Part shown: positions 1-64,000 of the stretch, piece by piece
Layout of the letters: each line of letters starts with the position of its first letter
How positions within the stretch are numbered: the first letter of the stretch is position 1
Assembly (NCBI RefSeq): GCF_947492535.1
Contig: NZ_CANLNH010000012.1
Span: forward strand, 1 to 64,000
DNA length: 64,000 nt
Origin: an uncultured Dokdonia sp.
Lineage (GTDB): Bacteria; Bacteroidota; Bacteroidia; Flavobacteriales; Flavobacteriaceae
Reading direction: 5' to 3'
Notes under the pieces: model-generated
The model's database searches: none
Seen by the model: the letters and a program-made list of their open reading frames with translations, nothing else
What the model was told of the DNA's origin: nothing
Translations under genes and position numbers: made by a program

Positions 1-2669
1 ACTACTGTAGCGGTATCCGTAGAGGTCGATCCATCTGGATTCGTCACAACTACTGTATATTCAAAACTATCCGTTCCGTTAAAATCAGGATCTGGGGTAT
101 AAGTCACCGTTCCATCTGATTCGATCGTTACCGTTCCATTGGCTGGATCTGTAACATCAGTCACATCTGAAGTAGCTCCTGTTGTATCATCATTATCTAA
201 TACATCAATATTAACAGCAACATCCTCATCTACAGTTGCTGTATCATCTTCAGTGACAGGAACAATTAAGAATCCACTAGATTCTAATTCCACACATACA
301 TTATCATCATGCGTAACTACTACAAAAAATTCTGTCCCTCCCAATCCTGTAACATCCACTATAGTAAGTGTTGCCGTGGTAAAATCTTCAAAATTTGTAT
401 CAGAACCATCTATCAATACACCTGCTGAATTTGGGTCTCCTTGATACCACTCATAATTAAGTCCTCCATTTGCATTACCTGGAGTCCCATATACAGGCGC
501 GCCAGAAGAATAACTTGTTGCATTATCACCTCGAGCTCCTACAGTAAAGGTTGTTCCTCCAGAAACGATAGCTTGATCAGAAAGATCTGTTGTTATAACA
601 ATTTGTGTAGCTTGATTTTCATTTCCATTTACACCATTATATCCTCCTGAAATATCTCCTCCACCAGTTACCTGTCCAGTTCCATTTACTACAGTAGGAT
701 CATCTCCTAAAACACCATCTCCATCATCATCTGTTCCTCCAGACTCTAATACATCATTACATCCATCTCCATCTGCATCTGTTTCTAGATGATTAGGAAT
801 ACCATCATTATCAGTGTCTTCAAATGTACAATATCCAAAATCTGAAAATAGAAAGGTTACATTTCCAGTATTGACATTATCTCCATCTTGTCTTGCTTTT
901 CGAGTTGAAATACTAAAACTAGAAACTATTCCTGTAATTTGGACATCAGAGCTATTTAAAGAGGTATTTCCAGAACCTTGTGTAAAAGAAGTAATGGTAG
1001 CAGCGTTTGTATTGTTATTTTCTAGATCAAACAACAATGCTCCACTTGGATTTTGAGATGGAAGCGGGGTCCCATCATAACCACCATCTAAGGCTGTTTT
1101 ATTTTCTAACGGTCCTAGTTGAACAATTGGAGTATTTGGTCCTACTGCACTTATAGTAACTCTATCTCCTCCATCAATTCCTGAGAATACAAATTGAGGA
1201 TTCAAAACAGGCTCGCTAAACGTAAATATATAAGTCAAACTTTCACCAATACCATCATCTACGGCTTGTCCTTGTACTCTTAATGTCGTTGCATCTTCAA
1301 CTAATAATTGTGATAAAGTGGTTGGTGCATTTACATTTACGATAGACGTTGTTACATCTACATCTACACCGTCAAAATCATAAATATCATTAATAAAACC
1401 TACCCCATTTTGATTTCCAGAAGGAGCAGTACCTACATTAATGGATGTTGCACAACTAAACCCTTCATTGGTATCTAAAATACCATCGTTATCATCATCT
1501 ACATCTACAATATCAGACACGTCATCTCCATCAAAATCAGGATTCCCAGAACCTGTTGGATCTGAAGGGTCTGCTACTACTGTAATCTCTAAGATGGCTG
1601 TATTAGAAGATGTCCCTAAGTCATCTTCTACTCTAAATGTTATATTAGCCGGGCCCGTATAGTTAGCTGCAGGTGTATAGGTTACATTACCTGTTGCATC
1701 TACTACATAGGTACCCACTCCGGGAATTACTAAAGGACTCCCCACAGTGCCAATATTTGTAGGATTATTAGGGTCTATTAATGTAACTGCAGAAGAGTCT
1801 AAATTACCATCAGGATCTGAAGATCCTGCTAACACATTTATTGGAGTATTTCCTGTTGAATTTGCTTGAACTGTATTATCTAGATTATTGACAATTGTAG
1901 GAGGGTCATTGGTTGCTACACTTGTAGGATTCCCAAAAACAACTTCTCCTAAAAAGCCTATAGAAATCTGCCGTGTTGTAACTGGATCATTATTTGCTCT
2001 TCCTAATGTAAAATTAATATTACTTGTATTCACATAATTGAGTCGAACTACAGATCTTGTATTTGCAGCATCAACTCCTGGATCTGTGATATTTGCACTA
2101 TCAAATCGTATGGTACCTCCCATAGGAGCTCCCGCAGTAATTATAGTTCCAGGAGGTGTTTGACCTTCTAATTCATAACTAGCTGGTATCGTAACTATTG
2201 CAAATTCTTGAGCATCCATGTCTATGATTTCCATACTATAGGAATCTAGAGGGATTGAAACTGCGTCTGCTAGGTTTGGTTCCGAAGAATCTGCAATAAT
2301 AAATTGAATATTCCAAGTTACCGCATCACCAGGAGTTCCATAAGTAATGGAAGGCTCAAATCTGTTTACAACAGCTGTGGTTCCATCTACCGTATTTACT
2401 ACTGGAGTTCCAGTAAAACTCACTAGTGTCACTAGCGCATCTACATTCAATGTTCCTCCATTAACATTTAATGAAACATCTGAAAATCTATAAACAGATC
2501 CTGGTTGGTTTATAGTACCAGATACCAACACTTGATTATTAGGAAAAACAGGTGTTTCTTGACTATAAACAGGTATAGTAGCAAACAATGTTAAAACACA
2601 AAGCACACCATATATAAATATAGTATGAATTTTGTTTAAAATGATTGAGAATCGAGTATTGATTTTCAT
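1..2669 (-). CDS. Giant secreted multidomain adhesin-like protein, N-terminal part (partial)
   Basis: This frame is absent from the ORF track because it has no stop inside the window; I read it directly. It starts at the ATG whose complement is at 2667-2669 and stays open for about 889 codons to the left edge, so the C-terminus is missing. Residues 1 to about 33 form a signal peptide ending near VYSQ. After this come bacterial Ig/cadherin-like beta modules (for example TYTPAANYTGPANITF and TYTPDPDFNGTDSFEYTV). Two clusters resemble thrombospondin type 3 calcium-binding repeats (DVDDDNDGILDTNEGF and DTDNDGIPNHLETDADGDG). This architecture is typical of very large Bacteroidota surface or type IX-secreted proteins; a secretion tail or anchor would lie beyond the edge. 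Function beyond adhesion or surface structure cannot be told. Plus-strand ORFs at 139, 441, 814 and 1441 are shadows of this gene. Confidence 0.88.
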   Translation of the reverse strand, partial: MKINTRFSIILNKIHTIFIYGVLCVLTLFATIPVYSQETPVFPNNQVLVSGTINQPGSVYRFSDVSLNVNGGTLNVDALVTLVSFTGTPVVNTVDGTTAVVNRFEPSITYGTPGDAVTWNIQFIIADSSEPNLADAVSIPLDSYSMEIIDMDAQEFAIVTIPASYELEGQTPPGTIITAGAPMGGTIRFDSANITDPGVDAANTRSVVRLNYVNTSNINFTLGRANNDPVTTRQISIGFLGEVVFGNPTSVATNDPPTIVNNLDNTVQANSTGNTPINVLAGSSDPDGNLDSSAVTLIDPNNPTNIGTVGSPLVIPGVGTYVVDATGNVTYTPAANYTGPANITFRVEDDLGTSSNTAILEITVVADPSDPTGSGNPDFDGDDVSDIVDVDDDNDGILDTNEGFSCATSINVGTAPSGNQNGVGFINDIYDFDGVDVDVTTSIVNVNAPTTLSQLLVEDATTLRVQGQAVDDGIGESLTYIFTFSEPVLNPQFVFSGIDGGDRVTISAVGPNTPIVQLGPLENKTALDGGYDGTPLPSQNPSGALLFDLENNNTNAATITSFTQGSGNTSLNSSDVQITGIVSSFSISTRKARQDGDNVNTGNVTFLFSDFGYCTFEDTDNDGIPNHLETDADGDGCNDVLESGGTDDDGDGVLGDDPTVVNGTGQVTGGGDISGGYNGVNGNENQATQIVITTDLSDQAIVSGGTTFTVGARGDNATSYSSGAPVYGTPGNANGGLNYEWYQGDPNSAGVLIDGSDTNFEDFTTATLTIVDVTGLGGTEFFVVVTHDDNVCVELESSGFLIVPVTEDDTATVDEDVAVNIDVLDNDDTTGATSDVTDVTDPANGTVTIESDGTVTYTPDPDFNGTDSFEYTVVVTNPDGSTSTDTATV

Positions 2670-2959
2670 ACGCTTCTTCTTTTAACACCTGAATATATCA
2701 GATGCATATTATTTTGATGTTGAGTTAGTGTATCTATATTGTATGTACGTGAAAAAGAACTCAATAGCCTTTTTAACGCATTCATTTTAATCAATTCACT
2801 AAAAACAATTAGAGAGCCAAGTGTAGTCACAGCAAAGAAATCACTGTGTTGTTGAAGAAAAATTAGAAACACATACCATAATAGCATTATCAAATTTGAT
2901 ATGCTTTTTAGGATTACACATGTTTCTGACAACAAGGCGAGGGCTACCTTATTATTCAT
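2666..2959 (-). CDS. Doubtful 97-residue ORF upstream of the adhesin
   Basis: An ATG-started frame of 97 residues ends in TGA, overlapping the adhesin start as ATGA, an arrangement typical of translationally coupled genes. The product has two hydrophobic stretches (around residues 16-36 and 43-58) and a basic C-terminus ending KRRSV. I recognise no family. The composition is rather like random AT-rich translation, so it may be noise. The ATGA overlap and the lack of any other gene in the upstream gap are the only arguments for it. Confidence 0.3.
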   Translation of the reverse strand: MNNKVALALLSETCVILKSISNLIMLLWYVFLIFLQQHSDFFAVTTLGSLIVFSELIKMNALKRLLSSFSRTYNIDTLTQHQNNMHLIYSGVKRRSV

Positions 2960-3468
2960 AGGGTTTTTTTGGTTTGATTATTATTTATTCAAAAAAATTA
3001 GGAACCTTTTATATAGTAGGGAACCATATAAAAGATTGAACATTCTAATCATTATGCTAAAATAAAAATTACTGTTTTAACTCATTTTTAAGGCTATCAA
3101 TATTCCAAATAATCGATAAAGTGCTTAAAAAAATCGACAAGATACATAATTTTATTCACATAGTTATTAACAATATGTGTTTTTTACGGAAAAACCATAA
3201 AAAATTAATTTAACCACACTATAAGGGGGTGATAATATAGATGGCTAATCAAAAAACCTTTTCAAGTTATATATAGAAACTATCTTTTTTTAAGAAAAAC
3301 TACAAAACTTAAAATAAAGCATTTTAAGGACTGTAAAGATGAAAATACTATCTAGGGTAGATAAAATACAAAAAAGAGATTTAAGACGTCTTAAAAAAGT
3401 TAAGAAAACTCAAAACTATAACAAATGGCTATTGATATTAATTAAATAATAAGATTTTACTATTATAC
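2960..3468. other. Long AT-rich intergenic gap
   Basis: About 510 bases between the adhesin side and rseP. No convincing coding frame, tRNA or terminator is visible. It must carry the adhesin promoter on the minus strand, but I see no clean TAnnTTTG box with an upstream TTG. Two similar blocks, ggaacctttta and gggaaccatata, lie close together near 3000-3035. The first iterated palindrome of the window closes the gap. Confidence 0.5.
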
Positions 3469-3482
3469 GCTTTCGCGAAAGC
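3469..3482. repeat. Iterated palindrome copy 1 (intergenic, 3' of rseP)
   Basis: Perfect GCTTTCGCGAAAGC, 8 bases beyond the rseP stop codon on its downstream side. It is followed by few T residues on the rseP strand, so it is not a textbook terminator. Confidence 0.95.
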
Positions 3483-3490
3483 AAAAGAAT

Positions 3491-4801
3491 TTATTTAAAC
3501 AAATTCCAGATATCATTTCCAAAAATTACGACCATTAACCCCATTACTATAATGAACCCAATTATTTGACCACGTTCTAGTGTTTTTTCTGAAGGTGCTT
3601 TTCCAGAAATCATCTCATATAATAAAAACATTACATGACCTCCATCAAGTGCAGGTATAGGTAATATATTTACAAATGCTAACCAAACAGAAAACATAGC
3701 CGTAAAAGACCAAAATGCAGTCCAATCCCAAGTAGGTTCCATCATCTCAACAATTCCAATAGGCCCTTTTACATTTTTATATCCTTGGACTTCTTTATTA
3801 AATATAAGTTTGAATTGTTTTATCTGATTTTTTAACACTCCAATGGTTTGGTTCCATCCTTCAGGAATGGATGATAAGATACTATACTCATCTGTTTTAG
3901 AATATCCTTTGGTATCTGCAAAAACTCCAAATGTTCCATTCATTGGTAAGTGAACAAATTTATGAGAGAAATTTCCATTAAGAGCATACTTAATTTCTAG
4001 AACATCTCCTTTACTATCTTGTATAGCGGTATGCACATCACTCCAGAAATTAACTTTCTTATTATTCATACTCAAAATCTCTGAGCCAACTTCTAAACCA
4101 AGGGCTTCTGCAATACTACCTTCATCTATATCACCAACTTTAGGAGCAAATGCAGGAGTAATAAATCGTCCTCTCTCAGCATTAAGTACCAGTTTTTTTC
4201 CAGAGTCTTTAATAGGAAACGTCATTTCTTGATCCCCTCTTAGGACTGTCACCTCGTCTCCTAACAGCACATCCATAGGTAAAAACTTATCAAATCGCTT
4301 TACTGGTTTTCCATCTATTGCAAGAATTTGATCTCCATTTTTAAAACCTAAGCCTTCACCCGCTTCACTGACATCAATTCCATATTTTAAATTATTTGCA
4401 GGTATATAAGTATCTCCATTTACAACAAGCATTGTACTATAAATAACCCAAGCGAGTATCACATTTACTGTTACTCCTCCTACCATTACAATAAGGCGTT
4501 GCCAAGCTGGTTTTGATCTAAATTCCCATGGCTCAGGATCTTTTTTCATTTGCTCCTTGTCCATACTCTCATCTATCATACCCGCAATCTTCACATATCC
4601 TCCTAATGGTAACCAACCAACTCCATATACAGTTTCTCCTATTTTCTTTTTAAAAAGGGCAAACTTCACATCAAAAAACAAGAAAAACTTTTCTACTTTA
4701 ATTCCAAACCAGCGTGCTGGTAAGAAATGACCAAACTCGTGTAAGATCACTAAAATAGAAATGGCAAGGACAAATTGTGATATCTGTATAAATAGCTCCA
4801 T
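3491..4801 (-). CDS. rseP: RIP site-2 metalloprotease RseP
   Basis: A 436-residue inner-membrane zinc protease of the M50 family, expected to cut membrane-spanning substrates such as anti-sigma factors after a first periplasmic cut. The active-site HEFGH is at residues 22-26 in the first membrane segment, followed by the family's GGYVKIAGM block. Two PDZ-like regions lie around residues 130-290 (GEGLGFKNGDQILAIDGKPV and GSIAEALGLEVGSEILSM). The third metal ligand region reads LPIPALDGGHV near residue 385. Length and order fit Bacteroidota RseP. Nothing in the immediate context suggests its target, although a FecR/ECF pair lies about 10 kb away. The start ATG is well placed, with the next gene divergent. 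Confidence 0.95.
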   Translation of the reverse strand: MELFIQISQFVLAISILVILHEFGHFLPARWFGIKVEKFFLFFDVKFALFKKKIGETVYGVGWLPLGGYVKIAGMIDESMDKEQMKKDPEPWEFRSKPAWQRLIVMVGGVTVNVILAWVIYSTMLVVNGDTYIPANNLKYGIDVSEAGEGLGFKNGDQILAIDGKPVKRFDKFLPMDVLLGDEVTVLRGDQEMTFPIKDSGKKLVLNAERGRFITPAFAPKVGDIDEGSIAEALGLEVGSEILSMNNKKVNFWSDVHTAIQDSKGDVLEIKYALNGNFSHKFVHLPMNGTFGVFADTKGYSKTDEYSILSSIPEGWNQTIGVLKNQIKQFKLIFNKEVQGYKNVKGPIGIVEMMEPTWDWTAFWSFTAMFSVWLAFVNILPIPALDGGHVMFLLYEMISGKAPSEKTLERGQIIGFIIVMGLMVVIFGNDIWNLFK

Positions 4802-4934
4802 GGCTGTTGTAAGTCAAAATTTAAAACGCACAAAAGTAACCTTTTCACATGGTTTAAGAAAGCAATTACTACTTTGTACATGCCTTTTCACTTTTTTTTA
4901 AGGTAAAAAAGCATATCAACTCGAATTCCAGTCG

Positions 4935-4942
4935 TAATTTTG
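4935..4942 (+). promoter_or_regulatory. Putative -7 box TAATTTTG before the SCO1-like gene
   Basis: TAATTTTG matches the Bacteroidota -7 consensus TAnnTTTG. No good TTG element is seen 17-23 bases upstream, so only half of the promoter is supported. The TTG start used by the ORF track lies inside this box, which argues for a start further downstream. Confidence 0.45.
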
Positions 4943-4957
4943 CAAAAAATGAGTTGT

Positions 4958-5665
4958 ATGTTACACTTTTTTAAGCGGTATAAAATTTTTATCATCACAA
5001 TGACTACTTTGTCCGTTATTATTATGATATTAATATATAGTCAACTTAAACCTCAAAAGAGATTAGGCTATATTAAAGCAAAAGATATAAATCGCGCTTT
5101 AGTAGATTCTACGTTACAAGACAGTAAAAGAAAGCAACGTATAGGAGATTTTTCTTTAATTAATCAAAATAATGACACCATCACCCAAGATAATTATAAA
5201 GGAAAGATTTACATAGCAGACTTTTTCTTTACTACGTGTCAAACAATCTGTCCTATTATGACAGAACACATGGTGGAGATTCAACAAGAACTCAAGAATG
5301 ATCCTGAAATAAAATTATTATCACATTCTGTTATACCCGCATATGATACTCCTGATATCCTCAAAAAATATGCTATCCAAAAAGGCGTTGATGATACTCG
5401 TTGGAATTTAGTAACAGGCTCTCAAAAGGAAATATTTACGCTTGCGCGAAAACATTATTTAGCTGTTCAAGATATCCCTGGAACTGAAGACGATCTTGAC
5501 ATGGTGCATACAGAAAACTTTATGCTCGTAGATAAAAAAGGATATATCCGAGGATATTATGATGGAACTAAGGATGAAGCTATTCTAAACTTATTAGAAG
5601 ACATTGAAATTTTGAAAATGGAGTATGAACCAAAAAAGGGATGGTTAGAGAAATTATTAAATTAA
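4958..5665 (+). CDS. SCO1/SenC family copper chaperone, membrane anchored
   Basis: A thioredoxin-fold protein that delivers copper to, or reduces, the CuA site of cytochrome c oxidase. One N-terminal membrane anchor (IFIITMTTLSVIIMILIY) puts the domain in the periplasm. The CxxxC copper and thiol motif reads TTCQTICPIM, and the conserved histidine lies in DMVHTENFMLVDKKG near the C-terminus. The ORF track starts at a TTG (4940) that sits in a -7 box. I prefer ATG 4958, giving MLHFFKRY; ATG 4949 is also possible. No oxidase genes are nearby. The gene is divergent from rseP and lies upstream of feoA. Confidence 0.9.
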   Translation: MLHFFKRYKIFIITMTTLSVIIMILIYSQLKPQKRLGYIKAKDINRALVDSTLQDSKRKQRIGDFSLINQNNDTITQDNYKGKIYIADFFFTTCQTICPIMTEHMVEIQQELKNDPEIKLLSHSVIPAYDTPDILKKYAIQKGVDDTRWNLVTGSQKEIFTLARKHYLAVQDIPGTEDDLDMVHTENFMLVDKKGYIRGYYDGTKDEAILNLLEDIEILKMEYEPKKGWLEKLLN

Positions 5666-5729
5666 TCTTATTGAAAGTCAATTCATCTTTTTAACAAAAA
5701 ATTCCCTTTCTCCTTTCCTAGAAATACAG

Positions 5730-5737
5730 TATTTTTG
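5730..5737 (+). promoter_or_regulatory. Putative -7 box TATTTTTG of the feoAB operon
   Basis: TATTTTTG fits TAnnTTTG and lies 28 bases before the feoA start. A metal-regulator-like near-palindrome follows directly, where bound protein would block transcription. Confidence 0.5.
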
Positions 5738-5742
5738 CCTTG

Positions 5743-5759
5743 TTTAAATTTAATCTAAA
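5743..5759 (+). promoter_or_regulatory. Candidate DtxR/MntR-type operator of feoAB
   Basis: TTTAAATTTAATCTAAA matches its own reverse complement at 14 of 17 positions. It shares the block TAATCTAAA with the site upstream of the DtxR-family gene at 14295-14957. It sits between the -7 box and the feoA start, a classical repression position. The link to that regulator is inference. Confidence 0.45.
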
Positions 5760-5765
5760 TAAGCA

Positions 5766-5996
5766 TTGAAGAAAACAGTTGCTCACTTACAGAAAGGAGA
5801 AAAAGCTATTATTAAAGATATAGCAACAGATAAAGTTCCTCTTAAGTTACTTGAGATGGGCTGTCTTCCTGGCAATGAAGTGCAACTTTTGCAACTAGCC
5901 CCTTTTTCTGATCCAATGTATATTAATGTAAATGGGAGTCATCTTGCCATACGTAAAGAGACTGCTTTACATATATTAATAGAAACGCCATCTTAA
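5766..5996 (+). CDS. feoA: Ferrous iron transport protein FeoA
   Basis: A 76-residue SH3-like cytosolic partner of FeoB. It has the usual pattern of LQKGEKAIIKDI, then LLEMGCLPGNEVQLL, then a last strand with ALHILIE. The start must be TTG at 5766: an in-frame TAA lies two codons upstream and no ATG precedes the conserved domain. Only four bases separate the stop from feoB, so the pair is co-transcribed. Ferrous iron uptake implies use of anoxic or reduced micro-habitats or reductive iron release. Confidence 0.93.
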   Translation: MKKTVAHLQKGEKAIIKDIATDKVPLKLLEMGCLPGNEVQLLQLAPFSDPMYINVNGSHLAIRKETALHILIETPS

Positions 5997-6000
5997 TTTT

Positions 6001-8100
6001 ATGGCAAAACAACTCAATGTAGCACTTATAGGAAATCCTAATACAGGAAAGACTTCTGTATTTAATCATCTTACAGGGCTTAACCAGCAAGTAGGAAACT
6101 ACCCAGGTATTACAGTAGAAAAAAAAGAAGGAATTTGCAAACTCGCCAGAGGTGTAAAAGCTCATATTCTCGATCTACCAGGCACCTATAGTCTTAATGC
6201 TTCTTCTCTTGATGAAAATGTCGTTATTGAACTATTACTCAATAAAAAAGACAAAGATTTTCCCGATGTCGCTGTTGTTATATCTGATGTTGAAAATTTA
6301 AAAAGAAATCTACTCCTTTTTACGCAGATAAAAGACCTTGGTATCCCTACTATTTTAGCGATCAATATGGCTGATCGCATGAAACGCAAAGCCATCAGTT
6401 TAGACATTCCAAAAATGGAAGAGCATCTAAACACAAAAATTGCTTTAATAAGTAGCCGAAAAAATCAAGGAATAGATTATCTCAAGCAACTTATTTCTGA
6501 ATATAAAAATATCTCTACAAAACCTTGTGTAAATGCTTCTGTTATTGCACCTGATTATTTTGACAGGTTACGAAAGGCATTTCCTAATCAAGACTTATAC
6601 AAATTATGGCTTGTCATTACACAAGACGTAAATTTTGGAAAAGTAGAACGTAATGAGATGAATACCATTGCTTCTTTTAAAACAGAATCGGTAAGTAATC
6701 TTAAACGCTTACAACAAAAGGAAACCATTATCCGCTATAAGTTTATCAATGATGTTTTAAAAGAAACATTAACGATAGATAGTGCTAATGCAAAAGATTT
6801 ACGCACGCGTTTAGATAGAACGTTGACTCATAAAGTATGGGGGTATGTAATTTTCTTTGCCATATTAATGCTCATTTTTCAAGTAATTTACAATTGGTCT
6901 CAATATCCAATGGATTTTATTGATGCTAGTTTTGCTTCTTTAAGTGAGTGGGTTAAAAATACGCTTCCCTCTGGCGCACTCACCAATCTCTTAGCTGAAG
7001 GTATTATTGCTGGATTAGGAGGGATTGTCATTTTTATACCACAAATAGCCTTTTTGTTTTTATTCATTTCTATTTTGGAAGAAAGCGGCTATATGAGTCG
7101 TGTGGTATTTCTCATGGATCGAGTGATGCGTCGTTTTGGTTTGAGTGGAAAAAGTGTTGTTCCGTTAGTTTCAGGGACTGCCTGTGCAATTCCAGCGATT
7201 ATGGCAACACGTAATATTGAGAGTTGGAAAGAACGCCTTATCACGATTTTAGTTACTCCTTTCACAACCTGCTCGGCAAGATTACCTGTATATCTTATTA
7301 TTATTTCATTAGTCATTCCAGACGAGAAGTTTTTATTTTTCAACCTACAAGGACTTACCCTTATGCTATTATATCTTATAGGATTTGGAACAGCTATTGG
7401 GTCTGCATGGTTACTCAATAAAATACTCAAGATAAAAAGCAAGTCTTTCTTTGTGATTGAAATGCCTAATTATAAGCTTCCGTTATTTAAAAATGTTGCT
7501 ATTAACGTTTTAGAAAAAACGAAATCATTTGTGGTTGATGCAGGTAAAATTATCCTTGCGATTTCTATTGTTTTATGGGTATTGGCTTCTTACGGACCTA
7601 CGAAAGATTTTTCAAATGCAGAAGCTATCGTCACTGCTCAAATGGAAGAGGGCGCTTTCGCGAAAGCGGATTTAGAACAAAAAATTGCTTCCTATAAATT
7701 AGAAAAAAGTTACATAGGATATCTCGGAAAGTTTATAGAACCTGCTGTTGAGCCTTTAGGATATGATTGGAAAATAGGTATTGCATTGATTACCTCATTT
7801 GCTGCGAGAGAGGTTTTTGTAGGTACGCTTGCTACTATATATAGTGTTGGAGATGATGAAGAAGAAACTATTAAAAATCGTATGGCTCAAGAGTTAAATC
7901 CTGTTTCTGGAAAACTTCGATTTAATTTTGCTAGCGGTCTTTCTCTACTGTTATTTTATGCATTTGCCATGCAGTGTATGAGCACATTAGCTATTGTAAA
8001 ACGGGAAACCAACGGCTGGAAATGGCCCATGCTTCAATTAGGAGTCATGAGTGCTTTTGCGTATCTTGTAGCTTTAATAGCTTATCAAACTTTTAAGTAG
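6001..8100 (+). CDS. feoB: Ferrous iron transporter FeoB
   Basis: A 699-residue GTP-dependent ferrous iron permease. The cytosolic G domain shows G1 GNPNTGKTS (residues 11-19), VGNYPGITVEKKEG around G2, DLPGTYSL for G3 and NMAD for G4. The membrane part has two Gate domains, with the conserved SGKSVVPLVSGTACAIPAIM and a second block ending SFAAREVFVGTLATIYS. The iterated palindrome is embedded in frame at 7654-7667 and encodes AFAKA in a loop region (EEGAFAKADLEQ) between membrane segments. The gene follows feoA and is itself followed by a Feo-associated Cys-rich peptide. Confidence 0.97.
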   Translation: MAKQLNVALIGNPNTGKTSVFNHLTGLNQQVGNYPGITVEKKEGICKLARGVKAHILDLPGTYSLNASSLDENVVIELLLNKKDKDFPDVAVVISDVENLKRNLLLFTQIKDLGIPTILAINMADRMKRKAISLDIPKMEEHLNTKIALISSRKNQGIDYLKQLISEYKNISTKPCVNASVIAPDYFDRLRKAFPNQDLYKLWLVITQDVNFGKVERNEMNTIASFKTESVSNLKRLQQKETIIRYKFINDVLKETLTIDSANAKDLRTRLDRTLTHKVWGYVIFFAILMLIFQVIYNWSQYPMDFIDASFASLSEWVKNTLPSGALTNLLAEGIIAGLGGIVIFIPQIAFLFLFISILEESGYMSRVVFLMDRVMRRFGLSGKSVVPLVSGTACAIPAIMATRNIESWKERLITILVTPFTTCSARLPVYLIIISLVIPDEKFLFFNLQGLTLMLLYLIGFGTAIGSAWLLNKILKIKSKSFFVIEMPNYKLPLFKNVAINVLEKTKSFVVDAGKIILAISIVLWVLASYGPTKDFSNAEAIVTAQMEEGAFAKADLEQKIASYKLEKSYIGYLGKFIEPAVEPLGYDWKIGIALITSFAAREVFVGTLATIYSVGDDEEETIKNRMAQELNPVSGKLRFNFASGLSLLLFYAFAMQCMSTLAIVKRETNGWKWPMLQLGVMSAFAYLVALIAYQTFK
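7654..7667. repeat. Iterated palindrome copy 2 (inside feoB)
   Basis: Perfect GCTTTCGCGAAAGC with one extra matching base on each side. It is read as Ala-Phe-Ala-Lys-Ala in feoB. Confidence 0.95.
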
Positions 8101-8157
8101 TAAAGAAATCTTTTTCAGTACGACTTATCGTAGAGAATTTATTAAATAGTTTGTTTT

Positions 8158-8301
8158 ATGGATCAATTTCAAAACATCATTGTCTTTTCAGTCTTTCTAA
8201 TTGCTATAGGCTATTTAGTCTCTAAATTTGTATGGACACCTTCTTTTCTAAAGAAAAAATCGAAAGATGGATGTGGTGATGGTAATTGCGGATGTCACTA
8301 G
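8158..8301 (+). CDS. FeoB-associated Cys-rich membrane peptide
   Basis: A 47-residue ORF too short for the track, read as ATG at 8158 to TAG at 8299-8301. It has one N-terminal membrane helix (IIVFSVFLIAIGYLV), a basic stretch with KKKSK, and a Cys-rich tail DGCGDGNCGCH. This is the pattern of the small FeoB-associated Cys-rich membrane protein family that often follows feoB and may bind iron or stabilise the transporter. It lies 57 bases after feoB and directly abuts the next gene, so it belongs to the feo operon. Confidence 0.8.
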   Translation: MDQFQNIIVFSVFLIAIGYLVSKFVWTPSFLKKKSKDGCGDGNCGCH

Positions 8302-8535
8302 ATGGGTCTACTCTTTGTCATTATAGGCTATATTTTTGATTACAAAAATGATAAAGACAATTTCATTAAGGAACTGGCTGTAGGTTTCGACTATTTTGTT
8401 GGAAATTTTATTCTAGCGCTTATTCTCTATTACATATTTGGCATTCATTATCTCTTATGCATTTTTGCTTTTGCCATAGAAATCGTATTGCTTTTTTCTG
8501 CCAAAGCATATATACAAACTAAAGAAGCTTCATAA
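8302..8535 (+). CDS. Small hypothetical membrane protein in the feo operon
   Basis: A 77-residue protein whose ATG follows directly on the stop codon of the Cys-rich peptide (TAGATG), implying translational coupling. Three hydrophobic segments are visible, at about residues 1-13, 29-46 and 48-65. They are separated by the charged loop DYKNDKDNFIKE. I recognise no family. Its position suggests a role linked to iron uptake, but that is inference only. It ends 12 bases before a convergent gene. Confidence 0.65.
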   Translation: MGLLFVIIGYIFDYKNDKDNFIKELAVGFDYFVGNFILALILYYIFGIHYLLCIFAFAIEIVLLFSAKAYIQTKEAS

Positions 8536-8547
8536 AAACAGCTAAAA

Positions 8548-8952
8548 TTACACTTGTAATTCTAAATAATACACACGATTATTTTTAGCTGTACTTGTTT
8601 CAGGATATGGAGATAAGCGAACTGCTTTTATAACTAAATCATCAGAAATATGTAAGATATTATCTTTTCCTGATGCATCAAAAACCACCTCTTTTTCTAC
8701 AGGGTTCAGTCCTTTTTCTTCAATACGTACTTTAACTTTTGCTCGTCCAGCCCATACACAGTCTACATCTTTTGGACATCTAGAATCTTCCATCACTTCT
8801 AAAAAAGTAACTTCTACAGCATTGATTTGCTGATGTTCTCCGATGCCAAGTTCAAATGCGAGATGATCTACAGAACTTGTGGTTGGTGCGTTTTGTGCTT
8901 TCGCGAAAGCGCAAAAAGAAATAAGAACTAGGAATATACGTATGGTTTTCAT
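8548..8952 (-). CDS. Small secreted conserved protein with RCPxDVxCVWAG motif
   Basis: The ORF track starts at 8994, but the ATG at 8950-8952 gives a standard signal peptide (MKTIRIFLVLISFCAFAKAQ), so I use 8952; the mature protein is about 115 residues. It contains DSRCPKDVDCVWAGRAKVKV, a two-cysteine motif I recall from small secreted proteins of unknown function in several phyla. The rest is predicted beta. The end of the signal peptide, AFAKA, is encoded by the iterated palindrome. It lies 51 bases downstream of the second metal permease on the same strand and may be the last gene of that operon. Function unknown. Confidence 0.75.
   Translation of the reverse strand: MKTIRIFLVLISFCAFAKAQNAPTTSSVDHLAFELGIGEHQQINAVEVTFLEVMEDSRCPKDVDCVWAGRAKVKVRIEEKGLNPVEKEVVFDASGKDNILHISDDLVIKAVRLSPYPETSTAKNNRVYYLELQV
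8897..8910. repeat. Iterated palindrome copy 3 (in a signal peptide)
   Basis: Perfect GCTTTCGCGAAAGC. On the minus strand it encodes the signal-peptide end Ala-Phe-Ala-Lys-Ala just before Gln-Asn-Ala-Pro. Confidence 0.95.
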
Positions 8953-9003
8953 AAAGTCTGATTTACTATATATTAACGACAAGAATAATGCCATGTTGCA
9001 TAT

Positions 9004-10164
9004 TTATCCTCTAAAAAGGAAAAAATTGTCTTTCATGTGCTCAATTTTTTCATCTTTATTGGTAATGATATACTCCAGCGCAAGATCAGTAAACTCTTTT
9101 CCTTTGGAAGTTAATGTGACGATACTATCTGTAATCGTAATCATATTATTCTTCTGAGCGAGATCTAATACCGTTTGTGATCGTACTCTTTGCCAATTAA
9201 TATGCTCGTTAAGGTGATTGATATGACGTTCACTTTCTTCTGTGTGATTATTCAAATGCAACAAGAAGGTAAGTAATGACACCTCTGTGCGTTGTTGCTT
9301 TTGTCTATACATAACAGCAATCAATCCTTTATTAGGAGCAAATAGATATACCATTAAAAACACAACACCTAATACCGTAGTCATAGATCCCGAAATAGAG
9401 GCATCAAGTAAATGAGCTACCCAATATCCTGCAATGGCAGAACTCACACCAAACAGAATCGATAGTCCTAGCATCTTTTTAAGATCTGAAGTGAGTAGAT
9501 ACGCCGTAGCAGCTGGTGCAATCATCAGTGCAACTACAAGAACGGCTCCTACCGCATCAAAAGCACCTACCACAGTAACTGATGATACAGACATTAATCC
9601 ATAATGTAATACCACTGGAGAAAACCCTAAGGCAGAAGATAATCCTGCATCAAACGTGCTTACTTTAAGTTCTTTAAAAAAGGCAATTAATAATCCTATC
9701 GTGATGCTTAAAATAATTCCCATTACCCATAATGATTTAGGACCTATATCTGTTCCAGCAACCATAAGACGATCAAAAGGGGCAAATGCTAATTCCCCAA
9801 GTAATACAGCATCTACATCTAAATGAACATCGTTTGCATTTTTAGCGATTAAAATAACGCCAATACTAAATAATGCTGGAAACACAAGCCCTATAGCCGT
9901 ATCTTCTTTGACTAAGCCTGTTTTTTGAATAGCCTCTACTAAAACTACTGTAATTACACCTGTAACAGCGGCTAGCAAAATAAGCCAAGGAGAATTCAAA
10001 TCTTCTGTCAGGAAAAAACCTATTACAATACCTGGAAGTATAGAATGGCTTATCGCATCGCTAATAAGTGCCATTTTACGCAATACCAAAAACACGCCTG
10101 GTATGGCACAAGCAATGGCAACGATAGCGGCTATTAATTGTATTTCTATTTGAGGTAATGACAT
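9004..10164 (-). CDS. Metal ABC transporter permease (ZnuB/MntB type) with C-terminal cytosolic domain
   Basis: A 386-residue ABC-3 family permease. The first 280 residues or so hold eight to nine membrane segments with the conserved GVFLVLRKMALISDAISHS near the N-terminus and DAVGAVLVVALMIAPAATAYLL in the middle. The remaining 100 residues (from about LLTFLLHLNNHTEESERH) are soluble and resemble a DtxR-like winged-helix segment, ending with LTSKGKEFTDLALEYI. Its start overlaps the stop of the other permease as TAATG, so the two are coupled and probably form a heterodimer. Together with the ATPase and binding protein upstream it completes a Mn/Zn/Fe importer; the substrate is not certain. Confidence 0.9.
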   Translation of the reverse strand: MSLPQIEIQLIAAIVAIACAIPGVFLVLRKMALISDAISHSILPGIVIGFFLTEDLNSPWLILLAAVTGVITVVLVEAIQKTGLVKEDTAIGLVFPALFSIGVILIAKNANDVHLDVDAVLLGELAFAPFDRLMVAGTDIGPKSLWVMGIILSITIGLLIAFFKELKVSTFDAGLSSALGFSPVVLHYGLMSVSSVTVVGAFDAVGAVLVVALMIAPAATAYLLTSDLKKMLGLSILFGVSSAIAGYWVAHLLDASISGSMTTVLGVVFLMVYLFAPNKGLIAVMYRQKQQRTEVSLLTFLLHLNNHTEESERHINHLNEHINWQRVRSQTVLDLAQKNNMITITDSIVTLTSKGKEFTDLALEYIITNKDEKIEHMKDNFFLFRG

Positions 10165-11273
10165 TATTGTTTATATAAGTTTTCGGCAGCGTTATAACCG
10201 TCTTGTGTGAGTGACCATTTTTGTCCTTGCACTTCTACCCATTTTTTTTCTTCCATTTCTTTTAACGATCCTCTAGTAAATCCTTGGAAGTTATTCAATA
10301 TTTTAATGGCATGTGGATGCGATATATCTTCATGTGTTTTTGCAATATCAAACATGAATTGTAATGTTTTTTGAAGTTTTAAATCTCTTCTATTTTGCCA
10401 GAACCGAATTTGTTTAAAAAGAATCCCTCTTCCGGGAGAAAAGATAAATGAGAATAACACAAATACAGCTGCTACTAATACAATAACAGGACCTGTGGAT
10501 AGATTATTTTGACTTGCACTGATGGCTGTTCCGAACACTCCAGAAAAAGCACCAAAAATTGCTGCGAGTACAATCATAACACTCAGTTTATTTGTCCATT
10601 GTCTAGCTGCAGCAGCAGGTGCCAATAACATCGCACTCATTAATACCACTCCTACTGTTTGTAACCCTAACACAATAGCTAATACAATAAAAAAGGTAAT
10701 CAGTACATCTATAAATCGTGTATTAAATCCTAGTGTCTTGGTATAATCTGCATCAAAAAGTAATATTTTAAACTCTTTCCAAAATAGCAATAGCACGACA
10801 AGACACACTCCAGTTACTATTGCCATAAGGGTGACATCTTTCTCAACTAAAGTAGCTGCTTGTCCAAACAAATATTTATCTAGCCCTGCTTGATTTGCAT
10901 TGGGTTGTTTTTGGATAAAAGTGAGTAGCAACATACCAAATCCAAAAAACAATGATAAAATCAGCCCTAAAGCTGTATCACTTTTGAGGTGTGTTTTTGT
11001 AATCATACCTCGTATCCAAAACGTCCCTATTAATCCACTTACTAACGCTCCTAATAATAGCAAGTTTGTGTCTTTTGTACCTGTAATAATAAACGCCAAT
11101 GCAATACCAGGCAATGCAGCATGTGAAATAGCATCTCCTAAAAGGCTTTGCTTCCGAAGTACTGCAAAACTTCCTAACATACCACAAATAGCACCAAGAA
11201 TAGCGGTGCCTAACGTAATAGTACGCAAGGTATAATCTGAAAATACTAAACTAAAATACTCTTTGATGTCCAT
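10164..11273 (-). CDS. Metal ABC transporter permease (ABC-3 family) with C-terminal winged-helix-like domain
   Basis: A 369-residue inner-membrane permease. The N-terminal core shows GSFAVLRKQSLLGDAISHAALPGIA and, later, LQTVGVVLMSAMLLAPAAAARQW, both hallmarks of zinc/manganese/iron permeases. From about residue 300 a soluble tail follows (MFDIAKTHEDISHPHAIKILN ... GSLKEMEEKKWVEVQGQKWSLTQDGYNAAENLY). It reads like the helix-turn-helix and wing of DtxR-family regulators. The paired downstream permease carries a similar tail, so the fusion is a feature of this transporter subtype. A small inserted element separates the gene from the ATPase gene. Confidence 0.9.
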   Translation of the reverse strand: MDIKEYFSLVFSDYTLRTITLGTAILGAICGMLGSFAVLRKQSLLGDAISHAALPGIALAFIITGTKDTNLLLLGALVSGLIGTFWIRGMITKTHLKSDTALGLILSLFFGFGMLLLTFIQKQPNANQAGLDKYLFGQAATLVEKDVTLMAIVTGVCLVVLLLFWKEFKILLFDADYTKTLGFNTRFIDVLITFFIVLAIVLGLQTVGVVLMSAMLLAPAAAARQWTNKLSVMIVLAAIFGAFSGVFGTAISASQNNLSTGPVIVLVAAVFVLFSFIFSPGRGILFKQIRFWQNRRDLKLQKTLQFMFDIAKTHEDISHPHAIKILNNFQGFTRGSLKEMEEKKWVEVQGQKWSLTQDGYNAAENLYKQ

Positions 11274-11279
11274 AGTCTT

Positions 11280-11722
11280 TAGCTTTTGGCTATTAGCCTT
11301 TAGCTATTGTTCTTAATGAATTTTTTAATTCCTTGAATCATTTTTGCCAGCTCTTGAAGTTTTTCTCTAGATTGATAATCTTCTTGTTCTGAAATATAAT
11401 TTTGTCTTCTTGCAACTGTCGAACACACAACGCATTCTTTTAAAGAATCTAACGTTATATTTAAATATCTATTAAATTGAGCATCGGAGCTACCTTGACC
11501 TTCTCCAATATTTAAAGATATCGACAAAGCTGCTCTTTTATATTGTGAACTAAGACCATATAACTCTTCTTTTGGAAATTTTTTTACTAAAACATATATC
11601 TCATCTACAAAATCTAGTGATTTTTGATATACATTAAGTTTTTCAAAATTAAAAATTATCTCCATCTACTATGTTTTACTATTTTATCTAATAGCTAAGC
11701 ACTAAAAGCTGAAAAGCTATTG
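11280..11722. mobile_element. Candidate S23-type mini-element with imperfect terminal inverted repeats
   Basis: About 440 bases inside the metal-transport operon, consisting of one small gene bounded by related ends. The left end (11280-11309) reads TAGCTTTTGGCTATTAGCCT and onward. The right end (11689-11722) contains AATAGCTAAGCACTAAAAGC. The reverse complement of the left end aligns with the right end over about 30 bases, AATAGCTAA-N3-CTAA-N-AGC followed by AAAAGCTA. The right end supplies the last bases and stop of the ATPase gene. Flanking genes run uninterrupted on both sides, so this looks inserted. No target-site duplication was identified. Confidence 0.5.
11300..11665 (-). CDS. Four-helix bundle protein (S23 rRNA-intervening-sequence family)
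   Basis: A 121-residue all-helical protein with the family's pattern: FEKLNVYQKSLDFVDEIY at the N-terminus, KRAALSISLNIGEGQGS in the middle and FNRYLNITLDSLKE in the third helix. Members occur inside 23S rRNA intervening sequences in some bacteria and as free-standing genes in Bacteroidota. A DNA- or RNA-binding and possibly mobile role is suspected, but function is not settled. Here the gene interrupts an ABC operon, in the same orientation, and its stop codon lies inside the left terminal repeat. Confidence 0.85.
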   Translation of the reverse strand: MEIIFNFEKLNVYQKSLDFVDEIYVLVKKFPKEELYGLSSQYKRAALSISLNIGEGQGSSDAQFNRYLNITLDSLKECVVCSTVARRQNYISEQEDYQSREKLQELAKMIQGIKKFIKNNS

Positions 11723-12457
11723 ATTAACCGCTACTTTATAGTTAATTCCATACGTCTTGGTCAAATTATCGTCATTAAAAATATCTTTCACAGGACCTGT
11801 TGCTATTTTCTTGACATTTAAAAAAGTCACCCAATCAAAATATTCAGGTACAGTTTGTAAATCATGATGAACAACTACTACTGTTTTTCCTGCTTTACGT
11901 AATTCTTTTAAAATATTAATAATTGCTATTTCTGTTGTCGCATCTACTCCTTGGAAGGGCTCATCCATAAAGTAAATAGCTGCATTTTGCACTAAGGCTC
12001 TTGCTAAAAACACACGTTGCTGTTGCCCTCCACTTAATTGACTAATTTGTCTGTTTTTAAAAGGAAGCATTCCTACTTTTTCTAATGCTTCGAGTGATGC
12101 TTTTTTCTCTTTTTGACCAGGTCGTTTTATCCAACCTAGTTTCCCATAGGTACCCATCATCACAACATCAAGTGCTGTGGTAGGGAAATCCCAATCTACA
12201 CTTCCTTTCTGAGGCACATAAGCAACTAGCTTACGTTGTTTTGCATAAGGTTTATCATAAATGGTAACACTGCCCGCAATAGGATCTATAATCCCTAAAA
12301 TTGATTTAATTAGCGTAGACTTACCGGCACCATTAGGACCTACAATAGCCATTAACACACCTTCTGGAATGGTTAAATCAATATCCCACAATACAGGCTT
12401 ATAATTATAAGCTACCGTTAAGTCATCTACACGAATGGCTATTTTTTTTGAACTCAT
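11717..12457 (-). CDS. Metal ABC transporter ATP-binding protein
   Basis: A 246-residue ABC ATPase that powers the two permeases. Walker A is GPNGAGKST (residues 39-47), the signature is [15 protein letters not shown], Walker B is AIYFMDEPF, and the switch histidine is in [11 protein letters not shown]. The family is the zinc/manganese/iron (ZnuC/MntB) group. The stop codon lies in the right terminal repeat of the S23 element, so the extreme C-terminus (VAVNQ) may have been altered by that insertion. A 100-base gap filled by repeats separates it from the binding-protein gene. Confidence 0.93.
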
Positions 12458-12473
12458 TTTTATGTTGTTTTTG

Positions 12474-12552
12474 CTTTAACGCTTCGCTCTCTCTATGGTT
12501 GTGAACCTGCTTGCCAGCAGGCAGGTCTTGCAAGTTCGATTTCGCGAAAGCG
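12474..12552 (-). repeat. Long-form palindrome repeat with a nested 20-bp GC-rich palindrome
   Basis: On the minus strand this begins CGCTTTCGCGAAATCGA and ends GAGCGAAGCGTTAAAGC. It aligns along its length with the repeat at 29162-29222, except for one extra block, CCTGCCTGCTGGCAAGCAGG, at 12506-12525. It fills the gap between the ATPase and the binding-protein genes. The extra block resembles the PAGQAG-encoding repeat in the kinase at 63314. Confidence 0.7.
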
Positions 12553-12560
12553 TATACAAT

Positions 12561-13478
12561 TTACTTTAGCGAGTTTACAATGGTTTTTACATTATAGGTA
12601 AACATTCCTATGTAGGTTCCTTCAATGGTTCCTGCATCCCCTAAAGCATCGCTGTATAAAGACCCTCCAATAACTACTTCATGATCTTTTGCTTTTACAG
12701 CCGCTTCTAATGCTTCTATAGTACGTCTAGGCACTGAACTCTCTATAAAAATTGCTTTCACATCGTTATCTATAATAAATTGAGACAAACGTTGTACATC
12801 TTGTACCCCTGCTTCTGTTGCTGTAGATAATCCTTGTAATCCAACTACATTAAAATCATAACTCTTTCCAAAGTAATTAAACGCGTCATGTGCCGTTACT
12901 AAAATTCGCTTTTCTTTAGGAAGCGTTTCTATAATTCCTTTTACTTCACTTTCAAGTACATCTAATTTTTCAAGATATATTTTAGCATTAGCTGCATAAC
13001 GATCACTATTCTTAGGGTCTTTTTCAGAAAGGACTTCTACGACAGCATTTACAAATTGTTTAAAATATTGAATATTAAACCATACATGTGGATCATAATT
13101 TGAAGCAAAATAATCAGATCCTATAAGGGTTGATTTATCTAAACGTTCTCCTAATGCTATTTGTGTTTTTGAAGACGACCCCATCTTTTCAAAAACCTCT
13201 ACCAGTTTCCCTTCTAGATGCAACCCATTATAAAATATGATATCTGCACCAGAAAGTTTTGTTACATCTCCTGCACTTGCTTTGTAAAGATGCGGATCTA
13301 CACCTGCACCCATAAGTCCTTGTAAATCTATCATATCACCACCTACATTCTTTACAAGATCTGTAATCATAGATGTTGTTGCGACTACATTTAATCGATC
13401 GCTTTTGGTTGTCGTATCGTTTTTACAGCTTAGTACGCTTAAAGCGAAAAGAAATACGAGTATATTTTTACTGTTCAT
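12561..13478 (-). CDS. Metal ABC transporter substrate-binding lipoprotein (ZnuA/TroA family)
   Basis: A 305-residue periplasmic metal-binding protein. The N-terminal lipobox LSVLSC predicts a lipoprotein with cysteine at residue 18. Candidate metal ligands are the histidines in GVDPHLYKAS and YDPHVWF, the histidine in TAHDAFNYFGK, and the aspartate in YSDALG, matching the His-His-His-Asp layout of cluster A-I proteins. The long His-rich loop of many zinc-specific ZnuA proteins is missing. With the DtxR-type regulator this favours manganese or iron, but zinc remains possible. It sits four bases after the barrel gene in the operon. Confidence 0.9.
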   Translation of the reverse strand: MNSKNILVFLFALSVLSCKNDTTTKSDRLNVVATTSMITDLVKNVGGDMIDLQGLMGAGVDPHLYKASAGDVTKLSGADIIFYNGLHLEGKLVEVFEKMGSSSKTQIALGERLDKSTLIGSDYFASNYDPHVWFNIQYFKQFVNAVVEVLSEKDPKNSDRYAANAKIYLEKLDVLESEVKGIIETLPKEKRILVTAHDAFNYFGKSYDFNVVGLQGLSTATEAGVQDVQRLSQFIIDNDVKAIFIESSVPRRTIEALEAAVKAKDHEVVIGGSLYSDALGDAGTIEGTYIGMFTYNVKTIVNSLK

Positions 13479-13481
13479 TGT

Positions 13482-14288
13482 TTATTTTTTATCAATTCTA
13501 AAACTAACACCTACACTAAGCAGTATGTCTTGACCTTCTGTAATGCTCTTCCCTACGGTAGCATCTAATTGGATAAGTGGTGCAATAGCGTAGGTAAGAC
13601 CTGCATCCCAAAAGTGATTAGCACTACTATCTTCTGGCAAATCCCCATATACTTCTACGTAAGCTCCTAATTTATCTGTAATTGAATACCCGTACGCAAG
13701 TGTATATATATAGGCAAACTCAGCAGATTCACCTCCTAATTGACCTCCTACATTATAAGCTATACCAGAACGTTCACTTAACGTATGATTAAACGCAAAT
13801 CTAAAATCGGCGGCTGTAAATTCTGATTTAAAGTCAGAACTTGCTGTAAAAGGCAAGAATATATGGCCAATTAATCCTATTTCTGGAAACCACCTCTTTT
13901 CTTCACTTATAGCTACTTTAGCCCCAAATAACAAAGGAGATAAACCACTAGCGACATCACCAGATTCCATTCCATTAATTGTGGTCTTCACTTCTTCAAA
14001 ATTCCAACCTATTCTCAACTCTAGATTATCTAAAATCCCATAACGTAATAAGGTTGTATTGTAGGTGAAAACTTCTTCTTTGATGCCGTTATCTTCAAAC
14101 GAGGTTGTAAATGCACCTGTTTCTACTTGTAAACTTCCTACAGGTACCACTGTGGGTGCTTCTGTAGCATCAGGACGATCTGTAACAAGCCCTGGGGTTG
14201 TTTCTGTTTCTTGGGCTATTGCTTGTAAACTATGTGCCAAGAGGAATAATATGATTATTGATTTTTTCAAAAAATTTAGTTTTAACAT
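13482..14288 (-). CDS. Outer-membrane beta-barrel of the phenol/MetA-degradation-like transporter family
   Basis: A 268-residue protein with a signal peptide (ending AIAQ) and a conserved N-terminal TDRPDATEAPTVVPVGSLQV. That segment marks the MetA-pathway/phenol-degradation-like barrel family. The rest alternates amphipathic strands and ends in an aromatic/basic strand (VGVSFRIDKK). It lies between the DtxR-type regulator and the binding-protein gene with very short gaps. A role as the outer-membrane pore for the metal taken up by the ABC system is a reasonable inference. Confidence 0.75.
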   Translation of the reverse strand: MLKLNFLKKSIIILFLLAHSLQAIAQETETTPGLVTDRPDATEAPTVVPVGSLQVETGAFTTSFEDNGIKEEVFTYNTTLLRYGILDNLELRIGWNFEEVKTTINGMESGDVASGLSPLLFGAKVAISEEKRWFPEIGLIGHIFLPFTASSDFKSEFTAADFRFAFNHTLSERSGIAYNVGGQLGGESAEFAYIYTLAYGYSITDKLGAYVEVYGDLPEDSSANHFWDAGLTYAIAPLIQLDATVGKSITEGQDILLSVGVSFRIDKK

Positions 14289-14294
14289 TGTGTA

Positions 14295-14957
14295 TTATAC
14301 TTGGATATATAAATTTTCGGCTATCTTTTTTGAGATGAAAAATTGTTCTTTTTTAACTTGAATAATCATTGAACCATCAAAAAATTCTTTCCCTAGCACT
14401 TTTATTTTGGTCCCTATAGCGATGTTACGCTTATCAAGATATTGTAAAAACTCGCCGCTAGTTTCACGTACCCCCACTAAAATACCATGTTGACTTTTAC
14501 TCATTTCTGAAAGTACTTTCTTTTCGGTTTTCTTAATATTTCCATCTTTATCGGGTATAGGATCTCCATGCGGATCATAATCTGGATGATCTAAAAACTT
14601 ATCAAGTCGTGTGATTAATTCTTCCGATTGGATGTGTTCTAATTGCTCAGCTATTTCATGAACTTCGTCCCATTGAAAGTTGAGTTTTTCTACTAAAAAC
14701 ACCTCCCAAAGTCTGTGTTTTCGTATCACAGCAACAGCAACAGCAATACCTTCTTTTGTCAGCGTAGTTCCCTTGTACCTTCGATAGGAAACGAGTTCTT
14801 TATCTGCAAGACGTTGTATCATGTCTGTTGCAGACGATGCTTTTGTACTCATCATTTGAGCAATGGCATTTGTTGCAACAGCTCCTTTGTGCTCTTGTTC
14901 TAAATGAAAGATACATTTCAAATAATTTTCTTCTGCTCTCGTATACATATACGGCAA
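14295..14957 (-). CDS. DtxR/MntR-family metal-dependent regulator
   Basis: A 220-residue regulator with three parts. The N-terminal winged helix (residues 1-70, YTRAEENYLKCIFHLEQ and ASSATDMIQRLADKELV) is followed by a metal-binding and dimer domain with HRLWEVFLVEKLNF and EIAEQLEHI. The C-terminal SH3/FeoA-like domain starts near GILVGVRETSGEFL. A start at the second ATG (MYTRAEE, 14948) is also possible. It leads the operon encoding the barrel and the ABC importer. A near-palindrome lies upstream and a similar one precedes feoA, so it probably controls both iron and manganese uptake. Confidence 0.92.
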   Translation of the reverse strand: MPYMYTRAEENYLKCIFHLEQEHKGAVATNAIAQMMSTKASSATDMIQRLADKELVSYRRYKGTTLTKEGIAVAVAVIRKHRLWEVFLVEKLNFQWDEVHEIAEQLEHIQSEELITRLDKFLDHPDYDPHGDPIPDKDGNIKKTEKKVLSEMSKSQHGILVGVRETSGEFLQYLDKRNIAIGTKIKVLGKEFFDGSMIIQVKKEQFFISKKIAENLYIQV

Positions 14958-14992
14958 AAGTAAATTAATTATGTTGGGTAATAAAAAACTTA

Positions 14993-15010
14993 TTTTAGAT
15001 TAGACTAAAA
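14993..15010 (-). promoter_or_regulatory. Candidate DtxR/MntR operator upstream of the metal operon
   Basis: TTTTAGATTAGACTAAAA has six-base perfect arms (TTTTAG/CTAAAA) and lies 36 bases upstream of the regulator start. On the gene strand it contains TAATCTAAA, also present before feoA. It overlaps a TATATTTTTAG stretch that could be the -7 region. Autoregulation is inferred. Confidence 0.45.
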
Positions 15011-15090
15011 ATATACTCTTGCGGGGCTAATTATATAATTTCTTACTATAAGAACACATAAAGTTTTATAAAACAATTATTTAAAATCTA

Positions 15091-15612
15091 TTAGAAGTTA
15101 TTTCTGATTTTCTGGAAAGCAATTCTTATTTGAGATTCGACTGTTTTTATGGAGATATTTAATTCGACAGCAATTTCTTTATTCTTCAAACCCTTCTCTT
15201 TACTTAACAAAAGAATCTCTTTACATTTATCTGGCAAGTCATTTATAAGTTTTCTAATTTTTTTTGATCGCTCTATACTCACTTCTTTATCTTCTTCTAT
15301 ATATGAAGTAATAATTTCATATTTCATCTTTTCTAGCATAGATACTTTACGATTTTGTTTTTTAGTCTCATCTATAAACAAATGATAAGCTGTCTGAAAT
15401 AAGTATGATTTTAGAGATGTTGTAATATGTATTTTATGTCGTTTTTCCCAAAGTTTAATGAATGCCGTTTGAACTATATCTTCAGTATCATTCACATCAT
15501 TTGTAAACTGTAAAATATAAGAGCACATTATTTTATAATATAATTCAAACACTTTTTTCAAAGCTAAATGATCATCTTTTTGTATTAGTTGCCATAATAA
15601 TTTATCGTTCAT
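15091..15612 (-). CDS. ECF RNA polymerase sigma factor (FecI-like)
   Basis: A 173-residue ECF sigma factor. Region 2 includes YILQFTNDVNDTEDIVQTAFIKLW with the expected acidic DTEDIVQ motif, and region 4 includes LNISIKTVESQIRIAFQKIR, the DNA-binding helix for the -35 element. Unlike the usual order in Bacteroidota (sigma, then anti-sigma, same strand), it points away from the FecR gene, with only about 107 bases between the starts. It probably directs transcription of the neighbouring receptor-like gene. Confidence 0.9.
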   Translation of the reverse strand: MNDKLLWQLIQKDDHLALKKVFELYYKIMCSYILQFTNDVNDTEDIVQTAFIKLWEKRHKIHITTSLKSYLFQTAYHLFIDETKKQNRKVSMLEKMKYEIITSYIEEDKEVSIERSKKIRKLINDLPDKCKEILLLSKEKGLKNKEIAVELNISIKTVESQIRIAFQKIRNNF

Positions 15613-15630
15613 AAATTTCTAAAAGAAATA

Positions 15631-15671
15631 AAAAAGTTAAGTGCATTAAAAATAAATATAAAAAAGTTAAG
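15631..15671. repeat. Direct repeat aaaaagttaag, two copies 30 bp apart
   Basis: The 11-mer aaaaagttaag occurs at 15631-15641 and 15661-15671 in the space between the divergent sigma and anti-sigma genes. Its spacing of about three helical turns fits a binding or promoter element, but no function is shown. Confidence 0.4.
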
Positions 15672-15719
15672 GGTAATTTATTGTTTTGTCGTCATATAGA
15701 ATACATAATTAAAATTATT

Positions 15720-16844
15720 TTGGAAAAAATTATTATAAAGTACTTAACGAGTAACATTTCATCAGAAGAGTTGAAATTACTAGAAAATTGGATGCTAGAT
15801 CCAGAGAATAAAAAAGAATTTGAAAAATTAATTAAAACCAATCAAGAATTAAACGATACTTATTTGACAATCGACACAGACAATGCCTTTGATATAGTGT
15901 CAAAAAAGTTAGATTCAATAAATAATACTGCAAAATATAATACACAAAAAAAAATATTACACTATGCAGCATCAATAGTATTATGTATAGCAATATCTAT
16001 TAGTTCTTATTTTATTTTCAAAACGAACAATACTATAGCTCAAAATGAAATTATATTAAGACTAGGGGACGAAAACATAGCAATAATTAATGACTCTTTA
16101 AAAAAGAAAATTTTTAATAATGAAGGAGATCTTATCGCCACTTTAAAAGAGGATACCTTATTCTTTGAAGCTAGAATACAAGAGAAACATCCATTTAACT
16201 CGGTTAGTCAACTTATTGTACCTAACGGGAAACAATTAAAAACGAAATTACCTGATGGAACTTTAATTAATATTAATTCAGGTAGTATGATAAAATTTCC
16301 TAGTTTATTTGACGGAAGGAAGATAATCTTAGATGGCGAAGCTTTTTTTGATGTTCGTAAAAATAAAGAATTCCCTTTCATTGTATCTACGAAACAGATG
16401 GATATAAAAGTATTAGGAACAAGATTTAACGTATCAAATTACCCCAATAATGAGACGTCATTTGTAAGTTTAGAAGAAGGAAGTTTAGCAGTAAAGAGAC
16501 CTTCTATTAACAGTTACGAAATGCAAAATATTATTATAGAACCTGGAGAACAAGTTTCTGTAAAAGGAGAGGTCTTTAATGTTAAAGAAACCAATATTGA
16601 AAAGGATATTGCTTGGAATTTTGGGAAATTATATTTCGAAAATGATCGATTTGAAGATATTATTAAAAAACTGGAACGTCATTATAATATTCGTATCCAA
16701 AACAAATCAACAAAACTAAATAACACAAGATATACAGGAACTTTTACAACAGAAACTATCATCGAAGTACTAGATACATTTAATGAGCTATCTGAATTTG
16801 AATATCAAATACTTGGACAGAAAATCATAATGGATGCTAAGTAA
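15720..16844 (+). CDS. FecR-family anti-sigma factor
   Basis: An inner-membrane anti-sigma factor of about 374 residues. The N-terminal cytosolic part (YLTSNISSEELKLLENWML) should hold the ECF sigma factor. One membrane helix follows (HYAASIVLCIAISISSYFIF), then a periplasmic FecR domain (QLKTKLPDGTLININSGSMI, GEAFFDVRKNKEFPFIV, VKVLGTRFNV-like) and a C-terminal DUF4974-type domain (RFEDIIKKLERHYNIRI). The track starts at TTG 15681; TTG 15720 (MEKIIIKYL) gives a more typical N-terminus, and no ATG precedes the conserved part. It lies 18 bases before the receptor gene, so the two are co-transcribed. Confidence 0.88.
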   Translation: MEKIIIKYLTSNISSEELKLLENWMLDPENKKEFEKLIKTNQELNDTYLTIDTDNAFDIVSKKLDSINNTAKYNTQKKILHYAASIVLCIAISISSYFIFKTNNTIAQNEIILRLGDENIAIINDSLKKKIFNNEGDLIATLKEDTLFFEARIQEKHPFNSVSQLIVPNGKQLKTKLPDGTLININSGSMIKFPSLFDGRKIILDGEAFFDVRKNKEFPFIVSTKQMDIKVLGTRFNVSNYPNNETSFVSLEEGSLAVKRPSINSYEMQNIIIEPGEQVSVKGEVFNVKETNIEKDIAWNFGKLYFENDRFEDIIKKLERHYNIRIQNKSTKLNNTRYTGTFTTETIIEVLDTFNELSEFEYQILGQKIIMDAK

Positions 16845-16862
16845 AATTAAATTTTACAATAC

Positions 16863-19800
16863 ATGAAAATAACTAAATATAAGAGAACTATAATCTATAA
16901 AACATCTTTCGGATTACTTATCAGTCTATTTTTTATTTCCAAAATTGGAAATGCAAGCACCTTAAAATCTGATCAAGATATAGTAACTGTAGATTTAGAA
17001 TCAGTTACACTTGAAAAAGCATTAGCGACCATAGAAGGCATAACTGAATACAAATTCTTTTATAGAAATGAAGATATTAACCTAGCTCAAAAGGTAACTG
17101 TTAAAGCAACTAACAAATCATTAAATTATGTGTTATTAAAACTTTTTAAGAAAGATGATATAAATTTTAAAATAATCAACCATCAAATTATTCTTAAAAA
17201 AAATGTTTCAAATGTATTACTACAGAAAAATCACAAAGTAAAAGGTAAAGTTATAGATATCAGTACAGGCAACCCTATTTACAATTGTAATATTAAATTA
17301 GCAAATACATATACTGGAACGGCAACTAATGAGCTTGGAGAGTTTGTCATTCAGATCAACTCTTTTCCTGTTCAACTTGTTTTTTCTCATTTAAATTACG
17401 AATCACAAGTTATAACACTTTCAGACACAAAAACAGCACAAGTCCAATTAATTCCGCGTATTAATACTTTAAATGAAGTTATTATATCAGGAACAGATAA
17501 TTATGCTATTGACCTTGCAAAAAAGGCATTCAAAAAAACAATAAAATCATCTACTACTAACAAATTTGGGACAGCATTCTATCGTCAAACTATTAAAAAT
17601 GATGAAGATTATTCCGAATTCTCTGAAATCATTTATGATGCCCAGTACTCTACCGCAGGTATCGAAAAATGGGATATTATTGAAGGTCGTTACGCTATAA
17701 AAGAAGAAAAAATAAATAATAAAAATTACACATTACTTTCTAAATTATTAAAATCAATTCAACCAAATACTGAAGAAATTTTATTTCCCTTAAACAAGCA
17801 CTTAGATAAATTATATACTATAAAAACACTACAAAAAATCAAATCTAAAGATAATACCGTCGCTGTACTTTGGTTTGAACCTAAAGAAAAAAACCCATCT
17901 ATTCCTTCATTTGAAGGAGAAGTATATATAGACACAAAAACTCATGATGTATTAAAAGTAACTGGGGAAATTTCAAGAGATGATCTTGAATTAATACGAT
18001 TAACTAAAAAAAATACTACAAAAAGAAATTACAACTTATCATATGAAATGACATTTAAAGTTGATTCCATTTTAGGTCTTGTCATAGATTATATAGATGT
18101 TAAGCAAGAATTTGATTATTACCAAGACAATATTTTTCAAACTCATATATCTTCAAAATCAAGTCTTAATTTCTTTGAATATTACATTCCTACTAATAAA
18201 AAAAAATTAGGACGACAGTTTGAAAAAAATATAAGTGATTGGCAGCGTTTAGATGAAATAGGTTATAATAAGAAGTTTTGGGAGGATAACCCTATTATAA
18301 AACGTACTCCTGTTGAAGAAGAGGTAATTACCTCATTTGAAAAAAACAATGCTTTTGAGTCTATCTTTTTAAATAGTAGAAATCAGATTGCTATAGAACA
18401 ATCAGACATCTCTAATTATACATTTATAGAAAAACTTAATAAACAATTCCAAATACATAATGATCATACTAAAATAGAGAAGGTATATCTACATACAAAT
18501 AAAGACATATGTATTTCTGGGGAAAACTTATGGTACAGCGCTTATGTTACTTTAGGTTCTTATCATAACTATTCTCTAGCTAGTAATGTCCTTCATATTG
18601 ATCTTATAGATCCAAATGGAGAAATTATAAGCACACAGAAACAAGAACTAATAGAAGGAAGAGGTTATGGCACTATATCGATCCCTAAAAACCTTGAAGT
18701 AGGTATCTATCAATTACGATCATATACTAATTGGATGCGTAATGAAAATAGTGCGTTCTTTTTTACTAAGACAATAAAAATAGTAGATAATAAAAATATC
18801 GAGTCTCATCCCATTTCAAAAAAAGACTCCATTGATTTACAGTTCTTCCCAGAAGGAGGCAATGCCATTGCTGGAATAAACAATACTATTGCTTTTAAAG
18901 CAATAGGATCAGACGGATTAGGTGTTAATATTAAAGGAAGAATAGTCGATTCAAACGGAACAACCATAGCTCATATAAATTCCCTCCATAAAGGTGCTGG
19001 AATATTTAACTTAAATCCTCAAAAAGGAGAACAATACAAGGCTATATTAGAAGATAACTCTGAAGTATCTCTTCCTAAAATACAAGATCAAGGTTATGCA
19101 TTTTCTATAGACAATAAAAATGAGCGTACTATTCGTGTGAAAGTTCAGGCAACCGAAGCATTAAGAAGTAATGCATTTTATATTATTGGACATGTACGAA
19201 ATCAAAAGTATTATCAAGCACAATTAGAATTTGGAAATACTAACATAGTTGACTTCGAAATTCAAAAAAAACGTATCCCTAGTGGCGTTATGACATTAAC
19301 CCTCTTGGACCAAGATATGAAGCCTTGGTGTGAACGTGCTATATTTATAAATAATCAAGAAGAGTTAGTCATTACTACGCAAGTAGATGAAGCAAATTTA
19401 AAGCCAAGAGGTGAGTTAACAGTAGATATCAAAGTTACAGACCCTTATGGAAATCCTATTTCTACAGATCTATCCATATCAGTAACTGATGCAGATAAAA
19501 TCAACAAAAATAAATATAGTTCTAATATTTTAACTCAACTTCTATTAGAATCTGACATAAAAGGACATATAGAAAACCCTGCATTTTATTTCCAAGACAC
19601 ACATAAAAATACACACGCAAAATTAGATTTATTGATGCTTACTAATGGATGGCGTAGATTTAATTGGGGAAGTATGCAAAATGAAAAAAAGAAATTCTCA
19701 TTTACAAAAGGATTACATATCTCTGGAATTATTAAGGATAGAAAAAATAAAACTTTGAACAATACTAAATTAGATATGATTGCAAAATCTAATAACAGTT

Positions 19801-20837
19801 TTAGGTTATATTCATCCAAAACAGATTATAAAGGACGATTTGACATTTTAAATTTCAATAATATTGATTCTACAAAACTCATGTTTAAAGTGTATAATGA
19901 AAAAGGAGCTATCGTAAAGGCTAATGTTTATCTCGATAAAAATGAAATAAAACCTCCTGTATCTAATTTCAGAAGTAACATCTTAGAAACATTTATTGAT
20001 AATGAACAGAATTCAAAGTATATAAACACAATAAAATATAGAAAAAGAGAAGATTCATTATTGGATTTAAGCAAAACTATAGCGTTAAATGAGGTTTTCC
20101 TTAGAGGAAAAAAGAAGGTGAAAAAACTTAAAGAAACACCTAATTTTTATGGAGTAGAACCAGATGCTACATTATTTATAACTGAAAAAAATAACATAGG
20201 TAGCCTTATTTTACAAATTGCCAAATTGCCAGGAGTTTCTGTACTTGGAAGTGGAATTGATGCAAAAGTAAGTATTAATAGATCTCAAGCACCACTATGG
20301 GTTTTAGATGGCGTACCTATTTTTAATAAAAATGTAGTTTCAAGTGATGGTCCTTCTCGAAAATTTTTACCCTATCCTCAAGGTGTCGTAAAAATACCTA
20401 GTATTATTTCTCAATTATCGCTGTTAGATATCTACAGAATTGATGTTTTAAAACCAGCTAAAGCAGCTGTTTATGGATCTAGAGGATCAGAAGGTGTTAT
20501 TTCAATAGAAACAAGGCGAGGTAAAAACATTTTATTTAATAGTGCTTCTGAAGAAAATAAACCCTTATGGACACACTCTGTTATGGGATATAACGTTTCT
20601 AAAGAGTTTTATAATCCTAAATATGATGTCAAGAATAGTGAACAAAATAAAACAGATTATCGCACAACGCTCCTATGGAATCCTAATATCACAACTAATA
20701 CTGAAGGAGAAGCGTCAATATCTTTTTTTAATTCTGATATAACAAATCAAATACAAATCGTTATAGAAGGATTATCAACAAATGGAATTCCGGGCGTACA
20801 CATAAAAAAAATAGGAAAAGAAAAGCCGAATGATTAA
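16863..20837 (+). CDS. STN / carboxypeptidase-like / MG2 / plug-domain envelope protein without a barrel
   Basis: A 1324-residue secreted protein with a signal peptide ending near GNAS. The domains I can see, in order, are: an STN signalling domain (about 38-115), a carboxypeptidase-like regulatory domain (125-205, VKGKVIDISTGNPI), and a region like those of DUF5686-type proteins (210-470, KKAFKKTIKSS, FYRQTI). Then come a macroglobulin MG2-type domain (about 535-640, KVYLHTNKDICISGENLWYS) and further beta domains. A TonB plug-like domain follows at 1105-1220 (LWVLDGVPIF, AAVYGSRGSEGVISIETRRG). The 22-strand receptor barrel is absent; only about 100 residues follow the plug. With the ECF and FecR genes it should act as a cell-surface sensor. 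The region is visibly poorer in G+C than its neighbours. Confidence 0.8.
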   Translation: MKITKYKRTIIYKTSFGLLISLFFISKIGNASTLKSDQDIVTVDLESVTLEKALATIEGITEYKFFYRNEDINLAQKVTVKATNKSLNYVLLKLFKKDDINFKIINHQIILKKNVSNVLLQKNHKVKGKVIDISTGNPIYNCNIKLANTYTGTATNELGEFVIQINSFPVQLVFSHLNYESQVITLSDTKTAQVQLIPRINTLNEVIISGTDNYAIDLAKKAFKKTIKSSTTNKFGTAFYRQTIKNDEDYSEFSEIIYDAQYSTAGIEKWDIIEGRYAIKEEKINNKNYTLLSKLLKSIQPNTEEILFPLNKHLDKLYTIKTLQKIKSKDNTVAVLWFEPKEKNPSIPSFEGEVYIDTKTHDVLKVTGEISRDDLELIRLTKKNTTKRNYNLSYEMTFKVDSILGLVIDYIDVKQEFDYYQDNIFQTHISSKSSLNFFEYYIPTNKKKLGRQFEKNISDWQRLDEIGYNKKFWEDNPIIKRTPVEEEVITSFEKNNAFESIFLNSRNQIAIEQSDISNYTFIEKLNKQFQIHNDHTKIEKVYLHTNKDICISGENLWYSAYVTLGSYHNYSLASNVLHIDLIDPNGEIISTQKQELIEGRGYGTISIPKNLEVGIYQLRSYTNWMRNENSAFFFTKTIKIVDNKNIESHPISKKDSIDLQFFPEGGNAIAGINNTIAFKAIGSDGLGVNIKGRIVDSNGTTIAHINSLHKGAGIFNLNPQKGEQYKAILEDNSEVSLPKIQDQGYAFSIDNKNERTIRVKVQATEALRSNAFYIIGHVRNQKYYQAQLEFGNTNIVDFEIQKKRIPSGVMTLTLLDQDMKPWCERAIFINNQEELVITTQVDEANLKPRGELTVDIKVTDPYGNPISTDLSISVTDADKINKNKYSSNILTQLLLESDIKGHIENPAFYFQDTHKNTHAKLDLLMLTNGWRRFNWGSMQNEKKKFSFTKGLHISGIIKDRKNKTLNNTKLDMIAKSNNSFRLYSSKTDYKGRFDILNFNNIDSTKLMFKVYNEKGAIVKANVYLDKNEIKPPVSNFRSNILETFIDNEQNSKYINTIKYRKREDSLLDLSKTIALNEVFLRGKKKVKKLKETPNFYGVEPDATLFITEKNNIGSLILQIAKLPGVSVLGSGIDAKVSINRSQAPLWVLDGVPIFNKNVVSSDGPSRKFLPYPQGVVKIPSIISQLSLLDIYRIDVLKPAKAAVYGSRGSEGVISIETRRGKNILFNSASEENKPLWTHSVMGYNVSKEFYNPKYDVKNSEQNKTDYRTTLLWNPNITTNTEGEASISFFNSDITNQIQIVIEGLSTNGIPGVHIKKIGKEKPND

Positions 20838-20864
20838 ATTATATTGATACAGTTTTAAATGTCT

Positions 20865-21344
20865 TTAAGGAACTAATTCTCGCACTTTTTCATATACTAG
20901 GTTTCCTTCCCATCCTCTATACAGCAGATAATCAGCAAGTTTTTTTCTTTTCTTGTATTTCTCTTTTTCTGAAGATAATTGCTGTATACGCTTTCGCGAA
21001 AGCGTATCAAACACCTTTTCATAGTCTTCATCTGAAATTTCTAACAACCCTGTTTTGATAGTATATTCTGAGAGTTTTCTTTGTTTTAATTCTCTAATGA
21101 TACGTTGTTTTCCCCAGGATTTATGATTGAACTTCCCTCTTACAAATGCTTTTGCAAATCGCTCTTCATTTAAAAATTCATGTTCGATAAGATGCCCCAC
21201 TACAACATCAATAGCATCAGGTATCATACGCATTTCTAAGAGTTTTTTACGCACCTCTTGATGGCAACGATCTTGATAAGCACAATAGCGCTCTAAGCTT
21301 CGTTTTGCCTCTTCTACTGTATAGGTTTTTATAGGTTGCATCAC
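20865..21344 (-). CDS. recX: Regulatory protein RecX
   Basis: A 159-residue cytosolic modulator of RecA filaments, built of three-helix repeats. Typical pieces are ALERY-like SLERYCAYQDRCHQEVRKKL, FLNEERFAKAFVRGKF and SWGKQRIIRELKQRKLSEYTI. The double Met start may use the second ATG. The iterated palindrome is embedded and read as TLSRKR in a different frame from the AFAKA copies. It follows rng on the same strand but is separated by a terminator. Confidence 0.92.
   Translation of the reverse strand: MMQPIKTYTVEEAKRSLERYCAYQDRCHQEVRKKLLEMRMIPDAIDVVVGHLIEHEFLNEERFAKAFVRGKFNHKSWGKQRIIRELKQRKLSEYTIKTGLLEISDEDYEKVFDTLSRKRIQQLSSEKEKYKKRKKLADYLLYRGWEGNLVYEKVRELVP
20990..21003. repeat. Iterated palindrome copy 5 (inside recX)
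   Basis: Perfect core, extended to a 22-base palindrome at 20986-21007 by ATAC/GTAT arms. It encodes Thr-Leu-Ser-Arg-Lys-Arg. Confidence 0.95.
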
Positions 21345-21385
21345 AATGTTAAAAATACTATTTCCTTTTATTTTTGGGCATAAAA

Positions 21386-21416
21386 AAACCCCATTCCTTT
21401 ACAGGAACAGGGTTTA
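21386..21416 (-). terminator. Rho-independent terminator of rng
   Basis: On the minus strand AAACCCTGTTCC, a short loop, then GGAATGGGGTTTTTTTA forms a GC-rich stem followed by seven T. It lies just after the rng stop. Confidence 0.8.
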
Positions 21417-21420
21417 AATT

Positions 21421-22965
21421 CTATATTTTAATTTCCTTACCGCTTTTATCTGTAAAGCGATATTCAAGATACGTGTAAGCGTCTCTGGGCATTATTTTTA
21501 CCCATTTTTTGTGTTCTAAAAACCATTTAGAACGAATAGATGGAAATCCTTTGGTTAGAAAAGCTGCAACAAAAGGGTGTGCATGTAGCGTCACCTTATT
21601 GTTACCGTTTTTAAGAATTTTATCGAGTTTACCTTCCATTTTTTGCACCATTACAATAGGTGCTTCTATTTCTCCCTTAGATCCATTAGGATCTTCTTCA
21701 CGGGTTTTAATATTCATTTCTGGTCGTACTCGCTGTCTAGTAATTTGAATCAATCCAAATTTACTAGGCGGTAATATTTTGTGTTTTGCGCGATCTTCTT
21801 TCATTTCATCCTTAAGATGATTAAAGAGTTTTCTACGGTTATCTGCATTGTTCATGTCTATAAAATCGACAACAATAATTCCTCCCATATCTCTTAAGCT
21901 AAGTTGACGTGCCATTTCTGAAGCGGCGATCATATTTACTTCTAGCGCGGTGTCTTCTTGACTCTTTGCTTTATTTGATCTGTTACCACTATTTACATCA
22001 ACTACATGCAGTGCTTCTGTATGTTCTATAACAAGATACGCTCCTTTACTCATTGAGACTGTTTTTCCGAAAGATGTTTTAATCTGTCGTTCTATCCCAA
22101 ATTTCTCAAAAATTGGAGTTGAATTCTTATATAGTTTTACAATGCTCTCTTTTTTTGGAGCAATCTCGCTTAGGTATTCTTTGATTTGATAATAGAGCGT
22201 TTCATCATCTACAGTAATTCCTGTAAAAGTATCATTAAAGATATCTCTTAATATTGAGGATGCTCGATTCATTTCACCAAGCACTTTACTAGGATGATGT
22301 GCGCCTTGAATTTTTTTACTCATGGTAGCCCATTTGTCTACCAAATTTTGCAGGTCTTTATCTAGTTCGGCGACCTTTACTCCTTGTGCAACTGTGCGTA
22401 CTATCACACCAAATCCTTTAGGACGGATGCTTTGTACTAATCGTTTAAGACGCGCTTTTTCTTCTTTGCTTTCTATCTTTTGTGAAATAGAAATTCTATC
22501 AGAAAAAGGCACGAGAACAATATATCTACCAGCTATAGAAAGCTCACTGCTTATTCTAGGGCCTTTTGTAGAAATAGGTTCTTTGGCGATTTGTACCAGT
22601 ACACTTTGTTTTTGTTTTAAAACATCAACGATTTTACCGTTTTTGTCTATATCCTTTTCAAAAGGAAAGTTGTTTAAAGAATAGTCTTTTAATTTACCTG
22701 TGCTTACACGTTTTATGTAACTTAGAAGAGTTGGAAGTTTTGGACCTAAATCATGATAATGCAAAAAGGCATCTTTTTCATAACCTACATTAACAAATGC
22801 AGCATTTAATCCAGAAACTGTTTTTCTAATGTTTGCAATATAAATATCACCTACATTAAATTTATTTCCATCTTCTTCTTTGTGAAGTTCTATAAGTCTT
22901 CCATCTTTTAATAAGGCAAAATCAACTGCCGAGGAACTAGATCTTATAATTAATTCTTTATTCAC
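21421..22965 (-). CDS. rng: Ribonuclease E/G family endoribonuclease (RNase G)
   Basis: A 514-residue RNA-processing endonuclease without the long C-terminal scaffold of RNase E. The N-terminal S1 domain reads GDIYIANIRKTVSGLNAAFVNVGYEKDAFLH. The catalytic region contains VVDVNSGN and IIVVDFIDM, whose aspartates bind magnesium. The zinc-link cysteines (CPxC) of E. coli-type enzymes are not seen; ITRQRVRPEMN is the equivalent region. It is preceded by a 350-base gap and ended by a clear terminator. Confidence 0.94.
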   Translation of the reverse strand: MNKELIIRSSSSAVDFALLKDGRLIELHKEEDGNKFNVGDIYIANIRKTVSGLNAAFVNVGYEKDAFLHYHDLGPKLPTLLSYIKRVSTGKLKDYSLNNFPFEKDIDKNGKIVDVLKQKQSVLVQIAKEPISTKGPRISSELSIAGRYIVLVPFSDRISISQKIESKEEKARLKRLVQSIRPKGFGVIVRTVAQGVKVAELDKDLQNLVDKWATMSKKIQGAHHPSKVLGEMNRASSILRDIFNDTFTGITVDDETLYYQIKEYLSEIAPKKESIVKLYKNSTPIFEKFGIERQIKTSFGKTVSMSKGAYLVIEHTEALHVVDVNSGNRSNKAKSQEDTALEVNMIAASEMARQLSLRDMGGIIVVDFIDMNNADNRRKLFNHLKDEMKEDRAKHKILPPSKFGLIQITRQRVRPEMNIKTREEDPNGSKGEIEAPIVMVQKMEGKLDKILKNGNNKVTLHAHPFVAAFLTKGFPSIRSKWFLEHKKWVKIMPRDAYTYLEYRFTDKSGKEIKI

Positions 22966-23307
22966 TCTTTAGTAATTTTCATTAATGATGCTAGGCATCA
23001 CAAATGGATTATACAATAATTTATCACAGGTATCATAACGTATAACTATGTATACAAAATGTAATAAATACGGTGTAACTTGAAGGCCTCAAGGTGTAAG
23101 GCATTTTATGTTACGATGTCAAAGAACTATGAATAATATATACCAATAATAACATCTAAAAAAGATGTACCTAATAAAAAACAATCACTTTTTGGTTATA
23201 GTAACCACATAGGTATACCTATACAAAACTAAGTGAAGTCATTTTATGCACATATATTTAGAAATCTAAGTACCTTAGATTATTGGCATTATATATAATT
23301 CAAAAGA
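22966..23307. other. Intergenic region upstream of rng
   Basis: About 340 AT-rich bases with no supported gene. A small hairpin GATGC-TAG-GCATC lies near 22987-22999, close to the rng start, and may be part of its leader. RNase E/G genes often autoregulate through their leader, but no family-level motif is recognisable here. Confidence 0.4.
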
Positions 23308-23333
23308 AAAAGTAGTCTAAGACTACTTTTTCT
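23308..23333. terminator. Terminator after the 30-residue basic gene
   Basis: AAAAGTAGTC-TAA-GACTACTTTT is a symmetric hairpin with A and T flanks, so it could work in both directions. Its stem overlaps the stop codon of the small basic gene. Confidence 0.75.
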
Positions 23334-23415
23334 TCTTGTGACGGTTTGCTCTACGTCTTTTTTTACGTTTGTGCGTTGCTACCTTGTGTCTTTTTCTTTT
23401 TTTACCACTTGGCAT
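23323..23415 (-). CDS. Very small, extremely basic protein (30 residues)
   Basis: Too short for the ORF track. It is read from ATG at 23415 to TAG at 23323-23325. The product begins MPSGKKRKRHKVATHKRKKR and ends RHKKKK, with about 20 Lys or Arg of 30 residues and no acidic residue. Only 29 bases separate it from the HU gene, so it is probably co-transcribed with hup, and a terminator follows at once. I recall near-identical short proteins annotated as hypothetical in many Flavobacteriia. A ribosome- or nucleic-acid-bound role is likely from composition, but I cannot name it safely. Confidence 0.75.
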   Translation of the reverse strand: MPSGKKRKRHKVATHKRKKRRRANRHKKKK

Positions 23416-23444
23416 AAAATGATTCTTTTATTAGGTTACTTAAA

Positions 23445-23732
23445 TTATACTGCAACGTTCGTCTTTACACCTTCTACAAATACTTTTGCAGGTTTGAACG
23501 CAGGTATGTTGTGCGCTGGAATTTTGATGGTAGTATTCTTAGAAATGTTTCTACCAGTCTTTTCAGCTCTTGTTTTAATAATAAAGCTACCAAATCCTCT
23601 TAAGTAAACATTATCACCACCTTCTAAAGAAGTTTTTACTTCACTCATGAATGATTCGATAGTTGCTTGTACGTCATTCTTCTCGATACCTAATTTTTCA
23701 GATACCTTTGCTACAATATCAGCTTTTGTCAT
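23445..23732 (-). CDS. HU/IHF family DNA-binding protein
   Basis: A 95-residue nucleoid protein. The N-terminal helices read MTKADIVAKVSEKLGIEKNDV. The signature is GFGSFIIKTRAEKTGRNISK, followed by the DNA-clamping arm with TTIKIPAHNIPAFKPAKVF. Length and the conserved proline arm match HU. The gene is preceded by a strong Bacteroidota-type promoter and followed by the tiny basic-protein gene, forming a highly expressed chromatin or ribosome-type unit. Confidence 0.95.
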   Translation of the reverse strand: MTKADIVAKVSEKLGIEKNDVQATIESFMSEVKTSLEGGDNVYLRGFGSFIIKTRAEKTGRNISKNTTIKIPAHNIPAFKPAKVFVEGVKTNVAV

Positions 23733-23768
23733 TTTAATTATTGTTTAGGGGTTAAAATTTCAAGTTCG

Positions 23769-23800
23769 CAAATATAAGCATTAAAAACTCAAACTTTCAA
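23769..23800 (-). promoter_or_regulatory. Promoter of the HU gene
   Basis: On the minus strand TATATTTG is an exact TAnnTTTG -7 box. A TTG lies 21 bases upstream within GCTTGAAAG. The start codon follows after about 36 bases. This is the clearest Bacteroidota promoter in the window. Confidence 0.65.
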
Positions 23801-23862
23801 GCATAATCTTTTAAATTATAAGAAGATAAGTATATATTTCAACAAAAAACCTTTATTTCCTA

Positions 23863-24900
23863 TTGAAATTCTCTAAAAAACTTATCCCGTGGTATTTAGA
23901 AAACAAGCGCGAAATGCCTTGGAGAGAGACCACTGATCCGTATCGGATTTGGCTATCTGAAATCATCCTTCAGCAAACTAGAGTTGCACAAGGACTCCCC
24001 TATTATTTGAAGTTTACAAAAGCTTTTCCAACGGTAAAAGATTTAGCTAACGCCTCTGAAGAAGAAGTATTAAAATTATGGCAAGGTTTAGGGTATTATT
24101 CTCGCGGAAGAAACTTACATGCCGCTGCAAAATATATCATAGAAGAATGTGATGGTATTTTTCCTAATACCTATAAGGAATTATTAAAATTAAAAGGGGT
24201 TGGCGATTATACCGCTAGTGCTATTGCAAGCATTAGTTTTCATGAACCTACTGCAGTCGTCGATGGAAATGTATATAGAGTGCTTTCGCGCGTTTTTGGC
24301 ATTAGTACTCCTATTAATAGCACACAAGGCATTAAAGAGTTTAAAGCACTTGCTCAAGAACTTATAGACAAAGAGCAACCTGCAAATTTCAATCAAGCAA
24401 TTATGGAATTTGGTGCGATACAATGCAAACCTCAAAACCCATATTGTTTGCATTGTATTTTTAATGATTCGTGTGTTGCCTTACAAAAGAATAGCATCGC
24501 TTCCTTACCTGTAAAGCTCAAAAAGGCAAAAGTAAAAAATCGTCATCTACACTATTTAGTGTTTAGATCTCCAGATCACAAAACAATCATTGAACAACGC
24601 ACTGGAAAGGGGATTTGGCAAGGTTTATATCAATTTCCAATGATTGAAGGGGAGTTTGATATTAACCGCTTTCGCGAAAGCGAACCCTTCCTGAAAGAAA
24701 CGGCTTCATATATCATAAAAAACGTATATCCATATAATACAACGCCTATCATTCATAAATTATCACATCAGCATTTACATACTACTTTTTGGATTATAGA
24801 TGTTGAAAAACTAACAGATGATGCTATAGAAATTCAATTCATAAATTCGTATCCTGTACCTGTGCTTATTGATAAATTTATAGAAGCCTATTTTTCCTAA
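23863..24900 (+). CDS. mutY: A/G-specific adenine glycosylase MutY
   Basis: A 345-residue base-excision enzyme that removes adenine opposite 8-oxoguanine. The catalytic region includes LQQTRVAQG, the helix-hairpin-helix LKGVGDYTASAIASI and the catalytic aspartate in AVVDGNVYRV. The 4Fe-4S cluster is CKPQNPYCLHCIFNDSC (C-X6-C-X2-C-X5-C). A C-terminal NUDIX-like 8-oxoG recognition domain follows. The start is TTG. The iterated palindrome encodes RFRES in the C-terminal domain. A degraded copy of the last 38 codons lies at 26451-26730, just before ssb. Confidence 0.95.
   Translation: MKFSKKLIPWYLENKREMPWRETTDPYRIWLSEIILQQTRVAQGLPYYLKFTKAFPTVKDLANASEEEVLKLWQGLGYYSRGRNLHAAAKYIIEECDGIFPNTYKELLKLKGVGDYTASAIASISFHEPTAVVDGNVYRVLSRVFGISTPINSTQGIKEFKALAQELIDKEQPANFNQAIMEFGAIQCKPQNPYCLHCIFNDSCVALQKNSIASLPVKLKKAKVKNRHLHYLVFRSPDHKTIIEQRTGKGIWQGLYQFPMIEGEFDINRFRESEPFLKETASYIIKNVYPYNTTPIIHKLSHQHLHTTFWIIDVEKLTDDAIEIQFINSYPVPVLIDKFIEAYFS
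24668..24681. repeat. Iterated palindrome copy 6 (inside mutY)
   Basis: Perfect core read as Arg-Phe-Arg-Glu-Ser, the third possible frame. Confidence 0.95.
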
Positions 24901-25769
24901 TCTAGGATCGTCTTAATTTGTTTTCTATATGCCGAAGGGCTTTGGCCTGTAAAAGCTTTAAATCTTTTATTAAAGTGTGAGAAATTATTAAACCCGCTTT
25001 CAAAACACACGTCTGTGATTGTCATAGCATGTTCAGAGAGCAATTTAGAAGCGTGTACTAAGCGATACTCATTTACAAACTGAGTAAATGTTTTATTGGT
25101 TATTTTTTTAAAATAACGACAAAAAGACGGAACCGTCATATGCGTTAATCCTGCAATCTGCTCTAGAGGAATTTCTTCCTTAAAGTGAGTTTTTACGTGA
25201 TTGAACACTAAATTAATCCTATCATTATCATTTACATTAGATAATAAGGTAAACCCATCGGCATTAAGAATTCTAAATTCTTTTGTAATTGCTAGTCTAT
25301 TTAGAATTTTTAGATACGATACTAAGCGTTCAAAATCAGACTGATCTTCCATTTCTTCTATAAGAGCTCCTACTTCTACCTTCGTAGCTCCTGAAAAAAC
25401 AACACCTCGTTTTGATACTTGTAAAAGTCTTTTAATATTGGCCATTTCTGGGATATTAAAAAAATCGTCCCCAAGAAAATCAGCTTTCATTTGGATGACA
25501 GTTTCATACTTATTGCCTGTTTGATGATCGGTAAATCCGCAATGAGGCAAATTACTGCCTACTAAAATTAATGTCCCCCATGTATAATAAGAAAGATTAC
25601 TACCTACTAACCTTCTTCCTGTACCTCCATTTACATATACAAGTTCTAACTCAGGATGGTAATGCCATACGGTATTATCATTTCTATTTTCCTTATCAAA
25701 TTTCTGATACAGAAAAGAATTTCCAAAATTGGGAGTAATCGCTTCTAAAGTAGGTTTCTGTAAAATCAT
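24897..25769 (-). CDS. AraC-family transcriptional regulator with cupin domain
   Basis: A 290-residue regulator. The N-terminal cupin-like sensing domain (WHYHPELELVYVNGGTGRRLVG) is followed by two helix-turn-helix motifs. The second reads ITDVCFESGFNNFSHFNKRFKAFTGQSPSAYRK. It converges on mutY and overlaps it by four bases. Its likely target is the divergent small secreted-protein gene, but no operator is recognised. This gene and the next lie in a segment that appears inserted between mutY and ssb. Confidence 0.9.
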   Translation of the reverse strand: MILQKPTLEAITPNFGNSFLYQKFDKENRNDNTVWHYHPELELVYVNGGTGRRLVGSNLSYYTWGTLILVGSNLPHCGFTDHQTGNKYETVIQMKADFLGDDFFNIPEMANIKRLLQVSKRGVVFSGATKVEVGALIEEMEDQSDFERLVSYLKILNRLAITKEFRILNADGFTLLSNVNDNDRINLVFNHVKTHFKEEIPLEQIAGLTHMTVPSFCRYFKKITNKTFTQFVNEYRLVHASKLLSEHAMTITDVCFESGFNNFSHFNKRFKAFTGQSPSAYRKQIKTILD

Positions 25770-25984
25770 ATCAAGCTTTTATGGCTAAAGTTAAAAACGC
25801 TTTTGAAGTTAAATCGTTAGAAAATTATCCTAAATATGTTCTAAATTAACATAATGATAAAACCTAAATTTAATAACGGGTAATTTAGAACATTAATGTG
25901 GAAATAATGTAATAGCAGGGAGCAGAATCCTGATGTAAGTTTGTATCATAATAAATTAGTCATCAATTATTTAAATCGAATATT

Positions 25985-26344
25985 ATGAAAAACACATTAA
26001 AATTATCACTGCTCCTTGCACTTTTAATCACTAGTGTAAACATACACGCTACAACATTAAAAACATTTGTAGCTACTGAAAAATCAAATCCCACAACCAT
26101 TGCAGATGATTTAGTCATTAGAGAAAAAGATGAAAAAGTTTCTGTAATCCTTTTAAATTTGGATTTAAATCCTGTAAAAATTACTATCAGAGATGGTTTT
26201 GGACGCATTGTTTTTTCTGAAACAATTAATGATAACAAGACTATTCATAAGTCTTTTAATTTTAAGAAAGCTTATAAAGGAAGTTACAGCATTAAAGTAA
26301 AAAATGGTTTAACCACTTATAGTAAAGAAATAGAAATTATCTAA
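25985..26344 (+). CDS. Small secreted beta-rich protein
   Basis: A 119-residue protein with a signal peptide ending near NIHA. Its C-terminal half (VILLNLDLNPVKITIRDGFGRIVFSE ... GSYSIKVKNGLTTYSKEIEII) has the strand pattern of short Ig-like secretion-tail or DUF3244-like domains. No catalytic residues are visible. It is divergent from the AraC-family gene and followed by a good terminator, so it is a single-gene unit. Function unknown. Confidence 0.7.
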   Translation: MKNTLKLSLLLALLITSVNIHATTLKTFVATEKSNPTTIADDLVIREKDEKVSVILLNLDLNPVKITIRDGFGRIVFSETINDNKTIHKSFNFKKAYKGSYSIKVKNGLTTYSKEIEII

Positions 26345-26385
26345 ATAGTTATTTCTTTTACTCACAACGTTTAGTTTGCTTAGCG

Positions 26386-26417
26386 AGGTCTCTTTTAGAA
26401 AATTCTAATAGAGGCCT
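26386..26417 (+). terminator. Terminator after the small secreted-protein gene
   Basis: AGGTCTCTTTTAGAA-AA-TTCTAATAGAGGCCT forms a long stem with small internal mismatches. CTTTCTTC follows. Confidence 0.7.
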
Positions 26418-26450
26418 TTCTTCAGTTTTTCTATAAAAGTCATAGTCCTA

Positions 26451-26730
26451 TTCTGGTTTGTCAATATAGAAAAACTAACAGATAATACTACAGAAATTAA
26501 TACGACAAAAGGGATTAAATCCTAGAAGAAGCTCTAAATCCGAATATACAGAATCGACCTAAGTGTCGAAGAATTAAACCAAGATTTCGCTGAAAAAGCG
26601 GGATTAGAAGATAGGTTCAACTAGACATCTTGAGTACATTTTACAGACTTCTCTAAATTAATTTTTACGAATAAGATCTTATCCAGTACCCGTACTTATC
26701 TCTAACTTTATTGATACCTTTGACTTCTAA
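26451..26730 (+). pseudogene. Decayed second copy of the mutY 3' end
   Basis: The piece at 26451-26500 reads FWFVNIEKLTDNTTEI, against FWIIDVEKLTDDAIEI in MutY. The piece at 26674-26730 reads RSYPVPVLISNFIDTFDF and a stop, against NSYPVPVLIDKFIEAYFS and a stop. About 165 bases of unrelated, stop-containing DNA separate the pieces; this spacer includes FAEKAG-like coding remains that may be a decayed palindrome. The remnant lies just upstream of ssb, where intact mutY would be expected to end in related genomes. Confidence 0.8.
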
Positions 26731-26754
26731 ATAAAGCGCTTTTATCGCAACGTA

Positions 26755-26762
26755 TAATTTTG
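26755..26762 (+). promoter_or_regulatory. Putative -7 box TAATTTTG of ssb
   Basis: TAATTTTG fits TAnnTTTG and lies 13 bases before the ssb start. No good upstream TTG at 17-23 bases is seen. Confidence 0.45.
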
Positions 26763-26775
26763 TACATTTAACAAT

Positions 26776-27246
26776 ATGGCAGGAACTATTAATAAAGTAA
26801 TTCTCATTGGTCACACAGGAGACGAAGTAAAAATGCACTACTTTGAAGGAGGTAATAGCATAGGACGTTTCCCATTAGCAACTAATGAAGAATATACCAA
26901 TCGAACAACAGGAGAACGTGTAAGCAATACTGAATGGCATAACATTGTTGTACGAAATAAAGCTGCTGAAATTTGCGAAAAGTATCTCAAAAAAGGAGAT
27001 AAAGTATATATAGAAGGTCGTTTAAAAACTCGTAAATGGACGGATGACAAAGGTCTAGAGCGTTATAGCACTGAAATACAATGTGTAGATTTTACATTTC
27101 TTACTCCTAAAGGAGAGGGACAACAACAAAGTAATACGCCTACACAATCATCACAACCTATTCAGTCATCGCAACCAGCTCAACAACCACCATCAACACC
27201 TTCACAGACGAGTCCTGCAGAAGATGTAGATGACCTCCCATTTTAA
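26776..27246 (+). CDS. ssb: Single-stranded DNA-binding protein
   Basis: A 156-residue OB-fold protein covering single-stranded DNA in replication and repair. The OB domain runs from MAGTINKVILIGHTGDEVKM to about residue 113, with the typical TEWHNIVVRNKAAEICEKYL and KGDKVYIEGRLKTRKW. A Gln/Ser/Pro-rich linker leads to the acidic partner-binding tip DVDDLPF. It precedes gldE and gldD, the usual Flavobacteriia order. Confidence 0.96.
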   Translation: MAGTINKVILIGHTGDEVKMHYFEGGNSIGRFPLATNEEYTNRTTGERVSNTEWHNIVVRNKAAEICEKYLKKGDKVYIEGRLKTRKWTDDKGLERYSTEIQCVDFTFLTPKGEGQQQSNTPTQSSQPIQSSQPAQQPPSTPSQTSPAEDVDDLPF

Positions 27247-27273
27247 AACTACGTATAACGAACTTAAAGACGA

Positions 27274-28596
27274 TTGGATCCTGACCCTGAACCCTTATTT
27301 ATAGTATTAGCATTTGATAGTACCATTCTTATTAGTAGTATTCTGCTAGTAGTATTATTTATATGCTCAGCTCTTATAAGTGGTGCTGAAGTTGCTTTCT
27401 TTTCATTAACGCCAACAGATTTAGAAGAACCTGAAGCAACAGACCAACAAAATCCTAGATTAAAAATAGTTGCAAGACTATTACAGACGCCCAAAAAACT
27501 CCTAGCAACTATATTAGTAGCAAATAATACGATCAATATTGCTATTGTGCTCCTTTTTGCAAGCGTAGGCGATGTTTTGTTTAATGACATTAACACTACA
27601 TTTCTGGGTATCTCAGTGAGATTTATTGTCGAAATCATCATTATTACATTCTTGATTTTATTATTTGGTGAGATTTTACCTAAAATCTATGCGAGTCGTA
27701 ATAATATTAAGTTTGCAAGTTTCATGGCAACCCCCCTTCGTGTATTAGATGTCATTTTCACACCATTAAGTGGTCCAATGCGTTACATTACATTACAGAT
27801 ACATAAGAAACTAGGAGACCAAAAATCAAACTTTAATGTAGATCAATTATCACAAGCATTAGAGCTTACCAGTGAAGGAGACACCACTAAAGAAGAACAA
27901 AAAATACTACAAGGCATTGTTGCTTTTGGAAATACTGACACAAAACAAGTCATGCGTCCTCGCATGGATGTATTTGCATTAAATAAAGAAGATTCTTATA
28001 CAGATATCTTAGCACAAATAACAGATAAGGGATATTCTCGTATTCCAGTATTTGAAGATAGTATAGATACCATTGTAGGTATTTTATACGTAAAAGATTT
28101 ACTACCTCATCTTTCTGATAAGAAATTTGAATGGACTACTTTATTACGTGAACCTAATTTTGTGCCAGAAAATAAAAAATTAGACGATTTACTTGCTGAG
28201 TTTAAAGAGAAGAAAAACCATCTTGCTATTGTAGTAGACGAGTATGGAGGTACCAGTGGGATCATTACTTTAGAAGATATTATTGAAGAGATTGTAGGTG
28301 ATATCAGTGATGAATTTGATGATGAGGATATCATCTACTCTAAGATAGATGACAACAATTACGTATTTGACGGAAAAACCTCCTTAAAAGATTTTTACCG
28401 TATCATACATCTAGAAGATGATAGTATCTTTGAAAATCAAAAAGGAGAAGCAGAAACAATTGCTGGTTTTATATTAGAGATATCTGGAGGATTTCCTAGA
28501 AAGAATGAAGTAATAAACTATGAGCAATATACGTTTACAGTGGAAGCCATAGACAAAAAACGCATAAAACAAATTAAATTCACAATACGACCTTGA
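27274..28596 (+). CDS. gldE: Gliding motility-associated protein GldE (CorC/HlyC-type)
   Basis: A 440-residue membrane protein. The N-terminal DUF21/CNNM membrane domain (SALISGAEVAFFSLTPTDLE) is followed by two CBS domains (MRPRMDVFALNKEDSY and HLAIVVDEYGGTSGIITLEDI). A C-terminal CorC/HlyC domain (AETIAGFILEISGGFP) ends the protein. The start is TTG at 27274, giving MDPDPEP, which fits GldE N-termini. Its stop overlaps the gldD start. In Flavobacteriia GldE supports gliding and type IX secretion and can partly replace GldD. Confidence 0.93.
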   Translation: MDPDPEPLFIVLAFDSTILISSILLVVLFICSALISGAEVAFFSLTPTDLEEPEATDQQNPRLKIVARLLQTPKKLLATILVANNTINIAIVLLFASVGDVLFNDINTTFLGISVRFIVEIIIITFLILLFGEILPKIYASRNNIKFASFMATPLRVLDVIFTPLSGPMRYITLQIHKKLGDQKSNFNVDQLSQALELTSEGDTTKEEQKILQGIVAFGNTDTKQVMRPRMDVFALNKEDSYTDILAQITDKGYSRIPVFEDSIDTIVGILYVKDLLPHLSDKKFEWTTLLREPNFVPENKKLDDLLAEFKEKKNHLAIVVDEYGGTSGIITLEDIIEEIVGDISDEFDDEDIIYSKIDDNNYVFDGKTSLKDFYRIIHLEDDSIFENQKGEAETIAGFILEISGGFPRKNEVINYEQYTFTVEAIDKKRIKQIKFTIRP

Positions 28597-29159
28597 CTTT
28601 ACGTACTTACATATATAGCATAATGGGTTGCATCCTATTCATTTCTTGTGGAGATGACGTATTGCCAAAACCAGAAGCATTTTTAAGTCTTGAATATCCT
28701 AATGCTGCTTATGTTGTAGCTCCTTCTGAGTGTAATTACAGCTTTGAAAATAATCATATAAGCACGACTAGTTTTAAGGATAATTGCTCGGCCACTATTA
28801 AATATCCTGGTCTTGATGGCACTTTATTCTTAACCTATCGAAAAGTAGATAATAACATAAACGCCTTATTAAGAGATGCTCAAAAACTCACCTATGAGCA
28901 TGTCATAAAAGCAGACGATATAATTGAAGAGAAGTATGTGAATGAATCACAAAATGTATATGGTATGTTTTACGATGTGAGAGGAAATGCGGCATCTCAA
29001 TCTCAGTTTTATGTAACTGATAGTACAACACATTTCATTACGGGTTCTATTTATTTTAATGTAAAACCAAATTACGACAGCATATACCCTGCGGCAGTAT
29101 ATCTTAAAAATGATATTCGCCACCTTATGGAAACTATTACATGGTCAACTAAAGATTAG
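28593..29159 (+). CDS. gldD: Gliding motility lipoprotein GldD
   Basis: A 188-residue lipoprotein needed for gliding and type IX secretion. A lipobox reads LFISC after a short hydrophobic segment. Conserved GldD features include PKPEAFLSLEYPNA near the N-terminus, TIKYPGLDGTLFLTY, and GSIYFNVKPNYDSIYPAAVYLKNDIRHLME at the C-terminus. It starts at TTG overlapping the gldE stop (TTGA), so it is translationally coupled. A long-form repeat follows directly. Confidence 0.93.
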   Translation: MTLRTYIYSIMGCILFISCGDDVLPKPEAFLSLEYPNAAYVVAPSECNYSFENNHISTTSFKDNCSATIKYPGLDGTLFLTYRKVDNNINALLRDAQKLTYEHVIKADDIIEEKYVNESQNVYGMFYDVRGNAASQSQFYVTDSTTHFITGSIYFNVKPNYDSIYPAAVYLKNDIRHLMETITWSTKD

Positions 29160-29161
29160 TA

Positions 29162-29222
29162 CGCTTTCGCGAAATCGAGCTCACGAGATTCACGACCAAA
29201 GGGAGAGTGAAACGGTAAAGCG
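29162..29222. repeat. Long-form palindrome repeat (about 61 bp)
   Basis: It begins CGCTTTCGCGAAATCGA and ends GAAACGGTAAAGCG, with outer arms GTACGCTTT and AAAGCGTAC that pair exactly. It aligns with the repeat at 12474-12552 after removing that copy's 20-base insert. It starts two bases beyond the gldD stop codon. Confidence 0.7.
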
Positions 29223-29387
29223 TACCCAGCAACAAAATAACTTATAATAATCATATCATTTCCCTACCACTCTCTTTATAAACAGAAGTTACTACCACCT
29301 AATTTATAGAAAGTAATTTATTTTTAAAGGCATAAATTGATAAACTCACCAAGGAATTCCCGAACTTTGCATATCTAAAATTTTGCA

Positions 29388-30272
29388 ATGCAAAACAGCA
29401 CATTAAAATGGATATATCTTGTGATATTATCCATTATTTGGGGAAGTTCTTTTATACTCATCAAAAAAGGACTCGTAGGTCTCACACCTATCCAACTCGG
29501 GGCTTTACGTATTTTATTTACTGCATTTTTCTTATTACTCATTGGCTGGAAAAGCCTGCGTACCATTAAAAAAGACGAATGGAAATGGATTATCGTTTCT
29601 GGAGTGTTAGGTACAGGTCTTCCCGTATTTCTATTTGCCTATGCCGAAACAGAAATAGACAGTGCTATTGCCGCCATATTAAACTCCAGCGTACCTTTAT
29701 TGACCCTTTTATTAGGTTTAGTCCTATTTGGCGCTACATTCTTAAAACGTCAATTAGTCGGTGTTTTAGTAGGTTTAAGTGGAGCAACTGCTTTGATTCT
29801 TATAGGCGCCAGTATCAACCCTAGTCAGAACTATTGGTATGCATTATTAGTTATTATTGCAGGCGTCATGTATGCACTTAATGTCAATATTATTAAGCGG
29901 TATATGCAGGACATTTCTGCCATTGCTATTGCTACCGGAAATTTTATATTTTTAATTCCTCCTGCATTGATTTTATTGGCCTATTCTGATTTCTTTAATC
30001 AAGAAGTATTACGCTCTCAAGAAGTACAAATATCACTAGGATATATTGTCATACTAGCATTATTTGGAACCGCCATGGCAAAGGTGATGTTCAATAAACT
30101 AGTGCAAATAAGCAATCCTGTATTTGCCTCTTCAGTCACTTATTTGATGCCTATCATCTCCGTCATGTGGGGATTATTAGACAATGAGAAATTTACAATT
30201 TGGCAACTCTTTGCCTCTATTATTATTATTCTTGGTGTATACCTTGTCAACAAGAAAACGAAAACATCATAA
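29388..30272 (+). CDS. EamA/DMT-family permease
   Basis: A 294-residue inner-membrane transporter with ten predicted helices in two EamA repeats. The first reads LSIIWGSSFILIKKGLVGLTPIQLGALRI, and the second begins near YWYALLVIIAGVMYALNVNIIKRY. The family exports metabolites such as amino acids or purines; the substrate is not predictable. It stands alone between gldD and a pair of minus-strand genes. A short sequence resembling its 3' end recurs at 30354-30410. Confidence 0.92.
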   Translation: MQNSTLKWIYLVILSIIWGSSFILIKKGLVGLTPIQLGALRILFTAFFLLLIGWKSLRTIKKDEWKWIIVSGVLGTGLPVFLFAYAETEIDSAIAAILNSSVPLLTLLLGLVLFGATFLKRQLVGVLVGLSGATALILIGASINPSQNYWYALLVIIAGVMYALNVNIIKRYMQDISAIAIATGNFIFLIPPALILLAYSDFFNQEVLRSQEVQISLGYIVILALFGTAMAKVMFNKLVQISNPVFASSVTYLMPIISVMWGLLDNEKFTIWQLFASIIIILGVYLVNKKTKTS

Positions 30273-30353
30273 CTATGGAAGGGGTGGTTGTATATTTTAT
30301 TTTGGATATTTTTCAAATTCAAAATAAGAATATACTTTCCGTAACATACTCAT

Positions 30354-30410
30354 AGAAAATTTACAATTTGGCAGTTTTCGAACCTCATTTATCAATAAGA
30401 AAATAAGCAA
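30354..30410 (+). pseudogene. Possible decayed copy of the DMT permease 3' end
   Basis: AAATTTACAATTTGGCA occurs here and in the permease gene near 30189-30205. Both are followed at a distance by TCAAYAAGAAAA-like sequence, but about 35 bases present in the gene are missing here. The match is short, so this is tentative. Confidence 0.35.
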
Positions 30411-30415
30411 CGTAC

Positions 30416-30616
30416 TTAATACCCTTTAATTAAAACAAAAATAACAAAGCATATAGATATTAATAATAATACAAGTACAAGAACTCTATCAAAGACAGTA
30501 TATGGCTTTTTTTTAGCCCAACTTTTTTTAGATGATTCCCAATTTAGAAACGTACTTAAAACTCCATATATACAAATTGCAAGAAGGAGAATAGAAAAAA
30601 TAAATGCTTCGCTCAT
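30416..30616 (-). CDS. Small two-helix membrane protein
   Basis: The track starts at 30655, but the internal ATG at 30614-30616 gives MSEAFIFSILLLAICIYGVL, a better N-terminus. The 66-residue product has two membrane helices joined by the basic loop ESSKKSWAKKKPYTVFDR. It follows the SanA-like gene on the same strand after 49 bases. No family recognised. Confidence 0.55.
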   Translation of the reverse strand: MSEAFIFSILLLAICIYGVLSTFLNWESSKKSWAKKKPYTVFDRVLVLVLLLISICFVIFVLIKGY

Positions 30617-30665
30617 ACATATTAGTATTCTAAAATTATGAGAAGTTACAAGCAAAAAATAATTA

Positions 30666-31298
30666 TCACTTTATCTCAATTTTCTCTCCTAAAAATTTAG
30701 GCTCTACTCCAAATAGTATATCTAAAAATACTTTTGTTCTTGCTAAATATTCTCTTAATTGTACTTTCAATCCATAACGTCTAGATACATCTTGGGCATT
30801 AAAACCAACAGCATTGATATCATTTTTACCCGCGAGATACACGGCACGTTCATTATGAAACTCTTGAGAAATAATAGTGATGTTATCTTGCCCAAATATT
30901 TCTTTAGCTCGTATTACAGAATCCAATGTTCTAAATCCTGCATAATCCAAAAATATTCGATCCTCGGGAATTCCTCTTTTTATAAGTTCTTCTTTAAAAT
31001 CTGTAGGTTCATCATATGCCTTCGTACTATTATCACCACTTACTAAAACAAATTCAATTTTACCTTCTTTATATAAAGCGACCGTTGCTTCTACTCTATA
31101 TGTAAAATATAAGTTTACGTGCCCATTCTGTAAAAGCTTGGAAGTTCCTAAAACGAGTCCTACTTTATTTTTTTGAATCTCAGAAACCTCACTAAACGTT
31201 TTGTCACTCGCATAAGACTCTATGGAATAATTAGAAATAACGATAACCAATAAAGTAATAACTATTAAAAGTATTAGAGCTTTTATTTTTTTGCGCAT
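30666..31298 (-). CDS. DUF218 family membrane protein (SanA/ElyC/YdcF-like)
   Basis: A 210-residue protein with one N-terminal membrane helix (ALILLIVITLLVIVISNY) and a periplasmic DUF218 domain. Diagnostic pieces are VGLVLGTSKLLQNG, VEATVALYKEGKIEFVLVSGDN, DYAGFRTLDSVIRAKEIFG and ITIISQEFHNERAVYLA. SanA-type proteins affect envelope permeability, and other members act on polyprenyl-linked sugars; the exact reaction is not settled. It is probably transcribed with the small gene downstream. Confidence 0.85.
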   Translation of the reverse strand: MRKKIKALILLIVITLLVIVISNYSIESYASDKTFSEVSEIQKNKVGLVLGTSKLLQNGHVNLYFTYRVEATVALYKEGKIEFVLVSGDNSTKAYDEPTDFKEELIKRGIPEDRIFLDYAGFRTLDSVIRAKEIFGQDNITIISQEFHNERAVYLAGKNDINAVGFNAQDVSRRYGLKVQLREYLARTKVFLDILFGVEPKFLGEKIEIK

Positions 31299-31389
31299 GC
31301 TGCAGTTTTTATTATAAACTTAAGAATACAAATTGTATTGCTGAAAATCACATCAATTTAACGTATTATTAATTGAATTTACTACAAAC

Positions 31390-31418
31390 AAAAAGCGATT
31401 GTAAAAACAATCGCCTTT
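31390..31418 (-). terminator. Terminator of pckA
   Basis: On the minus strand GGCGATTGT-TTTT-ACAATCGC is followed by TTTTTGTTTG. It lies about 80 bases after the pckA stop. Confidence 0.75.
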
Positions 31419-31496
31419 CATCCCTAAACAAACTATCAAGAGATCTTAATAGTTTTTGAAAAAAGAGATTTTAATAAATCTCCTTATATTATATTT

Positions 31497-33110
31497 CTAA
31501 CCTAACGGTGGTTGACCATTCATAATTTCTTCATTAGCATATGCTTCAAACTTTTTAAAGTTTTCTTTGAACGACTTCGCTAGTTTATGCGCAGTTTCAT
31601 AATATCCTTTATCATTATTCCACGTTGCGCGTGGAGATAATACTTCTGTAGGAACCCCTGGACATGTTCTAGGTTGCGCTACTCCAAATACTGAATGTAC
31701 ATGATAATCATCATGTGTAACTTCAGATGGCAATTCTCCATTCATTGCTGCAGAGATCATCGCTCTTGTATACTTTAATTTCATACGAGACCCAACCCCA
31801 TAAGGTCCTCCAGTCCAACCCGTATTCACTAGCCATACATTTACACCAGCTTCTTGCATTTTCTTACTTAGCATCTCTGCATATTTTGTAGGATGCAACG
31901 GCATAAATGGCGCCCCAAAACAAGCAGAAAAAGAAGGTTGCGGTTCTGTAACTCCAGCTTCAGTTCCTGCAACTTTTGCTGTATACCCACTTATAAAGTG
32001 ATATGCCGCTTGACCAGGTGTTAATTTTGAAATAGGAGGCAGTACCCCAAAAGCATCTGCTGTTAAGAAAAATATGTTTTTAGGATTGTTTGCCAATGAA
32101 GGCACTTGGATATTATTGATATGATCAATTGGATAACTTACACGTGTATTTTGGGTAATAGACGTATTTTCAAAATCTACATTCCCTTCAGCATCCATGA
32201 TGATATTTTCTAAAATAGCACCTGGTTTTATAGCATTATAAATATCAGGCTCATTTTCGGCAGATAGGTTGATTACTTTTGCATAACATCCGCCTTCAAA
32301 ATTGAAAATTGTGTTCTCTGCGGTCCATCCATGCTCATCATCACCTATTAATTTACGGTTTGGATCTGCAGAAAGAGTTGTCTTTCCAGTTCCAGAAAGT
32401 CCGAAAAATATAGCAGTTTCTCCATTGTCTCCTACATTAGCAGAACAGTGCATTGGTAACGTATTTTTTTCTACAGGTAAAATAAAATTTAATGCAGAAA
32501 AAATTCCTTTTTTAATTTCTCCTGTATATCCAGTTCCTCCAATGATAATTGTTTTTTCTGTAAAACTCAAAATAGCAAAGTTACTCTGGCGAGTCCCATC
32601 TACTTCAGGGTCTGCTAAAAACCCAGGAGCATTAAGAATCGTCCATTCTGGGTCAAAGTTTTCAAGCTCGTCAGATGTAGGTCTTAAAAACATATTATAC
32701 GCAAACATGTTTGACCAAGGGTATTCATTAATCACACGAATATTCAATCTGTAATTATCGTCTGCACATGCATAACTATCTCTTACATATAATTCTTTAT
32801 TAGAAAGATAATCTGTGATTTTGTTTTTTAATTTCGCGAAAGCGTCAGCCTCAAAAGGGATATTAATAGATCCCCACCATACTAAGTCTTCGGTTTTTGC
32901 ATCTTTTACAATAAAACGATCTAATGGTGATCGTCCCGTAAACTTTCCTGTGTTAACTGCAAGAGCCCCACTAGAAGCTGTCTTACCCATATCATTCTTT
33001 ACAGAAATAGCGTGTAAGTCTTGAGGTTCTAATTGATAATGGGCGTTTGCGTTATCAATTCCATAAGATTTTAACGAAATCGTTTTCGTAACTGAAGTGT
33101 CAGAAGCCAT
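31497..33110 (-). CDS. pckA: ATP-dependent phosphoenolpyruvate carboxykinase
   Basis: A 537-residue cytosolic enzyme that converts oxaloacetate and ATP to PEP, CO2 and ADP at the start of gluconeogenesis, or the reverse for anaplerosis. The track begins at 33146, but ATG 33110 (MASDTSVTKTISL) is downstream of a -7 box and is the better start. The kinase P-loop is GLSGTGKTTLS, followed by the metal site LIGDDEHGW. The substrate-site stretch NTGWTGGPYGVGSRMKL is intact. Three-quarters of the iterated palindrome encodes DAFAK near residue 90. It has its own terminator. Confidence 0.97.
   Translation of the reverse strand: MASDTSVTKTISLKSYGIDNANAHYQLEPQDLHAISVKNDMGKTASSGALAVNTGKFTGRSPLDRFIVKDAKTEDLVWWGSINIPFEADAFAKLKNKITDYLSNKELYVRDSYACADDNYRLNIRVINEYPWSNMFAYNMFLRPTSDELENFDPEWTILNAPGFLADPEVDGTRQSNFAILSFTEKTIIIGGTGYTGEIKKGIFSALNFILPVEKNTLPMHCSANVGDNGETAIFFGLSGTGKTTLSADPNRKLIGDDEHGWTAENTIFNFEGGCYAKVINLSAENEPDIYNAIKPGAILENIIMDAEGNVDFENTSITQNTRVSYPIDHINNIQVPSLANNPKNIFFLTADAFGVLPPISKLTPGQAAYHFISGYTAKVAGTEAGVTEPQPSFSACFGAPFMPLHPTKYAEMLSKKMQEAGVNVWLVNTGWTGGPYGVGSRMKLKYTRAMISAAMNGELPSEVTHDDYHVHSVFGVAQPRTCPGVPTEVLSPRATWNNDKGYYETAHKLAKSFKENFKKFEAYANEEIMNGQPPLG
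32832..32843. repeat. Partial iterated palindrome (inside pckA)
   Basis: TTTCGCGAAAGC: right arm complete, left arm lost after TTT. Read as Ala-Phe-Ala-Lys. Confidence 0.8.
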
Positions 33111-33143
33111 AAAAATGGTATTTGTTGTGTTGTTTTTAAAGCG

Positions 33144-33151
33144 CAAAGGTA
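33144..33151 (-). promoter_or_regulatory. Putative -7 box TACCTTTG of pckA
   Basis: TACCTTTG matches TAnnTTTG and lies 33 bases before the ATG at 33110. It also shows that the track's start at 33146 is upstream of any likely transcript. Confidence 0.5.
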
Positions 33152-33185
33152 AAAAAAACCTTATCGTTGGAGCAGTATTTTTATG

Positions 33186-33575
33186 TTATTTCTCTTTCTT
33201 CATTTGGAAGAATTTAACAATAAGGAGTCCCCAAGCTACAATTAAGAGTGTTCCCCCTATAGGAGTCACGATCCCTATCGTTGTAAAATCAAAGCCTGTA
33301 AGCACATTTGTAGCAAGTCCATAGATAGATCCTGAAAACAATATAACTCCAGTAAGAATCAATACATGAATTATTTTTTTTGTTTTTTCGCTTAAAGCGA
33401 AAATAGACACTAAAAGCATTAATAATGCATGGTACATTTGATACTTCACACCTGTCTCAAAAGTAGCAAGTGCATCAGCATCTAAAGACTTTTCCAATCC
33501 ATGTGCTCCAAATGCTCCAATCACTACAGCTAAAAACCCTAAAATACTACCCGTAACTAAAAGTCGTTTATTCAT
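33186..33575 (-). CDS. DUF423 family small membrane protein
   Basis: A 129-residue protein with four predicted helices. The conserved N-terminus contains GFLAVVIGAFGAHGLE, and the middle has FETGVKYQMYHALLMLL; both are hallmarks of DUF423 (YgdD-like). Function is unknown in the family. It lies upstream of pckA on the same strand but has a separate promoter region. Confidence 0.88.
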   Translation of the reverse strand: MNKRLLVTGSILGFLAVVIGAFGAHGLEKSLDADALATFETGVKYQMYHALLMLLVSIFALSEKTKKIIHVLILTGVILFSGSIYGLATNVLTGFDFTTIGIVTPIGGTLLIVAWGLLIVKFFQMKKEK

Positions 33576-33639
33576 AAAAATAACTTGTTATATAATTAAT
33601 CAAATAACTACATTCGTACTCCACAAATTTACAACCAAT

Positions 33640-35016
33640 ATGTCTACAAGAACAATCTTAGTTATAGGAGCCGGAAAATCCACCTCTCAACTAGTAAATT
33701 ATTTTCTTAACAAAGCTACCGCAGAGAATCTAGAAATTATTGTGGGTGATATTTCGATAGAAAACGCACAAAAACTTGTAGGCAATCACCCTAAAGGAAA
33801 AGCGATAGCGCTTGATGTATTTAATCAATCTCAACGTGCAAAAGCAATTCAAGAAGCAACTATTGTTGTTTCTATGCTTCCAGCTCGTTTTCATATAGAG
33901 GTAGCTCGCGATTGCATTACCTATAATAAATCGATGGTTACCGCTTCTTACATTTCTAAAGAGATGCAAGCACTAGATGAAGCTGCCAAAGAAAAAGGGC
34001 TCATTTTTATGAATGAAATAGGCCTTGATCCTGGTATTGATCATATGAGTGCGATGCAAGTCATAGACCGTATACGTGACAATGGAGGTAAAATGATGCT
34101 GTTTGAAAGTTTTACAGGAGGTCTTGTCGCTCCAGAAAGTGACACCAACCTGTGGAACTATAAATTTACTTGGAATCCTCGTAATGTCGTACTTGCTGGA
34201 CAAGGAGGCGCTGCAGAGTTTATACAAGAAGGAGCCTACAAGTACATCCCATATCAACGCCTTTTTAGACGTACTGAGTTTTTAGAAATAGAAGGATATG
34301 GTCGCTTTGAAGGCTATGCAAATAGAAATTCATTAAAATATAGATCTGTATATGGCCTAGATGATATAGACACACTATATCGTGGTACGATACGACGTGT
34401 AGGGTTTTCTAAAGCATGGCATATTTTTGTGATGATGGGTATGACAGATGATAGTTATACACTTCAAGAAACAGAGACTATGAGCTATAGAGATTTCCTA
34501 AATCTTTTCTTACCCTACTCGCCTACTGATTCTGTTGAATTAAAATTACGTCACTATCTCAAAATAGATCAGGATGATTTACTCTGGGACAAATTGGTTG
34601 AATTAGATATTTTCAATCCTGATAAAAAATTAGGCCTTAAAAATGCCACTCCTGCAAAATGCTTACAACGTATTCTAGAAGACAAGTGGACACTTGCTCC
34701 TGATGACAAAGATATGATTGTGATGTACCATAAATTTGGATACGAACTTGATGGAAAACGCAAACAAATAGATGCTACTATGGTAAGCATAGGAAATGAT
34801 CAGGTTGAAACCGCTATGGCGAGAACGGTCGGTCTTCCTGTTGCCATGGCAACTCTTCGCATCTTAAATGGAGAAATCAAAACACCAGGAGTGCAACTTC
34901 CTATCAAGAAAGAAGTCTATACGCCTATCCTTAAAGAACTCGAAGAATACGGAATTACGTTTAAAGAATATCAAGTTCCATATCTAGGATATAACCCAAA
35001 TAATGTAGGTGGATAA
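33640..35016 (+). CDS. Saccharopine dehydrogenase-like protein
   Basis: A 458-residue cytosolic oxidoreductase. The N-terminal Rossmann fold begins TILVIGAGKSTSQLVNYF. The substrate domain contains FMNEIGLDPGIDHMSAMQVID, the saccharopine reductase hallmark. It should act in lysine degradation through saccharopine and 2-aminoadipate semialdehyde. The C-terminal block with MARTVGLPVAMATLRILNG fits the saccharopine dehydrogenase C-terminal domain. It stands alone; no lysine-ketoglutarate reductase partner is adjacent. Confidence 0.9.
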   Translation: MSTRTILVIGAGKSTSQLVNYFLNKATAENLEIIVGDISIENAQKLVGNHPKGKAIALDVFNQSQRAKAIQEATIVVSMLPARFHIEVARDCITYNKSMVTASYISKEMQALDEAAKEKGLIFMNEIGLDPGIDHMSAMQVIDRIRDNGGKMMLFESFTGGLVAPESDTNLWNYKFTWNPRNVVLAGQGGAAEFIQEGAYKYIPYQRLFRRTEFLEIEGYGRFEGYANRNSLKYRSVYGLDDIDTLYRGTIRRVGFSKAWHIFVMMGMTDDSYTLQETETMSYRDFLNLFLPYSPTDSVELKLRHYLKIDQDDLLWDKLVELDIFNPDKKLGLKNATPAKCLQRILEDKWTLAPDDKDMIVMYHKFGYELDGKRKQIDATMVSIGNDQVETAMARTVGLPVAMATLRILNGEIKTPGVQLPIKKEVYTPILKELEEYGITFKEYQVPYLGYNPNNVGG

Positions 35017-35100
35017 ATATCTTAACCATTTTCTCTAAAAATAAGCAGTTCAGGTTTTTCAAAAAGTTTTAGTACTTTGAGATACTAAAATTGCTTTACT

Positions 35101-36849
35101 ATGAAGAGACTATTACTCTTTTTTATTCTTAGCGCACAATACCTATTTGGACAGGTTGAATTTAGAAATGATGAGTCTGCACTCTTCAACCAAGAAACTG
35201 TATATGGTGTAAGCGTATTAGGTCCTAGTATTTCTTTCTTTGATTTTGATCAAGATGGATGGGATGATATCACGATACCTGCATCAAATTTACATGACTT
35301 TCAATTTTTCAAAAATGTAAATGGTAATTTTCAAGCTATAGATCTAGGAATAACAAGCAATGCTATTCAAGCGAGACATGCTATATGGGTAGATATAGAT
35401 AATGACGGAGATCATGATTTTTTTGCCACGAGTGACCTTGGATATTTATGGCTTTATAGAAACGATGGAGATAATACATTTGTTAATATAACTGACACAT
35501 CGGGATTACCTGATATTGATATTCCATACTGGGGCTCTTCTTGGGGAGACTACAACAATGATGGTATTTTAGATGTCTTTATAAGCATACGTGATGCTGA
35601 TCTATTACAAGGTAATTTATTGTATCAAGGGAATGGAGATGGCACATTTATAGACACCACAACAAGTGCCGGAATAGATCCAGCAGGATATATTACATTT
35701 TGCTCCTCTTTTTTTGATTATGATAATGATGGAGATCAAGATATTTACACCGCTAATGATAAATGTATCACGCCTAATACGCTGTATATGAATAATGGTG
35801 ATGGCACATTTACAGACGTAAGTATCGAAAGTGGTACAGATTTATATATGAGTGCAATGTCTACGACCATCGATGACTTTAATAATGATGGTTGGTTAGA
35901 TATTTATATAACTAATTTTTACCCGCCTTTTGAAGAAGATGTTACTGTAGGCAATGCCTATTTGCTTAATAATGGTGATGGTACATTCACCAATATAGCT
36001 TTAGAAAACGGAACTCGCTTTGACAGTATAGGATGGGGTGCGGTATGTATAGATGCGTTAAATAATACGTATAAAGATGTATATGTAAGTGGTAGTGTAA
36101 ATGGTGCAGACGGGAGACTTTCTTCAGCACTCTATCTTAACGATGGTCTAGGCAATTACACTATATCTACAAATACAGGCATTGAAGAAGATAGTTTTAT
36201 AAGTTATTCAAATGCAATAGGAGATATTCAGAACGATGGTCTACAGGACATTGTAGTCATTAATGCAGATAACGACCCCATTTCACTATGGAATAACACG
36301 TCTACTACAGATAATAATTGGTTAAAAATAACATTAGAAGGCACCACAAGTAATAAAATGGGGATTGGTTCAAAAATAAAGGTAGGTATAGAAGACAATG
36401 TATATTATGGATATACATTATGTGGAGAAGGATATATGAATCAGAATAGCAATGCAGAATTTTTTGGTCTGGGTGACGCAACAACCGTCGATTATATTGA
36501 AGTTACTTGGTTAAGCGGCATGATAGACCGTATTGAAGATATAGATGCTAATCAAACAATCAATATTATAGAAGGCTCCAATCCTTTAGATACTGAATCT
36601 TTTAATATCTCTAATTTTGATATCTACCCCAATCCTACATCAGATACTTTTAACATCACTTACAGTGGTAGTGAACAATCAATAAACATCTACATTATTG
36701 ATATACAAGGCAAAATTATAAAAGAAAAAAGATTTGAGACCACCAGTCAAGAAAAGTATATTGACGTTTCTGATGTCGTCCCTGGCATTTATTTCATGTC
36801 CGTTTTTGAAGGAGACAAAAAAACTGTTAGAAAAATAGTAGTTCAATAA
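35101..36849 (+). CDS. Secreted FG-GAP/ASPIC (CRTAC1-like) protein with type IX tail, copy A
   Basis: A 582-residue secreted protein. A signal peptide (LLLFFILSAQYLFGQ) is followed by a seven-bladed propeller of FG-GAP/VCBS repeats bearing calcium loops such as DFDQDGWDD, DIDNDGDHDFF and DYNNDGILDVF. The ASPIC/UnbV domain (GSKIKVGIEDNVYYGYTLCGEGY) follows. The C-terminal type IX secretion tail starts near DIYPNPTSDTFNIT and ends KKTVRKIVVQ. It is the first of two tandem copies; a third lies at 58649-60403. Likely a surface or released protein; ligand unknown. Confidence 0.9.
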   Translation: MKRLLLFFILSAQYLFGQVEFRNDESALFNQETVYGVSVLGPSISFFDFDQDGWDDITIPASNLHDFQFFKNVNGNFQAIDLGITSNAIQARHAIWVDIDNDGDHDFFATSDLGYLWLYRNDGDNTFVNITDTSGLPDIDIPYWGSSWGDYNNDGILDVFISIRDADLLQGNLLYQGNGDGTFIDTTTSAGIDPAGYITFCSSFFDYDNDGDQDIYTANDKCITPNTLYMNNGDGTFTDVSIESGTDLYMSAMSTTIDDFNNDGWLDIYITNFYPPFEEDVTVGNAYLLNNGDGTFTNIALENGTRFDSIGWGAVCIDALNNTYKDVYVSGSVNGADGRLSSALYLNDGLGNYTISTNTGIEEDSFISYSNAIGDIQNDGLQDIVVINADNDPISLWNNTSTTDNNWLKITLEGTTSNKMGIGSKIKVGIEDNVYYGYTLCGEGYMNQNSNAEFFGLGDATTVDYIEVTWLSGMIDRIEDIDANQTINIIEGSNPLDTESFNISNFDIYPNPTSDTFNITYSGSEQSINIYIIDIQGKIIKEKRFETTSQEKYIDVSDVVPGIYFMSVFEGDKKTVRKIVVQ

Positions 36850-36870
36850 ACTTTATACTTAGTAACCTTA

Positions 36871-36999
36871 ATGGCTATTTATGGTTGTAAAAATGACACT
36901 ATACATATAGTACTCAAAACTCATTTTAGGTACGATTCATTTAGAGATAATCAACTTGATATTATACAAAGTATCATCTCAGATTTAAAAAAAATTTAG
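36871..36999 (+). pseudogene. Remnant of the recQ 5' end between the two FG-GAP copies
   Basis: A 42-codon frame reads KNDTIHIVLKTHFRYDSFRD then NQLDIIQSIISD. Intact RecQ has EKDKLHTLLKTHFGYDHFRE then NQLDIIQDIIAG. It ends at a TAG formed where the conserved upstream block of copy B begins (tttagtactttgagatacta). It therefore marks the junction of a tandem duplication that originally carried the FG-GAP gene and the start of recQ. Confidence 0.85.
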
Positions 37000-37026
37000 T
37001 ACTTTGAGATACTAAATTGCTTTACT

Positions 37027-38781
37027 ATGAAGAGATTATTACTCTTTCTTATTCTTAGTGTACAATACCTATTTGGGCAGGTTGAATTTAGAAATGATGA
37101 ATCTGTACTCTTTGACCAAGAGACTATCTATGGCACAAGTGTACTAGGACCAAGTATTTCTTTCTTTGATTTCGACAAAGATGGATGGGACGATATCACA
37201 ATGCCTGCATCAGCGATTAATGATTTTCAGTTTTTTAAAAATGTAAATGGCAATTTTCAAGCTATAGATTTAGGGATAACAAGCAATAATATTCAAGCCA
37301 GAAATGCCATTTGGGTAGATATAGATAACGATGGAGATAACGATTTTTTTGCTACGAGCGATCTTGGGTACTTATGGCTTTATAGAAATGAAGGGAACAA
37401 TATATTTACCAATGTGACAAGTTCTTCAGGATTACCAGATACAGATACAAATATTCCTTATTGGGGATCGTCATGGGGAGATTATAATAATGATGGTTTT
37501 TTAGATCTTTTTATTAGTGTGCGAGATTTTGATCAAGAATATGGAAACCTTCTTTTTCGCAATAATGGAAACGGAACGTTTATAGACGTTACAGAAAGTG
37601 CAGGGATACCACTTCAAGGACAAATATCTTTTTGTTCAGCATTTTTTGATTATAACAACGATGGACATCAAGATATTTATATTGCAAATGACAAGGAGAT
37701 AAGCCCCAATTCCCTCTACAGGAATAATGGTAATGGAACATTCACCGATGTTAGTCTTGTATCTGGCACAAATCTGATTATGAGCGCAATGTCTACTACA
37801 ATAGACGACTACAATAATGATGGCTGGTTAGATATTTATGTAACTAATCTTTTTCCTCCATTTTTTGAGGATGCTACTGCTGGGAATGCATTTTTAGTAA
37901 ATAACGGCGATGGTACATTTACTAATATCGCCTTAGAAAACGGAACTCGTTTCGAGAGCATAGGGTGGGGAGCTGTTTTTCTAGATGCATTAAACAATAG
38001 TCACAAAGATTTATATGTAAGTGCTAGTGCTTCAGGAGAAACAGGAATTTTATCTTCTGCTCTATACTTAAATGATGGTCAAGGAATTTATAGTATATCT
38101 ACAAATACAGGTATCGAAGATGATCAGTTTATTAGCTATTCAAATGCAATAGGAGATATTCAGAACGATGGATTACAAGACATTGTAGTCATCAATGCAA
38201 ACAATGAACCTATATCTTTATGGAATAATACATCTACTACAGATAATAATTGGCTTAAAGTAACATTAGAAGGCACCACAAGTAATAAAATGGGGATTGG
38301 TTCAAAAATAAAAGTAGGTGTAGGAGACCATGTATATTATGGGTATACATTATGTGGAGAAGGATATATGAATCAGAATAGCAATGCAGAGTTTTTCGGT
38401 CTGGGTGACGCAACAACCGTCGATTATATCGAAGTCACTTGGTTAAGCGGCATGATAGATCATATTGAAAACATCGATAGCAATCAAACAATCAATATTA
38501 TTGAAGGGTCTCACCCTTTACGTCTTGATGAATTTACGATTAATGACATTACACTCTATCCAAACCCAGCAACAAATGCTATTCATTTTACACATCCAGA
38601 AAACCAACAAGAAATAGCTATTTCTATTATAGATATACAAGGAAAAGTGATTAAAAAACAACATTTTGACAGCACAATTCAGGAACAAACCATCAACATC
38701 TCTGACATCGCTAGCGGCATTTACTTTATATCCATAGACGATACACAAAAAACTGTTATCAAAAAAATTGTCATTTTATAA
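37027..38781 (+). CDS. Secreted FG-GAP/ASPIC (CRTAC1-like) protein with type IX tail, copy B
   Basis: A 584-residue paralogue of copy A with the same order: signal peptide, FG-GAP/VCBS propeller, ASPIC/UnbV domain, type IX tail (TLYPNPATNAIHFT to TVIKKIVIL). The sequence upstream of the start (tactttgagatactaaa) is also duplicated. Similarity to copy A is uneven. The ASPIC region is almost identical at the DNA level, while propeller segments and tails differ much more. The gene immediately precedes recQ, as the ancestral copy presumably did. Confidence 0.9.
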   Translation: MKRLLLFLILSVQYLFGQVEFRNDESVLFDQETIYGTSVLGPSISFFDFDKDGWDDITMPASAINDFQFFKNVNGNFQAIDLGITSNNIQARNAIWVDIDNDGDNDFFATSDLGYLWLYRNEGNNIFTNVTSSSGLPDTDTNIPYWGSSWGDYNNDGFLDLFISVRDFDQEYGNLLFRNNGNGTFIDVTESAGIPLQGQISFCSAFFDYNNDGHQDIYIANDKEISPNSLYRNNGNGTFTDVSLVSGTNLIMSAMSTTIDDYNNDGWLDIYVTNLFPPFFEDATAGNAFLVNNGDGTFTNIALENGTRFESIGWGAVFLDALNNSHKDLYVSASASGETGILSSALYLNDGQGIYSISTNTGIEDDQFISYSNAIGDIQNDGLQDIVVINANNEPISLWNNTSTTDNNWLKVTLEGTTSNKMGIGSKIKVGVGDHVYYGYTLCGEGYMNQNSNAEFFGLGDATTVDYIEVTWLSGMIDHIENIDSNQTINIIEGSHPLRLDEFTINDITLYPNPATNAIHFTHPENQQEIAISIIDIQGKVIKKQHFDSTIQEQTINISDIASGIYFISIDDTQKTVIKKIVIL

Positions 38782-38847
38782 AGACCCTATATTTATCTAT
38801 AGAATTATTCTAATTACATTACATATTTAGTAGCTTGCACTTTGACT

Positions 38848-40944
38848 ATGACTACAGAAAAAGACAAACTACATACGCTTCTTAAAACCCATTTTGGGTA
38901 TGATCACTTTCGTGAAAACCAACTCGACATCATTCAAGATATCATTGCAGGAAAAGACACACTAGTCATCATGCCAACGGGTGGAGGAAAATCCATGTGT
39001 TTTCAACTTCCTGCGCTTGCATTATCTGGAACAGCTCTTGTCATTTCACCACTTATCGCCCTTATGAAAGATCAGGTGGATGCCTTGAGAGCAAATGGCA
39101 TCAAAGCCGCATACTATAACAGCACACAAGCACCAGAAGAAATTGAAAAAGTAACGCAAGACTTAAAACAAGATCAACTCGATCTTATTTATGTAGCTCC
39201 AGAAAGTTTATCATTACTAGATGCATTATTACAAGAAGTTCAGATCAGTTTAATTGCCATAGATGAAGCCCATTGTATTTCATCTTGGGGACATGATTTT
39301 AGACCCGCCTACACACAATTAGGGTATCTTAAAAATAGATTTCCAAAAACCCCTTTAGTAGCACTTACAGCTACCGCAGATGTTTCAACACAAGACGATA
39401 TTGCAGAACAACTCTCAATACCACAAGCAAAGCGTTATGTAGCCTCTTTTGATAGACCCAATCTATTTTTGGATGTAAGACCTGGGCAAAAAAGAATACA
39501 ACAAATCCTTACTTTTTTAGATAGTCATCCTTTTGAAAGTGGTATCATTTATTGCTTGAGCAGAAAAAGTACAGAGCAGCTTGCACAAAAACTACAAGAT
39601 GCAAATCATACTGCAAAAGCATACCATGCTGGACTTGACGCACAAGAACGTGCAAAAATCCAAGAAGATTTCATCAATGACAAAACTCCAATTATTGTTG
39701 CAACTATTGCTTTTGGAATGGGTATTGACAAAAGTAATGTTCGCTGGGTGATTCATTATAATATGCCTAAAAACATCGAAGGCTATTATCAAGAAATAGG
39801 CCGTGCAGGTAGAGATAGCCTTCCATCGCACACCTTGCTTTTTTACAGTTATGCAGACACGATACAACTACGTAAGTTTATAGAAAACAGTGCCAATATT
39901 GAATACCAAACCGCAAAACTAGATCGCATGCAACAGTATGCAGAAGCCTTGAGCTGTCGTCGTAAAGTGCTGCTAAATTACTTTGGTGAATTTCTAGCAG
40001 AAGACTGTGGCAATTGTGATATCTGCAAAAACAACCCTGAATACTTTGACGGCACTATCATTGCGCAAAAAGTACTTTCTGGCGTCGTTCGATTAAAAGA
40101 ACAAGAAGCTTTAGGAATGGTGATAGATGTGCTTAGAGGTGCTCAAAATGCTTCCGTCTACGACAAAGGATATCAACATATCAAAACATTTGGTGCTGCT
40201 AAAAATATCGCTTGGAAAGATTTACAACAATACATTATTCAAATCATCAATCAGGGGTTATTAGAAATACGCTTTCGCGAAAGCGGACGACTCCTTCTCA
40301 CACCATTAGCTAAAAAGGTATTATTTGAAGGAGAGAAGGTACAACTAGCAAACCTCATCCAACCCATTGTTGAAATTGTTAAAGAACGAAAACCGAAAAA
40401 ACCAAAAGGCACTTTATTTGAAAAACTTCGTGAATTACGCAATGAGTTAGCACGTGACGAGAATGTACCTGCGTATATCATTTTTAGTGATGCCAGTCTT
40501 AAAGATATGGAAGATCAAGAGCCAACAACGGAGGCTGAATTCCTTCAAATAAGTGGTGTTGGACAAGCAAAATTAGAACGATATGCCGCCGATTTCCTCC
40601 ATGTAATTAAATCACATATTAAAAAACCAAAAAAAACCAAAGTTGGCAAAACACATGAGGAAACTCGCTCCTATATTGAAGAAGGACTCTCTATAGAAGA
40701 AATCGCAGAAGCCAGAAATCTTACCCTAGGGTCTATATTTAATCATGTTCTCAAATTACATGAAGGTGGTATGCATATCGATTTTGATCAGTTTATAACG
40801 ACACAAGAAATAGCACAAATCAAGAAAGCACAACATGAGGTTGAAGATGCTTCTAGTTTAAAATCGTACTTTACCTACTTTGAAGAGCAAGTGCCATATT
40901 GGAAAATAAAAATGGGATTGTATCTTATAGAAAAAGAGCAATAA
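38848..40944 (+). CDS. recQ: ATP-dependent DNA helicase RecQ
   Basis: A 698-residue 3'-5' helicase. Walker A is MPTGGGKSMCFQLP and the DEAH box is IDEAHCISSWGHDFRP. The zinc-binding RQC region uses CRRKVLLNYFGE and CGNCDICKNN. An HRDC domain (EFLQISGVGQAKLERYAADFL) and a C-terminal helix-turn-helix stretch (SIEEIAEARNLTLGSIFNHVLKL) follow. The track's TTG at 38842 adds two residues; ATG 38848 is preferred. The iterated palindrome encodes RFRES in the winged-helix part. A decayed copy of its first codons is at 36871. Confidence 0.96.
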   Translation: MTTEKDKLHTLLKTHFGYDHFRENQLDIIQDIIAGKDTLVIMPTGGGKSMCFQLPALALSGTALVISPLIALMKDQVDALRANGIKAAYYNSTQAPEEIEKVTQDLKQDQLDLIYVAPESLSLLDALLQEVQISLIAIDEAHCISSWGHDFRPAYTQLGYLKNRFPKTPLVALTATADVSTQDDIAEQLSIPQAKRYVASFDRPNLFLDVRPGQKRIQQILTFLDSHPFESGIIYCLSRKSTEQLAQKLQDANHTAKAYHAGLDAQERAKIQEDFINDKTPIIVATIAFGMGIDKSNVRWVIHYNMPKNIEGYYQEIGRAGRDSLPSHTLLFYSYADTIQLRKFIENSANIEYQTAKLDRMQQYAEALSCRRKVLLNYFGEFLAEDCGNCDICKNNPEYFDGTIIAQKVLSGVVRLKEQEALGMVIDVLRGAQNASVYDKGYQHIKTFGAAKNIAWKDLQQYIIQIINQGLLEIRFRESGRLLLTPLAKKVLFEGEKVQLANLIQPIVEIVKERKPKKPKGTLFEKLRELRNELARDENVPAYIIFSDASLKDMEDQEPTTEAEFLQISGVGQAKLERYAADFLHVIKSHIKKPKKTKVGKTHEETRSYIEEGLSIEEIAEARNLTLGSIFNHVLKLHEGGMHIDFDQFITTQEIAQIKKAQHEVEDASSLKSYFTYFEEQVPYWKIKMGLYLIEKEQ
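40271..40284. repeat. Iterated palindrome copy (inside recQ)
   Basis: Perfect GCTTTCGCGAAAGC, extended by one base each side except for the final C/G context. Read as Arg-Phe-Arg-Glu-Ser. Confidence 0.95.
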
Positions 40945-41081
40945 CTATATTAAAATCAATTATCTCAAAAAAATAAATAAAAAATATATCATAATTGTCG
41001 TCTGTAGTAACTTCTATTTTTTTAAAACTATATCCTAAAGACACATTTATTTATTTTTGAGTAATCATAATTTTTTAATTA

Positions 41082-41744
41082 TTGAAAACGCTAACTAAGT
41101 ATTGGTTTTTAGAAGAATTTAATCTCTTCAGAAAATTAGGCATTGTCACGATGATGTCCATTTGTGAAATTCTGGAAATGGATTATATTAATAAAGGTTC
41201 AGTTATTAACCTCCAAAGTGTAGACAAAAAATGTATTTTCTTCCTAAAAAAAGGGGTTGTAAAAATTGTAGACAAGAATACACATACGGTAAAATATGTG
41301 GCAAAACGCGGTAATATATTTGGAGAACTTTCCTTATATGATGAAGAAATGGCGTCTGAAGAAGTTGCATATGCACTTGAAGACTGTGTGATTTGTTATA
41401 TAGAATCAGAACGAATGGAAGCACTAATGCAAAAACACAAATCACTTAAAAATGGTGTTTTGAAGATATATGGCACACGTATAAAACGCTTAGAACGCAA
41501 ATTACACGATCTTTTATATAAGGATAGTCATGTAAGAATTAAAGAGTTTATAGCAGACTATGTAAGTGAGTTCGGGACTCCAAATGAAGAAGGAAATCTA
41601 GTGGCAAAAAACCTACTCACCCATAAAGATATTGCTGGACTTACCAATACATCACGACAAACGGTAAGTAATGTATTGAGTTCAATGCGTAAAGATGGAG
41701 ATATTCAATATGACACAAAATTTATTACTAAACTTGAAAAATAA
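41082..41744 (+). CDS. Crp/Fnr-family transcriptional regulator
   Basis: A 220-residue regulator with an N-terminal cyclic-nucleotide-binding-type fold (KKCIFFLKKGVVKIVDK, GNIFGELSLYDEE). A C-terminal Crp-type helix-turn-helix (LTHKDIAGLTNTSRQTVSNVLSSMRKDG) follows. The start appears to be TTG, as no ATG lies before the conserved region. No clustered cysteines of Fnr type are seen. It is on the same strand as the Rieske operon a few kilobases downstream and could control it, but this is untested. Confidence 0.88.
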   Translation: MKTLTKYWFLEEFNLFRKLGIVTMMSICEILEMDYINKGSVINLQSVDKKCIFFLKKGVVKIVDKNTHTVKYVAKRGNIFGELSLYDEEMASEEVAYALEDCVICYIESERMEALMQKHKSLKNGVLKIYGTRIKRLERKLHDLLYKDSHVRIKEFIADYVSEFGTPNEEGNLVAKNLLTHKDIAGLTNTSRQTVSNVLSSMRKDGDIQYDTKFITKLEK

Positions 41745-41860
41745 ATCATTCAGAAACACATAAGTAACACAGTACCTTATGATGATTTTGGGATATTTTT
41801 AAATTTTCATGAAAGGAATTTTAGAACACTTCGACAGATGCAACAACAACCGATCACATC

Positions 41861-42112
41861 ATGAAATCACTAAAAACACTAGCACATATGTGCTTTTTTG
41901 GATATATTCTCGTACTCTTAAGTGAATATATAACACAGCATTTATTATATACTTTAGGAAGTACTGACAATTATGAATTCTTTAGACTTGCATCTTTAGA
42001 TCACTTACAAAGTGTCATTTTATTTACTATCAGTAGTTTTTTATTTTATTTTATTAGACACAATCTCCTCTATAAAGCACATACACCAAATAAGCTATTA
42101 GTTAGTATATAA
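41861..42112 (+). CDS. Small hypothetical membrane protein
   Basis: An 83-residue protein with two hydrophobic segments (MCFFGYILVLLSEYI and HLQSVILFTISSFLFYFI). It starts 116 bases after the Crp-family gene and has no recognised family. The long gap that follows makes it likely to end its own transcript. Confidence 0.5.
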   Translation: MKSLKTLAHMCFFGYILVLLSEYITQHLLYTLGSTDNYEFFRLASLDHLQSVILFTISSFLFYFIRHNLLYKAHTPNKLLVSI

Positions 42113-42367
42113 CACCTTAAAAAGAAGCATCAAAACAAATTATAGTATCTTAATAGAATAAAATATAAAGTACCATTATTGGCCGAAAAGGCCCTAGATG
42201 TAAAACTATATATAAAAAATACATTTTGTTGATGATATTTTACCCCTAGCATCATCAATAATTAATATAACATTATTACAAATTCCGTATCGAAAGTAGT
42301 CCTATTATACTTTCGAAGGAAAGCTAGTTTTTAAAATCAACCAACATCAAACATAAACTCACTACTA
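42113..42367. other. Intergenic region before the three-domain outer-membrane gene
   Basis: About 255 AT-rich bases. A short hairpin GGCC-GAAAA-GGCC lies near 42181-42193 without a T-run. A second small hairpin surrounds CTTTCGAAGG near 42311. No promoter box is clear. Confidence 0.4.
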
Positions 42368-45300
42368 ATGAACTCTAAAAACCATATTTACAAAGTATTC
42401 TTTGTTCTTATACTTTGTATAACATCGTATTCGTATGGACAAGAAAAAGAAGTCTCTATATACATTACCGGAAACACAAATACAACAGAAGGAATAAATA
42501 CGTTACGCACTATTATTGAAGATGCACCTGAAGATTCTAAACTACTTTTATTAGGAAATGCAACTCCCGAAACTGGATTTAATGACAATGCAACTTCTAT
42601 AGTAGATGATCAACTTAATATTGTTTCTTCTTTAAAAAAGAATGTCATCTTTACATCTGGACATAATGAATGGGAATATAATGGTTACAAAGGAGTAAAG
42701 GCTTTTGAAAAGTACATCCAAAAAAACAGCGATGCTAAATTTTATCCAGACAAAGGATGCCCTATCAAAAAAACAAACCTTACTGATAATGCAATCCTTA
42801 TCACTATAGACTCTCAATGGTATCTTGAAGATTGGGACAAACAGACCTATCTCAATGAAGATTGCGATATCAAAAATAGAAATGATTTCTTTTTAGAGTT
42901 TGAAAGCATCTTAAAAAAAGCGCAAACTAAGACAAAAATCATTGCCATTCATCACCCTATGTTATCCTTATCTAAAACGAGTTTTTTTGCAAGAACGGGA
43001 GGGTTTTCTCAGGAAGATTTTCAACATACACAATATAGAAGCTTACGTAATAGACTTCTCACCATAGCACAAGAAAACGAAAAAATAGTATTTGTATCAG
43101 GTAGTGACAAGAATCTACAATACATAAATGATTTTGGAGTTCCACAAATTATAAGTGGAGCAGCTGGTGATACGAAAGGAGTACAAAAAGCAGCTAAAGG
43201 AAGTAATGATTTCACTTCAAGTGAAAAAGGATACGCACGTCTTGATATACATTCGGATGGTAGCTTATCTGTACATTTCAAAAATAAAAATAGCGTACTA
43301 TTTACGACAACACTTTTTGAAGATACAAAACAGACAAACACTATCTCTTTCGAACCTAAAGACTCCTACCCAGAAACCAAAAAATCTGCTGTGTATGCTA
43401 GTGAAGAAACTGAGAAAAGCAAACTCTACAAAGGGCTTTGGGGAAAACGCTATCGCGAATTTTATAGTAAAGAAGTTGAAGCTCCCGTTGCATTTATAGA
43501 CACCCTACTAGGAGGACTTACTCCTGTAAGACGCGGTGGTGGACACCAATCTAAATCACTACGACTAGAAGACAAGGATGGTAAGCAATATGTGATGCGT
43601 GCCTTACGTAAAAGTGCCACCAAGTTCTTACAAGCAACTGCTTTTAAAGAAACCTATGTAGAAGAAGAGCTTGAAGGCAGTTTTGCAGATCGTTTTGTGT
43701 TAGATTTTTATACCGCAGCACACCCGTACACTGCTACAACAATAGGAGATTTGGCAGATGCTGCAAAGGTATATCATACCAATCCTAATTTATATTACAT
43801 TCCTAAACAAGAAGCTTTAGGAGAATACAATGATGAATATGGTGACGAATTATATTTACTAGAAGAACGTGTAGAATCTGGACATAAAGATGCCAAAAGC
43901 TTTGGATATCCTGAAGATATTGTAAGTACGGCAGACGTACTTCAAGAAATTCATAAAAATGGCAAATCTGCTGTAGATGAGCCTTCTTATATCAGAGCCC
44001 GTTTATTTGATATGCTTATTGGAGATTGGGATCGACATGAAGATCAATGGAGATGGGCCGTATATAAAGAAAATGGCAAAAAAATATACAAACCTATTCC
44101 TAGAGATAGAGATCAAGCCTTCTCTGTATTTGATGGAAGTATTTTTGGATTTTTACGTGTAGCAGTACCTGCTTTACGAATGATGCAATCTTTTGACGAC
44201 GAACTCAAAAGTCCAAGATGGTTTAGCTTTGAACCCTACCCTTTAGACGAATCATTTATTAATACATCAGATTGGGCAGCTTGGGAAAAAGAAGCTAAAT
44301 ATATTCAAGATAACGTTACAGACGATGTCATTGCAAAAGCCTTTGAAAATCTACCTGAAGAAATGAAGGGAGAAACTATAGAAGAAATCAAATCAAAATT
44401 AAAAGGAAGACGTGGCAATATCTTAACTATTGCAAAATCATATTTTGACTATGTAAATAAGCATGCTGTATTAATTGGAACTCAAAAAAGTGATGTTTTT
44501 AATATAGAAAGACTTCCTAATGGGCAAACACGCGTGGAGATTATGCGTAAAGACAACGGTCTTTTTGAACGAACCTATAATGCATCAGAAACAAAAGAAA
44601 TTTGGATATACGGTCTCGAAGGGAAAGACACATTTAATGTTACAGGAGAAGGAAATGATCTTATTAAGATTAAAGTAATCGGTGGTAAGAAAAATGACAC
44701 CTATGATTTTAAAAACACTAAAAAGGTTAAGATATACGATTATAAAAATAAAGAGAATACTATCGTTAATAAACGATCAAAAAAATGGCTAGTAGATGAT
44801 TATGAAATCAATAATTATGATTACAAAAAAAGAAAAGAAAACGTAAATCAATTCCTGCCTATTATTGGAGCTAATCCTGATGACGGTCTTAGAATAGGGT
44901 TTACAAATACATTTACCACGCATGGTTTACAAAGCAATCCGTTTACAACAAAACACATTATAGCTGCTTCTTTTTATTCAGGAAACTCAGGGTATGACGT
45001 GAGTTATCAAGGAGAATTTGCAAACATATTTCACAATTGGAACTTTGGTATCCAATTTAAATACAACAGTCCTAATTTTGCTCAAAATTTCTTTGGATTT
45101 GGTAATGACACAACATATGATAGAGACGAAGTAGAGTTAGATTTTAACCGGGTACGTATACGTCAATTACGAGGTGCTGTATCTTTAATAAGAAGAGGAA
45201 ACAATGGAGGATACTTCGAAATCAAACCCCTCATAGAATCTTTTGAAGTAGAAAACACCGCAGAGCGTTTTATTGTTACAGAAAATATAGGAGGTGTAAA

Positions 45301-45913
45301 CGCTCTTACTTTTGAAAATCAAACCTATGCAGGAGGTGAAGTCTCTTATGGTTTTAAAAATAAAGACAATGTTGCTTTCCCTACCTATGGTCTAGACACA
45401 GAAATCACTGCTGGGTATAAAGCAAATATTGACGGAGGAAATAGTGACAATAAATTTGGGTATGTAGAATCTCATTTTGCGTTTGATTATAAGATTTCTA
45501 AAAGTGGCAACTTAGTCTTTGCTACAAAAATAGGAGGCGAAGCCATTCTTGGTGATAATTTTGAATTCTTCCACGGAGCTACTTTAGGAGGTAATCATAG
45601 TTTACGAGGATTTAGAAATGAGCGCTTTATTGGAAAGTATGCTTTTTATCAAAACACAGATCTACGATTAAAACTAGGAAAATTCAAAAGCAGCTTCATT
45701 CCTTTAAACTACGGTATTACAGGTGGATTTGATTACGGAAGAGTATGGGAAGGTAACGAAGCCTCTGCTATCATTAATGAATCTAACACCCTAAATACAA
45801 GTGTTGGAGGATCTTTCTGGATCAGTGGACTTGACGCATTTACAGCAAATGTAGGCTATTATGGAAGTAATGATGGCGGACGTGCGGTATTCGTACTCGG
45901 ATTTGCATTTTAA
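42368..45913 (+). CDS. Outer-membrane protein: phosphoesterase-like, secretory-kinase-like and barrel domains fused
   Basis: An 1181-residue protein with a signal peptide ending YSYGQ. Residues 28-310 resemble a calcineurin-like phosphoesterase, but the usual metal ligands look altered (LLLLGNATPETG, TSGHNEWEYNG, SGSDKNLQYI in place of GD, GNHD and GHDH), while IAIHHPML is kept. Residues about 380-700 show the marks of a secretory protein kinase of FAM20/CotH type. These are a glycine-rich GGGHQSKSLRL, lysine in YVMRALRK, catalytic-loop-like LIGDWDRHEDQWRW and metal-loop-like PIPRDRDQAF. From about residue 830 strands of a BamA/surface-antigen-type barrel follow, ending VFVLGFAF. Only 36 bases separate it from the Rieske operon. 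Confidence 0.75.
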   Translation: MNSKNHIYKVFFVLILCITSYSYGQEKEVSIYITGNTNTTEGINTLRTIIEDAPEDSKLLLLGNATPETGFNDNATSIVDDQLNIVSSLKKNVIFTSGHNEWEYNGYKGVKAFEKYIQKNSDAKFYPDKGCPIKKTNLTDNAILITIDSQWYLEDWDKQTYLNEDCDIKNRNDFFLEFESILKKAQTKTKIIAIHHPMLSLSKTSFFARTGGFSQEDFQHTQYRSLRNRLLTIAQENEKIVFVSGSDKNLQYINDFGVPQIISGAAGDTKGVQKAAKGSNDFTSSEKGYARLDIHSDGSLSVHFKNKNSVLFTTTLFEDTKQTNTISFEPKDSYPETKKSAVYASEETEKSKLYKGLWGKRYREFYSKEVEAPVAFIDTLLGGLTPVRRGGGHQSKSLRLEDKDGKQYVMRALRKSATKFLQATAFKETYVEEELEGSFADRFVLDFYTAAHPYTATTIGDLADAAKVYHTNPNLYYIPKQEALGEYNDEYGDELYLLEERVESGHKDAKSFGYPEDIVSTADVLQEIHKNGKSAVDEPSYIRARLFDMLIGDWDRHEDQWRWAVYKENGKKIYKPIPRDRDQAFSVFDGSIFGFLRVAVPALRMMQSFDDELKSPRWFSFEPYPLDESFINTSDWAAWEKEAKYIQDNVTDDVIAKAFENLPEEMKGETIEEIKSKLKGRRGNILTIAKSYFDYVNKHAVLIGTQKSDVFNIERLPNGQTRVEIMRKDNGLFERTYNASETKEIWIYGLEGKDTFNVTGEGNDLIKIKVIGGKKNDTYDFKNTKKVKIYDYKNKENTIVNKRSKKWLVDDYEINNYDYKKRKENVNQFLPIIGANPDDGLRIGFTNTFTTHGLQSNPFTTKHIIAASFYSGNSGYDVSYQGEFANIFHNWNFGIQFKYNSPNFAQNFFGFGNDTTYDRDEVELDFNRVRIRQLRGAVSLIRRGNNGGYFEIKPLIESFEVENTAERFIVTENIGGVNALTFENQTYAGGEVSYGFKNKDNVAFPTYGLDTEITAGYKANIDGGNSDNKFGYVESHFAFDYKISKSGNLVFATKIGGEAILGDNFEFFHGATLGGNHSLRGFRNERFIGKYAFYQNTDLRLKLGKFKSSFIPLNYGITGGFDYGRVWEGNEASAIINESNTLNTSVGGSFWISGLDAFTANVGYYGSNDGGRAVFVLGFAF

Positions 45914-45949
45914 AAACATATTTAACGAATAACAATAGTAGTAAGACCT

Positions 45950-47557
45950 ATGAAAAAACCAATTTCAATTGCAAAAGTATCCCAATTAAAAAATAAAGAG
46001 CCTGAGCATGCGCTCGTAAACGGACTCGATTTAGTGATTGTAAAATTTGATGATGATATTTCAGTACTATACGGTCGTTGTCTACACAGAGGCGCCTTAA
46101 TGTCTGATGGATATGTAGATGGACATAACCTCATCTGCGGTGTTCATGGCTGGGATTATCGTGTAGATTCGGGAGTGTCAGAATATAATAACAAAGAGGT
46201 TTTACATAAATTCTCCACAAAAATTGAAGGAGATGATTTACTTGTAGATGAATTTGAAATAGATACCTACCTAGTAAATCATCCGCAACCTTTTAACCGT
46301 GATCAATACTTAGGCGCTTATGCAGACACGCATCCTGAAGAAACCGAACCGTATACCAACTATATAAAAGAACTGGCTCAAAATGGATTGAAAAATATTG
46401 GGCATCACGGGTTTTCTGCATCCATGGGTGTCGATAGAAATACCCTTCCAAAATGGAATGACATTCAGTTTTTACCAGCGCAATTGGCATCACGTCCTTT
46501 GCTGGATGAAGATGCGGTTGCGACCAAAGTCGTGATTGGTAAAAAAGCAAAAAAACCACTGCATTTAGACATCCCATTGTTTGTAAGTGATATGAGTTTT
46601 GGCGCTTTATCACGTGAAGCAAAAATTGCGTTATCCAAAGGGGCTGAACTTGCAGGCACAGGAATTTGTTCTGGAGAAGGAGGTATGCTTCCTGAAGAGC
46701 AAGCCAATAATTCTAAATATTTTTATGAACTCGCTTCCGCGAAATTTGGATTTACCTGGGACAAGCTAGATAACGTCCAGGCATTTCACTTTAAAGGTGG
46801 TCAAGGAGCAAAAACAGGAACAGGAGGTCATCTTCCAGGCGCCAAAGTAAGTAAAGAAATTGCAGAAGTACGTGGTCTTAATGAAGGCGAAACAGCTATT
46901 TCTCCAGCAACTTTTCCAGATTTTCATGGCGTAGAAGATTTTAAAGCCTTTGCTGCCGAAGTAAGAGAACGTACAGGGGGAATTCCTATTGGTTTTAAAC
47001 TCGCTGCCAGTCATATAGAAAAAGACATTCAGTTTGCACTTGATGTAGGGGTAGATTATATCATACTTGATGGTCGCGGTGGCGGGACAGGATCTGCACC
47101 AACTATCTTAAGAGATCATATCAATGTCCCTACGATACCTGCTTTGGCTAGAGCCCGAAAATACTTAGATAAAGTAGGTGCTACCGATGTGACATTAATC
47201 ATTACAGGAGGATTGCGCGTTGCCGAAGATTTCGCGAAAGCGTTAATGTTAGGAGCAGATGCAATAGCCGTATCCAACTCGGCATTACAAGCCATAGGAT
47301 GCTTAGGAATGCGTGCCTGTGGGAGTAATAACTGTCCTGTTGGAATTGCCACTCAAAAAGAGTCCTTACGGAGTCGTTTAATTATTGATAGTTCTGCCAA
47401 ACAACTACATAATTACTTTGATGCTACAAACAACTTGATCAAAGTAGTCGCAAGAGCATGCGGATATGATGATATCAGCAAATTTAATCACGACGATCTA
47501 TCCACATTTAACAAAGATATGCACAAACTAACAGGAATCAACTATGCCGGAATATAA
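45950..47557 (+). CDS. Rieske domain fused to glutamate-synthase-like FMN/3Fe-4S domain
   Basis: A 535-residue protein. Residues 1-105 are a Rieske [2Fe-2S] domain (GRCLHRGALMSDG and ICGVHGWDY, the CxH and CxxH pairs). From about residue 150 it follows the FMN-binding domain of glutamate synthase: GHHGFSASMG, IPLFVSDMSFGALS, FKGGQGAKTGTGGHLPG and DYIILDGRGGGTGSAP. The 3Fe-4S ligands are kept in CLGMRACGSNNCPVGIATQ (C-X5-C-X4-C). The glutaminase and C-terminal helix domains are absent, so ammonia is not supplied from glutamine. The palindrome encodes FAKA. It is the first gene of the Rieske operon. Confidence 0.88.
   Translation: MKKPISIAKVSQLKNKEPEHALVNGLDLVIVKFDDDISVLYGRCLHRGALMSDGYVDGHNLICGVHGWDYRVDSGVSEYNNKEVLHKFSTKIEGDDLLVDEFEIDTYLVNHPQPFNRDQYLGAYADTHPEETEPYTNYIKELAQNGLKNIGHHGFSASMGVDRNTLPKWNDIQFLPAQLASRPLLDEDAVATKVVIGKKAKKPLHLDIPLFVSDMSFGALSREAKIALSKGAELAGTGICSGEGGMLPEEQANNSKYFYELASAKFGFTWDKLDNVQAFHFKGGQGAKTGTGGHLPGAKVSKEIAEVRGLNEGETAISPATFPDFHGVEDFKAFAAEVRERTGGIPIGFKLAASHIEKDIQFALDVGVDYIILDGRGGGTGSAPTILRDHINVPTIPALARARKYLDKVGATDVTLIITGGLRVAEDFAKALMLGADAIAVSNSALQAIGCLGMRACGSNNCPVGIATQKESLRSRLIIDSSAKQLHNYFDATNNLIKVVARACGYDDISKFNHDDLSTFNKDMHKLTGINYAGI
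47230..47242. repeat. Partial iterated palindrome (inside the glutamate-synthase-like gene)
   Basis: TTTCGCGAAAGCG: right arm complete, left arm degraded to GAT. Read as Phe-Ala-Lys-Ala. Confidence 0.8.
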
Positions 47558-48302
47558 ATCAATGAAAGATCAATTACATCTTGCGTCGCAGTATTTAGCT
47601 GCCGCAAACATGAGTTTTTTAGAGAAAAAAGCAGATGATAGTCATACCAATGTTGGTTTTGATTTAAAAACCAAGCGCATGGAAACTTATGACTTATCGC
47701 CTTCTGGAGATCGATTATCATTAAATTATAGAACATTTTCTTTAGAATGGGTATCTCAAAATAATATCGATTCGCTTTCGCTTGATGGAAAAACACATGG
47801 AGAAGTGCTTAAATGGTTACAAGAACAATCCCAAACACATCTTGCTAAAAAATATAGTTATGAATTTCATTATGAGTTACCATATACTATAGCTAGCGAC
47901 TATCAATTTAAACGTACAGACATTAGTCAACTAGAGCATTTATGCAACTTAAGAATTCTTGCAGAATACACCTTAGAAAGTATTGTTGAAACAAATCATT
48001 TGGATTCACCTATACGTATATGGCCACATCATTTTGATACAGGAGCCTATGCTCCATTAGGAGATACAGGCATTTCTGTTGGCATAGGAATGGCCATCCC
48101 AGATACACTTTCTGATGTGCATTATTTTTATATCAGCGGGTATAAAGATGGGAAAGCAATTCTTCCTTCTTCTCAAAGTGATTTGCGTCTTGGAAAATGG
48201 ATGCAAGAAGGTTTTACGGGTGCTATACTCCCAGTTACAAATCTAGTAGAATCTGAAGCGATTCAGTTTTTTCAAGAAACTATAGATCAGTATAAGAACT
48301 AA
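47544..48302 (+). CDS. Conserved hypothetical protein with WPHHFD motif
   Basis: A 252-residue soluble protein overlapping the preceding gene by 14 bases; ATG 47562 would avoid the overlap. It carries RIWPHHFDTGAYAPLGDTG, whose paired histidines and aspartate could bind a metal, and a late KWMQEGFTGAILPV segment. The WPHHFD motif reminds me of DUF5996-type proteins, with low certainty. Tight coupling to the Rieske-FMN gene suggests a shared pathway. Confidence 0.7.
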   Translation: MPEYKSMKDQLHLASQYLAAANMSFLEKKADDSHTNVGFDLKTKRMETYDLSPSGDRLSLNYRTFSLEWVSQNNIDSLSLDGKTHGEVLKWLQEQSQTHLAKKYSYEFHYELPYTIASDYQFKRTDISQLEHLCNLRILAEYTLESIVETNHLDSPIRIWPHHFDTGAYAPLGDTGISVGIGMAIPDTLSDVHYFYISGYKDGKAILPSSQSDLRLGKWMQEGFTGAILPVTNLVESEAIQFFQETIDQYKN

Positions 48303-48316
48303 AATATACACACATC

Positions 48317-48709
48317 ATGGACAACTGGTATATCCCTATCACAATTATTCCTGGGATAGGATTATTAATCCTATCGACCTCCAATTTAATGGTCACATTA
48401 TCTACAGAGATCAACACCCTTATCCATAACACCGACGAAAATGATGTGATTATTAATAGAAAGCTAATTCAATTAAAACTATTAAATAGAGCGATGGTGC
48501 TCTTTTATATTGCTATTTCTTGCCTCGTAACCGCAGCACTTATTGGAGGGATTAGTTTAAAACTAGCTATAGAAACAACACTCGCATTATATGTTATTAT
48601 TCTAGGTATTATCATGCTACTTTTCGGACTCTTCTGGCTTATTAAATATTCCTATAGAGCAGTAAGCATACGACAAGATCAATTCAAAATAAAATTCAAT
48701 AAAAAATAA
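48317..48709 (+). CDS. DUF2721-like membrane protein
   Basis: A 130-residue protein with three predicted helices (IIPGIGLLILSTSNLMVTL, AMVLFYIAISCLVTAALIGG and LYVIILGIIMLLFGLFWLI). The layout, with a basic ISIRQDQF-like cytosolic tail, fits DUF2721. It sits 14 bases after the previous gene and five before the Rieske-ThDP gene. Function unknown. Confidence 0.7.
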   Translation: MDNWYIPITIIPGIGLLILSTSNLMVTLSTEINTLIHNTDENDVIINRKLIQLKLLNRAMVLFYIAISCLVTAALIGGISLKLAIETTLALYVIILGIIMLLFGLFWLIKYSYRAVSIRQDQFKIKFNKK

Positions 48710-48714
48710 CACGC

Positions 48715-50664
48715 ATGGCTACAACTAAAAAATGGTATAAAGTTCTCGAAAACAAAAACGTATTACCCGAAGGGCGTGTCCAAACAGTAACCGCTGGTCA
48801 TCAGGGAGTTTGTTTGACACATTATGACGGGAAGTTTTCTGCTTTAGATAATAAATGCCCCCATCAAGGAGGACCGCTTGGAGAAGGATCTATTGAAAAT
48901 GGGATGTTACGTTGTCCATGGCATGGTTGGGATTTTCATCCTTGTACAGGATTACCTCCAGGAGGTTATGACGATGGGATAAAAACATTTGAAGTAAAAG
49001 AAGAAGGTGATGTCATTTTTGTAGCCGTTGAAGAAGAAGACACACACCAAGACACCATCTCTGATGTGATGATAGAAACTATGATCAATTGGGGTGTAGA
49101 TACTGGTTTTGGTATGGTAGGTCATTCTAATCTTGGTGTAGCCGATGCCATGATGCGACAAGAAGAAAAAGGGAAATTTCAATTCTTTGGAATTCGTCAT
49201 GAAGGTGCCGCTGCTTTTGCAGCCTCTGCTTATGGAAAACTAATGGGCAAACCTGCTGTTTGTTTCGGAATTGCAGGTCCTGGTGCTACTAATATGTTTA
49301 CCGGAATGTGGGATGCCAAAGTAGACCGCGCTCCCCTATTTGCCATTTCTGGACAAATTAACACACAAGTGTTAGGCACAGGCGCTTTTCAGGAAGTAGA
49401 CCTTGTAGGTGCTTTCCAAACCGTAGCGCATTTCAACCATAGTGTACAACAAAACTCTCAACATAGCGAGTTAATGAGTCTTGCTATAAAAAGCGCCTTG
49501 CTAAATAGAGATGTATCACATATCACCTTCCCAGATGAAGTAGCTTTTATGCCAAAACCCGAAGGTGAAGAAGCACAAACTCCAGAGGGTAGAATCACAC
49601 CTATGAATATTTCGCCGCCAAGGCAAATGGTAGCAAAGGCTGTAACCATGCTCGCTGCTTCAAAAAAACCTGCGATCATTGTAGGTCATGGAGCGCGTTT
49701 TCATATGGAAGCCATTACCGCTTTCGCGAAAGCGTTACACTGCCCAGTCATTACTACATTTAAAGGAAAAGGTCTTATTGCCGACTCACACGAATTAGGA
49801 TGTGGGGTATTAGGAAGAAGTGGGACTCCGATTGCTTCTTGGTTTATGAATGAAAGTGATTTATTACTCGTATTTGGAGCTTCATTCTCTAACCATACAG
49901 GAATCACTCCTAAAAAACCAATCATTCAAGTAGATTATGACCCAACTGCCTTAAGTAAATTCCATAAGGTAGATGCGGCCCTTTGGGGAGAAATCTCTGA
50001 AACACTTACCATACTTGAAGAAGAAACTAAAGGAAAATTAAATACTCTAGACAGACGTCCAGAAATCGCCGAACGTTGGGCAATCTGGAGAGAAGAAAAA
50101 ACAAGTCGATTAAAAGATGAAAGCGAAATAGGACTAAGTTCTATTGCCGTATTTGATGCGATGAACCAAGTCGTTCCTGATGACGCTGTCATTGCCGTAG
50201 ATGTAGGAAACAACACCTATTCTTTTGGACGTTATTTTGAACCTACAAATCAATCTGTTTTAATGTCTGGATATCTAGGGTCTATAGGATTCTCTCTACC
50301 TGCAGCTATGGGTGCATGGGCAGCACAAGGAAAAGAAAGACCTATTTGGTCTATCTCTGGAGATGGAGGTTTTGGTCAATATCTTGGTGAGATGATGACC
50401 CTTGTTAAGTACAATATGAATATCAAACACGTACTCCTTAACAACTCAGAATTAGGTAAAATTTCTAAAGAGCAGAAAGCAGCAGAATTAGATGTTTGGA
50501 AAACATCACTACACAATGTGAGCTTTGCCAAATATGCTGAAAACTGTGGTGCTTTAGGAATTAGAGTGACCAAAAGAGAAGAACTACTTCCTGCACTAGA
50601 AAAACTGAAAGCACATAAGGGACCTGCTTTATTAGAAATCATTACAGATCCAAGTTTAATATAA
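48715..50664 (+). CDS. Rieske domain fused to a thiamine-diphosphate enzyme (acetolactate synthase/pyruvate oxidase-like)
   Basis: A 649-residue cytosolic protein. Residues 1-105 are a Rieske domain (NKCPHQGGPLGEG and CPWHGWDF). The remaining 540 residues follow the three-domain ThDP enzyme plan. The activating glutamate is in FFGIRHEGAAAFAASAYG, the central domain starts near KKPAIIVGHGARF, and the cofactor motif is SGDGGFGQYLGEMMTLV with LLNN following. Such enzymes act on 2-oxo acids; the fused iron-sulfur domain suggests that electrons from substrate oxidation leave through the Rieske centre. The palindrome encodes TAFAKA in the middle domain. Substrate unknown. Confidence 0.88.
   Translation: MATTKKWYKVLENKNVLPEGRVQTVTAGHQGVCLTHYDGKFSALDNKCPHQGGPLGEGSIENGMLRCPWHGWDFHPCTGLPPGGYDDGIKTFEVKEEGDVIFVAVEEEDTHQDTISDVMIETMINWGVDTGFGMVGHSNLGVADAMMRQEEKGKFQFFGIRHEGAAAFAASAYGKLMGKPAVCFGIAGPGATNMFTGMWDAKVDRAPLFAISGQINTQVLGTGAFQEVDLVGAFQTVAHFNHSVQQNSQHSELMSLAIKSALLNRDVSHITFPDEVAFMPKPEGEEAQTPEGRITPMNISPPRQMVAKAVTMLAASKKPAIIVGHGARFHMEAITAFAKALHCPVITTFKGKGLIADSHELGCGVLGRSGTPIASWFMNESDLLLVFGASFSNHTGITPKKPIIQVDYDPTALSKFHKVDAALWGEISETLTILEEETKGKLNTLDRRPEIAERWAIWREEKTSRLKDESEIGLSSIAVFDAMNQVVPDDAVIAVDVGNNTYSFGRYFEPTNQSVLMSGYLGSIGFSLPAAMGAWAAQGKERPIWSISGDGGFGQYLGEMMTLVKYNMNIKHVLLNNSELGKISKEQKAAELDVWKTSLHNVSFAKYAENCGALGIRVTKREELLPALEKLKAHKGPALLEIITDPSLI
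49730..49743. repeat. Iterated palindrome copy (inside the Rieske-ThDP gene)
   Basis: Perfect core with matching outer C/G, read as Ala-Phe-Ala-Lys-Ala. Confidence 0.95.
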
Positions 50665-50668
50665 AAAT

Positions 50669-50887
50669 ATGGAGACATTCGTTCAGATTATTCCAACCAT
50701 CATTCTGATCTATCTAGCCATAGGCCTCGTATTTGGAATTTACTTTTTTATACGCGGAGCTGCACAGATAGACGAGCTTATTAAGGACAGTAAATGGATC
50801 GTACGCCTTTTACTCATACCTGGTGCTATAGGGCTTTGGCCTCTTTTGCTATTAAAAATATTAAACCCTTCAAAAACAAACCTATGA
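50669..50887 (+). CDS. Small membrane protein of the Rieske operon
   Basis: A 72-residue protein with two helices (IIPTIILIYLAIGLVFGIYFF and LLLIPGAIGLWPLLLLKIL). It starts four bases after the ThDP gene, and its stop overlaps the next start as ATGA. No family recognised; perhaps a subunit or anchor for the redox proteins. Confidence 0.7.
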   Translation: METFVQIIPTIILIYLAIGLVFGIYFFIRGAAQIDELIKDSKWIVRLLLIPGAIGLWPLLLLKILNPSKTNL

Positions 50888-51303
50888 CTTCAGGATTACG
50901 AAAAGCCCATAAGGTGATTTGGATGGTGTTAGGCATCTTAGGAGTTGTGCTCATTATAGCATCCATCAACAGTGTAAAAGAACCATTAGGCATCGATAGT
51001 GACACCTCTATTTCTTCAACAAAAAAGAACGTTCGTACTATTGAGGAAAATGCGCAGTTGTCTGTAAATGTAGAAGAACTAGCGAATATCAACAAACTAC
51101 ATATTGTCATAAAAAAACCTCTAAAAAGTGCTGCGACGGGCGTCTATGTACTAACGAATGATCAAGAAAGAGGTGCTTTTTTAGGAAGCATAGACAACAA
51201 AGGGTTGTATACGTTTACTATTGAAAAAACAGCAAAAAAAATTCAATTGTACGATGGAATAAAAAAGAGTGTCATCCGTAATATCGATCTATCATGGGAG
51301 TAA
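50884..51303 (+). CDS. Single-pass membrane-anchored small protein of the Rieske operon
   Basis: The track starts in another gene at 50794; the true start is ATG 50884 (MTSGLRKAHKVIWMVLG), overlapping the previous stop. The 139-residue product has one N-terminal helix and a short periplasmic beta domain (KLHIVIKKPLKSAATGVYVL, ERGAFLGSIDNKGLYTF). It overlaps the next gene by ten bases. No cofactor ligands are visible. Function unknown. Confidence 0.7.
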   Translation: MTSGLRKAHKVIWMVLGILGVVLIIASINSVKEPLGIDSDTSISSTKKNVRTIEENAQLSVNVEELANINKLHIVIKKPLKSAATGVYVLTNDQERGAFLGSIDNKGLYTFTIEKTAKKIQLYDGIKKSVIRNIDLSWE

Positions 51304-52325
51304 ATTATCAACCTGTGCTTTGGAATAAGCATAAGAAAACATATGACAAATGGATTGCAATAGGGATGCTTCTATACCTCATCAGTTTTATAGGAATCAC
51401 CATTATCACCAATGGAGAAACAAGCCCTGAAACACTTATCATTAGAGCTTTTGGAACCTTAGCTATTATTTTATTACATATCATATTATGCATTGGCCCT
51501 TTGGTTAGGTTAAACCCTAGATTATTACCTATCTTATACAACAGAAGGCATTTAGGCGTAAGCATGTTTATTGCCGCACTAATTCATGGCGGATTCTCGC
51601 TCTTTCAATTTCATGCGCTAGGGAATGTAAATCCTATATATGCCTTATTTACGTCAAATATGGAGTATACCTCTTTGGCTAATTTTCCTTTTCAAGTATT
51701 AGGCTTTTTTGCGCTGGTTATTTTATTTCTAATGGCTGCGACTAGTCATGATTTTTGGCTTAAAAACCTCTCTCCAAAAACATGGAAGCGATTACATATG
51801 CTCGTGTATGTAGCATACATCTTAATTATTCTTCACGTATTTTTAGGCGCATTTCAACAACAACCATCTATCGCTGTGATTGCCTTTTTAGGAGTAGGGT
51901 TCTTAACAATCTCCTCTTTACACATCACCACTGCTTTTAAAGAAGCTAAGACAGATAATATCAAAACAACACAAAAAGAAGAAGGTTGGGAATATGTATG
52001 TGAAATAGATGAAATATCTGAAAACAGAGCAAAGATTTTTGTAGTAGGAAGTGAGCGTGTTGCTATTTTTAAATACGATCATAAACTATCTGCAATTTCA
52101 AATGTATGTAAACACCAAGGAGGCCCTTTAGGAGAAGGCAAAATTGTAGACGGTTGTATTACGTGCCCCTGGCATGGATATCAGTATTTACCTCATAACG
52201 GGCAATCCCCTCCTCCGTTTACAGAGAAAGTAGCTACCTATCGTATAAAAAATAAGAATAATAGCATCTATATACTTCCAGAAGCAATGGCCGAAGGAAC
52301 CGAAATAGAACCTGTCACATTTTAA
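51294..52325 (+). CDS. Ferric-reductase-like haem membrane domain fused to a Rieske domain
   Basis: A 343-residue protein. The first 225 residues hold six or so helices with histidines suited to two haem b groups (LLHIILCIGPL, ALIHGGFSLF, RLHMLVYVAYILIILHVFLG), as in ferric reductase or MsrQ-type domains. Residues 230-343 are a Rieske domain (SNVCKHQGGPLGEG, CPWHGYQYLPHNG) very like that of the ThDP fusion. It should carry electrons across or into the membrane and exchange them through the cytosolic Rieske domain. Orientation is inferred. Confidence 0.88.
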   Translation: MGVNYQPVLWNKHKKTYDKWIAIGMLLYLISFIGITIITNGETSPETLIIRAFGTLAIILLHIILCIGPLVRLNPRLLPILYNRRHLGVSMFIAALIHGGFSLFQFHALGNVNPIYALFTSNMEYTSLANFPFQVLGFFALVILFLMAATSHDFWLKNLSPKTWKRLHMLVYVAYILIILHVFLGAFQQQPSIAVIAFLGVGFLTISSLHITTAFKEAKTDNIKTTQKEEGWEYVCEIDEISENRAKIFVVGSERVAIFKYDHKLSAISNVCKHQGGPLGEGKIVDGCITCPWHGYQYLPHNGQSPPPFTEKVATYRIKNKNNSIYILPEAMAEGTEIEPVTF

Positions 52326-52334
52326 TCAAACATT

Positions 52335-53129
52335 ATGAAAGAAGAAGACGATTTTTATATTGGGTATCTAGATACGGTATCTCCCAAAACAAAAAAAGGA
52401 ATCAAATCATTTGTGCTCTTTGGAATATTGTTATTAGTAGGCGGTGCGCTCCTATTTGCCTTTACTCAAAACACTTTTAAAAATAGCACCTTTGAACTAA
52501 CAACAAGCACAAAAATAACAGGGGTTTATCATGAAATGCCCTACCCTATGTTACGTGTGCAAACTGATGAAAATGTATACAAGAACATCTTATTATTAGG
52601 GTTTGGGAAATCAAGTGCTAATCCTTTTTTACAAAAAATAAGAAACGAAGCTGGTCCATTATCAGGTAGCGTATTAAGTATCGAAGGAAACCTCATCTAC
52701 TACAATGGAAAAACACTTATACAAATTACAAGTGACGAAAAAATCACATTGGTAGAAAAAGCAAATCCAAATCGACTTCCTAAAACAGAACAACTTATTT
52801 CAGGAATGGAGCTACAAGGAGAAATTATTGATCCAAAATGTTATTTTGGCGTGATGAAACCTGGTAAAGGAAAGATACATAGAAGTTGTGCTACCTTATG
52901 TATTTCAGGAGGAATTCCACCTGTATTGGCAACTACAGATAAAAACAATATCGCTGAATATTATTTACTCACAGATACAGATGGCAATCCCATAAACGAG
53001 CAAATATTACCTTATATAGGCAAACCATCTATACTCACAGGAAACGTAGTAAAAATGCAAGATTGGTATCAACTGCGTATCAAGACAGAAGATATACATG
53101 ACCTTGATTTGCCTTCAAAAATATATTAA
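52335..53129 (+). CDS. Membrane-anchored protein with DPKCYFGVMKPG...HRSCATLCISGGIPP motif
   Basis: A 264-residue protein with one N-terminal helix (FVLFGILLLVGGALLFAF) and a periplasmic domain. The striking segment IIDPKCYFGVMKPGKGKIHR and then SCATLCISGGIPPVL contains three cysteines and a histidine that could bind a metal or haem or form a disulfide. I recall this motif from uncharacterised proteins beside haem or molybdenum oxidoreductases, without firm assignment. It ends the operon; a palindrome copy follows at once. Confidence 0.75.
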   Translation: MKEEDDFYIGYLDTVSPKTKKGIKSFVLFGILLLVGGALLFAFTQNTFKNSTFELTTSTKITGVYHEMPYPMLRVQTDENVYKNILLLGFGKSSANPFLQKIRNEAGPLSGSVLSIEGNLIYYNGKTLIQITSDEKITLVEKANPNRLPKTEQLISGMELQGEIIDPKCYFGVMKPGKGKIHRSCATLCISGGIPPVLATTDKNNIAEYYLLTDTDGNPINEQILPYIGKPSILTGNVVKMQDWYQLRIKTEDIHDLDLPSKIY

Positions 53130-53134
53130 TGCTT

Positions 53135-53158
53135 AGTACGCTTTCGCGAAAGCGTACT
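53135..53158. repeat. Extended perfect 24-bp palindrome after the Rieske operon
   Basis: The 14-base core with AGTAC/GTACT arms forms a perfect 24-base palindrome six bases after the last stop of the operon. It could form a strong hairpin, but no T-run follows. Confidence 0.95.
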
Positions 53159-53180
53159 ACGGCACAAAAACAGCAAAGCC

Positions 53181-54422
53181 ATGTTCGAATCTTTTAGTAT
53201 CATCTTTACCATTGCCGTTTTATTTAATTATATAAACAGTAAATGGATAAAGCTCCCATCCACTATAGGGTTATTACTGTTGAGTTTAGTGTTAGTAATT
53301 ATAATCACGATAAGTGAGTCTGTCGTTCCTACTTTCTATAAATTTTTCTGTGATATTATTGTTAATGCAGATTTTAAAACATTGCTACTAGATGGGATCT
53401 TGAGTTTTATGTTATTTGCGGGAGCATTACACGTGGATTTTGGTGCTCTGGCTGAGCAAAAAAAATCGGTGCTCTTGTTTGCAACTATTGGTGTCCTTAT
53501 CTCTACGTTTATTGTTGGAGGACTTGTTTTTGGAGTTGCTATGTTAATAGGATTAGAGCTTCCATTTATTCATGCCTTATTATTTGGTGCTTTGATCTCT
53601 CCTACAGATCCTATTGCGGTGATGGCGATCTTAAAAAAAGCGAATATTGCCGAGAGTTTAGGGATCAAAATAGAAGGAGAATCTTTATTTAATGATGGTA
53701 TTGGTGTGGTTGTATTTTCTGGAATTTTATTAATTGCGACCGCTACAGGCGAGCATAGTCAATCTGAAATTGGTGCAGAAATCGGGACATTATTCCTTGA
53801 AGAAGCTGTGGGTGGTCTCTTCTTTGGCTTACTCATAGGGTTTATAGGCTTAAAGCTAATACAGAGTTTAAAAGACAATTCAAACTTAGCTGTTATGATT
53901 AGCCTAGCCGTAGTGATGGGAGGATATACCATAGCGTCTATGATTCATGTTTCAGGACCTCTTGCTATGGTCGTAGCAGGATTACTTATAGGAAACAAGA
54001 TACACATCAATGAAAATAAAAATAAGTTACAAATGTCTCTTAATGAGTTCTGGGAAATTCTGGATGATGTCTTTAACGGGATTTTATTTGTATTGATAGG
54101 ATTAGCTATACATTTGTTAGCATTTAATATCAACTATTTAATCCTTGGTATAATTACAATTATTATCGTATTATTAGCAAGATTTATTTCTGTATTTGTC
54201 CCGTACTCTTTATTAAAACATGAAGAAGAAAAACCGATAAAGACAATTGCTATTTTAACATGGGGTGGTTTACGAGGCGGAATTTCGATTGCGCTTGCGT
54301 TAAGCCTTCATGAGTCTTTATCTAGTGAATTAATTGTATACATCACCTATGTCGTTGTTTTATTTTCTATCATTGGTCAAGGATTGAGTATTGGTACACT
54401 TGCAAAAAAATTATATAGTTAG
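53181..54422 (+). CDS. CPA1-family Na+/H+ antiporter
   Basis: A 413-residue inner-membrane antiporter with 12 or so helices. Hallmarks are [17 protein letters not shown] (the ion-binding region), [20 protein letters not shown] with the essential ND pair, and [16 protein letters not shown] near the C-terminus. It lacks a long cytosolic tail. The next gene's ATG follows directly on its stop codon, so the DUF6268-like protein and the Pycsar-type protein are probably co-transcribed. Confidence 0.94.
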
Positions 54423-55322
54423 ATGCATATGCTAAAAAAAATAAGAATAATAACATGCTTACTCCTTATAATTACAGGTGTCTCACAAGCTCAAATTTCA
54501 GAATTAGCACGTTTAGAATACGTAGGGCTACCTGAAAGAGCAGAAAATACCGGCACCTCTTTCAATAGGTTTAGAGGAGCTGCAAATTACCCTATAAAAC
54601 TTAAAGAGGATACCTATTTTGTTATTGGAGCTGATTATAGTTATATAGATTTTAATGTAGATCAAGATCTTGTTGGATTTAATTCGGACAGATTAGATAG
54701 GTTTCAATTATTAGACATTAACTTAGGATATACAACCAAAATTAATAAAGATTGGCGTATTGCAGTTCAGATACAACCTGGTTTTAGCACCAATGCAACC
54801 GTAAAAGAGCTATCATTGAGAGATAATGGACTTATCTCTGGAGGTCTATTTTTTTTAAATGATAAGAAAAAAGAAAAAATACCTCACCAACTCATTTTAG
54901 GAATTTCAGTTTCTGGTACTGGAGGTTTTCCAGTGTTACCATTTATAAGTTACTATCGTAAGTTTCATCCAAAATGGTCTTATAAGGTAGGGGTTCCAAA
55001 AATGAATATTCAATACCATATATCTACAAAAAATAGATTAAAATTTGTAGTGAGACTTGATGGTTTTAGAACTAATTTACAAAGAGATGTTTTTGTAGAG
55101 GGAGAAAGTGGACCACAAAAAGTAGATTTTTTAAGACAACGATTAGTTTTAGGAGGACTTCGTTATGAATATAAGTTTACAAAAAATCTAGAATATTATA
55201 TGAATGTGAGTTATGTAATTGATAATTCTTTAGAGTTTAGAGATCGTAGTAGAAATACCCTCTTAGAATTACCTGAAGACAATATTTTTTATTTAAAAAC
55301 AGGTATCCGATTTAAGCTATAG
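54423..55322 (+). CDS. DUF6268-like outer-membrane protein
   Basis: A 299-residue protein with a signal peptide (CLLLIITGVSQAQ) and a beta-barrel-like body. Typical features are EYVGLPERAENTGTSFNRFR after the cleavage site and an aromatic C-terminal strand (FYLKTGIRFKL). The start may be the third codon ATG. It abuts the antiporter gene (TAGATG) and is four bases from the next gene. Function unknown; probably an outer-membrane channel or structural barrel. Confidence 0.7.
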   Translation: MHMLKKIRIITCLLLIITGVSQAQISELARLEYVGLPERAENTGTSFNRFRGAANYPIKLKEDTYFVIGADYSYIDFNVDQDLVGFNSDRLDRFQLLDINLGYTTKINKDWRIAVQIQPGFSTNATVKELSLRDNGLISGGLFFLNDKKKEKIPHQLILGISVSGTGGFPVLPFISYYRKFHPKWSYKVGVPKMNIQYHISTKNRLKFVVRLDGFRTNLQRDVFVEGESGPQKVDFLRQRLVLGGLRYEYKFTKNLEYYMNVSYVIDNSLEFRDRSRNTLLELPEDNIFYLKTGIRFKL

Positions 55323-55326
55323 TCTT

Positions 55327-55962
55327 ATGGAAGCATCAAAAAAAGAAATCGAAAAAGAAAAAGACAAATTCTTAATGTCTGATCTTAATATCAACAAAGA
55401 GGAGCTAAAATCTCTTAAGAAAAAACTCTCCAAAATTGAACCTAGACCTGAAAAAGGAGTGGAAACATTATTTAGGTTGCTCTCAAAAAATCAATATACG
55501 TTGAATGCTATGATTGATCGAAAATCAAATATCTTGATTTCTATCAATGCCCTTATTTTATCTATTGTTTTAGGAACTGTACTAGATCAATTAGATAGAG
55601 ATCCGCATTTGATTTATCCTGCCATCTTAATCTTAATGACCAATCTTGTATCTATAGGATATGCAGTAATTGCAACCAGACCCGAAAAGAAACATGGAAG
55701 CAGAAGTACCAACAATCTTATGTTTTATGGTAACTTCCATGATATGGAAGAAGAAGCCTACGTCAATCAGATTTCAGATTTAATGAATCAAGGTGACGAA
55801 CTTTATAAGACGATTGCCAAAGACACGTATTACTTAGGAAAAACAATTAATAAGAAGTTTAAGCTCCTACGATCTTCCTTTACCATCTTTCTTATTGGAA
55901 TTATTCTGTCTGTCATTGCATTCTTATTATGTCACTTGCTATTTGGAGGCTATTTTGGATAA
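55327..55962 (+). CDS. Pycsar effector-type transmembrane protein (DUF5706-like), orphan
   Basis: A 211-residue protein. A charged helical N-terminus leads to the diagnostic NQYTLNAMIDRKSNILISIN followed by a helix pair (ALILSIVLGTVL, PAILILMTNLVSIGYAVI). A cytosolic loop with FYGNFHDMEEEAYVNQI comes next, then a last helix (FTIFLIGIILSVIAFLLCHLL). This matches PycTM, the membrane effector of Pycsar cyclic-pyrimidine defence. No pyrimidine cyclase gene is visible in the window, and it is set among transport genes. Either it is an orphan effector or the family has a second, housekeeping role. Confidence 0.75.
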   Translation: MEASKKEIEKEKDKFLMSDLNINKEELKSLKKKLSKIEPRPEKGVETLFRLLSKNQYTLNAMIDRKSNILISINALILSIVLGTVLDQLDRDPHLIYPAILILMTNLVSIGYAVIATRPEKKHGSRSTNNLMFYGNFHDMEEEAYVNQISDLMNQGDELYKTIAKDTYYLGKTINKKFKLLRSSFTIFLIGIILSVIAFLLCHLLFGGYFG

Positions 55963-56018
55963 GAACTGTTTTATAGAATAGTTGACATACGGGATCTTTT
56001 TCCGTAGCTTTATTCCCA

Positions 56019-57461
56019 ATGAATACATTTCCACTTTCTAAGAAAATAGGGTTTCTAGCAGGACCATTATTGTGCATTCTAATATTACTCTTACCCTTTG
56101 ATATTGTAAATCCCGCCATAGATCGTGTGATTGCTATCGCCATTTGGATGGTTGTATGGTGGATTACTGAAGCAGTATCTATTTCTGTAACGGCACTCAT
56201 TCCACTGGCGCTATTCCCATTGTTAGGCATTGGAGATATTAAAAGTGTTGCGAGCAATTATGCAAATCCTATTGTGTATTTATTTTTTGGAGGTTTTGTG
56301 ATCGCGCTTGCCTTAGAAAAAGTACAACTACATAAACGCATTGCGCTTTCTATTCTTAAGATTACGGGTACCAAGGCTAATGGAATTGTCTTAGGATTTA
56401 TGATTGCTACTGCTTTAATGAGTATGTGGATCTCTAACACAGCAAGTACTGTCGTCATGCTTCCTATCGCCGTTTCTGTCATCCAATTACTCATGAATGA
56501 TGCAGATGGCTTTACTAAAAACGACAAGAATTTTGCCCTTTCTATCATGTTAGGGATTGCTTTTGCTGCGAATATTGGAGGGATGTCTACTTTAATTGGA
56601 ACACCGCCTAACTCTGTAATGCTTGCCTTTTTAAATGATAGTTATAATATTGATATCGGGTTTTTTCAATGGATGCAAATGGGCGTTCCTTTTGCTATTT
56701 TGATGTTAGCCATTACCTATTTCTGTATTACGCGTATTTTCTTCCCCAATCGACTTGGGAATATAGGTGGTTCGGGTGCTATTATTCAAACAGAACTCAA
56801 TAAGCTTGGAAAAATGAGTCGTGGAGAAAAGATTGTATTAATCATTTTCTTATGTACTGCCGTTGCATGGATGTTACGTAGTTACCTCAACACATTACTC
56901 CCAAGCATCACACTTACCGACACGACGATAAGTGTGATTGCAGCACTTGCCATGTTTATTATTCCTTTAGATCTAAAAAAAGGTGAATTCCCTTTAGATT
57001 GGAAAGACACTTCGCGTTTACCATGGGGAATTTTAATTCTATTTGGTGGTGGTCTTGCCCTAGCATCTGGTTTAAAAGATGCTGGGTTTATTGCGATGAT
57101 AGGTGATTATATCTCAGGTCAAACCGATTGGAGCATGTGGGTCGTGACTGCGGTACTGATCTTTTTAATGTTATTTATGACAGAATTAATGAGTAATGTC
57201 GCCTTGGTAACGATACTTATTCCTTTGGTTGTTGGGATTGCACTTGGTATGGATGTTCCCATTTTACAAATGGTCATTCCTGTGACCTTAGCTTCAAGTT
57301 GTGCCTTTATGCTTCCTATGGCGACACCACCCAATGCCATTGTTTTTGCAAGCGGTCATGTGCGTGTGAGTCAAATGGCACGTATTGGGATTGTACTGAA
57401 TCTAATTTCTGTAGGATTACTCTTTGCGATTGCGTATTGGATTGTACCGTTATTGTTTTAA
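56019..57461 (+). CDS. DASS/SLC13-family sodium:dicarboxylate symporter
   Basis: A 480-residue inner-membrane transporter. Both SNT-type motifs are visible (MWISNTASTVVMLPIA and, later, MATPPNAIVFASGHV). The family's helix-3 region reads WWITEAVSISVTALIPLALFPLLGI. It should take up C4-dicarboxylates, citrate, sulfate or phosphate with sodium; dicarboxylates are most likely. The sodium coupling fits the nearby Na+/H+ antiporter. Confidence 0.92.
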   Translation: MNTFPLSKKIGFLAGPLLCILILLLPFDIVNPAIDRVIAIAIWMVVWWITEAVSISVTALIPLALFPLLGIGDIKSVASNYANPIVYLFFGGFVIALALEKVQLHKRIALSILKITGTKANGIVLGFMIATALMSMWISNTASTVVMLPIAVSVIQLLMNDADGFTKNDKNFALSIMLGIAFAANIGGMSTLIGTPPNSVMLAFLNDSYNIDIGFFQWMQMGVPFAILMLAITYFCITRIFFPNRLGNIGGSGAIIQTELNKLGKMSRGEKIVLIIFLCTAVAWMLRSYLNTLLPSITLTDTTISVIAALAMFIIPLDLKKGEFPLDWKDTSRLPWGILILFGGGLALASGLKDAGFIAMIGDYISGQTDWSMWVVTAVLIFLMLFMTELMSNVALVTILIPLVVGIALGMDVPILQMVIPVTLASSCAFMLPMATPPNAIVFASGHVRVSQMARIGIVLNLISVGLLFAIAYWIVPLLF

Positions 57462-57471
57462 AAATAAGAAA

Positions 57472-58659
57472 ATGATTAGACAGGTACTCTTAGCATTTAT
57501 TCCCATTAGATATTGGATTGCATTAATTTTTGCTATCATATTAATAAGTGTAGGAGGAGAATATATTCATCTTGCAAAAATCATAGGAAATGTTTTACTA
57601 ATAATCATTAGTGTAAAGTTTGCTATTCTTTTACATGAAATAGGACATTTACTTTTCGCCAAACTCGTTGGAGGTACACCTAGAAGAATGGTCCTTGGTA
57701 AAAAACATAAAATAGTCCAAACTACAATCGCAGGAATCAAAATAGTGTTACACTCAGACTTTAATTCTGGACTTGCCTATACTGCTTTCGACAACCTTAA
57801 GCATATTCGTTTAAAATTACTGCTCTTTTATTCAGGAGGATTCATAGTAAATTTTATTATAGCTGGTTGTCTCTATTTCTTATTTGGTTTTCATATTGAT
57901 CTATCAAACGCTATCTATCCTATATCTGCATTTGGAATTGCTAATCTTTTTGTAGGAGTTATAGCACTTATCCCATACAGATCTACATACAATGGATTAA
58001 AAATAACTTCAGATGGTCTTTCAATACTAAAAATTCCATCTTATAAAAAAGAAGACTTACTCAATCTTATTTATATTAATGAACTTTTAGATGCATATGA
58101 CTGCATGGAAGAAAAAAAATATAAAAAAGCGATCACTCTTTATGAAAATTATAAACATAAAGTAGATGATATAGATCTCATAAATATTAATCTAAGTATC
58201 GCATATCTCAAGTTAGGTGATTTTGAAAAGTCAACATCTATTATGGAAACATTTCTTCCTATAGATGAGAATGCATCTAGTCATTATAAAAGCTATATTT
58301 ATAATGGTCTTGCTTGGAATTACCTGCTTCTTAATAAAATAGAAGAAGCTGACACATATTCAGATATCGCACATAAATCTAATTACCAAGAAAAAAATAT
58401 AAAAGCAACTAGAGGATCTGTACTTATAGAAAAAGGTAATTTTAAAAAAGGAAAAGAGTTTCTTATAGAAGAAGTAGATTTTAAATACCCTAATAATCAT
58501 ACACTTTCTGCAGCCATGTATTTAGAAGTTGCATTTTTAAAACTAGGGGAATATAAGAAATCAAAAAAATACAGTGCGTTTGTAAAAAAGAATATACACC
58601 TATTAGATATTGATGAAAAAATGCTTTATGATCGATTACAAGAAAAGATTACATCTTAA
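57472..58659 (+). CDS. M50-like site-2 protease domain fused to TPR repeats
   Basis: The true start is ATG 57472; the track's extra residues lie inside the transporter gene. The 395-residue protein has HEIGH in ILLHEIGHLLFAKLVGG near residue 50. The third metal ligand is less typical: PYRSTYNGLKITSDG replaces the usual NPxxDG. Residues about 210-395 form TPR-like helical repeats (KKAITLYENYKHKVDDIDLI, NINLSIAYLKLGDFEKSTSI). It may be a membrane protease that recognises partners by the TPR arm. No substrate is suggested by context. Confidence 0.82.
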   Translation: MIRQVLLAFIPIRYWIALIFAIILISVGGEYIHLAKIIGNVLLIIISVKFAILLHEIGHLLFAKLVGGTPRRMVLGKKHKIVQTTIAGIKIVLHSDFNSGLAYTAFDNLKHIRLKLLLFYSGGFIVNFIIAGCLYFLFGFHIDLSNAIYPISAFGIANLFVGVIALIPYRSTYNGLKITSDGLSILKIPSYKKEDLLNLIYINELLDAYDCMEEKKYKKAITLYENYKHKVDDIDLININLSIAYLKLGDFEKSTSIMETFLPIDENASSHYKSYIYNGLAWNYLLLNKIEEADTYSDIAHKSNYQEKNIKATRGSVLIEKGNFKKGKEFLIEEVDFKYPNNHTLSAAMYLEVAFLKLGEYKKSKKYSAFVKKNIHLLDIDEKMLYDRLQEKITS

Positions 58660-60403
58660 GTATTTTCTTGTGCGTTGTTACTTCTCCAGAACGCATTTGC
58701 AGCATATACATTCCTTTAGTAAGTGAAGTAATATCTAACGTCATACTTACATCAATAATTTGGATTGTTTGTATCACTCTACCTGACATATCTATAATCT
58801 CTAAAGCGCCACTTACATAATTATTCATCCCTGAAATCTGTAGTGTTTCCGTACTTGGGTTAGGATATACAGAGATTTTTTCTTGGTGTATCTCTTCAAG
58901 TCCAAGTTGAGGGTCTCCTTCTATGACAGTAAGCGTGGCATTAATTTGCGGATTTGTAACTACATCTTCAATCCCACTAGGCCAATATATCGTTATAAAA
59001 TCTATTTGGGTATCTTCCCCTATTCCAAAAAATTCATATGATGAGTTTTGTCCTAAGTACCCTTCGCCACAAAGCGTATAATTATATTGTTTTTCATCAT
59101 TATAAGACAATTCAATAAGCGCTCCTATCCCCTGTCTATTACTTTCGGTGCCTTCCAATTTAACCTTGATCCAATTATTATTATTTTCAGATTCATTTTT
59201 CCATAAAAAAACATCTTCAGGCAAGCAATTCAATACAGCAATGTCATACTTTCCGTCATTATCTACATCACCAATAGCATTTCCATAACTGATAGAAATA
59301 TCATCTTCAAAACCTGCAGATTGTGGTATAGTATATAATCCATTGCCATTATTTTGATAATATGCGGCACTAAGTTGTCCTGATTCAACATTTGTCACAC
59401 TCGCACTCACATATAAATCCAAATCTTTATCATGATCGGCATCTAAAAAAACAGAACTCCATGCTACAGATTCAAATAAAGTCCCATTATTGGGAGCAAC
59501 ATCCGTAAAAGTGCCATCCCCATTATTCTTCAGAAATGCATTTCCTAATTGTGTATTGGCTATATAAATATCAAGCCACCCATCATTATTATAATCTCCT
59601 ACGGTTGTAGACATAGCATCTATAGCGACATCGGCGCCAGCAGCTTCTGCTACATTGGTAAACGTACCATCCTGATTATTATGATAGAGTATGTTTTTAT
59701 TCTGGATTTTGTCATTTGAGATATAAATATCTTGCCAACCGTCCTTGTCATAATCAATCCATGCACTACAAAATGACAAACTGTTTTCTTGGATAAGATT
59801 GGCTTCTATAGACACATCTGTAAAGGTATTGTCGCCATTATTTTTATACAGCGTATTAAACGCTGTATCACTATCAAAAAATCGCGAAACCAGAAACAAA
59901 TCTAAAAAACCATCTTTGTTATAATCACCCCATGAAGCTCCAAAAGATTGATGCCCTGGATTTGATAAACCCGCAGTATTAGTAATATTTACAAACGTAA
60001 GATCGCCCTGATTTTCATAAAGTCTATTATCCCCATCCGTTTGATTACTACTCGAAAAAAAGTCATAATCCCCATCATTATCAATATCTACCCATAGTAC
60101 CGATTTGGTTTGAAAAAGATCATCATTGATCCCTGGCATATTTAAAAGTTCAAAAGTGCCCTCATTATTTTTATAAAAACGTATGGGTAATCCCTCATTA
60201 GAAGATACCGTCAAGTCATCCCAACCATCATTATCAAAATCGAAGAAAGAAATCCCTCCTCCAAAATTTTCATTTCCATCTTCTCCCCAAGAACTTCCTG
60301 TAAGTCCTAGCTCTTGACTCTGTTCACTAAAAAAAACTTGTGCATTAGAAACAGAAAATACGAATAGAAAGAGTAGACAAAAAGTACAAGGTACATGTTT
60401 CAC
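58649..60403 (-). CDS. Secreted FG-GAP/ASPIC (CRTAC1-like) protein with type IX tail, copy C
   Basis: A 584-residue dispersed paralogue of the tandem pair at 35101 and 37027. It has a signal peptide (LFLFVFSVSNAQ), calcium-loop FG-GAP/VCBS repeats (DFDNDGWDDL, DYNKDGFLDLF, DYDKDGWQDIY), ASPIC/UnbV (GALIELSYNDEKQYNYTLCG) and a type IX tail (ISVYPNPSTETLQISG). It is more diverged from A and B than they are from each other. It overlaps the end of the protease-TPR gene by 11 bases, tail to tail. Confidence 0.9.
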   Translation of the reverse strand: MKHVPCTFCLLFLFVFSVSNAQVFFSEQSQELGLTGSSWGEDGNENFGGGISFFDFDNDGWDDLTVSSNEGLPIRFYKNNEGTFELLNMPGINDDLFQTKSVLWVDIDNDGDYDFFSSSNQTDGDNRLYENQGDLTFVNITNTAGLSNPGHQSFGASWGDYNKDGFLDLFLVSRFFDSDTAFNTLYKNNGDNTFTDVSIEANLIQENSLSFCSAWIDYDKDGWQDIYISNDKIQNKNILYHNNQDGTFTNVAEAAGADVAIDAMSTTVGDYNNDGWLDIYIANTQLGNAFLKNNGDGTFTDVAPNNGTLFESVAWSSVFLDADHDKDLDLYVSASVTNVESGQLSAAYYQNNGNGLYTIPQSAGFEDDISISYGNAIGDVDNDGKYDIAVLNCLPEDVFLWKNESENNNNWIKVKLEGTESNRQGIGALIELSYNDEKQYNYTLCGEGYLGQNSSYEFFGIGEDTQIDFITIYWPSGIEDVVTNPQINATLTVIEGDPQLGLEEIHQEKISVYPNPSTETLQISGMNNYVSGALEIIDMSGRVIQTIQIIDVSMTLDITSLTKGMYMLQMRSGEVTTHKKILKM

Positions 60404-60470
60404 GAGATAAACAATTGATTACTCTATAAATATAGTAATTGTAGGCTTAACTAAAACAATAAGGGTTGAC

Positions 60471-60494
60471 TATACGCTTTCGCGAAAGCGTATA
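60471..60494. repeat. Extended perfect 24-bp palindrome between minus-strand genes
   Basis: Core plus TATAC/GTATA arms gives a perfect 24-base palindrome, six bases beyond the stop codon of the EreA/ChaN-like gene. Confidence 0.95.
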
Positions 60495-60499
60495 CACTA

Positions 60500-61753
60500 T
60501 CATTCCATTTCTTCTATAGGCACACTCGCTTCTGAATCAGAAATCAGAATGGCATAATCTAAAAAAGCCGTTGTTGATTTTCCTGCGACTAATTTTCCAT
60601 TAGACGGTTCTGATTTCATAATGACTTCAATTAAATCAGGTTCGTTATTACTGTACGGAGTATTGGCTCCATTCAGTTGAAACAAGGTCATATCAGAAAT
60701 TTTTGTGTCCTTCAAATGTTGAATTCCTCTAAAATACTCATCTTCATAATCCCCTATTCCAAACCCTGCTTCTTTGGTGTATCCTGTATAATTTCCTTCC
60801 TCATCATACACCTGATCCCATAATACTTCGCTTTGGGTTAGATACCCTATCACCGAAATCACTTCTTCTCTTTTATAGACACCTTTCTCTATCAATTGTG
60901 TGAAAAACGAAGCACTCTTACCTTCTCTTTCTTTTTCTAAATGTGCAAAACCAATACGCATAAACTGAGGGTTTTCTTCAAAGTCATACACCTCATTTAA
61001 TGCTAAATAATTATTAAAAATAGTCGCTTCTCTTTTCCCAGAAAATACCCCTAATGTGGTTCGTATATTTTTAAGAATATGGTCAAAAATCTTATGATCA
61101 TTAATAACCTTACGATACGTTTCTGGTCTTGTATCTACATCAGTAACAAATGTTTTTACGGCTAATTTTCCAGAACTATCATAATAAGAAACAAAATCAG
61201 TATCAGGGTTTTTGAGTGTTTTTTTTAATTCCTTCACTGCAGGAAATGTATGCCCTTCTTCCTTCAATAAGGATAAGATATGTTGTATAGAATATTTATA
61301 GGTCATAATAATATCAACACCTACAACGGTAAGTTGCTTTTCTTTGGGTAAGGCATCATTCAATGCTTTTAATTGCTTCCATTTTTCATAGACTTCTATG
61401 GTACGTTCTTGCGGAACGGTTACCCCAGAATGATAAACAAGGTCTTTCAATAAGGCTTCATTACCTGTTTTAAGATAAGTATTGTAATAATGTGCGGTAC
61501 TATAATCGGTTTCTGGGAAATAGTACTTTATTTTTCCTTCTTTGGTTAGTGCTTTCAGTAAGTTCAAAGAGGCTTCTTCTGTTTTGACACTTCCATGGTA
61601 GGCACCAAAGCCTATAATTTTAAAATCGGTTTCTGGGAATGAAAACGAAGCATCTCGCACATCATAACGATGTATTTTTAAATAGTCTGGTTTAGACTGT
61701 GCTTGTATCTGAAATGTAATAATTGTAAAAAAGAAAATAAGTAATAGACGCAT
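60500..61753 (-). CDS. Secreted protein, distant EreA/ChaN-like fold
   Basis: A 417-residue protein with a signal peptide (LLLIFFFTIITFQIQAQ). The segment FKIIGFGAYHGSVKTEEASL followed by YYFPETDYSTAHY recalls the catalytic His/Glu layout of the erythromycin-esterase-like and haem-binding ChaN/TIKI superfamily. Later FMRIGFAHLEKEREGKSASF continues that plan. It is not an evident resistance gene; secreted members of this group are uncharacterised in Bacteroidota. The assignment rests on motif resemblance only. Confidence 0.6.
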   Translation of the reverse strand: MRLLLIFFFTIITFQIQAQSKPDYLKIHRYDVRDASFSFPETDFKIIGFGAYHGSVKTEEASLNLLKALTKEGKIKYYFPETDYSTAHYYNTYLKTGNEALLKDLVYHSGVTVPQERTIEVYEKWKQLKALNDALPKEKQLTVVGVDIIMTYKYSIQHILSLLKEEGHTFPAVKELKKTLKNPDTDFVSYYDSSGKLAVKTFVTDVDTRPETYRKVINDHKIFDHILKNIRTTLGVFSGKREATIFNNYLALNEVYDFEENPQFMRIGFAHLEKEREGKSASFFTQLIEKGVYKREEVISVIGYLTQSEVLWDQVYDEEGNYTGYTKEAGFGIGDYEDEYFRGIQHLKDTKISDMTLFQLNGANTPYSNNEPDLIEVIMKSEPSNGKLVAGKSTTAFLDYAILISDSEASVPIEEME

Positions 61754-61910
61754 GGTAATTTGTTTTCACTAAAGAGTCTCTTTGTGGAAAAGTGTTACAG
61801 TTTATGAAAACCTACATGTGTTTTATGAACCTCATTCCAGTTTCTTCCAGAGGGAGAAAGGCTATAATTTTAAAAAATAGAGTAACACTCTATTTGAAAA
61901 TGATAGAGCC

Positions 61911-62023
61911 GGTCATTTCGATACAATTCGCTTTCGGCGAATCACTCAATGACCTAAGAATAGAAATACTACAGTCAGGTGACTGAGTGATTTCGTAGTA
62001 TGAGAAATTGTATCGAAGTCACC
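61911..62023. repeat. Imperfect inverted repeat element (about 113 bp)
   Basis: The left arm begins GGTCATTTCGATACAATTCG and contains AATCACTCAATGACC. The reverse complement of the right arm reads GTGACTTCGATACAATTTCTC with AATCACTCAGTCACC. The arms align over about 45 bases, so the element can fold into a long hairpin. It fills the gap upstream of the EreA/ChaN-like gene. Such elements are frequent between genes of Flavobacteriaceae. Confidence 0.65.
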
Positions 62024-62027
62024 GAGT

Positions 62028-62282
62028 TCAAATTACCATCCCCCTTAAAAACCGAGTTACTTTCTCCGCAGGCATTTCGCAAGGTTTTAGAAGTTCAGAA
62101 GTGCTAGTGAGATAATAATTCAAACTTATAAAGTCAGTCCCTTGTAATTCTTCGGCATAGATTTTATAGGATTTCCCATTGGTAAATGTAGTTTTAGTGA
62201 GGCCGTATTTTTTGTTTTCAAAAAGTACGGTACTATATCCTTCAGGAATTGTCTGTATGATATGGAGTAAAGAATCATTCAT
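62028..62282 (-). CDS. Small hypothetical cytosolic protein after the response regulator
   Basis: An 84-residue protein starting four bases after the response regulator stop, so co-transcribed. It has GYSTVLFENKKYGLTKTTFT and a C-terminal KPCEMPAEKVTRFLRGMVI. The pattern looks like a single compact alpha/beta domain. I recognise no family with certainty. Confidence 0.7.
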   Translation of the reverse strand: MNDSLLHIIQTIPEGYSTVLFENKKYGLTKTTFTNGKSYKIYAEELQGTDFISLNYYLTSTSELLKPCEMPAEKVTRFLRGMVI

Positions 62283-62286
62283 TACC

Positions 62287-62988
62287 CTAGCCTTTTAAAA
62301 CGGAAATCACATGCTCCTTATACTTCCCTCCTATGGGGATTTCTAGTCGTCCAATTTCAATATCTTGTTGTGTAAACGCTGTGACATGATCTTTATTTAC
62401 AATATACGATCGGTGTACGCGTAAAAACTGGTCCTCCGGAAGTTGCTCTATAAAATGACTAATTCGTTCTTTAATCACCAGCGTTTCTGTCGTAGTATGA
62501 ATTTTCAAGTAATCTTTAATACTTTCTATGTATTTGACATATTGTAATATCACTTTTACATGCTTTTTATTCACTTGAACAAAGATATGTGCAGGCGATA
62601 TATGTGCTACTTGAGGTGTGGTTTCTATTGTGGTTGAAGGTGAGACCTTCAACCGACTTACGGCCGTGAAAAAACGTTCAAATGTGATCGGTTTTAATAA
62701 ATAATCGTGTGCTTGTAATTCATAACTCTCAACAGCATATTCTCGATACGCAGTCGTAAAAATAACTGTAGGCGGATGAGATACTGATTTTAAAAAATCA
62801 ATACCTGTCAATTTCGGCATTTGGATATCTAAAAATAAGACATCCACTTGGTTTGTTGCCAAAAATTGAGACGCCAGCAAGGCGTTTTTAAATGACCCTT
62901 TATGTTCTAAAAAAGGAACATCAGCAATATGCTGCTCTAATAAAGAGCGCGCTAAAGGTTCGTCATCTACTACTATACACCTAATCAT
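62287..62988 (-). CDS. LytTR-family response regulator
   Basis: The track starts at 63030; ATG 62988 (MIRCIVVDDEPLARSLL) is the standard start and overlaps the kinase stop as ATGA. The 233-residue protein has a receiver domain with the phosphorylated aspartate in VDVLFLDIQMPKLTG and conserved lysine in YLLKPITFERF. A LytTR DNA-binding domain follows (HVKVILQYVKYIESIKDYLK, FLRVHRSYIVNKDHV). It pairs with the LytS-type kinase upstream. Confidence 0.94.
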   Translation of the reverse strand: MIRCIVVDDEPLARSLLEQHIADVPFLEHKGSFKNALLASQFLATNQVDVLFLDIQMPKLTGIDFLKSVSHPPTVIFTTAYREYAVESYELQAHDYLLKPITFERFFTAVSRLKVSPSTTIETTPQVAHISPAHIFVQVNKKHVKVILQYVKYIESIKDYLKIHTTTETLVIKERISHFIEQLPEDQFLRVHRSYIVNKDHVTAFTQQDIEIGRLEIPIGGKYKEHVISVLKG

Positions 62989-64000
62989 CGTATGTGTTCT
63001 GTATTTATTTGTAAAGCTACACAATACCATCCATTTTCATCAGTCACTTCATAGGAATACTCTTCATAGACTAATCCTAATTGCTTCTTGACATTAGAGA
63101 CACCAATACCTTTTGTATACGCTGTTTCATCCGTTTGTTGCGTGATCTCTTTTGTGTTTTTAACGATGAAGTGTATGTACGGTCCTTTTTGTTTTAAATC
63201 AATATGAATTCCTGGAATGCCTGTACTTCCACTCGCTCCATGTTTAAACGCATTTTCTACAATCGATAATAAAATAAGGGGTACTATTTTTACTTCAGGA
63301 GCTATAGAATTCACGCCCGCCTGTCCGGCCGGCAAGAAAACAATTTTAATATCATCCCCATACCGCAAGCGTTCTAATGCTATATAATTTTCTAATAAGG
63401 TAACTTCCTTCTCAAGAGGCACTAATTTATCATTACATTGATACAACATATAATCGAGCATCGCCGAAAGGGTTGCTACTGTTTCTGGTGCTTTATCCGA
63501 TTTCTGAAGCGTAAGTGCATATAAATTATTAAGTGTATTGAATAAAAAATGCGGATGAATCTGTGCTTTTAAAGCACCAAGTTCTGCTTTATTCTTATCT
63601 CGTTCTAATTGCAGTAATGCTTTTTCATTTTTATTCTTCTGGACAATAATACGATCGATGGTCATGGCAAATGTGGCCATTAATAAAGGAAGTAAATATC
63701 CGTCTATTAAAAATTCCCAGTCACTAAAAATCTGTACAATGGATTCTCTTACAAAAGGAGGCTCTCTAAAAAGTGTCTCATATACATAGACGGTAAACAC
63801 CCGATCTAAAGCACTTGCTATATAAAAAAGCAGCACAGAAAGCACGAAAAAAATTATATATTTCTTATTTTTATAGTAATATTGCAATAATACATAATTA
63901 AATATATACGCTGTGAGTAAATAGCCAGGTAAATGCTTTAAGTTTTGAAGGAAAATAATGTGTAACCCTTGCTTATTTCCGTCTTGAAAAAACTGAATAA
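62985..64000 (-). CDS. LytS-type sensor histidine kinase (partial, N-terminus beyond right edge)
   Basis: The track begins at a TTG at 63887, but the frame remains open to the right edge (GLHIIFLQNLKHLPGYLLTA and more upstream), so the gene is 5'-truncated by the window. At least three membrane segments precede the catalytic part. The histidine box is LKAQIHPHFLFNTLNNLYAL and the N-box is LLLSIVENAFKHG. Between them an inserted segment, FLPAGQAGVNS, is encoded by a GC-rich repeat. It is translationally coupled to the LytTR regulator. Confidence 0.92.
   Translation of the reverse strand, partial: IQFFQDGNKQGLHIIFLQNLKHLPGYLLTAYIFNYVLLQYYYKNKKYIIFFVLSVLLFYIASALDRVFTVYVYETLFREPPFVRESIVQIFSDWEFLIDGYLLPLLMATFAMTIDRIIVQKNKNEKALLQLERDKNKAELGALKAQIHPHFLFNTLNNLYALTLQKSDKAPETVATLSAMLDYMLYQCNDKLVPLEKEVTLLENYIALERLRYGDDIKIVFLPAGQAGVNSIAPEVKIVPLILLSIVENAFKHGASGSTGIPGIHIDLKQKGPYIHFIVKNTKEITQQTDETAYTKGIGVSNVKKQLGLVYEEYSYEVTDENGWYCVALQINTEHIR
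63314..63336. repeat. GC-rich repeat encoding PAGQAG inside the kinase
   Basis: On the minus strand CTTGCCGGCCGGACAGGCGG encodes Leu-Pro-Ala-Gly-Gln-Ala-Gly. It is far richer in G+C than its surroundings and resembles the 20-base block nested in the repeat at 12506-12525. Confidence 0.7.

Follow-up and report, generated by a model that had tools for sequence, protein, structure and literature searches.

Positions 42368-45913 of the forward strand of the window (the whole 64,000-nucleotide stretch analysed here) are occupied by a single uninterrupted open reading frame of 1181 aa, which begins with ATG at 42368 and whose stop codon ends at 45913; the opposite strand of this interval, read in one frame, contains many stops. 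The encoded protein consists, in order, of a signal peptide, a degenerate metallophosphoesterase domain (MPE), a kinase-fold domain (called K here, in this protein and in its relatives), a beta linker and a 16-strand Omp85 barrel. The features of the gene and its surroundings are the following:

41082..41744, forward strand: Crp/Fnr-type regulator, upstream (also next to the gene in two further genera)
42368..42442, forward strand: signal peptide MNSKNHIYKVFFVLILCITSYSYGQ, residues 1-25 (from the sequence; without a lipobox)
42446..43327, forward strand: degenerate purple-acid-phosphatase-type MPE, residues 27-320 (from the alignment with intact relatives)
43379..44515, forward strand: K domain, residues 338-716 (from the AF2 model and Foldseek)
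43535..43549, forward strand: Gly-rich loop GGGHQ, residues 390-394, with a strand on either side (from conservation and DSSP of the model)
43598..43612, forward strand: R411 to K415, where the third strand ends; basic residues, candidates for nucleotide binding (99% conservation each)
44021..44056, forward strand: putative catalytic loop GDWDRHEDQWRW, residues 552-563 (D553, D555, R556, H557, Q560)
44093..44122, forward strand: putative metal-site motif PIPRDRDQAF, residues 576-585 (D580, D582; 99-100% conserved; from the CotH alignment)
44516..44836, forward strand: all-beta linker, residues 717-823 (from DSSP of the full-length model)
44837..45910, forward strand: Omp85 barrel of 16 strands, residues 824-1181, with a C-terminal Phe (from NCBIfam, the model and fold matches)
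45950..47557, forward strand: Rieske and glutamate-synthase-domain protein, downstream (also next to the gene at three further loci)
47544..48302, forward strand: 252-aa protein without a Pfam family, downstream (kept in the same loci as the Rieske protein)

The order of the Crp/Fnr regulator, the window gene, the Rieske-glutamate-synthase protein and the 252-aa protein characterises the window clade and is kept in the Nonlabens and Maribacter relatives. Scans for promoters and terminators gave matches no more numerous than in shuffled sequence, and a Pfam scan of the window protein was nearly blank, with weak sub-threshold matches to Metallophos_C (residues 260-307; 0.0011, below the cut-off) and ShlB (residues 1072-1131).

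The preliminary description had read a kinase-like order of motifs in the middle domain and had assigned this domain to FAM20/CotH-type secretory kinases. Every motif string that it quoted is present in the protein (GGGHQSKSLRL at residues 390-400 and YVMRALRK at residues 408-415 among them), and the motifs lie at the positions expected of a kinase, with a Gly-rich turn between the first strands, R411 and K415 ending the third strand, then the DWDRH..Q loop and DRD. Over 95 relatives, the residues G390, G391, G392, Q394, R411, K415, D446, E499, D548, D553, W554, D555, R556, H557, Q560, D580, R581 and D582 are 94-100% conserved (94-99% for the Gly-rich loop 390-394), which argues that the quoted motifs are not due to chance. 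D446 is found in the helix after strand 3, and E499 in the strand running to the hinge. The catalytic loop GDWDRHEDQWRW was placed by its 96-100% conservation and by profile alignments with CotH and CtkA. Judged by these correspondences, D555 would be the catalytic residue and Q560 and D580/D582 would bind metal, and R411/K415 is, by alignment, the candidate for the nucleotide-binding basic residue.

We also checked the predicted fold of the middle region, which turned out to resemble kinases and not some unrelated fold. The AF2 model of K, built on a 76-row alignment (pLDDT 93.9, pTM 0.92), has a protein-kinase-like fold, and all 14 of its Foldseek matches in the PDB with E<=1e-3 are kinase-fold proteins; the kinase-fold matches include PI4KIIalpha/beta, CotH, CtkA, Rio2, Rv3197/MSMEG_1954 and Gcn2. 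The TM-scores of K against PI4KII, CotH, CtkA and HipA are moderate (0.30-0.51). Pfam and NCBIfam hold no model for K: neither the single sequence nor the 76-member consensus matched a curated family, and family scans of all 76 members gave scattered weak matches only. The CotH family PF08757 in particular matches neither the window protein nor the K consensus, and is absent from the families listed for the 76 members.

In a profile-profile comparison by hhalign with 20 Bacteroidota CotH proteins, K scored 44.7 (E 1.5e-4, 179 columns), against a mean of 17.6 for 100 column shuffles of K (sd 2.8, max 26.4), 17.0 for reversed columns and 11.6 to 19.0 for the phosphoesterase, barrel and linker profiles. 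In this alignment DWDRH falls on the CotH catalytic loop and PIPRDRDQAF on IPYDYDNTF. On the strength of these profiles, K is a remote CotH relative that lies outside PF08757; the genome from which the window comes also encodes two separate true CotH proteins. Of the earlier family assignment, the CotH part is thus upheld, by fold and by profile-profile comparison, and FAM20 in particular is not. The 50 fold matches listed for K do not include FAM20C, and the Fam20C profile (PF06702) found nothing in the window protein and a single weak match (E 7.9e-4) in one of the 76 members. Kinship of K with HipA (PF07804) was rejected by profile-profile comparison, the score (20.2) falling within the shuffled range (max 25.1).

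The N-terminal domain has fared very differently from K. Alignment with intact relatives reveals that the window MPE has lost at least five metal ligands, as had been suspected earlier: GDAG has become GNTN (D36N), GDNIY has become GNATP (D64N, and Tyr to Pro), GNHD has become GHNE (residues 99-101; N99H) and GHEH has become GSDK (H246S, H248K), so that only HHP (195-197) is kept. PF00149, the calcineurin-like phosphoesterase family and not a metalloprotease, does not match the window protein, and does match intact relatives (1.4e-11 for the paralogue L002, 4e-14 for the consensus); the intact MPE profile matches human purple acid phosphatase (PAP) with E 5e-14. With such ligand losses, the window MPE has almost certainly no activity left as an enzyme of the PAP type. 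In the window clade K evolves more slowly than any other domain: between the window copy and its relative L004, dN is 0.012 in K and 0.053 in the MPE (4.4x), as compared with an MPE dN about 1.2x that of K in the intact pair L002/L020. The dN/dS of 0.06 for the MPE, again between the window copy and L004, argues that the degenerate domain is not junk and is under purifying selection, and on this measure it is constrained by some need other than metal catalysis. In many degenerate members G-x-N-E-W stands in place of GNHDW.

The window protein belongs to a phylum-wide family and is not a one-off. A paralogue of the gene in the same genome (G000:C6, locus L002) has intact MPE motifs (GDAGG, GDNIY, GNHDW, HHP, GHEH). 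Flavobacterium johnsoniae also has a member of the family (L157). A homologue was found in 29 of 39 related genomes and a K match in about a third of Bacteroidota genomes (142 of 396), and the 80 best matches in named genomes are essentially all from Bacteroidota, as are five plasmid records. Viral contigs gave 26 pattern matches, with no relative among them. Among the matches in named genomes, one record titled Algicola groups within Flavobacteriaceae in the tree, probably a naming matter. Four architectures occur: MPE-K-barrel (about 1200-1300 aa), K-barrel (about 850-910 aa; the annotated Parabacteroides record reads 'hypothetical protein'), K with a short tail (about 520-570 aa, often lipoprotein-like) and K alone after an N-terminal hydrophobic anchor (about 423 aa). 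The catalytic set of K is retained in all four. This variety shows K to be an independent exported module.

The state of the MPE was counted over 176 aligned rows, of which 124 are intact and 22 degenerate; leaving aside a duplicate of the window protein and a truncated MAG protein (L158), the degenerate rows amount to 20 proteins. All 20 keep R411, K415, D446, D553, D555, R556, H557, Q560, D580 and D582. None of the 124 MPE-intact proteins has lost any of these ten residues (two differ at E499 only). Broken K catalytic residues were seen in three GDWSRR proteins (L059-L061) and in L070, all without any phosphoesterase. In the K-domain tree the window protein groups with other degenerate members in a single Flavobacteriaceae clade (SH-aLRT 90); within it, L011 and L013 were labelled as having no MPE through a cut-off or truncation, L011 being actually degenerate. 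Further losses map to L086/L087, L014, L151, L090 and L075, which makes about five or six independent MPE losses, an inexact number because several lie on long branches. These repeated losses, which struck the phosphatase site and spared the kinase-type site, provide natural variants for separating the roles of the two halves.

Gene contexts differ between branches of the family. Near intact-type genes we found an HD-PycTM protein (58 of 83 loci), an SdiA-regulated/phytase-like propeller lipoprotein (54 of 83) and a 790-aa protein (40 of 83); near K-barrel genes, PPK1 and SixA-like phosphatases (4 of 14 each). For the intact type, these contexts suggest phosphate-related signalling. We did not retain polyphosphate as the phosphate donor, an idea that rests on the proximity of PPK1 to K genes in a few families.

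The outer-membrane barrel noted in the preliminary description proved to be of the Omp85 type. The full-length model (pLDDT 90.3, pTM 0.88) has 16 barrel strands over residues 824-1179, NCBIfam Omp85_fam matches residues 996-1178 (E 1.8e-16, under the model's own cut-off), and the best fold matches are BamA/TamA. An LRGF motif (residues 1079-1082) lies between strands 11 and 12 and fits the (V/L)RG(F/Y) of Omp85 loop 6. In Omp85 proteins this loop is extracellular, and its position in a 16-strand barrel implies a periplasmic N-terminus; K and the MPE would then face the periplasm, held at the inner side of the outer membrane. No POTRA helix/strand pattern was found in the linker 717-823, all-beta in the model; Omp85 proteins without POTRA also exist according to a 2014 survey (PMC4104836). 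In PlpD, the best-studied enzyme-Omp85 fusion, the enzyme domain stays periplasmic (PMC11116518). The window protein has no T9SS C-terminal domain, because its last barrel strand is the C-terminus. The lipoprotein Cys present in many intact members, as judged by a rough pattern match, is missing in the window clade; the consensus of many intact paralogues has a lipoprotein-type Cys-Ala-Thr.

We consider it somewhat better than an even bet that the window protein is a periplasm-facing, outer-membrane-anchored phosphotransferase of an unnamed kinase family remotely related to CotH. The phosphatase metal site has disappeared from the window copy and from 19 relatives, all of which have the kinase-type site intact. 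The Omp85 barrel would keep K and the MPE at the periplasmic surface of the outer membrane, where K may modify an envelope component, for example a secreted or outer-membrane protein, with phosphate or some other group derived from a nucleotide. In the ancestral form, the phosphatase next to K would remove or recycle the group that K adds, and the window form would be a one-way version without the opposing phosphatase, in which the dead MPE stays as a binding or positioning module. Several points count against this predicted phosphotransfer activity. Some kinase-fold proteins are pseudokinases, and in others the group transferred is AMP or glutamate, not phosphate. The TM-scores are moderate, there is no Pfam kinase match, the HipA score is at the level of shuffles, and the conserved neighbours point to no named substrate. 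ATP is not known to be present in the periplasm, and the phosphate donor is a real problem for the phosphotransferase reading.

It is rather unlikely, in our judgement, that K puts its kinase fold to another chemistry (AMPylation, glutamylation) or to a lipid or glycan acceptor, as SelO, SidJ and PI4KII do. Kinase-fold families that carry out other chemistry are well established, the top fold match of K is the lipid kinase PI4KIIalpha and the window protein is located at a membrane; however, the catalytic-loop and metal motifs align with those of CotH, a protein kinase, and no SelO- or SidJ-specific feature was noticed. We regard as improbable a third reading, in which both the MPE and K are catalytically silent scaffolds in an Omp85 assembly or transport protein. 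The N-terminal domains of Omp85 proteins are usually docking modules, and the MPE of the window copy, which has almost certainly lost PAP-type catalysis, is under purifying selection all the same, but a silent kinase would not be expected to keep all its catalytic residues in 20 of 20 MPE-degenerate members, nor in most of the barrel-less K-only proteins. Very improbable is a kinase tethered outside the cell, as the preliminary description had it, after crossing the barrel of the same protein in the way of an autotransporter passenger: patatin-Omp85 proteins were for a long time assumed to export their enzyme by this route, and many Bacteroidota lipoproteins are surface-exposed, but the topology of Omp85 barrels puts N-terminal domains in the periplasm and led us to rule out surface display as the default, the PlpD enzyme domain is likewise periplasmic, and the protein lacks a T9SS C-terminal domain.

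A wider proposal can be made, though we think the chances lie somewhat against it: that an unrecognised family of exported kinases found throughout the phylum, many of them sharing an outer-membrane anchor with a phosphatase of opposite action, makes phosphorylation in the Bacteroidota periplasm a reversible process, and that the window clade became a kinase-only branch in which the phosphatase was disabled and the dead domain kept. We know of hardly any phosphate-transfer enzymes in the cell envelope, and a kinase-type enzyme facing the periplasm puts in question the source of the phosphate donor in a compartment thought to be ATP-free. Were the proposal true, the K family would offer candidate kinases for those secreted proteins of Bacteroidota that are known to be phosphorylated. 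The tyrosine-phosphorylated gingipains are an example, and a review from 2023 on the type IX secretion system gives the kinases for phosphorylated gingipains as unidentified (PMC10202324).

No description of the K domain was found in a literature search that covered few of the subscription journals, and we rate K as a new family of atypical kinases, unusual both in its compartment and in the domains to which it is fused. Like CotH (PF08757; 5jd9), it has a kinase fold (Foldseek E 2.0e-4) with the catalytic loop and the DxD metal motif aligned; unlike CotH, it reads GDWDRHxDQWRW and is fused to a phosphatase and an Omp85 barrel. Among PDB sequences, the K profile matches CtkA best (E 0.021), with GNFDRHNGNW aligned on GDWDRHxDQW, and CtkA is also a top fold match. 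Phosphatidylinositol 4-kinase II gives the best fold match (4hnd, E 1.1e-4), but shares 13% identity with K and has no sequence-level match; HipA is a fold match at 1.6e-3 (2wiu).

For the MPE, the closest solved relative of the intact form is tartrate-resistant (purple) acid phosphatase (1war, E 5e-14), from which the window MPE differs by the absence of nearly all metal ligands. A T9SS phosphoesterase of Riemerella is reportedly the subject of an AEM 2021 paper; it is probably unrelated to the barrel-anchored protein, since a review lists it as a T9SS effector. In PlpD, too, a periplasmic enzyme domain precedes an Omp85 barrel of 16 strands (PMC11116518), but PlpD is a lipase with a POTRA domain, whereas the window protein combines kinase and phosphatase domains with an all-beta linker. 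The 'Metallo' Omp85 group of Heinz and Lithgow (2014) is described with PF00149, termed a metalloprotease domain, and with no kinase mentioned (PMC4104836). Judged by its description, PF00149 N-terminal to an Omp85 barrel, the intact paralogue in the window's genome has this architecture; the window copy is a degenerate version without a working PF00149 site. The distribution given in that paper is at genus level (PMC4104836), whereas here K occurs in all architectures and phylum-wide, and is thus a domain to be added to the 2014 picture of the 'Metallo' group.

The K (kinase-fold) domains that stand alone, at six loci (L053-L058), form a separate, well-supported branch with a long stem; they are about 423 aa long and carry a hydrophobic anchor at the N-terminus. 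Three other K-domain proteins have lost the catalytic Asp, with GDWSRR in the catalytic loop:
L059:4737-6446
L060:4629-6248
L061:4626-6233
Each of these genes adjoins, in opposite orientation, a K gene with intact motifs, and the two may constitute pseudokinase-kinase pairs. Within the genome of the window itself, a paralogue of the 42368-45913 protein (G000:C6:57350-60925, locus L002) has both phosphoesterase and kinase-type motifs intact.

Other duplications and fusions lie in the window:
35101-36849, FG-GAP/UnbV-ASPIC protein with a type IX secretion sorting tail
37027-38781, the same, in tandem
45950-47557, Rieske and glutamate synthase domain fusion
48715-50664, Rieske and thiamine-pyrophosphate enzyme fusion
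51294-52325, ferric-reductase-like membrane domain and Rieske fusion
The two FG-GAP proteins are mutual close duplicates, and the three Rieske fusions, clustered downstream of the 42368-45913 gene, look like an unusual redox operon.

Polyphosphate kinase PPK1 is encoded near a K-barrel or MPE-K-barrel gene (MPE, metallophosphoesterase) in several families (L066, L068, L078, L080, L084), and in two genomes (G056:C15, G107:C10) a true CotH-family gene is no more than a few kb from a K-barrel gene. Across Bacteroidota, the neighbours of intact kinase/phosphatase/Omp85 genes repeatedly encode proteins of the HD-PycTM (Pycsar-effector-like) type, as well as a propeller lipoprotein, with similar cases in up to 68 loci; examples are:
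L168:2593-3786
L154:8550-9398
For a defence gene, such a conserved chromosomal context of HD-PycTM is unexpected.

Follow-up and report, generated by a model that had tools for sequence, protein, structure and literature searches.

The electrons of ThDP oxidases are known to go to O2, to quinones or to separate ferredoxins, and in enzymes of the pyruvate oxidase (POX) type the ThDP site sits between two subunits. In the 2-oxoacid:ferredoxin oxidoreductases (PFOR/OFOR), which are ThDP enzymes as well, iron-sulfur clusters receive the electrons; these oxidoreductases belong to another ThDP subfamily, carry [4Fe-4S] clusters and are CoA-dependent. Rieske ferredoxins normally serve as electron donors for oxygenases, and a Rieske centre of the ferredoxin kind has a potential near -150 mV. 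The passage of PMC3174974 that deals with type 5 CISD proteins describes them as a tandem CDGSH module fused to the FMN domain of glutamate synthase. In membrane cytochromes, NOX carries a C-terminal FAD/NADPH reductase, while MsrQ uses the flavin reductase Fre (PMC5676040).

The locus described here lies in the window, the whole stretch of 64,000 nucleotides that we analysed. All genes from 42368 to 58659 point the same way, each overlapping the next or lying a short gap from it, and the following features belong to this run or its surroundings.

41082..41744, plus strand: Crp/Fnr-family regulator, upstream of the operon
42368..45913, plus strand: Omp85-family outer-membrane protein, 1181 aa, first gene of the co-directional run
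45950..47557, plus strand: protein with a Rieske domain and an FMN glutamate-synthase (GOGAT) core (Pfam, motif alignment)
47544..48302, plus strand: uncharacterised protein, 252 aa, recurring in the cluster
48317..48709, plus strand: small membrane protein; it matches DUF2721 weakly, below the gathering score
48715..50664, plus strand: Rieske-ThDP fusion enzyme, 649 aa
48715..49029, plus strand: Rieske [2Fe-2S] domain of the fusion, residues 1-105, with ligands C48, H50, C67 and H70
49051..50661, plus strand: ThDP core of the fusion, residues 113-649, with PYR, central and PP domains
50794..51303, plus strand: hypothetical protein, 169 aa, 5' of the cytochrome gene and overlapping its start
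51294..52325, plus strand: Ferric_reduct/MsrQ-like b-type cytochrome with a C-terminal Rieske domain (Pfam/NCBIfam)
52335..53129, plus strand: membrane-anchored OB-fold protein with one helix and two predicted OB-like barrels
53181..54422, plus strand: CPA1-type Na+/H+ exchanger family protein, recurring in the cluster
55327-55962: PycTM (Pycsar effector-type) domain protein, 211 aa

The fusion gene starts with ATG five bases after the preceding gene and runs through 649 codons without interruption. Pfam places the Rieske domain (PF00355) at residues 6-79 (E 4e-16) and TPP_enzyme_N, TPP_enzyme_M and TPP_enzyme_C at 114-231, 306-432 and 496-642, all above gathering scores. A linker of about nine residues connects the Rieske domain to the three-domain ThDP enzyme. 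The cluster ligands lie in CPHQ (48-51) and CPWH (67-70), in the CxH...CxxH arrangement, and the N-terminal domain is complete, as the sequence-only reading had held. The same reading was right that the activating Glu in RHEG (E163; motif at 161-164) and the cofactor motif GDG...NN (549-551 and 576-577) are kept; FQE (225-227) and GHGA (324-327) are further core motifs. Its central claim, a Rieske domain tethered covalently to a ThDP enzyme from the superfamily of POX and acetohydroxyacid/acetolactate synthase (AHAS), is borne out by the Pfam domains and by the occurrence of the same fusion in independent assemblies. With the reading frame open throughout, full-length fusions in independent assemblies and the ligands kept, we rule out a chance fusion, a frameshift and a mis-assembly.

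Scanning genome_contigs, we found at least 80 fusion loci, nearly all with alignments that span the entire query (66-93% identity); most come from Bacteroidota, and those listed include two from Shewanella and one from a Pyrinomonadaceae MAG. Full-length orthologues (51-93% identical) occur in Bacteroidota, Pseudomonadota, an Acidobacteriota MAG, plasmids of Halobacteria and a Mycobacteroides plasmid. They include fusions from Halorubrum, Salinirubellus, Halorarius and Haloferax plasmids (56-58% identity), from the Mycobacteroides abscessus plasmid (51%) and from four more genomes of the Shewanella phylum (55-58%). The next ThDP relatives are unfused and only about 30% identical. The distribution is patchy, the fusion being present in only 8 of 297 Bacteroidota-wide genomes. 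The haloarchaeal copies (L107-L110) lie on plasmids in stress-island-like surroundings, near merA, arsenic-resistance, DsrE, rhodanese and sulfite-exporter-family genes.

The ligand pattern CPH...CPWHG is found in all 120 fused copies examined (98 without loci that were fetched twice), from bacteria to Halobacteria and Mycobacteroides. Because the ligands are invariant across bacteria and archaea, the cluster of the fusion is very likely functional, and a degenerate Rieske domain serving as a scaffold only is ruled out. The Rieske domain is conserved to a similar degree as the catalytic domains (62% mean pairwise identity vs 60-70%), and its divergence matches that of the ThDP core (r 0.78). 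In a tree of 38 Rieske domains, those of the ThDP, GOGAT and cytochrome proteins form one group each, with support of 68/45, 100/100 and 81/77, respectively. As support is good for the GOGAT group only, a single origin of the Rieske-ThDP fusion is consistent with the data, short of proof.

By sequence comparison and predicted fold, the ThDP core is nearest to the pyruvate oxidases, namely that of Lactobacillus plantarum (LpPOX) and E. coli PoxB. Pyruvate oxidase is the top NCBIfam match of the core, below the family cut-off: the fusion scores 388 bits against 742 for PRK08611 and 302 against 638 for spxB. It has the three ThDP domains with the activating Glu and the Mg/ThDP motif, as expected of a POX. 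For AHAS, the score is 289 bits against a cut-off of 538 (TIGR00118, NCBIfam), and no gene for a regulatory ACT subunit of AHAS was detected by Pfam or NCBIfam among the products at 45950-55962. An AF2 model of the fusion (pLDDT 87, pTM 0.82), which is a monomer built with 44 sequences, brought LpPOX and PoxB to the head of a PDB fold search, with target TM-scores of 0.76-0.85; its segment 216-228, which holds FQE, has a pLDDT below 50. Since POX comes first by scores and fold and the AHAS cut-off is missed, we rejected an acetolactate synthase identity. Of the earlier label "acetolactate synthase/pyruvate oxidase-like", the second half therefore stands, by profile, sequence and fold, and the first is dropped.

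The fused family has residues of its own. Comparing 21 diverse fused proteins with five unfused comparators, we observed that H137, N139, G164, most of SFSNHTGI (390-397), Y502, Q555-Y556 and K582 are invariant in the former and absent from the latter. POX has a second Glu at the position of G164. In alignments with LpPOX variants, the Trp of F479W falls on K582 and the Ala of V265A on S369, so two positions lining POX cofactor sites are altered in the fused proteins. With an invariant Lys in the position of LpPOX F479, beside the ThDP site, the chemistry of the fused enzyme may differ from that of POX. At the putative FAD site, the GxGA phosphate loop is kept and the region 365-397 (GRSGT, GASFSNHTGI) is family-specific, so that FAD could be absent or another nucleotide could take its place. 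In alignment, the fused proteins terminate right after TPP_C, and PoxB-type relatives extend about 45 residues more. Gene context gives no lead to the substrate, as the antiporter, GOGAT and stress genes name none.

Our main reading, to which we assign a probability of roughly one half, is that of a POX-type 2-oxoacid oxidoreductase whose electrons exit via the tethered Rieske domain to partner proteins. A 2-oxo acid, pyruvate or a relative, would be decarboxylated on ThDP, and two electrons would go to a flavin in the central domain. The flavin would then reduce the N-terminal Rieske cluster, one electron at a time, and the cluster would pass them to the partner redox proteins encoded alongside. 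The most constant candidate partner would be the Rieske (or CDGSH) GOGAT-type flavoprotein; where a membrane branch is present, it would comprise the Rieske-cytochrome b and its OB-fold partner. The tethered Rieske domain would thus take the place of the quinone exit that PoxB reaches via a C-terminal membrane segment. Catalysis, FAD binding, the direction of electron flow and the choice of partner are what we infer for the fused enzyme.

The same core could also work with its electrons bypassing the Rieske domain, which would then be a redox or oxygen sensor, or a structural module, gating a non-oxidative ThDP carboligase or decarboxylase. Many near-fold ThDP relatives are indeed non-oxidative (AHAS, 2-hydroxyacyl-CoA lyases, glyoxylate carboligase), and K582 replaces the Phe of POX. 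The company of merA, arsenic-resistance, DsrE and rhodanese genes in haloarchaea is that of a stress gene, and a Crp/Fnr-family protein, which from its position is a possible regulator of the operon, is encoded upstream in the window. However, the nearest profiles and folds are those of oxidative POX enzymes, and the adjoining Rieske proteins have oxidoreductase cores, which favours electron traffic over sensing. We regard such gating as rather unlikely.

The sequence-only reading had overlooked the neighbours and considered the tethered Rieske centre as an acceptor built into the fusion protein. The operon encodes two further Rieske fusion proteins, so an acceptor serving the fusion protein alone is probably too narrow a reading. 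Among the 54 fusion loci with full 9-kb flanks, the GOGAT-Rieske gene is present in 41, the antiporter in 38, and the Rieske cytochrome and the OB protein in 21 each, every partner gene being on the same strand as the fusion. The pattern extends to an Acidobacteriota MAG and proteobacterial genomes, and GOGAT and the exchanger also occur in Halorarius. The divergence between pairs of ThDP cores correlates with that of each partner (r 0.78-0.84), a correlation that species descent alone would also give. Of the eight fusion-bearing genomes in the set of 297 Bacteroidota, seven carry GOGAT-Rieske and five the Rieske cytochrome (Fisher 2e-6 and 7e-7, respectively, both ignoring shared ancestry).

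In the first of these partners, 45950..47557, the Rieske ligands are C44, H46, C63 and H66. The GOGAT FMN domain is recognised (PF01645, E 4e-88), and C451, C457 and C462 align with the cluster cysteines of GltS (3Fe-4S motif). By Pfam, the glutaminase domain of glutamate synthase is absent and the Rieske domain stands there instead. In both fusion-bearing Shewanella genomes and on a Vibrio fortis plasmid, a tandem CDGSH [2Fe-2S] module replaces the Rieske domain on a GOGAT core that is 63-66% identical over about 131-535.

L152:4906-6456, L153:4964-6511 and L146:5686-7236: CDGSH-GOGAT copies of Shewanella and Vibrio

That CDGSH can stand in for Rieske on the same GOGAT core suggests that the His-ligated [2Fe-2S] module is used there as an electron plug. 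Like 45950-47557, type 5 CISD has a His-ligated [2Fe-2S] module fronting this core, but it is described as a CDGSH class whereas the protein in the window carries Rieske (PMC3174974). Within that description of type 5 CISD, neither a Rieske version of GOGAT nor a link to a ThDP enzyme is mentioned.

The constancy of this partner raises the alternative that Rieske-GOGAT is the direct acceptor, with 2-oxo acid oxidation powering a glutamate-synthase-like reduction and the cytochrome branch being optional. Of 14 fusion-bearing genomes checked, 13 carry GOGAT-Rieske or GOGAT-CDGSH and nine the Rieske cytochrome; besides the 41 of 54 loci above, the retained FMN-domain and 3Fe-4S cysteine motifs agree with it. 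The cytochrome is missing from both fusion-bearing Shewanella genomes and from G145, G184 and G294, and hence cannot be the universal acceptor. Against a direct GOGAT route, no GOGAT-Rieske was found, at the threshold used, in the Haloferax and Mycobacteroides locus flanks examined or elsewhere on those plasmids, and many genomes have GOGAT-Rieske without the fusion, where it must have another donor. We consider this route distinctly unlikely. Full-length GOGAT-Rieske occurs in 37 of the 297 Bacteroidota-wide genomes as compared to eight for the fusion, and thus has a life of its own; being common without the fusion, it makes the ThDP enzyme look like one client, not the centre, of a wider Rieske-based system. 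At L155 and L157, the cytochrome and the OB protein adjoin GOGAT-Rieske without the ThDP fusion.

The cytochrome (51294..52325) has invariant His residues at 86, 98, 152, 168 and 181. It resembles MsrQ and bacterial NOX in its Ferric_reduct membrane core with invariant His, and differs in having a Rieske domain where NOX has the FAD/NADPH reductase (PMC5676040). No molybdopterin protein that could be an MsrP partner is present among its examined neighbours. The OB protein, which always adjoins the Rieske cytochrome, has invariant C169, M174, H182, C185 and C189 (C-x4-M-x7-H-x2-C-x3-C); searches returned no Pfam, NCBIfam or PDB sequence relative and no convincing fold match. On Rhizobium plasmids (L144:6626-9071, L145:6626-9071), small membrane proteins accompany the Rieske cytochrome and the OB protein. 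These plasmid records yielded no Rieske-ThDP gene, and a Rhizobium ThDP gene near the Rieske cytochrome, considered as an unfused version, is only 25% identical and belongs to another family.

Of the remaining neighbours, the Omp85-family gene is found again next to the cluster chiefly in loci of flavobacteria, and the PycTM protein is kept downstream of the antiporter in several flavobacteria. An anti-phage system was rejected, as PADLOC matches nothing but the separate PycTM protein. Three FG-GAP/ASPIC-UnbV repeat proteins with Por secretion tails (35101-36849, 37027-38781 and 58649-60403) flank the cluster. A promoter scan of the DNA gave matches at shuffled expectation.

A broader reading is a Rieske-linked redox system, so far undescribed, in which ThDP, GOGAT-type and cytochrome b enzymes would exchange electrons via Rieske/CDGSH plugs, ending at the OB-fold metal protein and somehow coupled to the cation/proton antiporter, in bacteria and partly in haloarchaea. 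This reading is possible and we offer it tentatively. Reverse flow, in which a partner-reduced Rieske domain would feed the flavin of the ThDP enzyme in a reductive or flavin-maintaining role, has in its favour that the solved structures closest to the Rieske domain of the fusion come from Rieske ferredoxins that serve aromatic dioxygenases (CarAc, NdoA-type), but is very unlikely, as a Rieske centre near -150 mV would hardly drive reductive 2-oxo acid chemistry and none of the products identified for the cluster in the window is an NAD(P)H-dependent ferredoxin reductase.

In the open-licence literature, we found no publication on a Rieske-ThDP fusion when Rieske was combined with pyruvate oxidase, ThDP, glutamate synthase, MsrQ or acetolactate synthase. 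Present annotations read only "thiamine pyrophosphate-binding protein", "glutamate synthase-related protein" and "Rieske 2Fe-2S domain-containing protein". The architecture is probably already listed in domain databases; what is new is therefore the recognition that it is conserved and linked, and not the sequence itself. If our main reading is true, a permanently tethered Rieske centre is an additional electron exit route for ThDP oxidases. In different phyla, and in part beyond a single domain of life, three unrelated catalytic cores with His-ligated [2Fe-2S] modules have stayed linked; the cluster is a directly testable protein set for Rieske-to-Rieske electron transfer.

Compared with the known ThDP enzymes, the fusion shares the three-domain fold of AHAS, and its segment 364-371 (GVLGRSGT) resembles an AHAS-like paralogue in the same genome. 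At position 586 it has Glu, as in POX; AHAS has Trp there. PFOR/OFOR is absent from the sequence and fold matches of the fusion shown. LpPOX (1POW, 2EZ4) is the top Foldseek match: R368 of the fused family corresponds to the LpPOX Arg before V265, and E586 to the Glu four residues after F479. LpPOX uses FAD and passes electrons directly to O2 without an iron-sulfur domain, whereas the fusion carries Rieske. E. coli PoxB (pyruvate:ubiquinone oxidoreductase; 3EY9, 3EYA) is the best sequence match (113-644, E 2e-70), with a Foldseek TM-score of 0.80-0.85 to the fusion model for the PoxB chain, and both proteins contain the activating Glu, FQE and a motif of the GDG-NN type. In the position of LpPOX F479, PoxB has Phe and the fused family an invariant Lys. 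The C-terminal segment of PoxB is reportedly, from the work on 3EY9 and 3EYA, its membrane-activation part. PoxB thus has a C-terminal membrane segment and no Rieske domain, whereas the fused family has a Rieske domain and no such segment.
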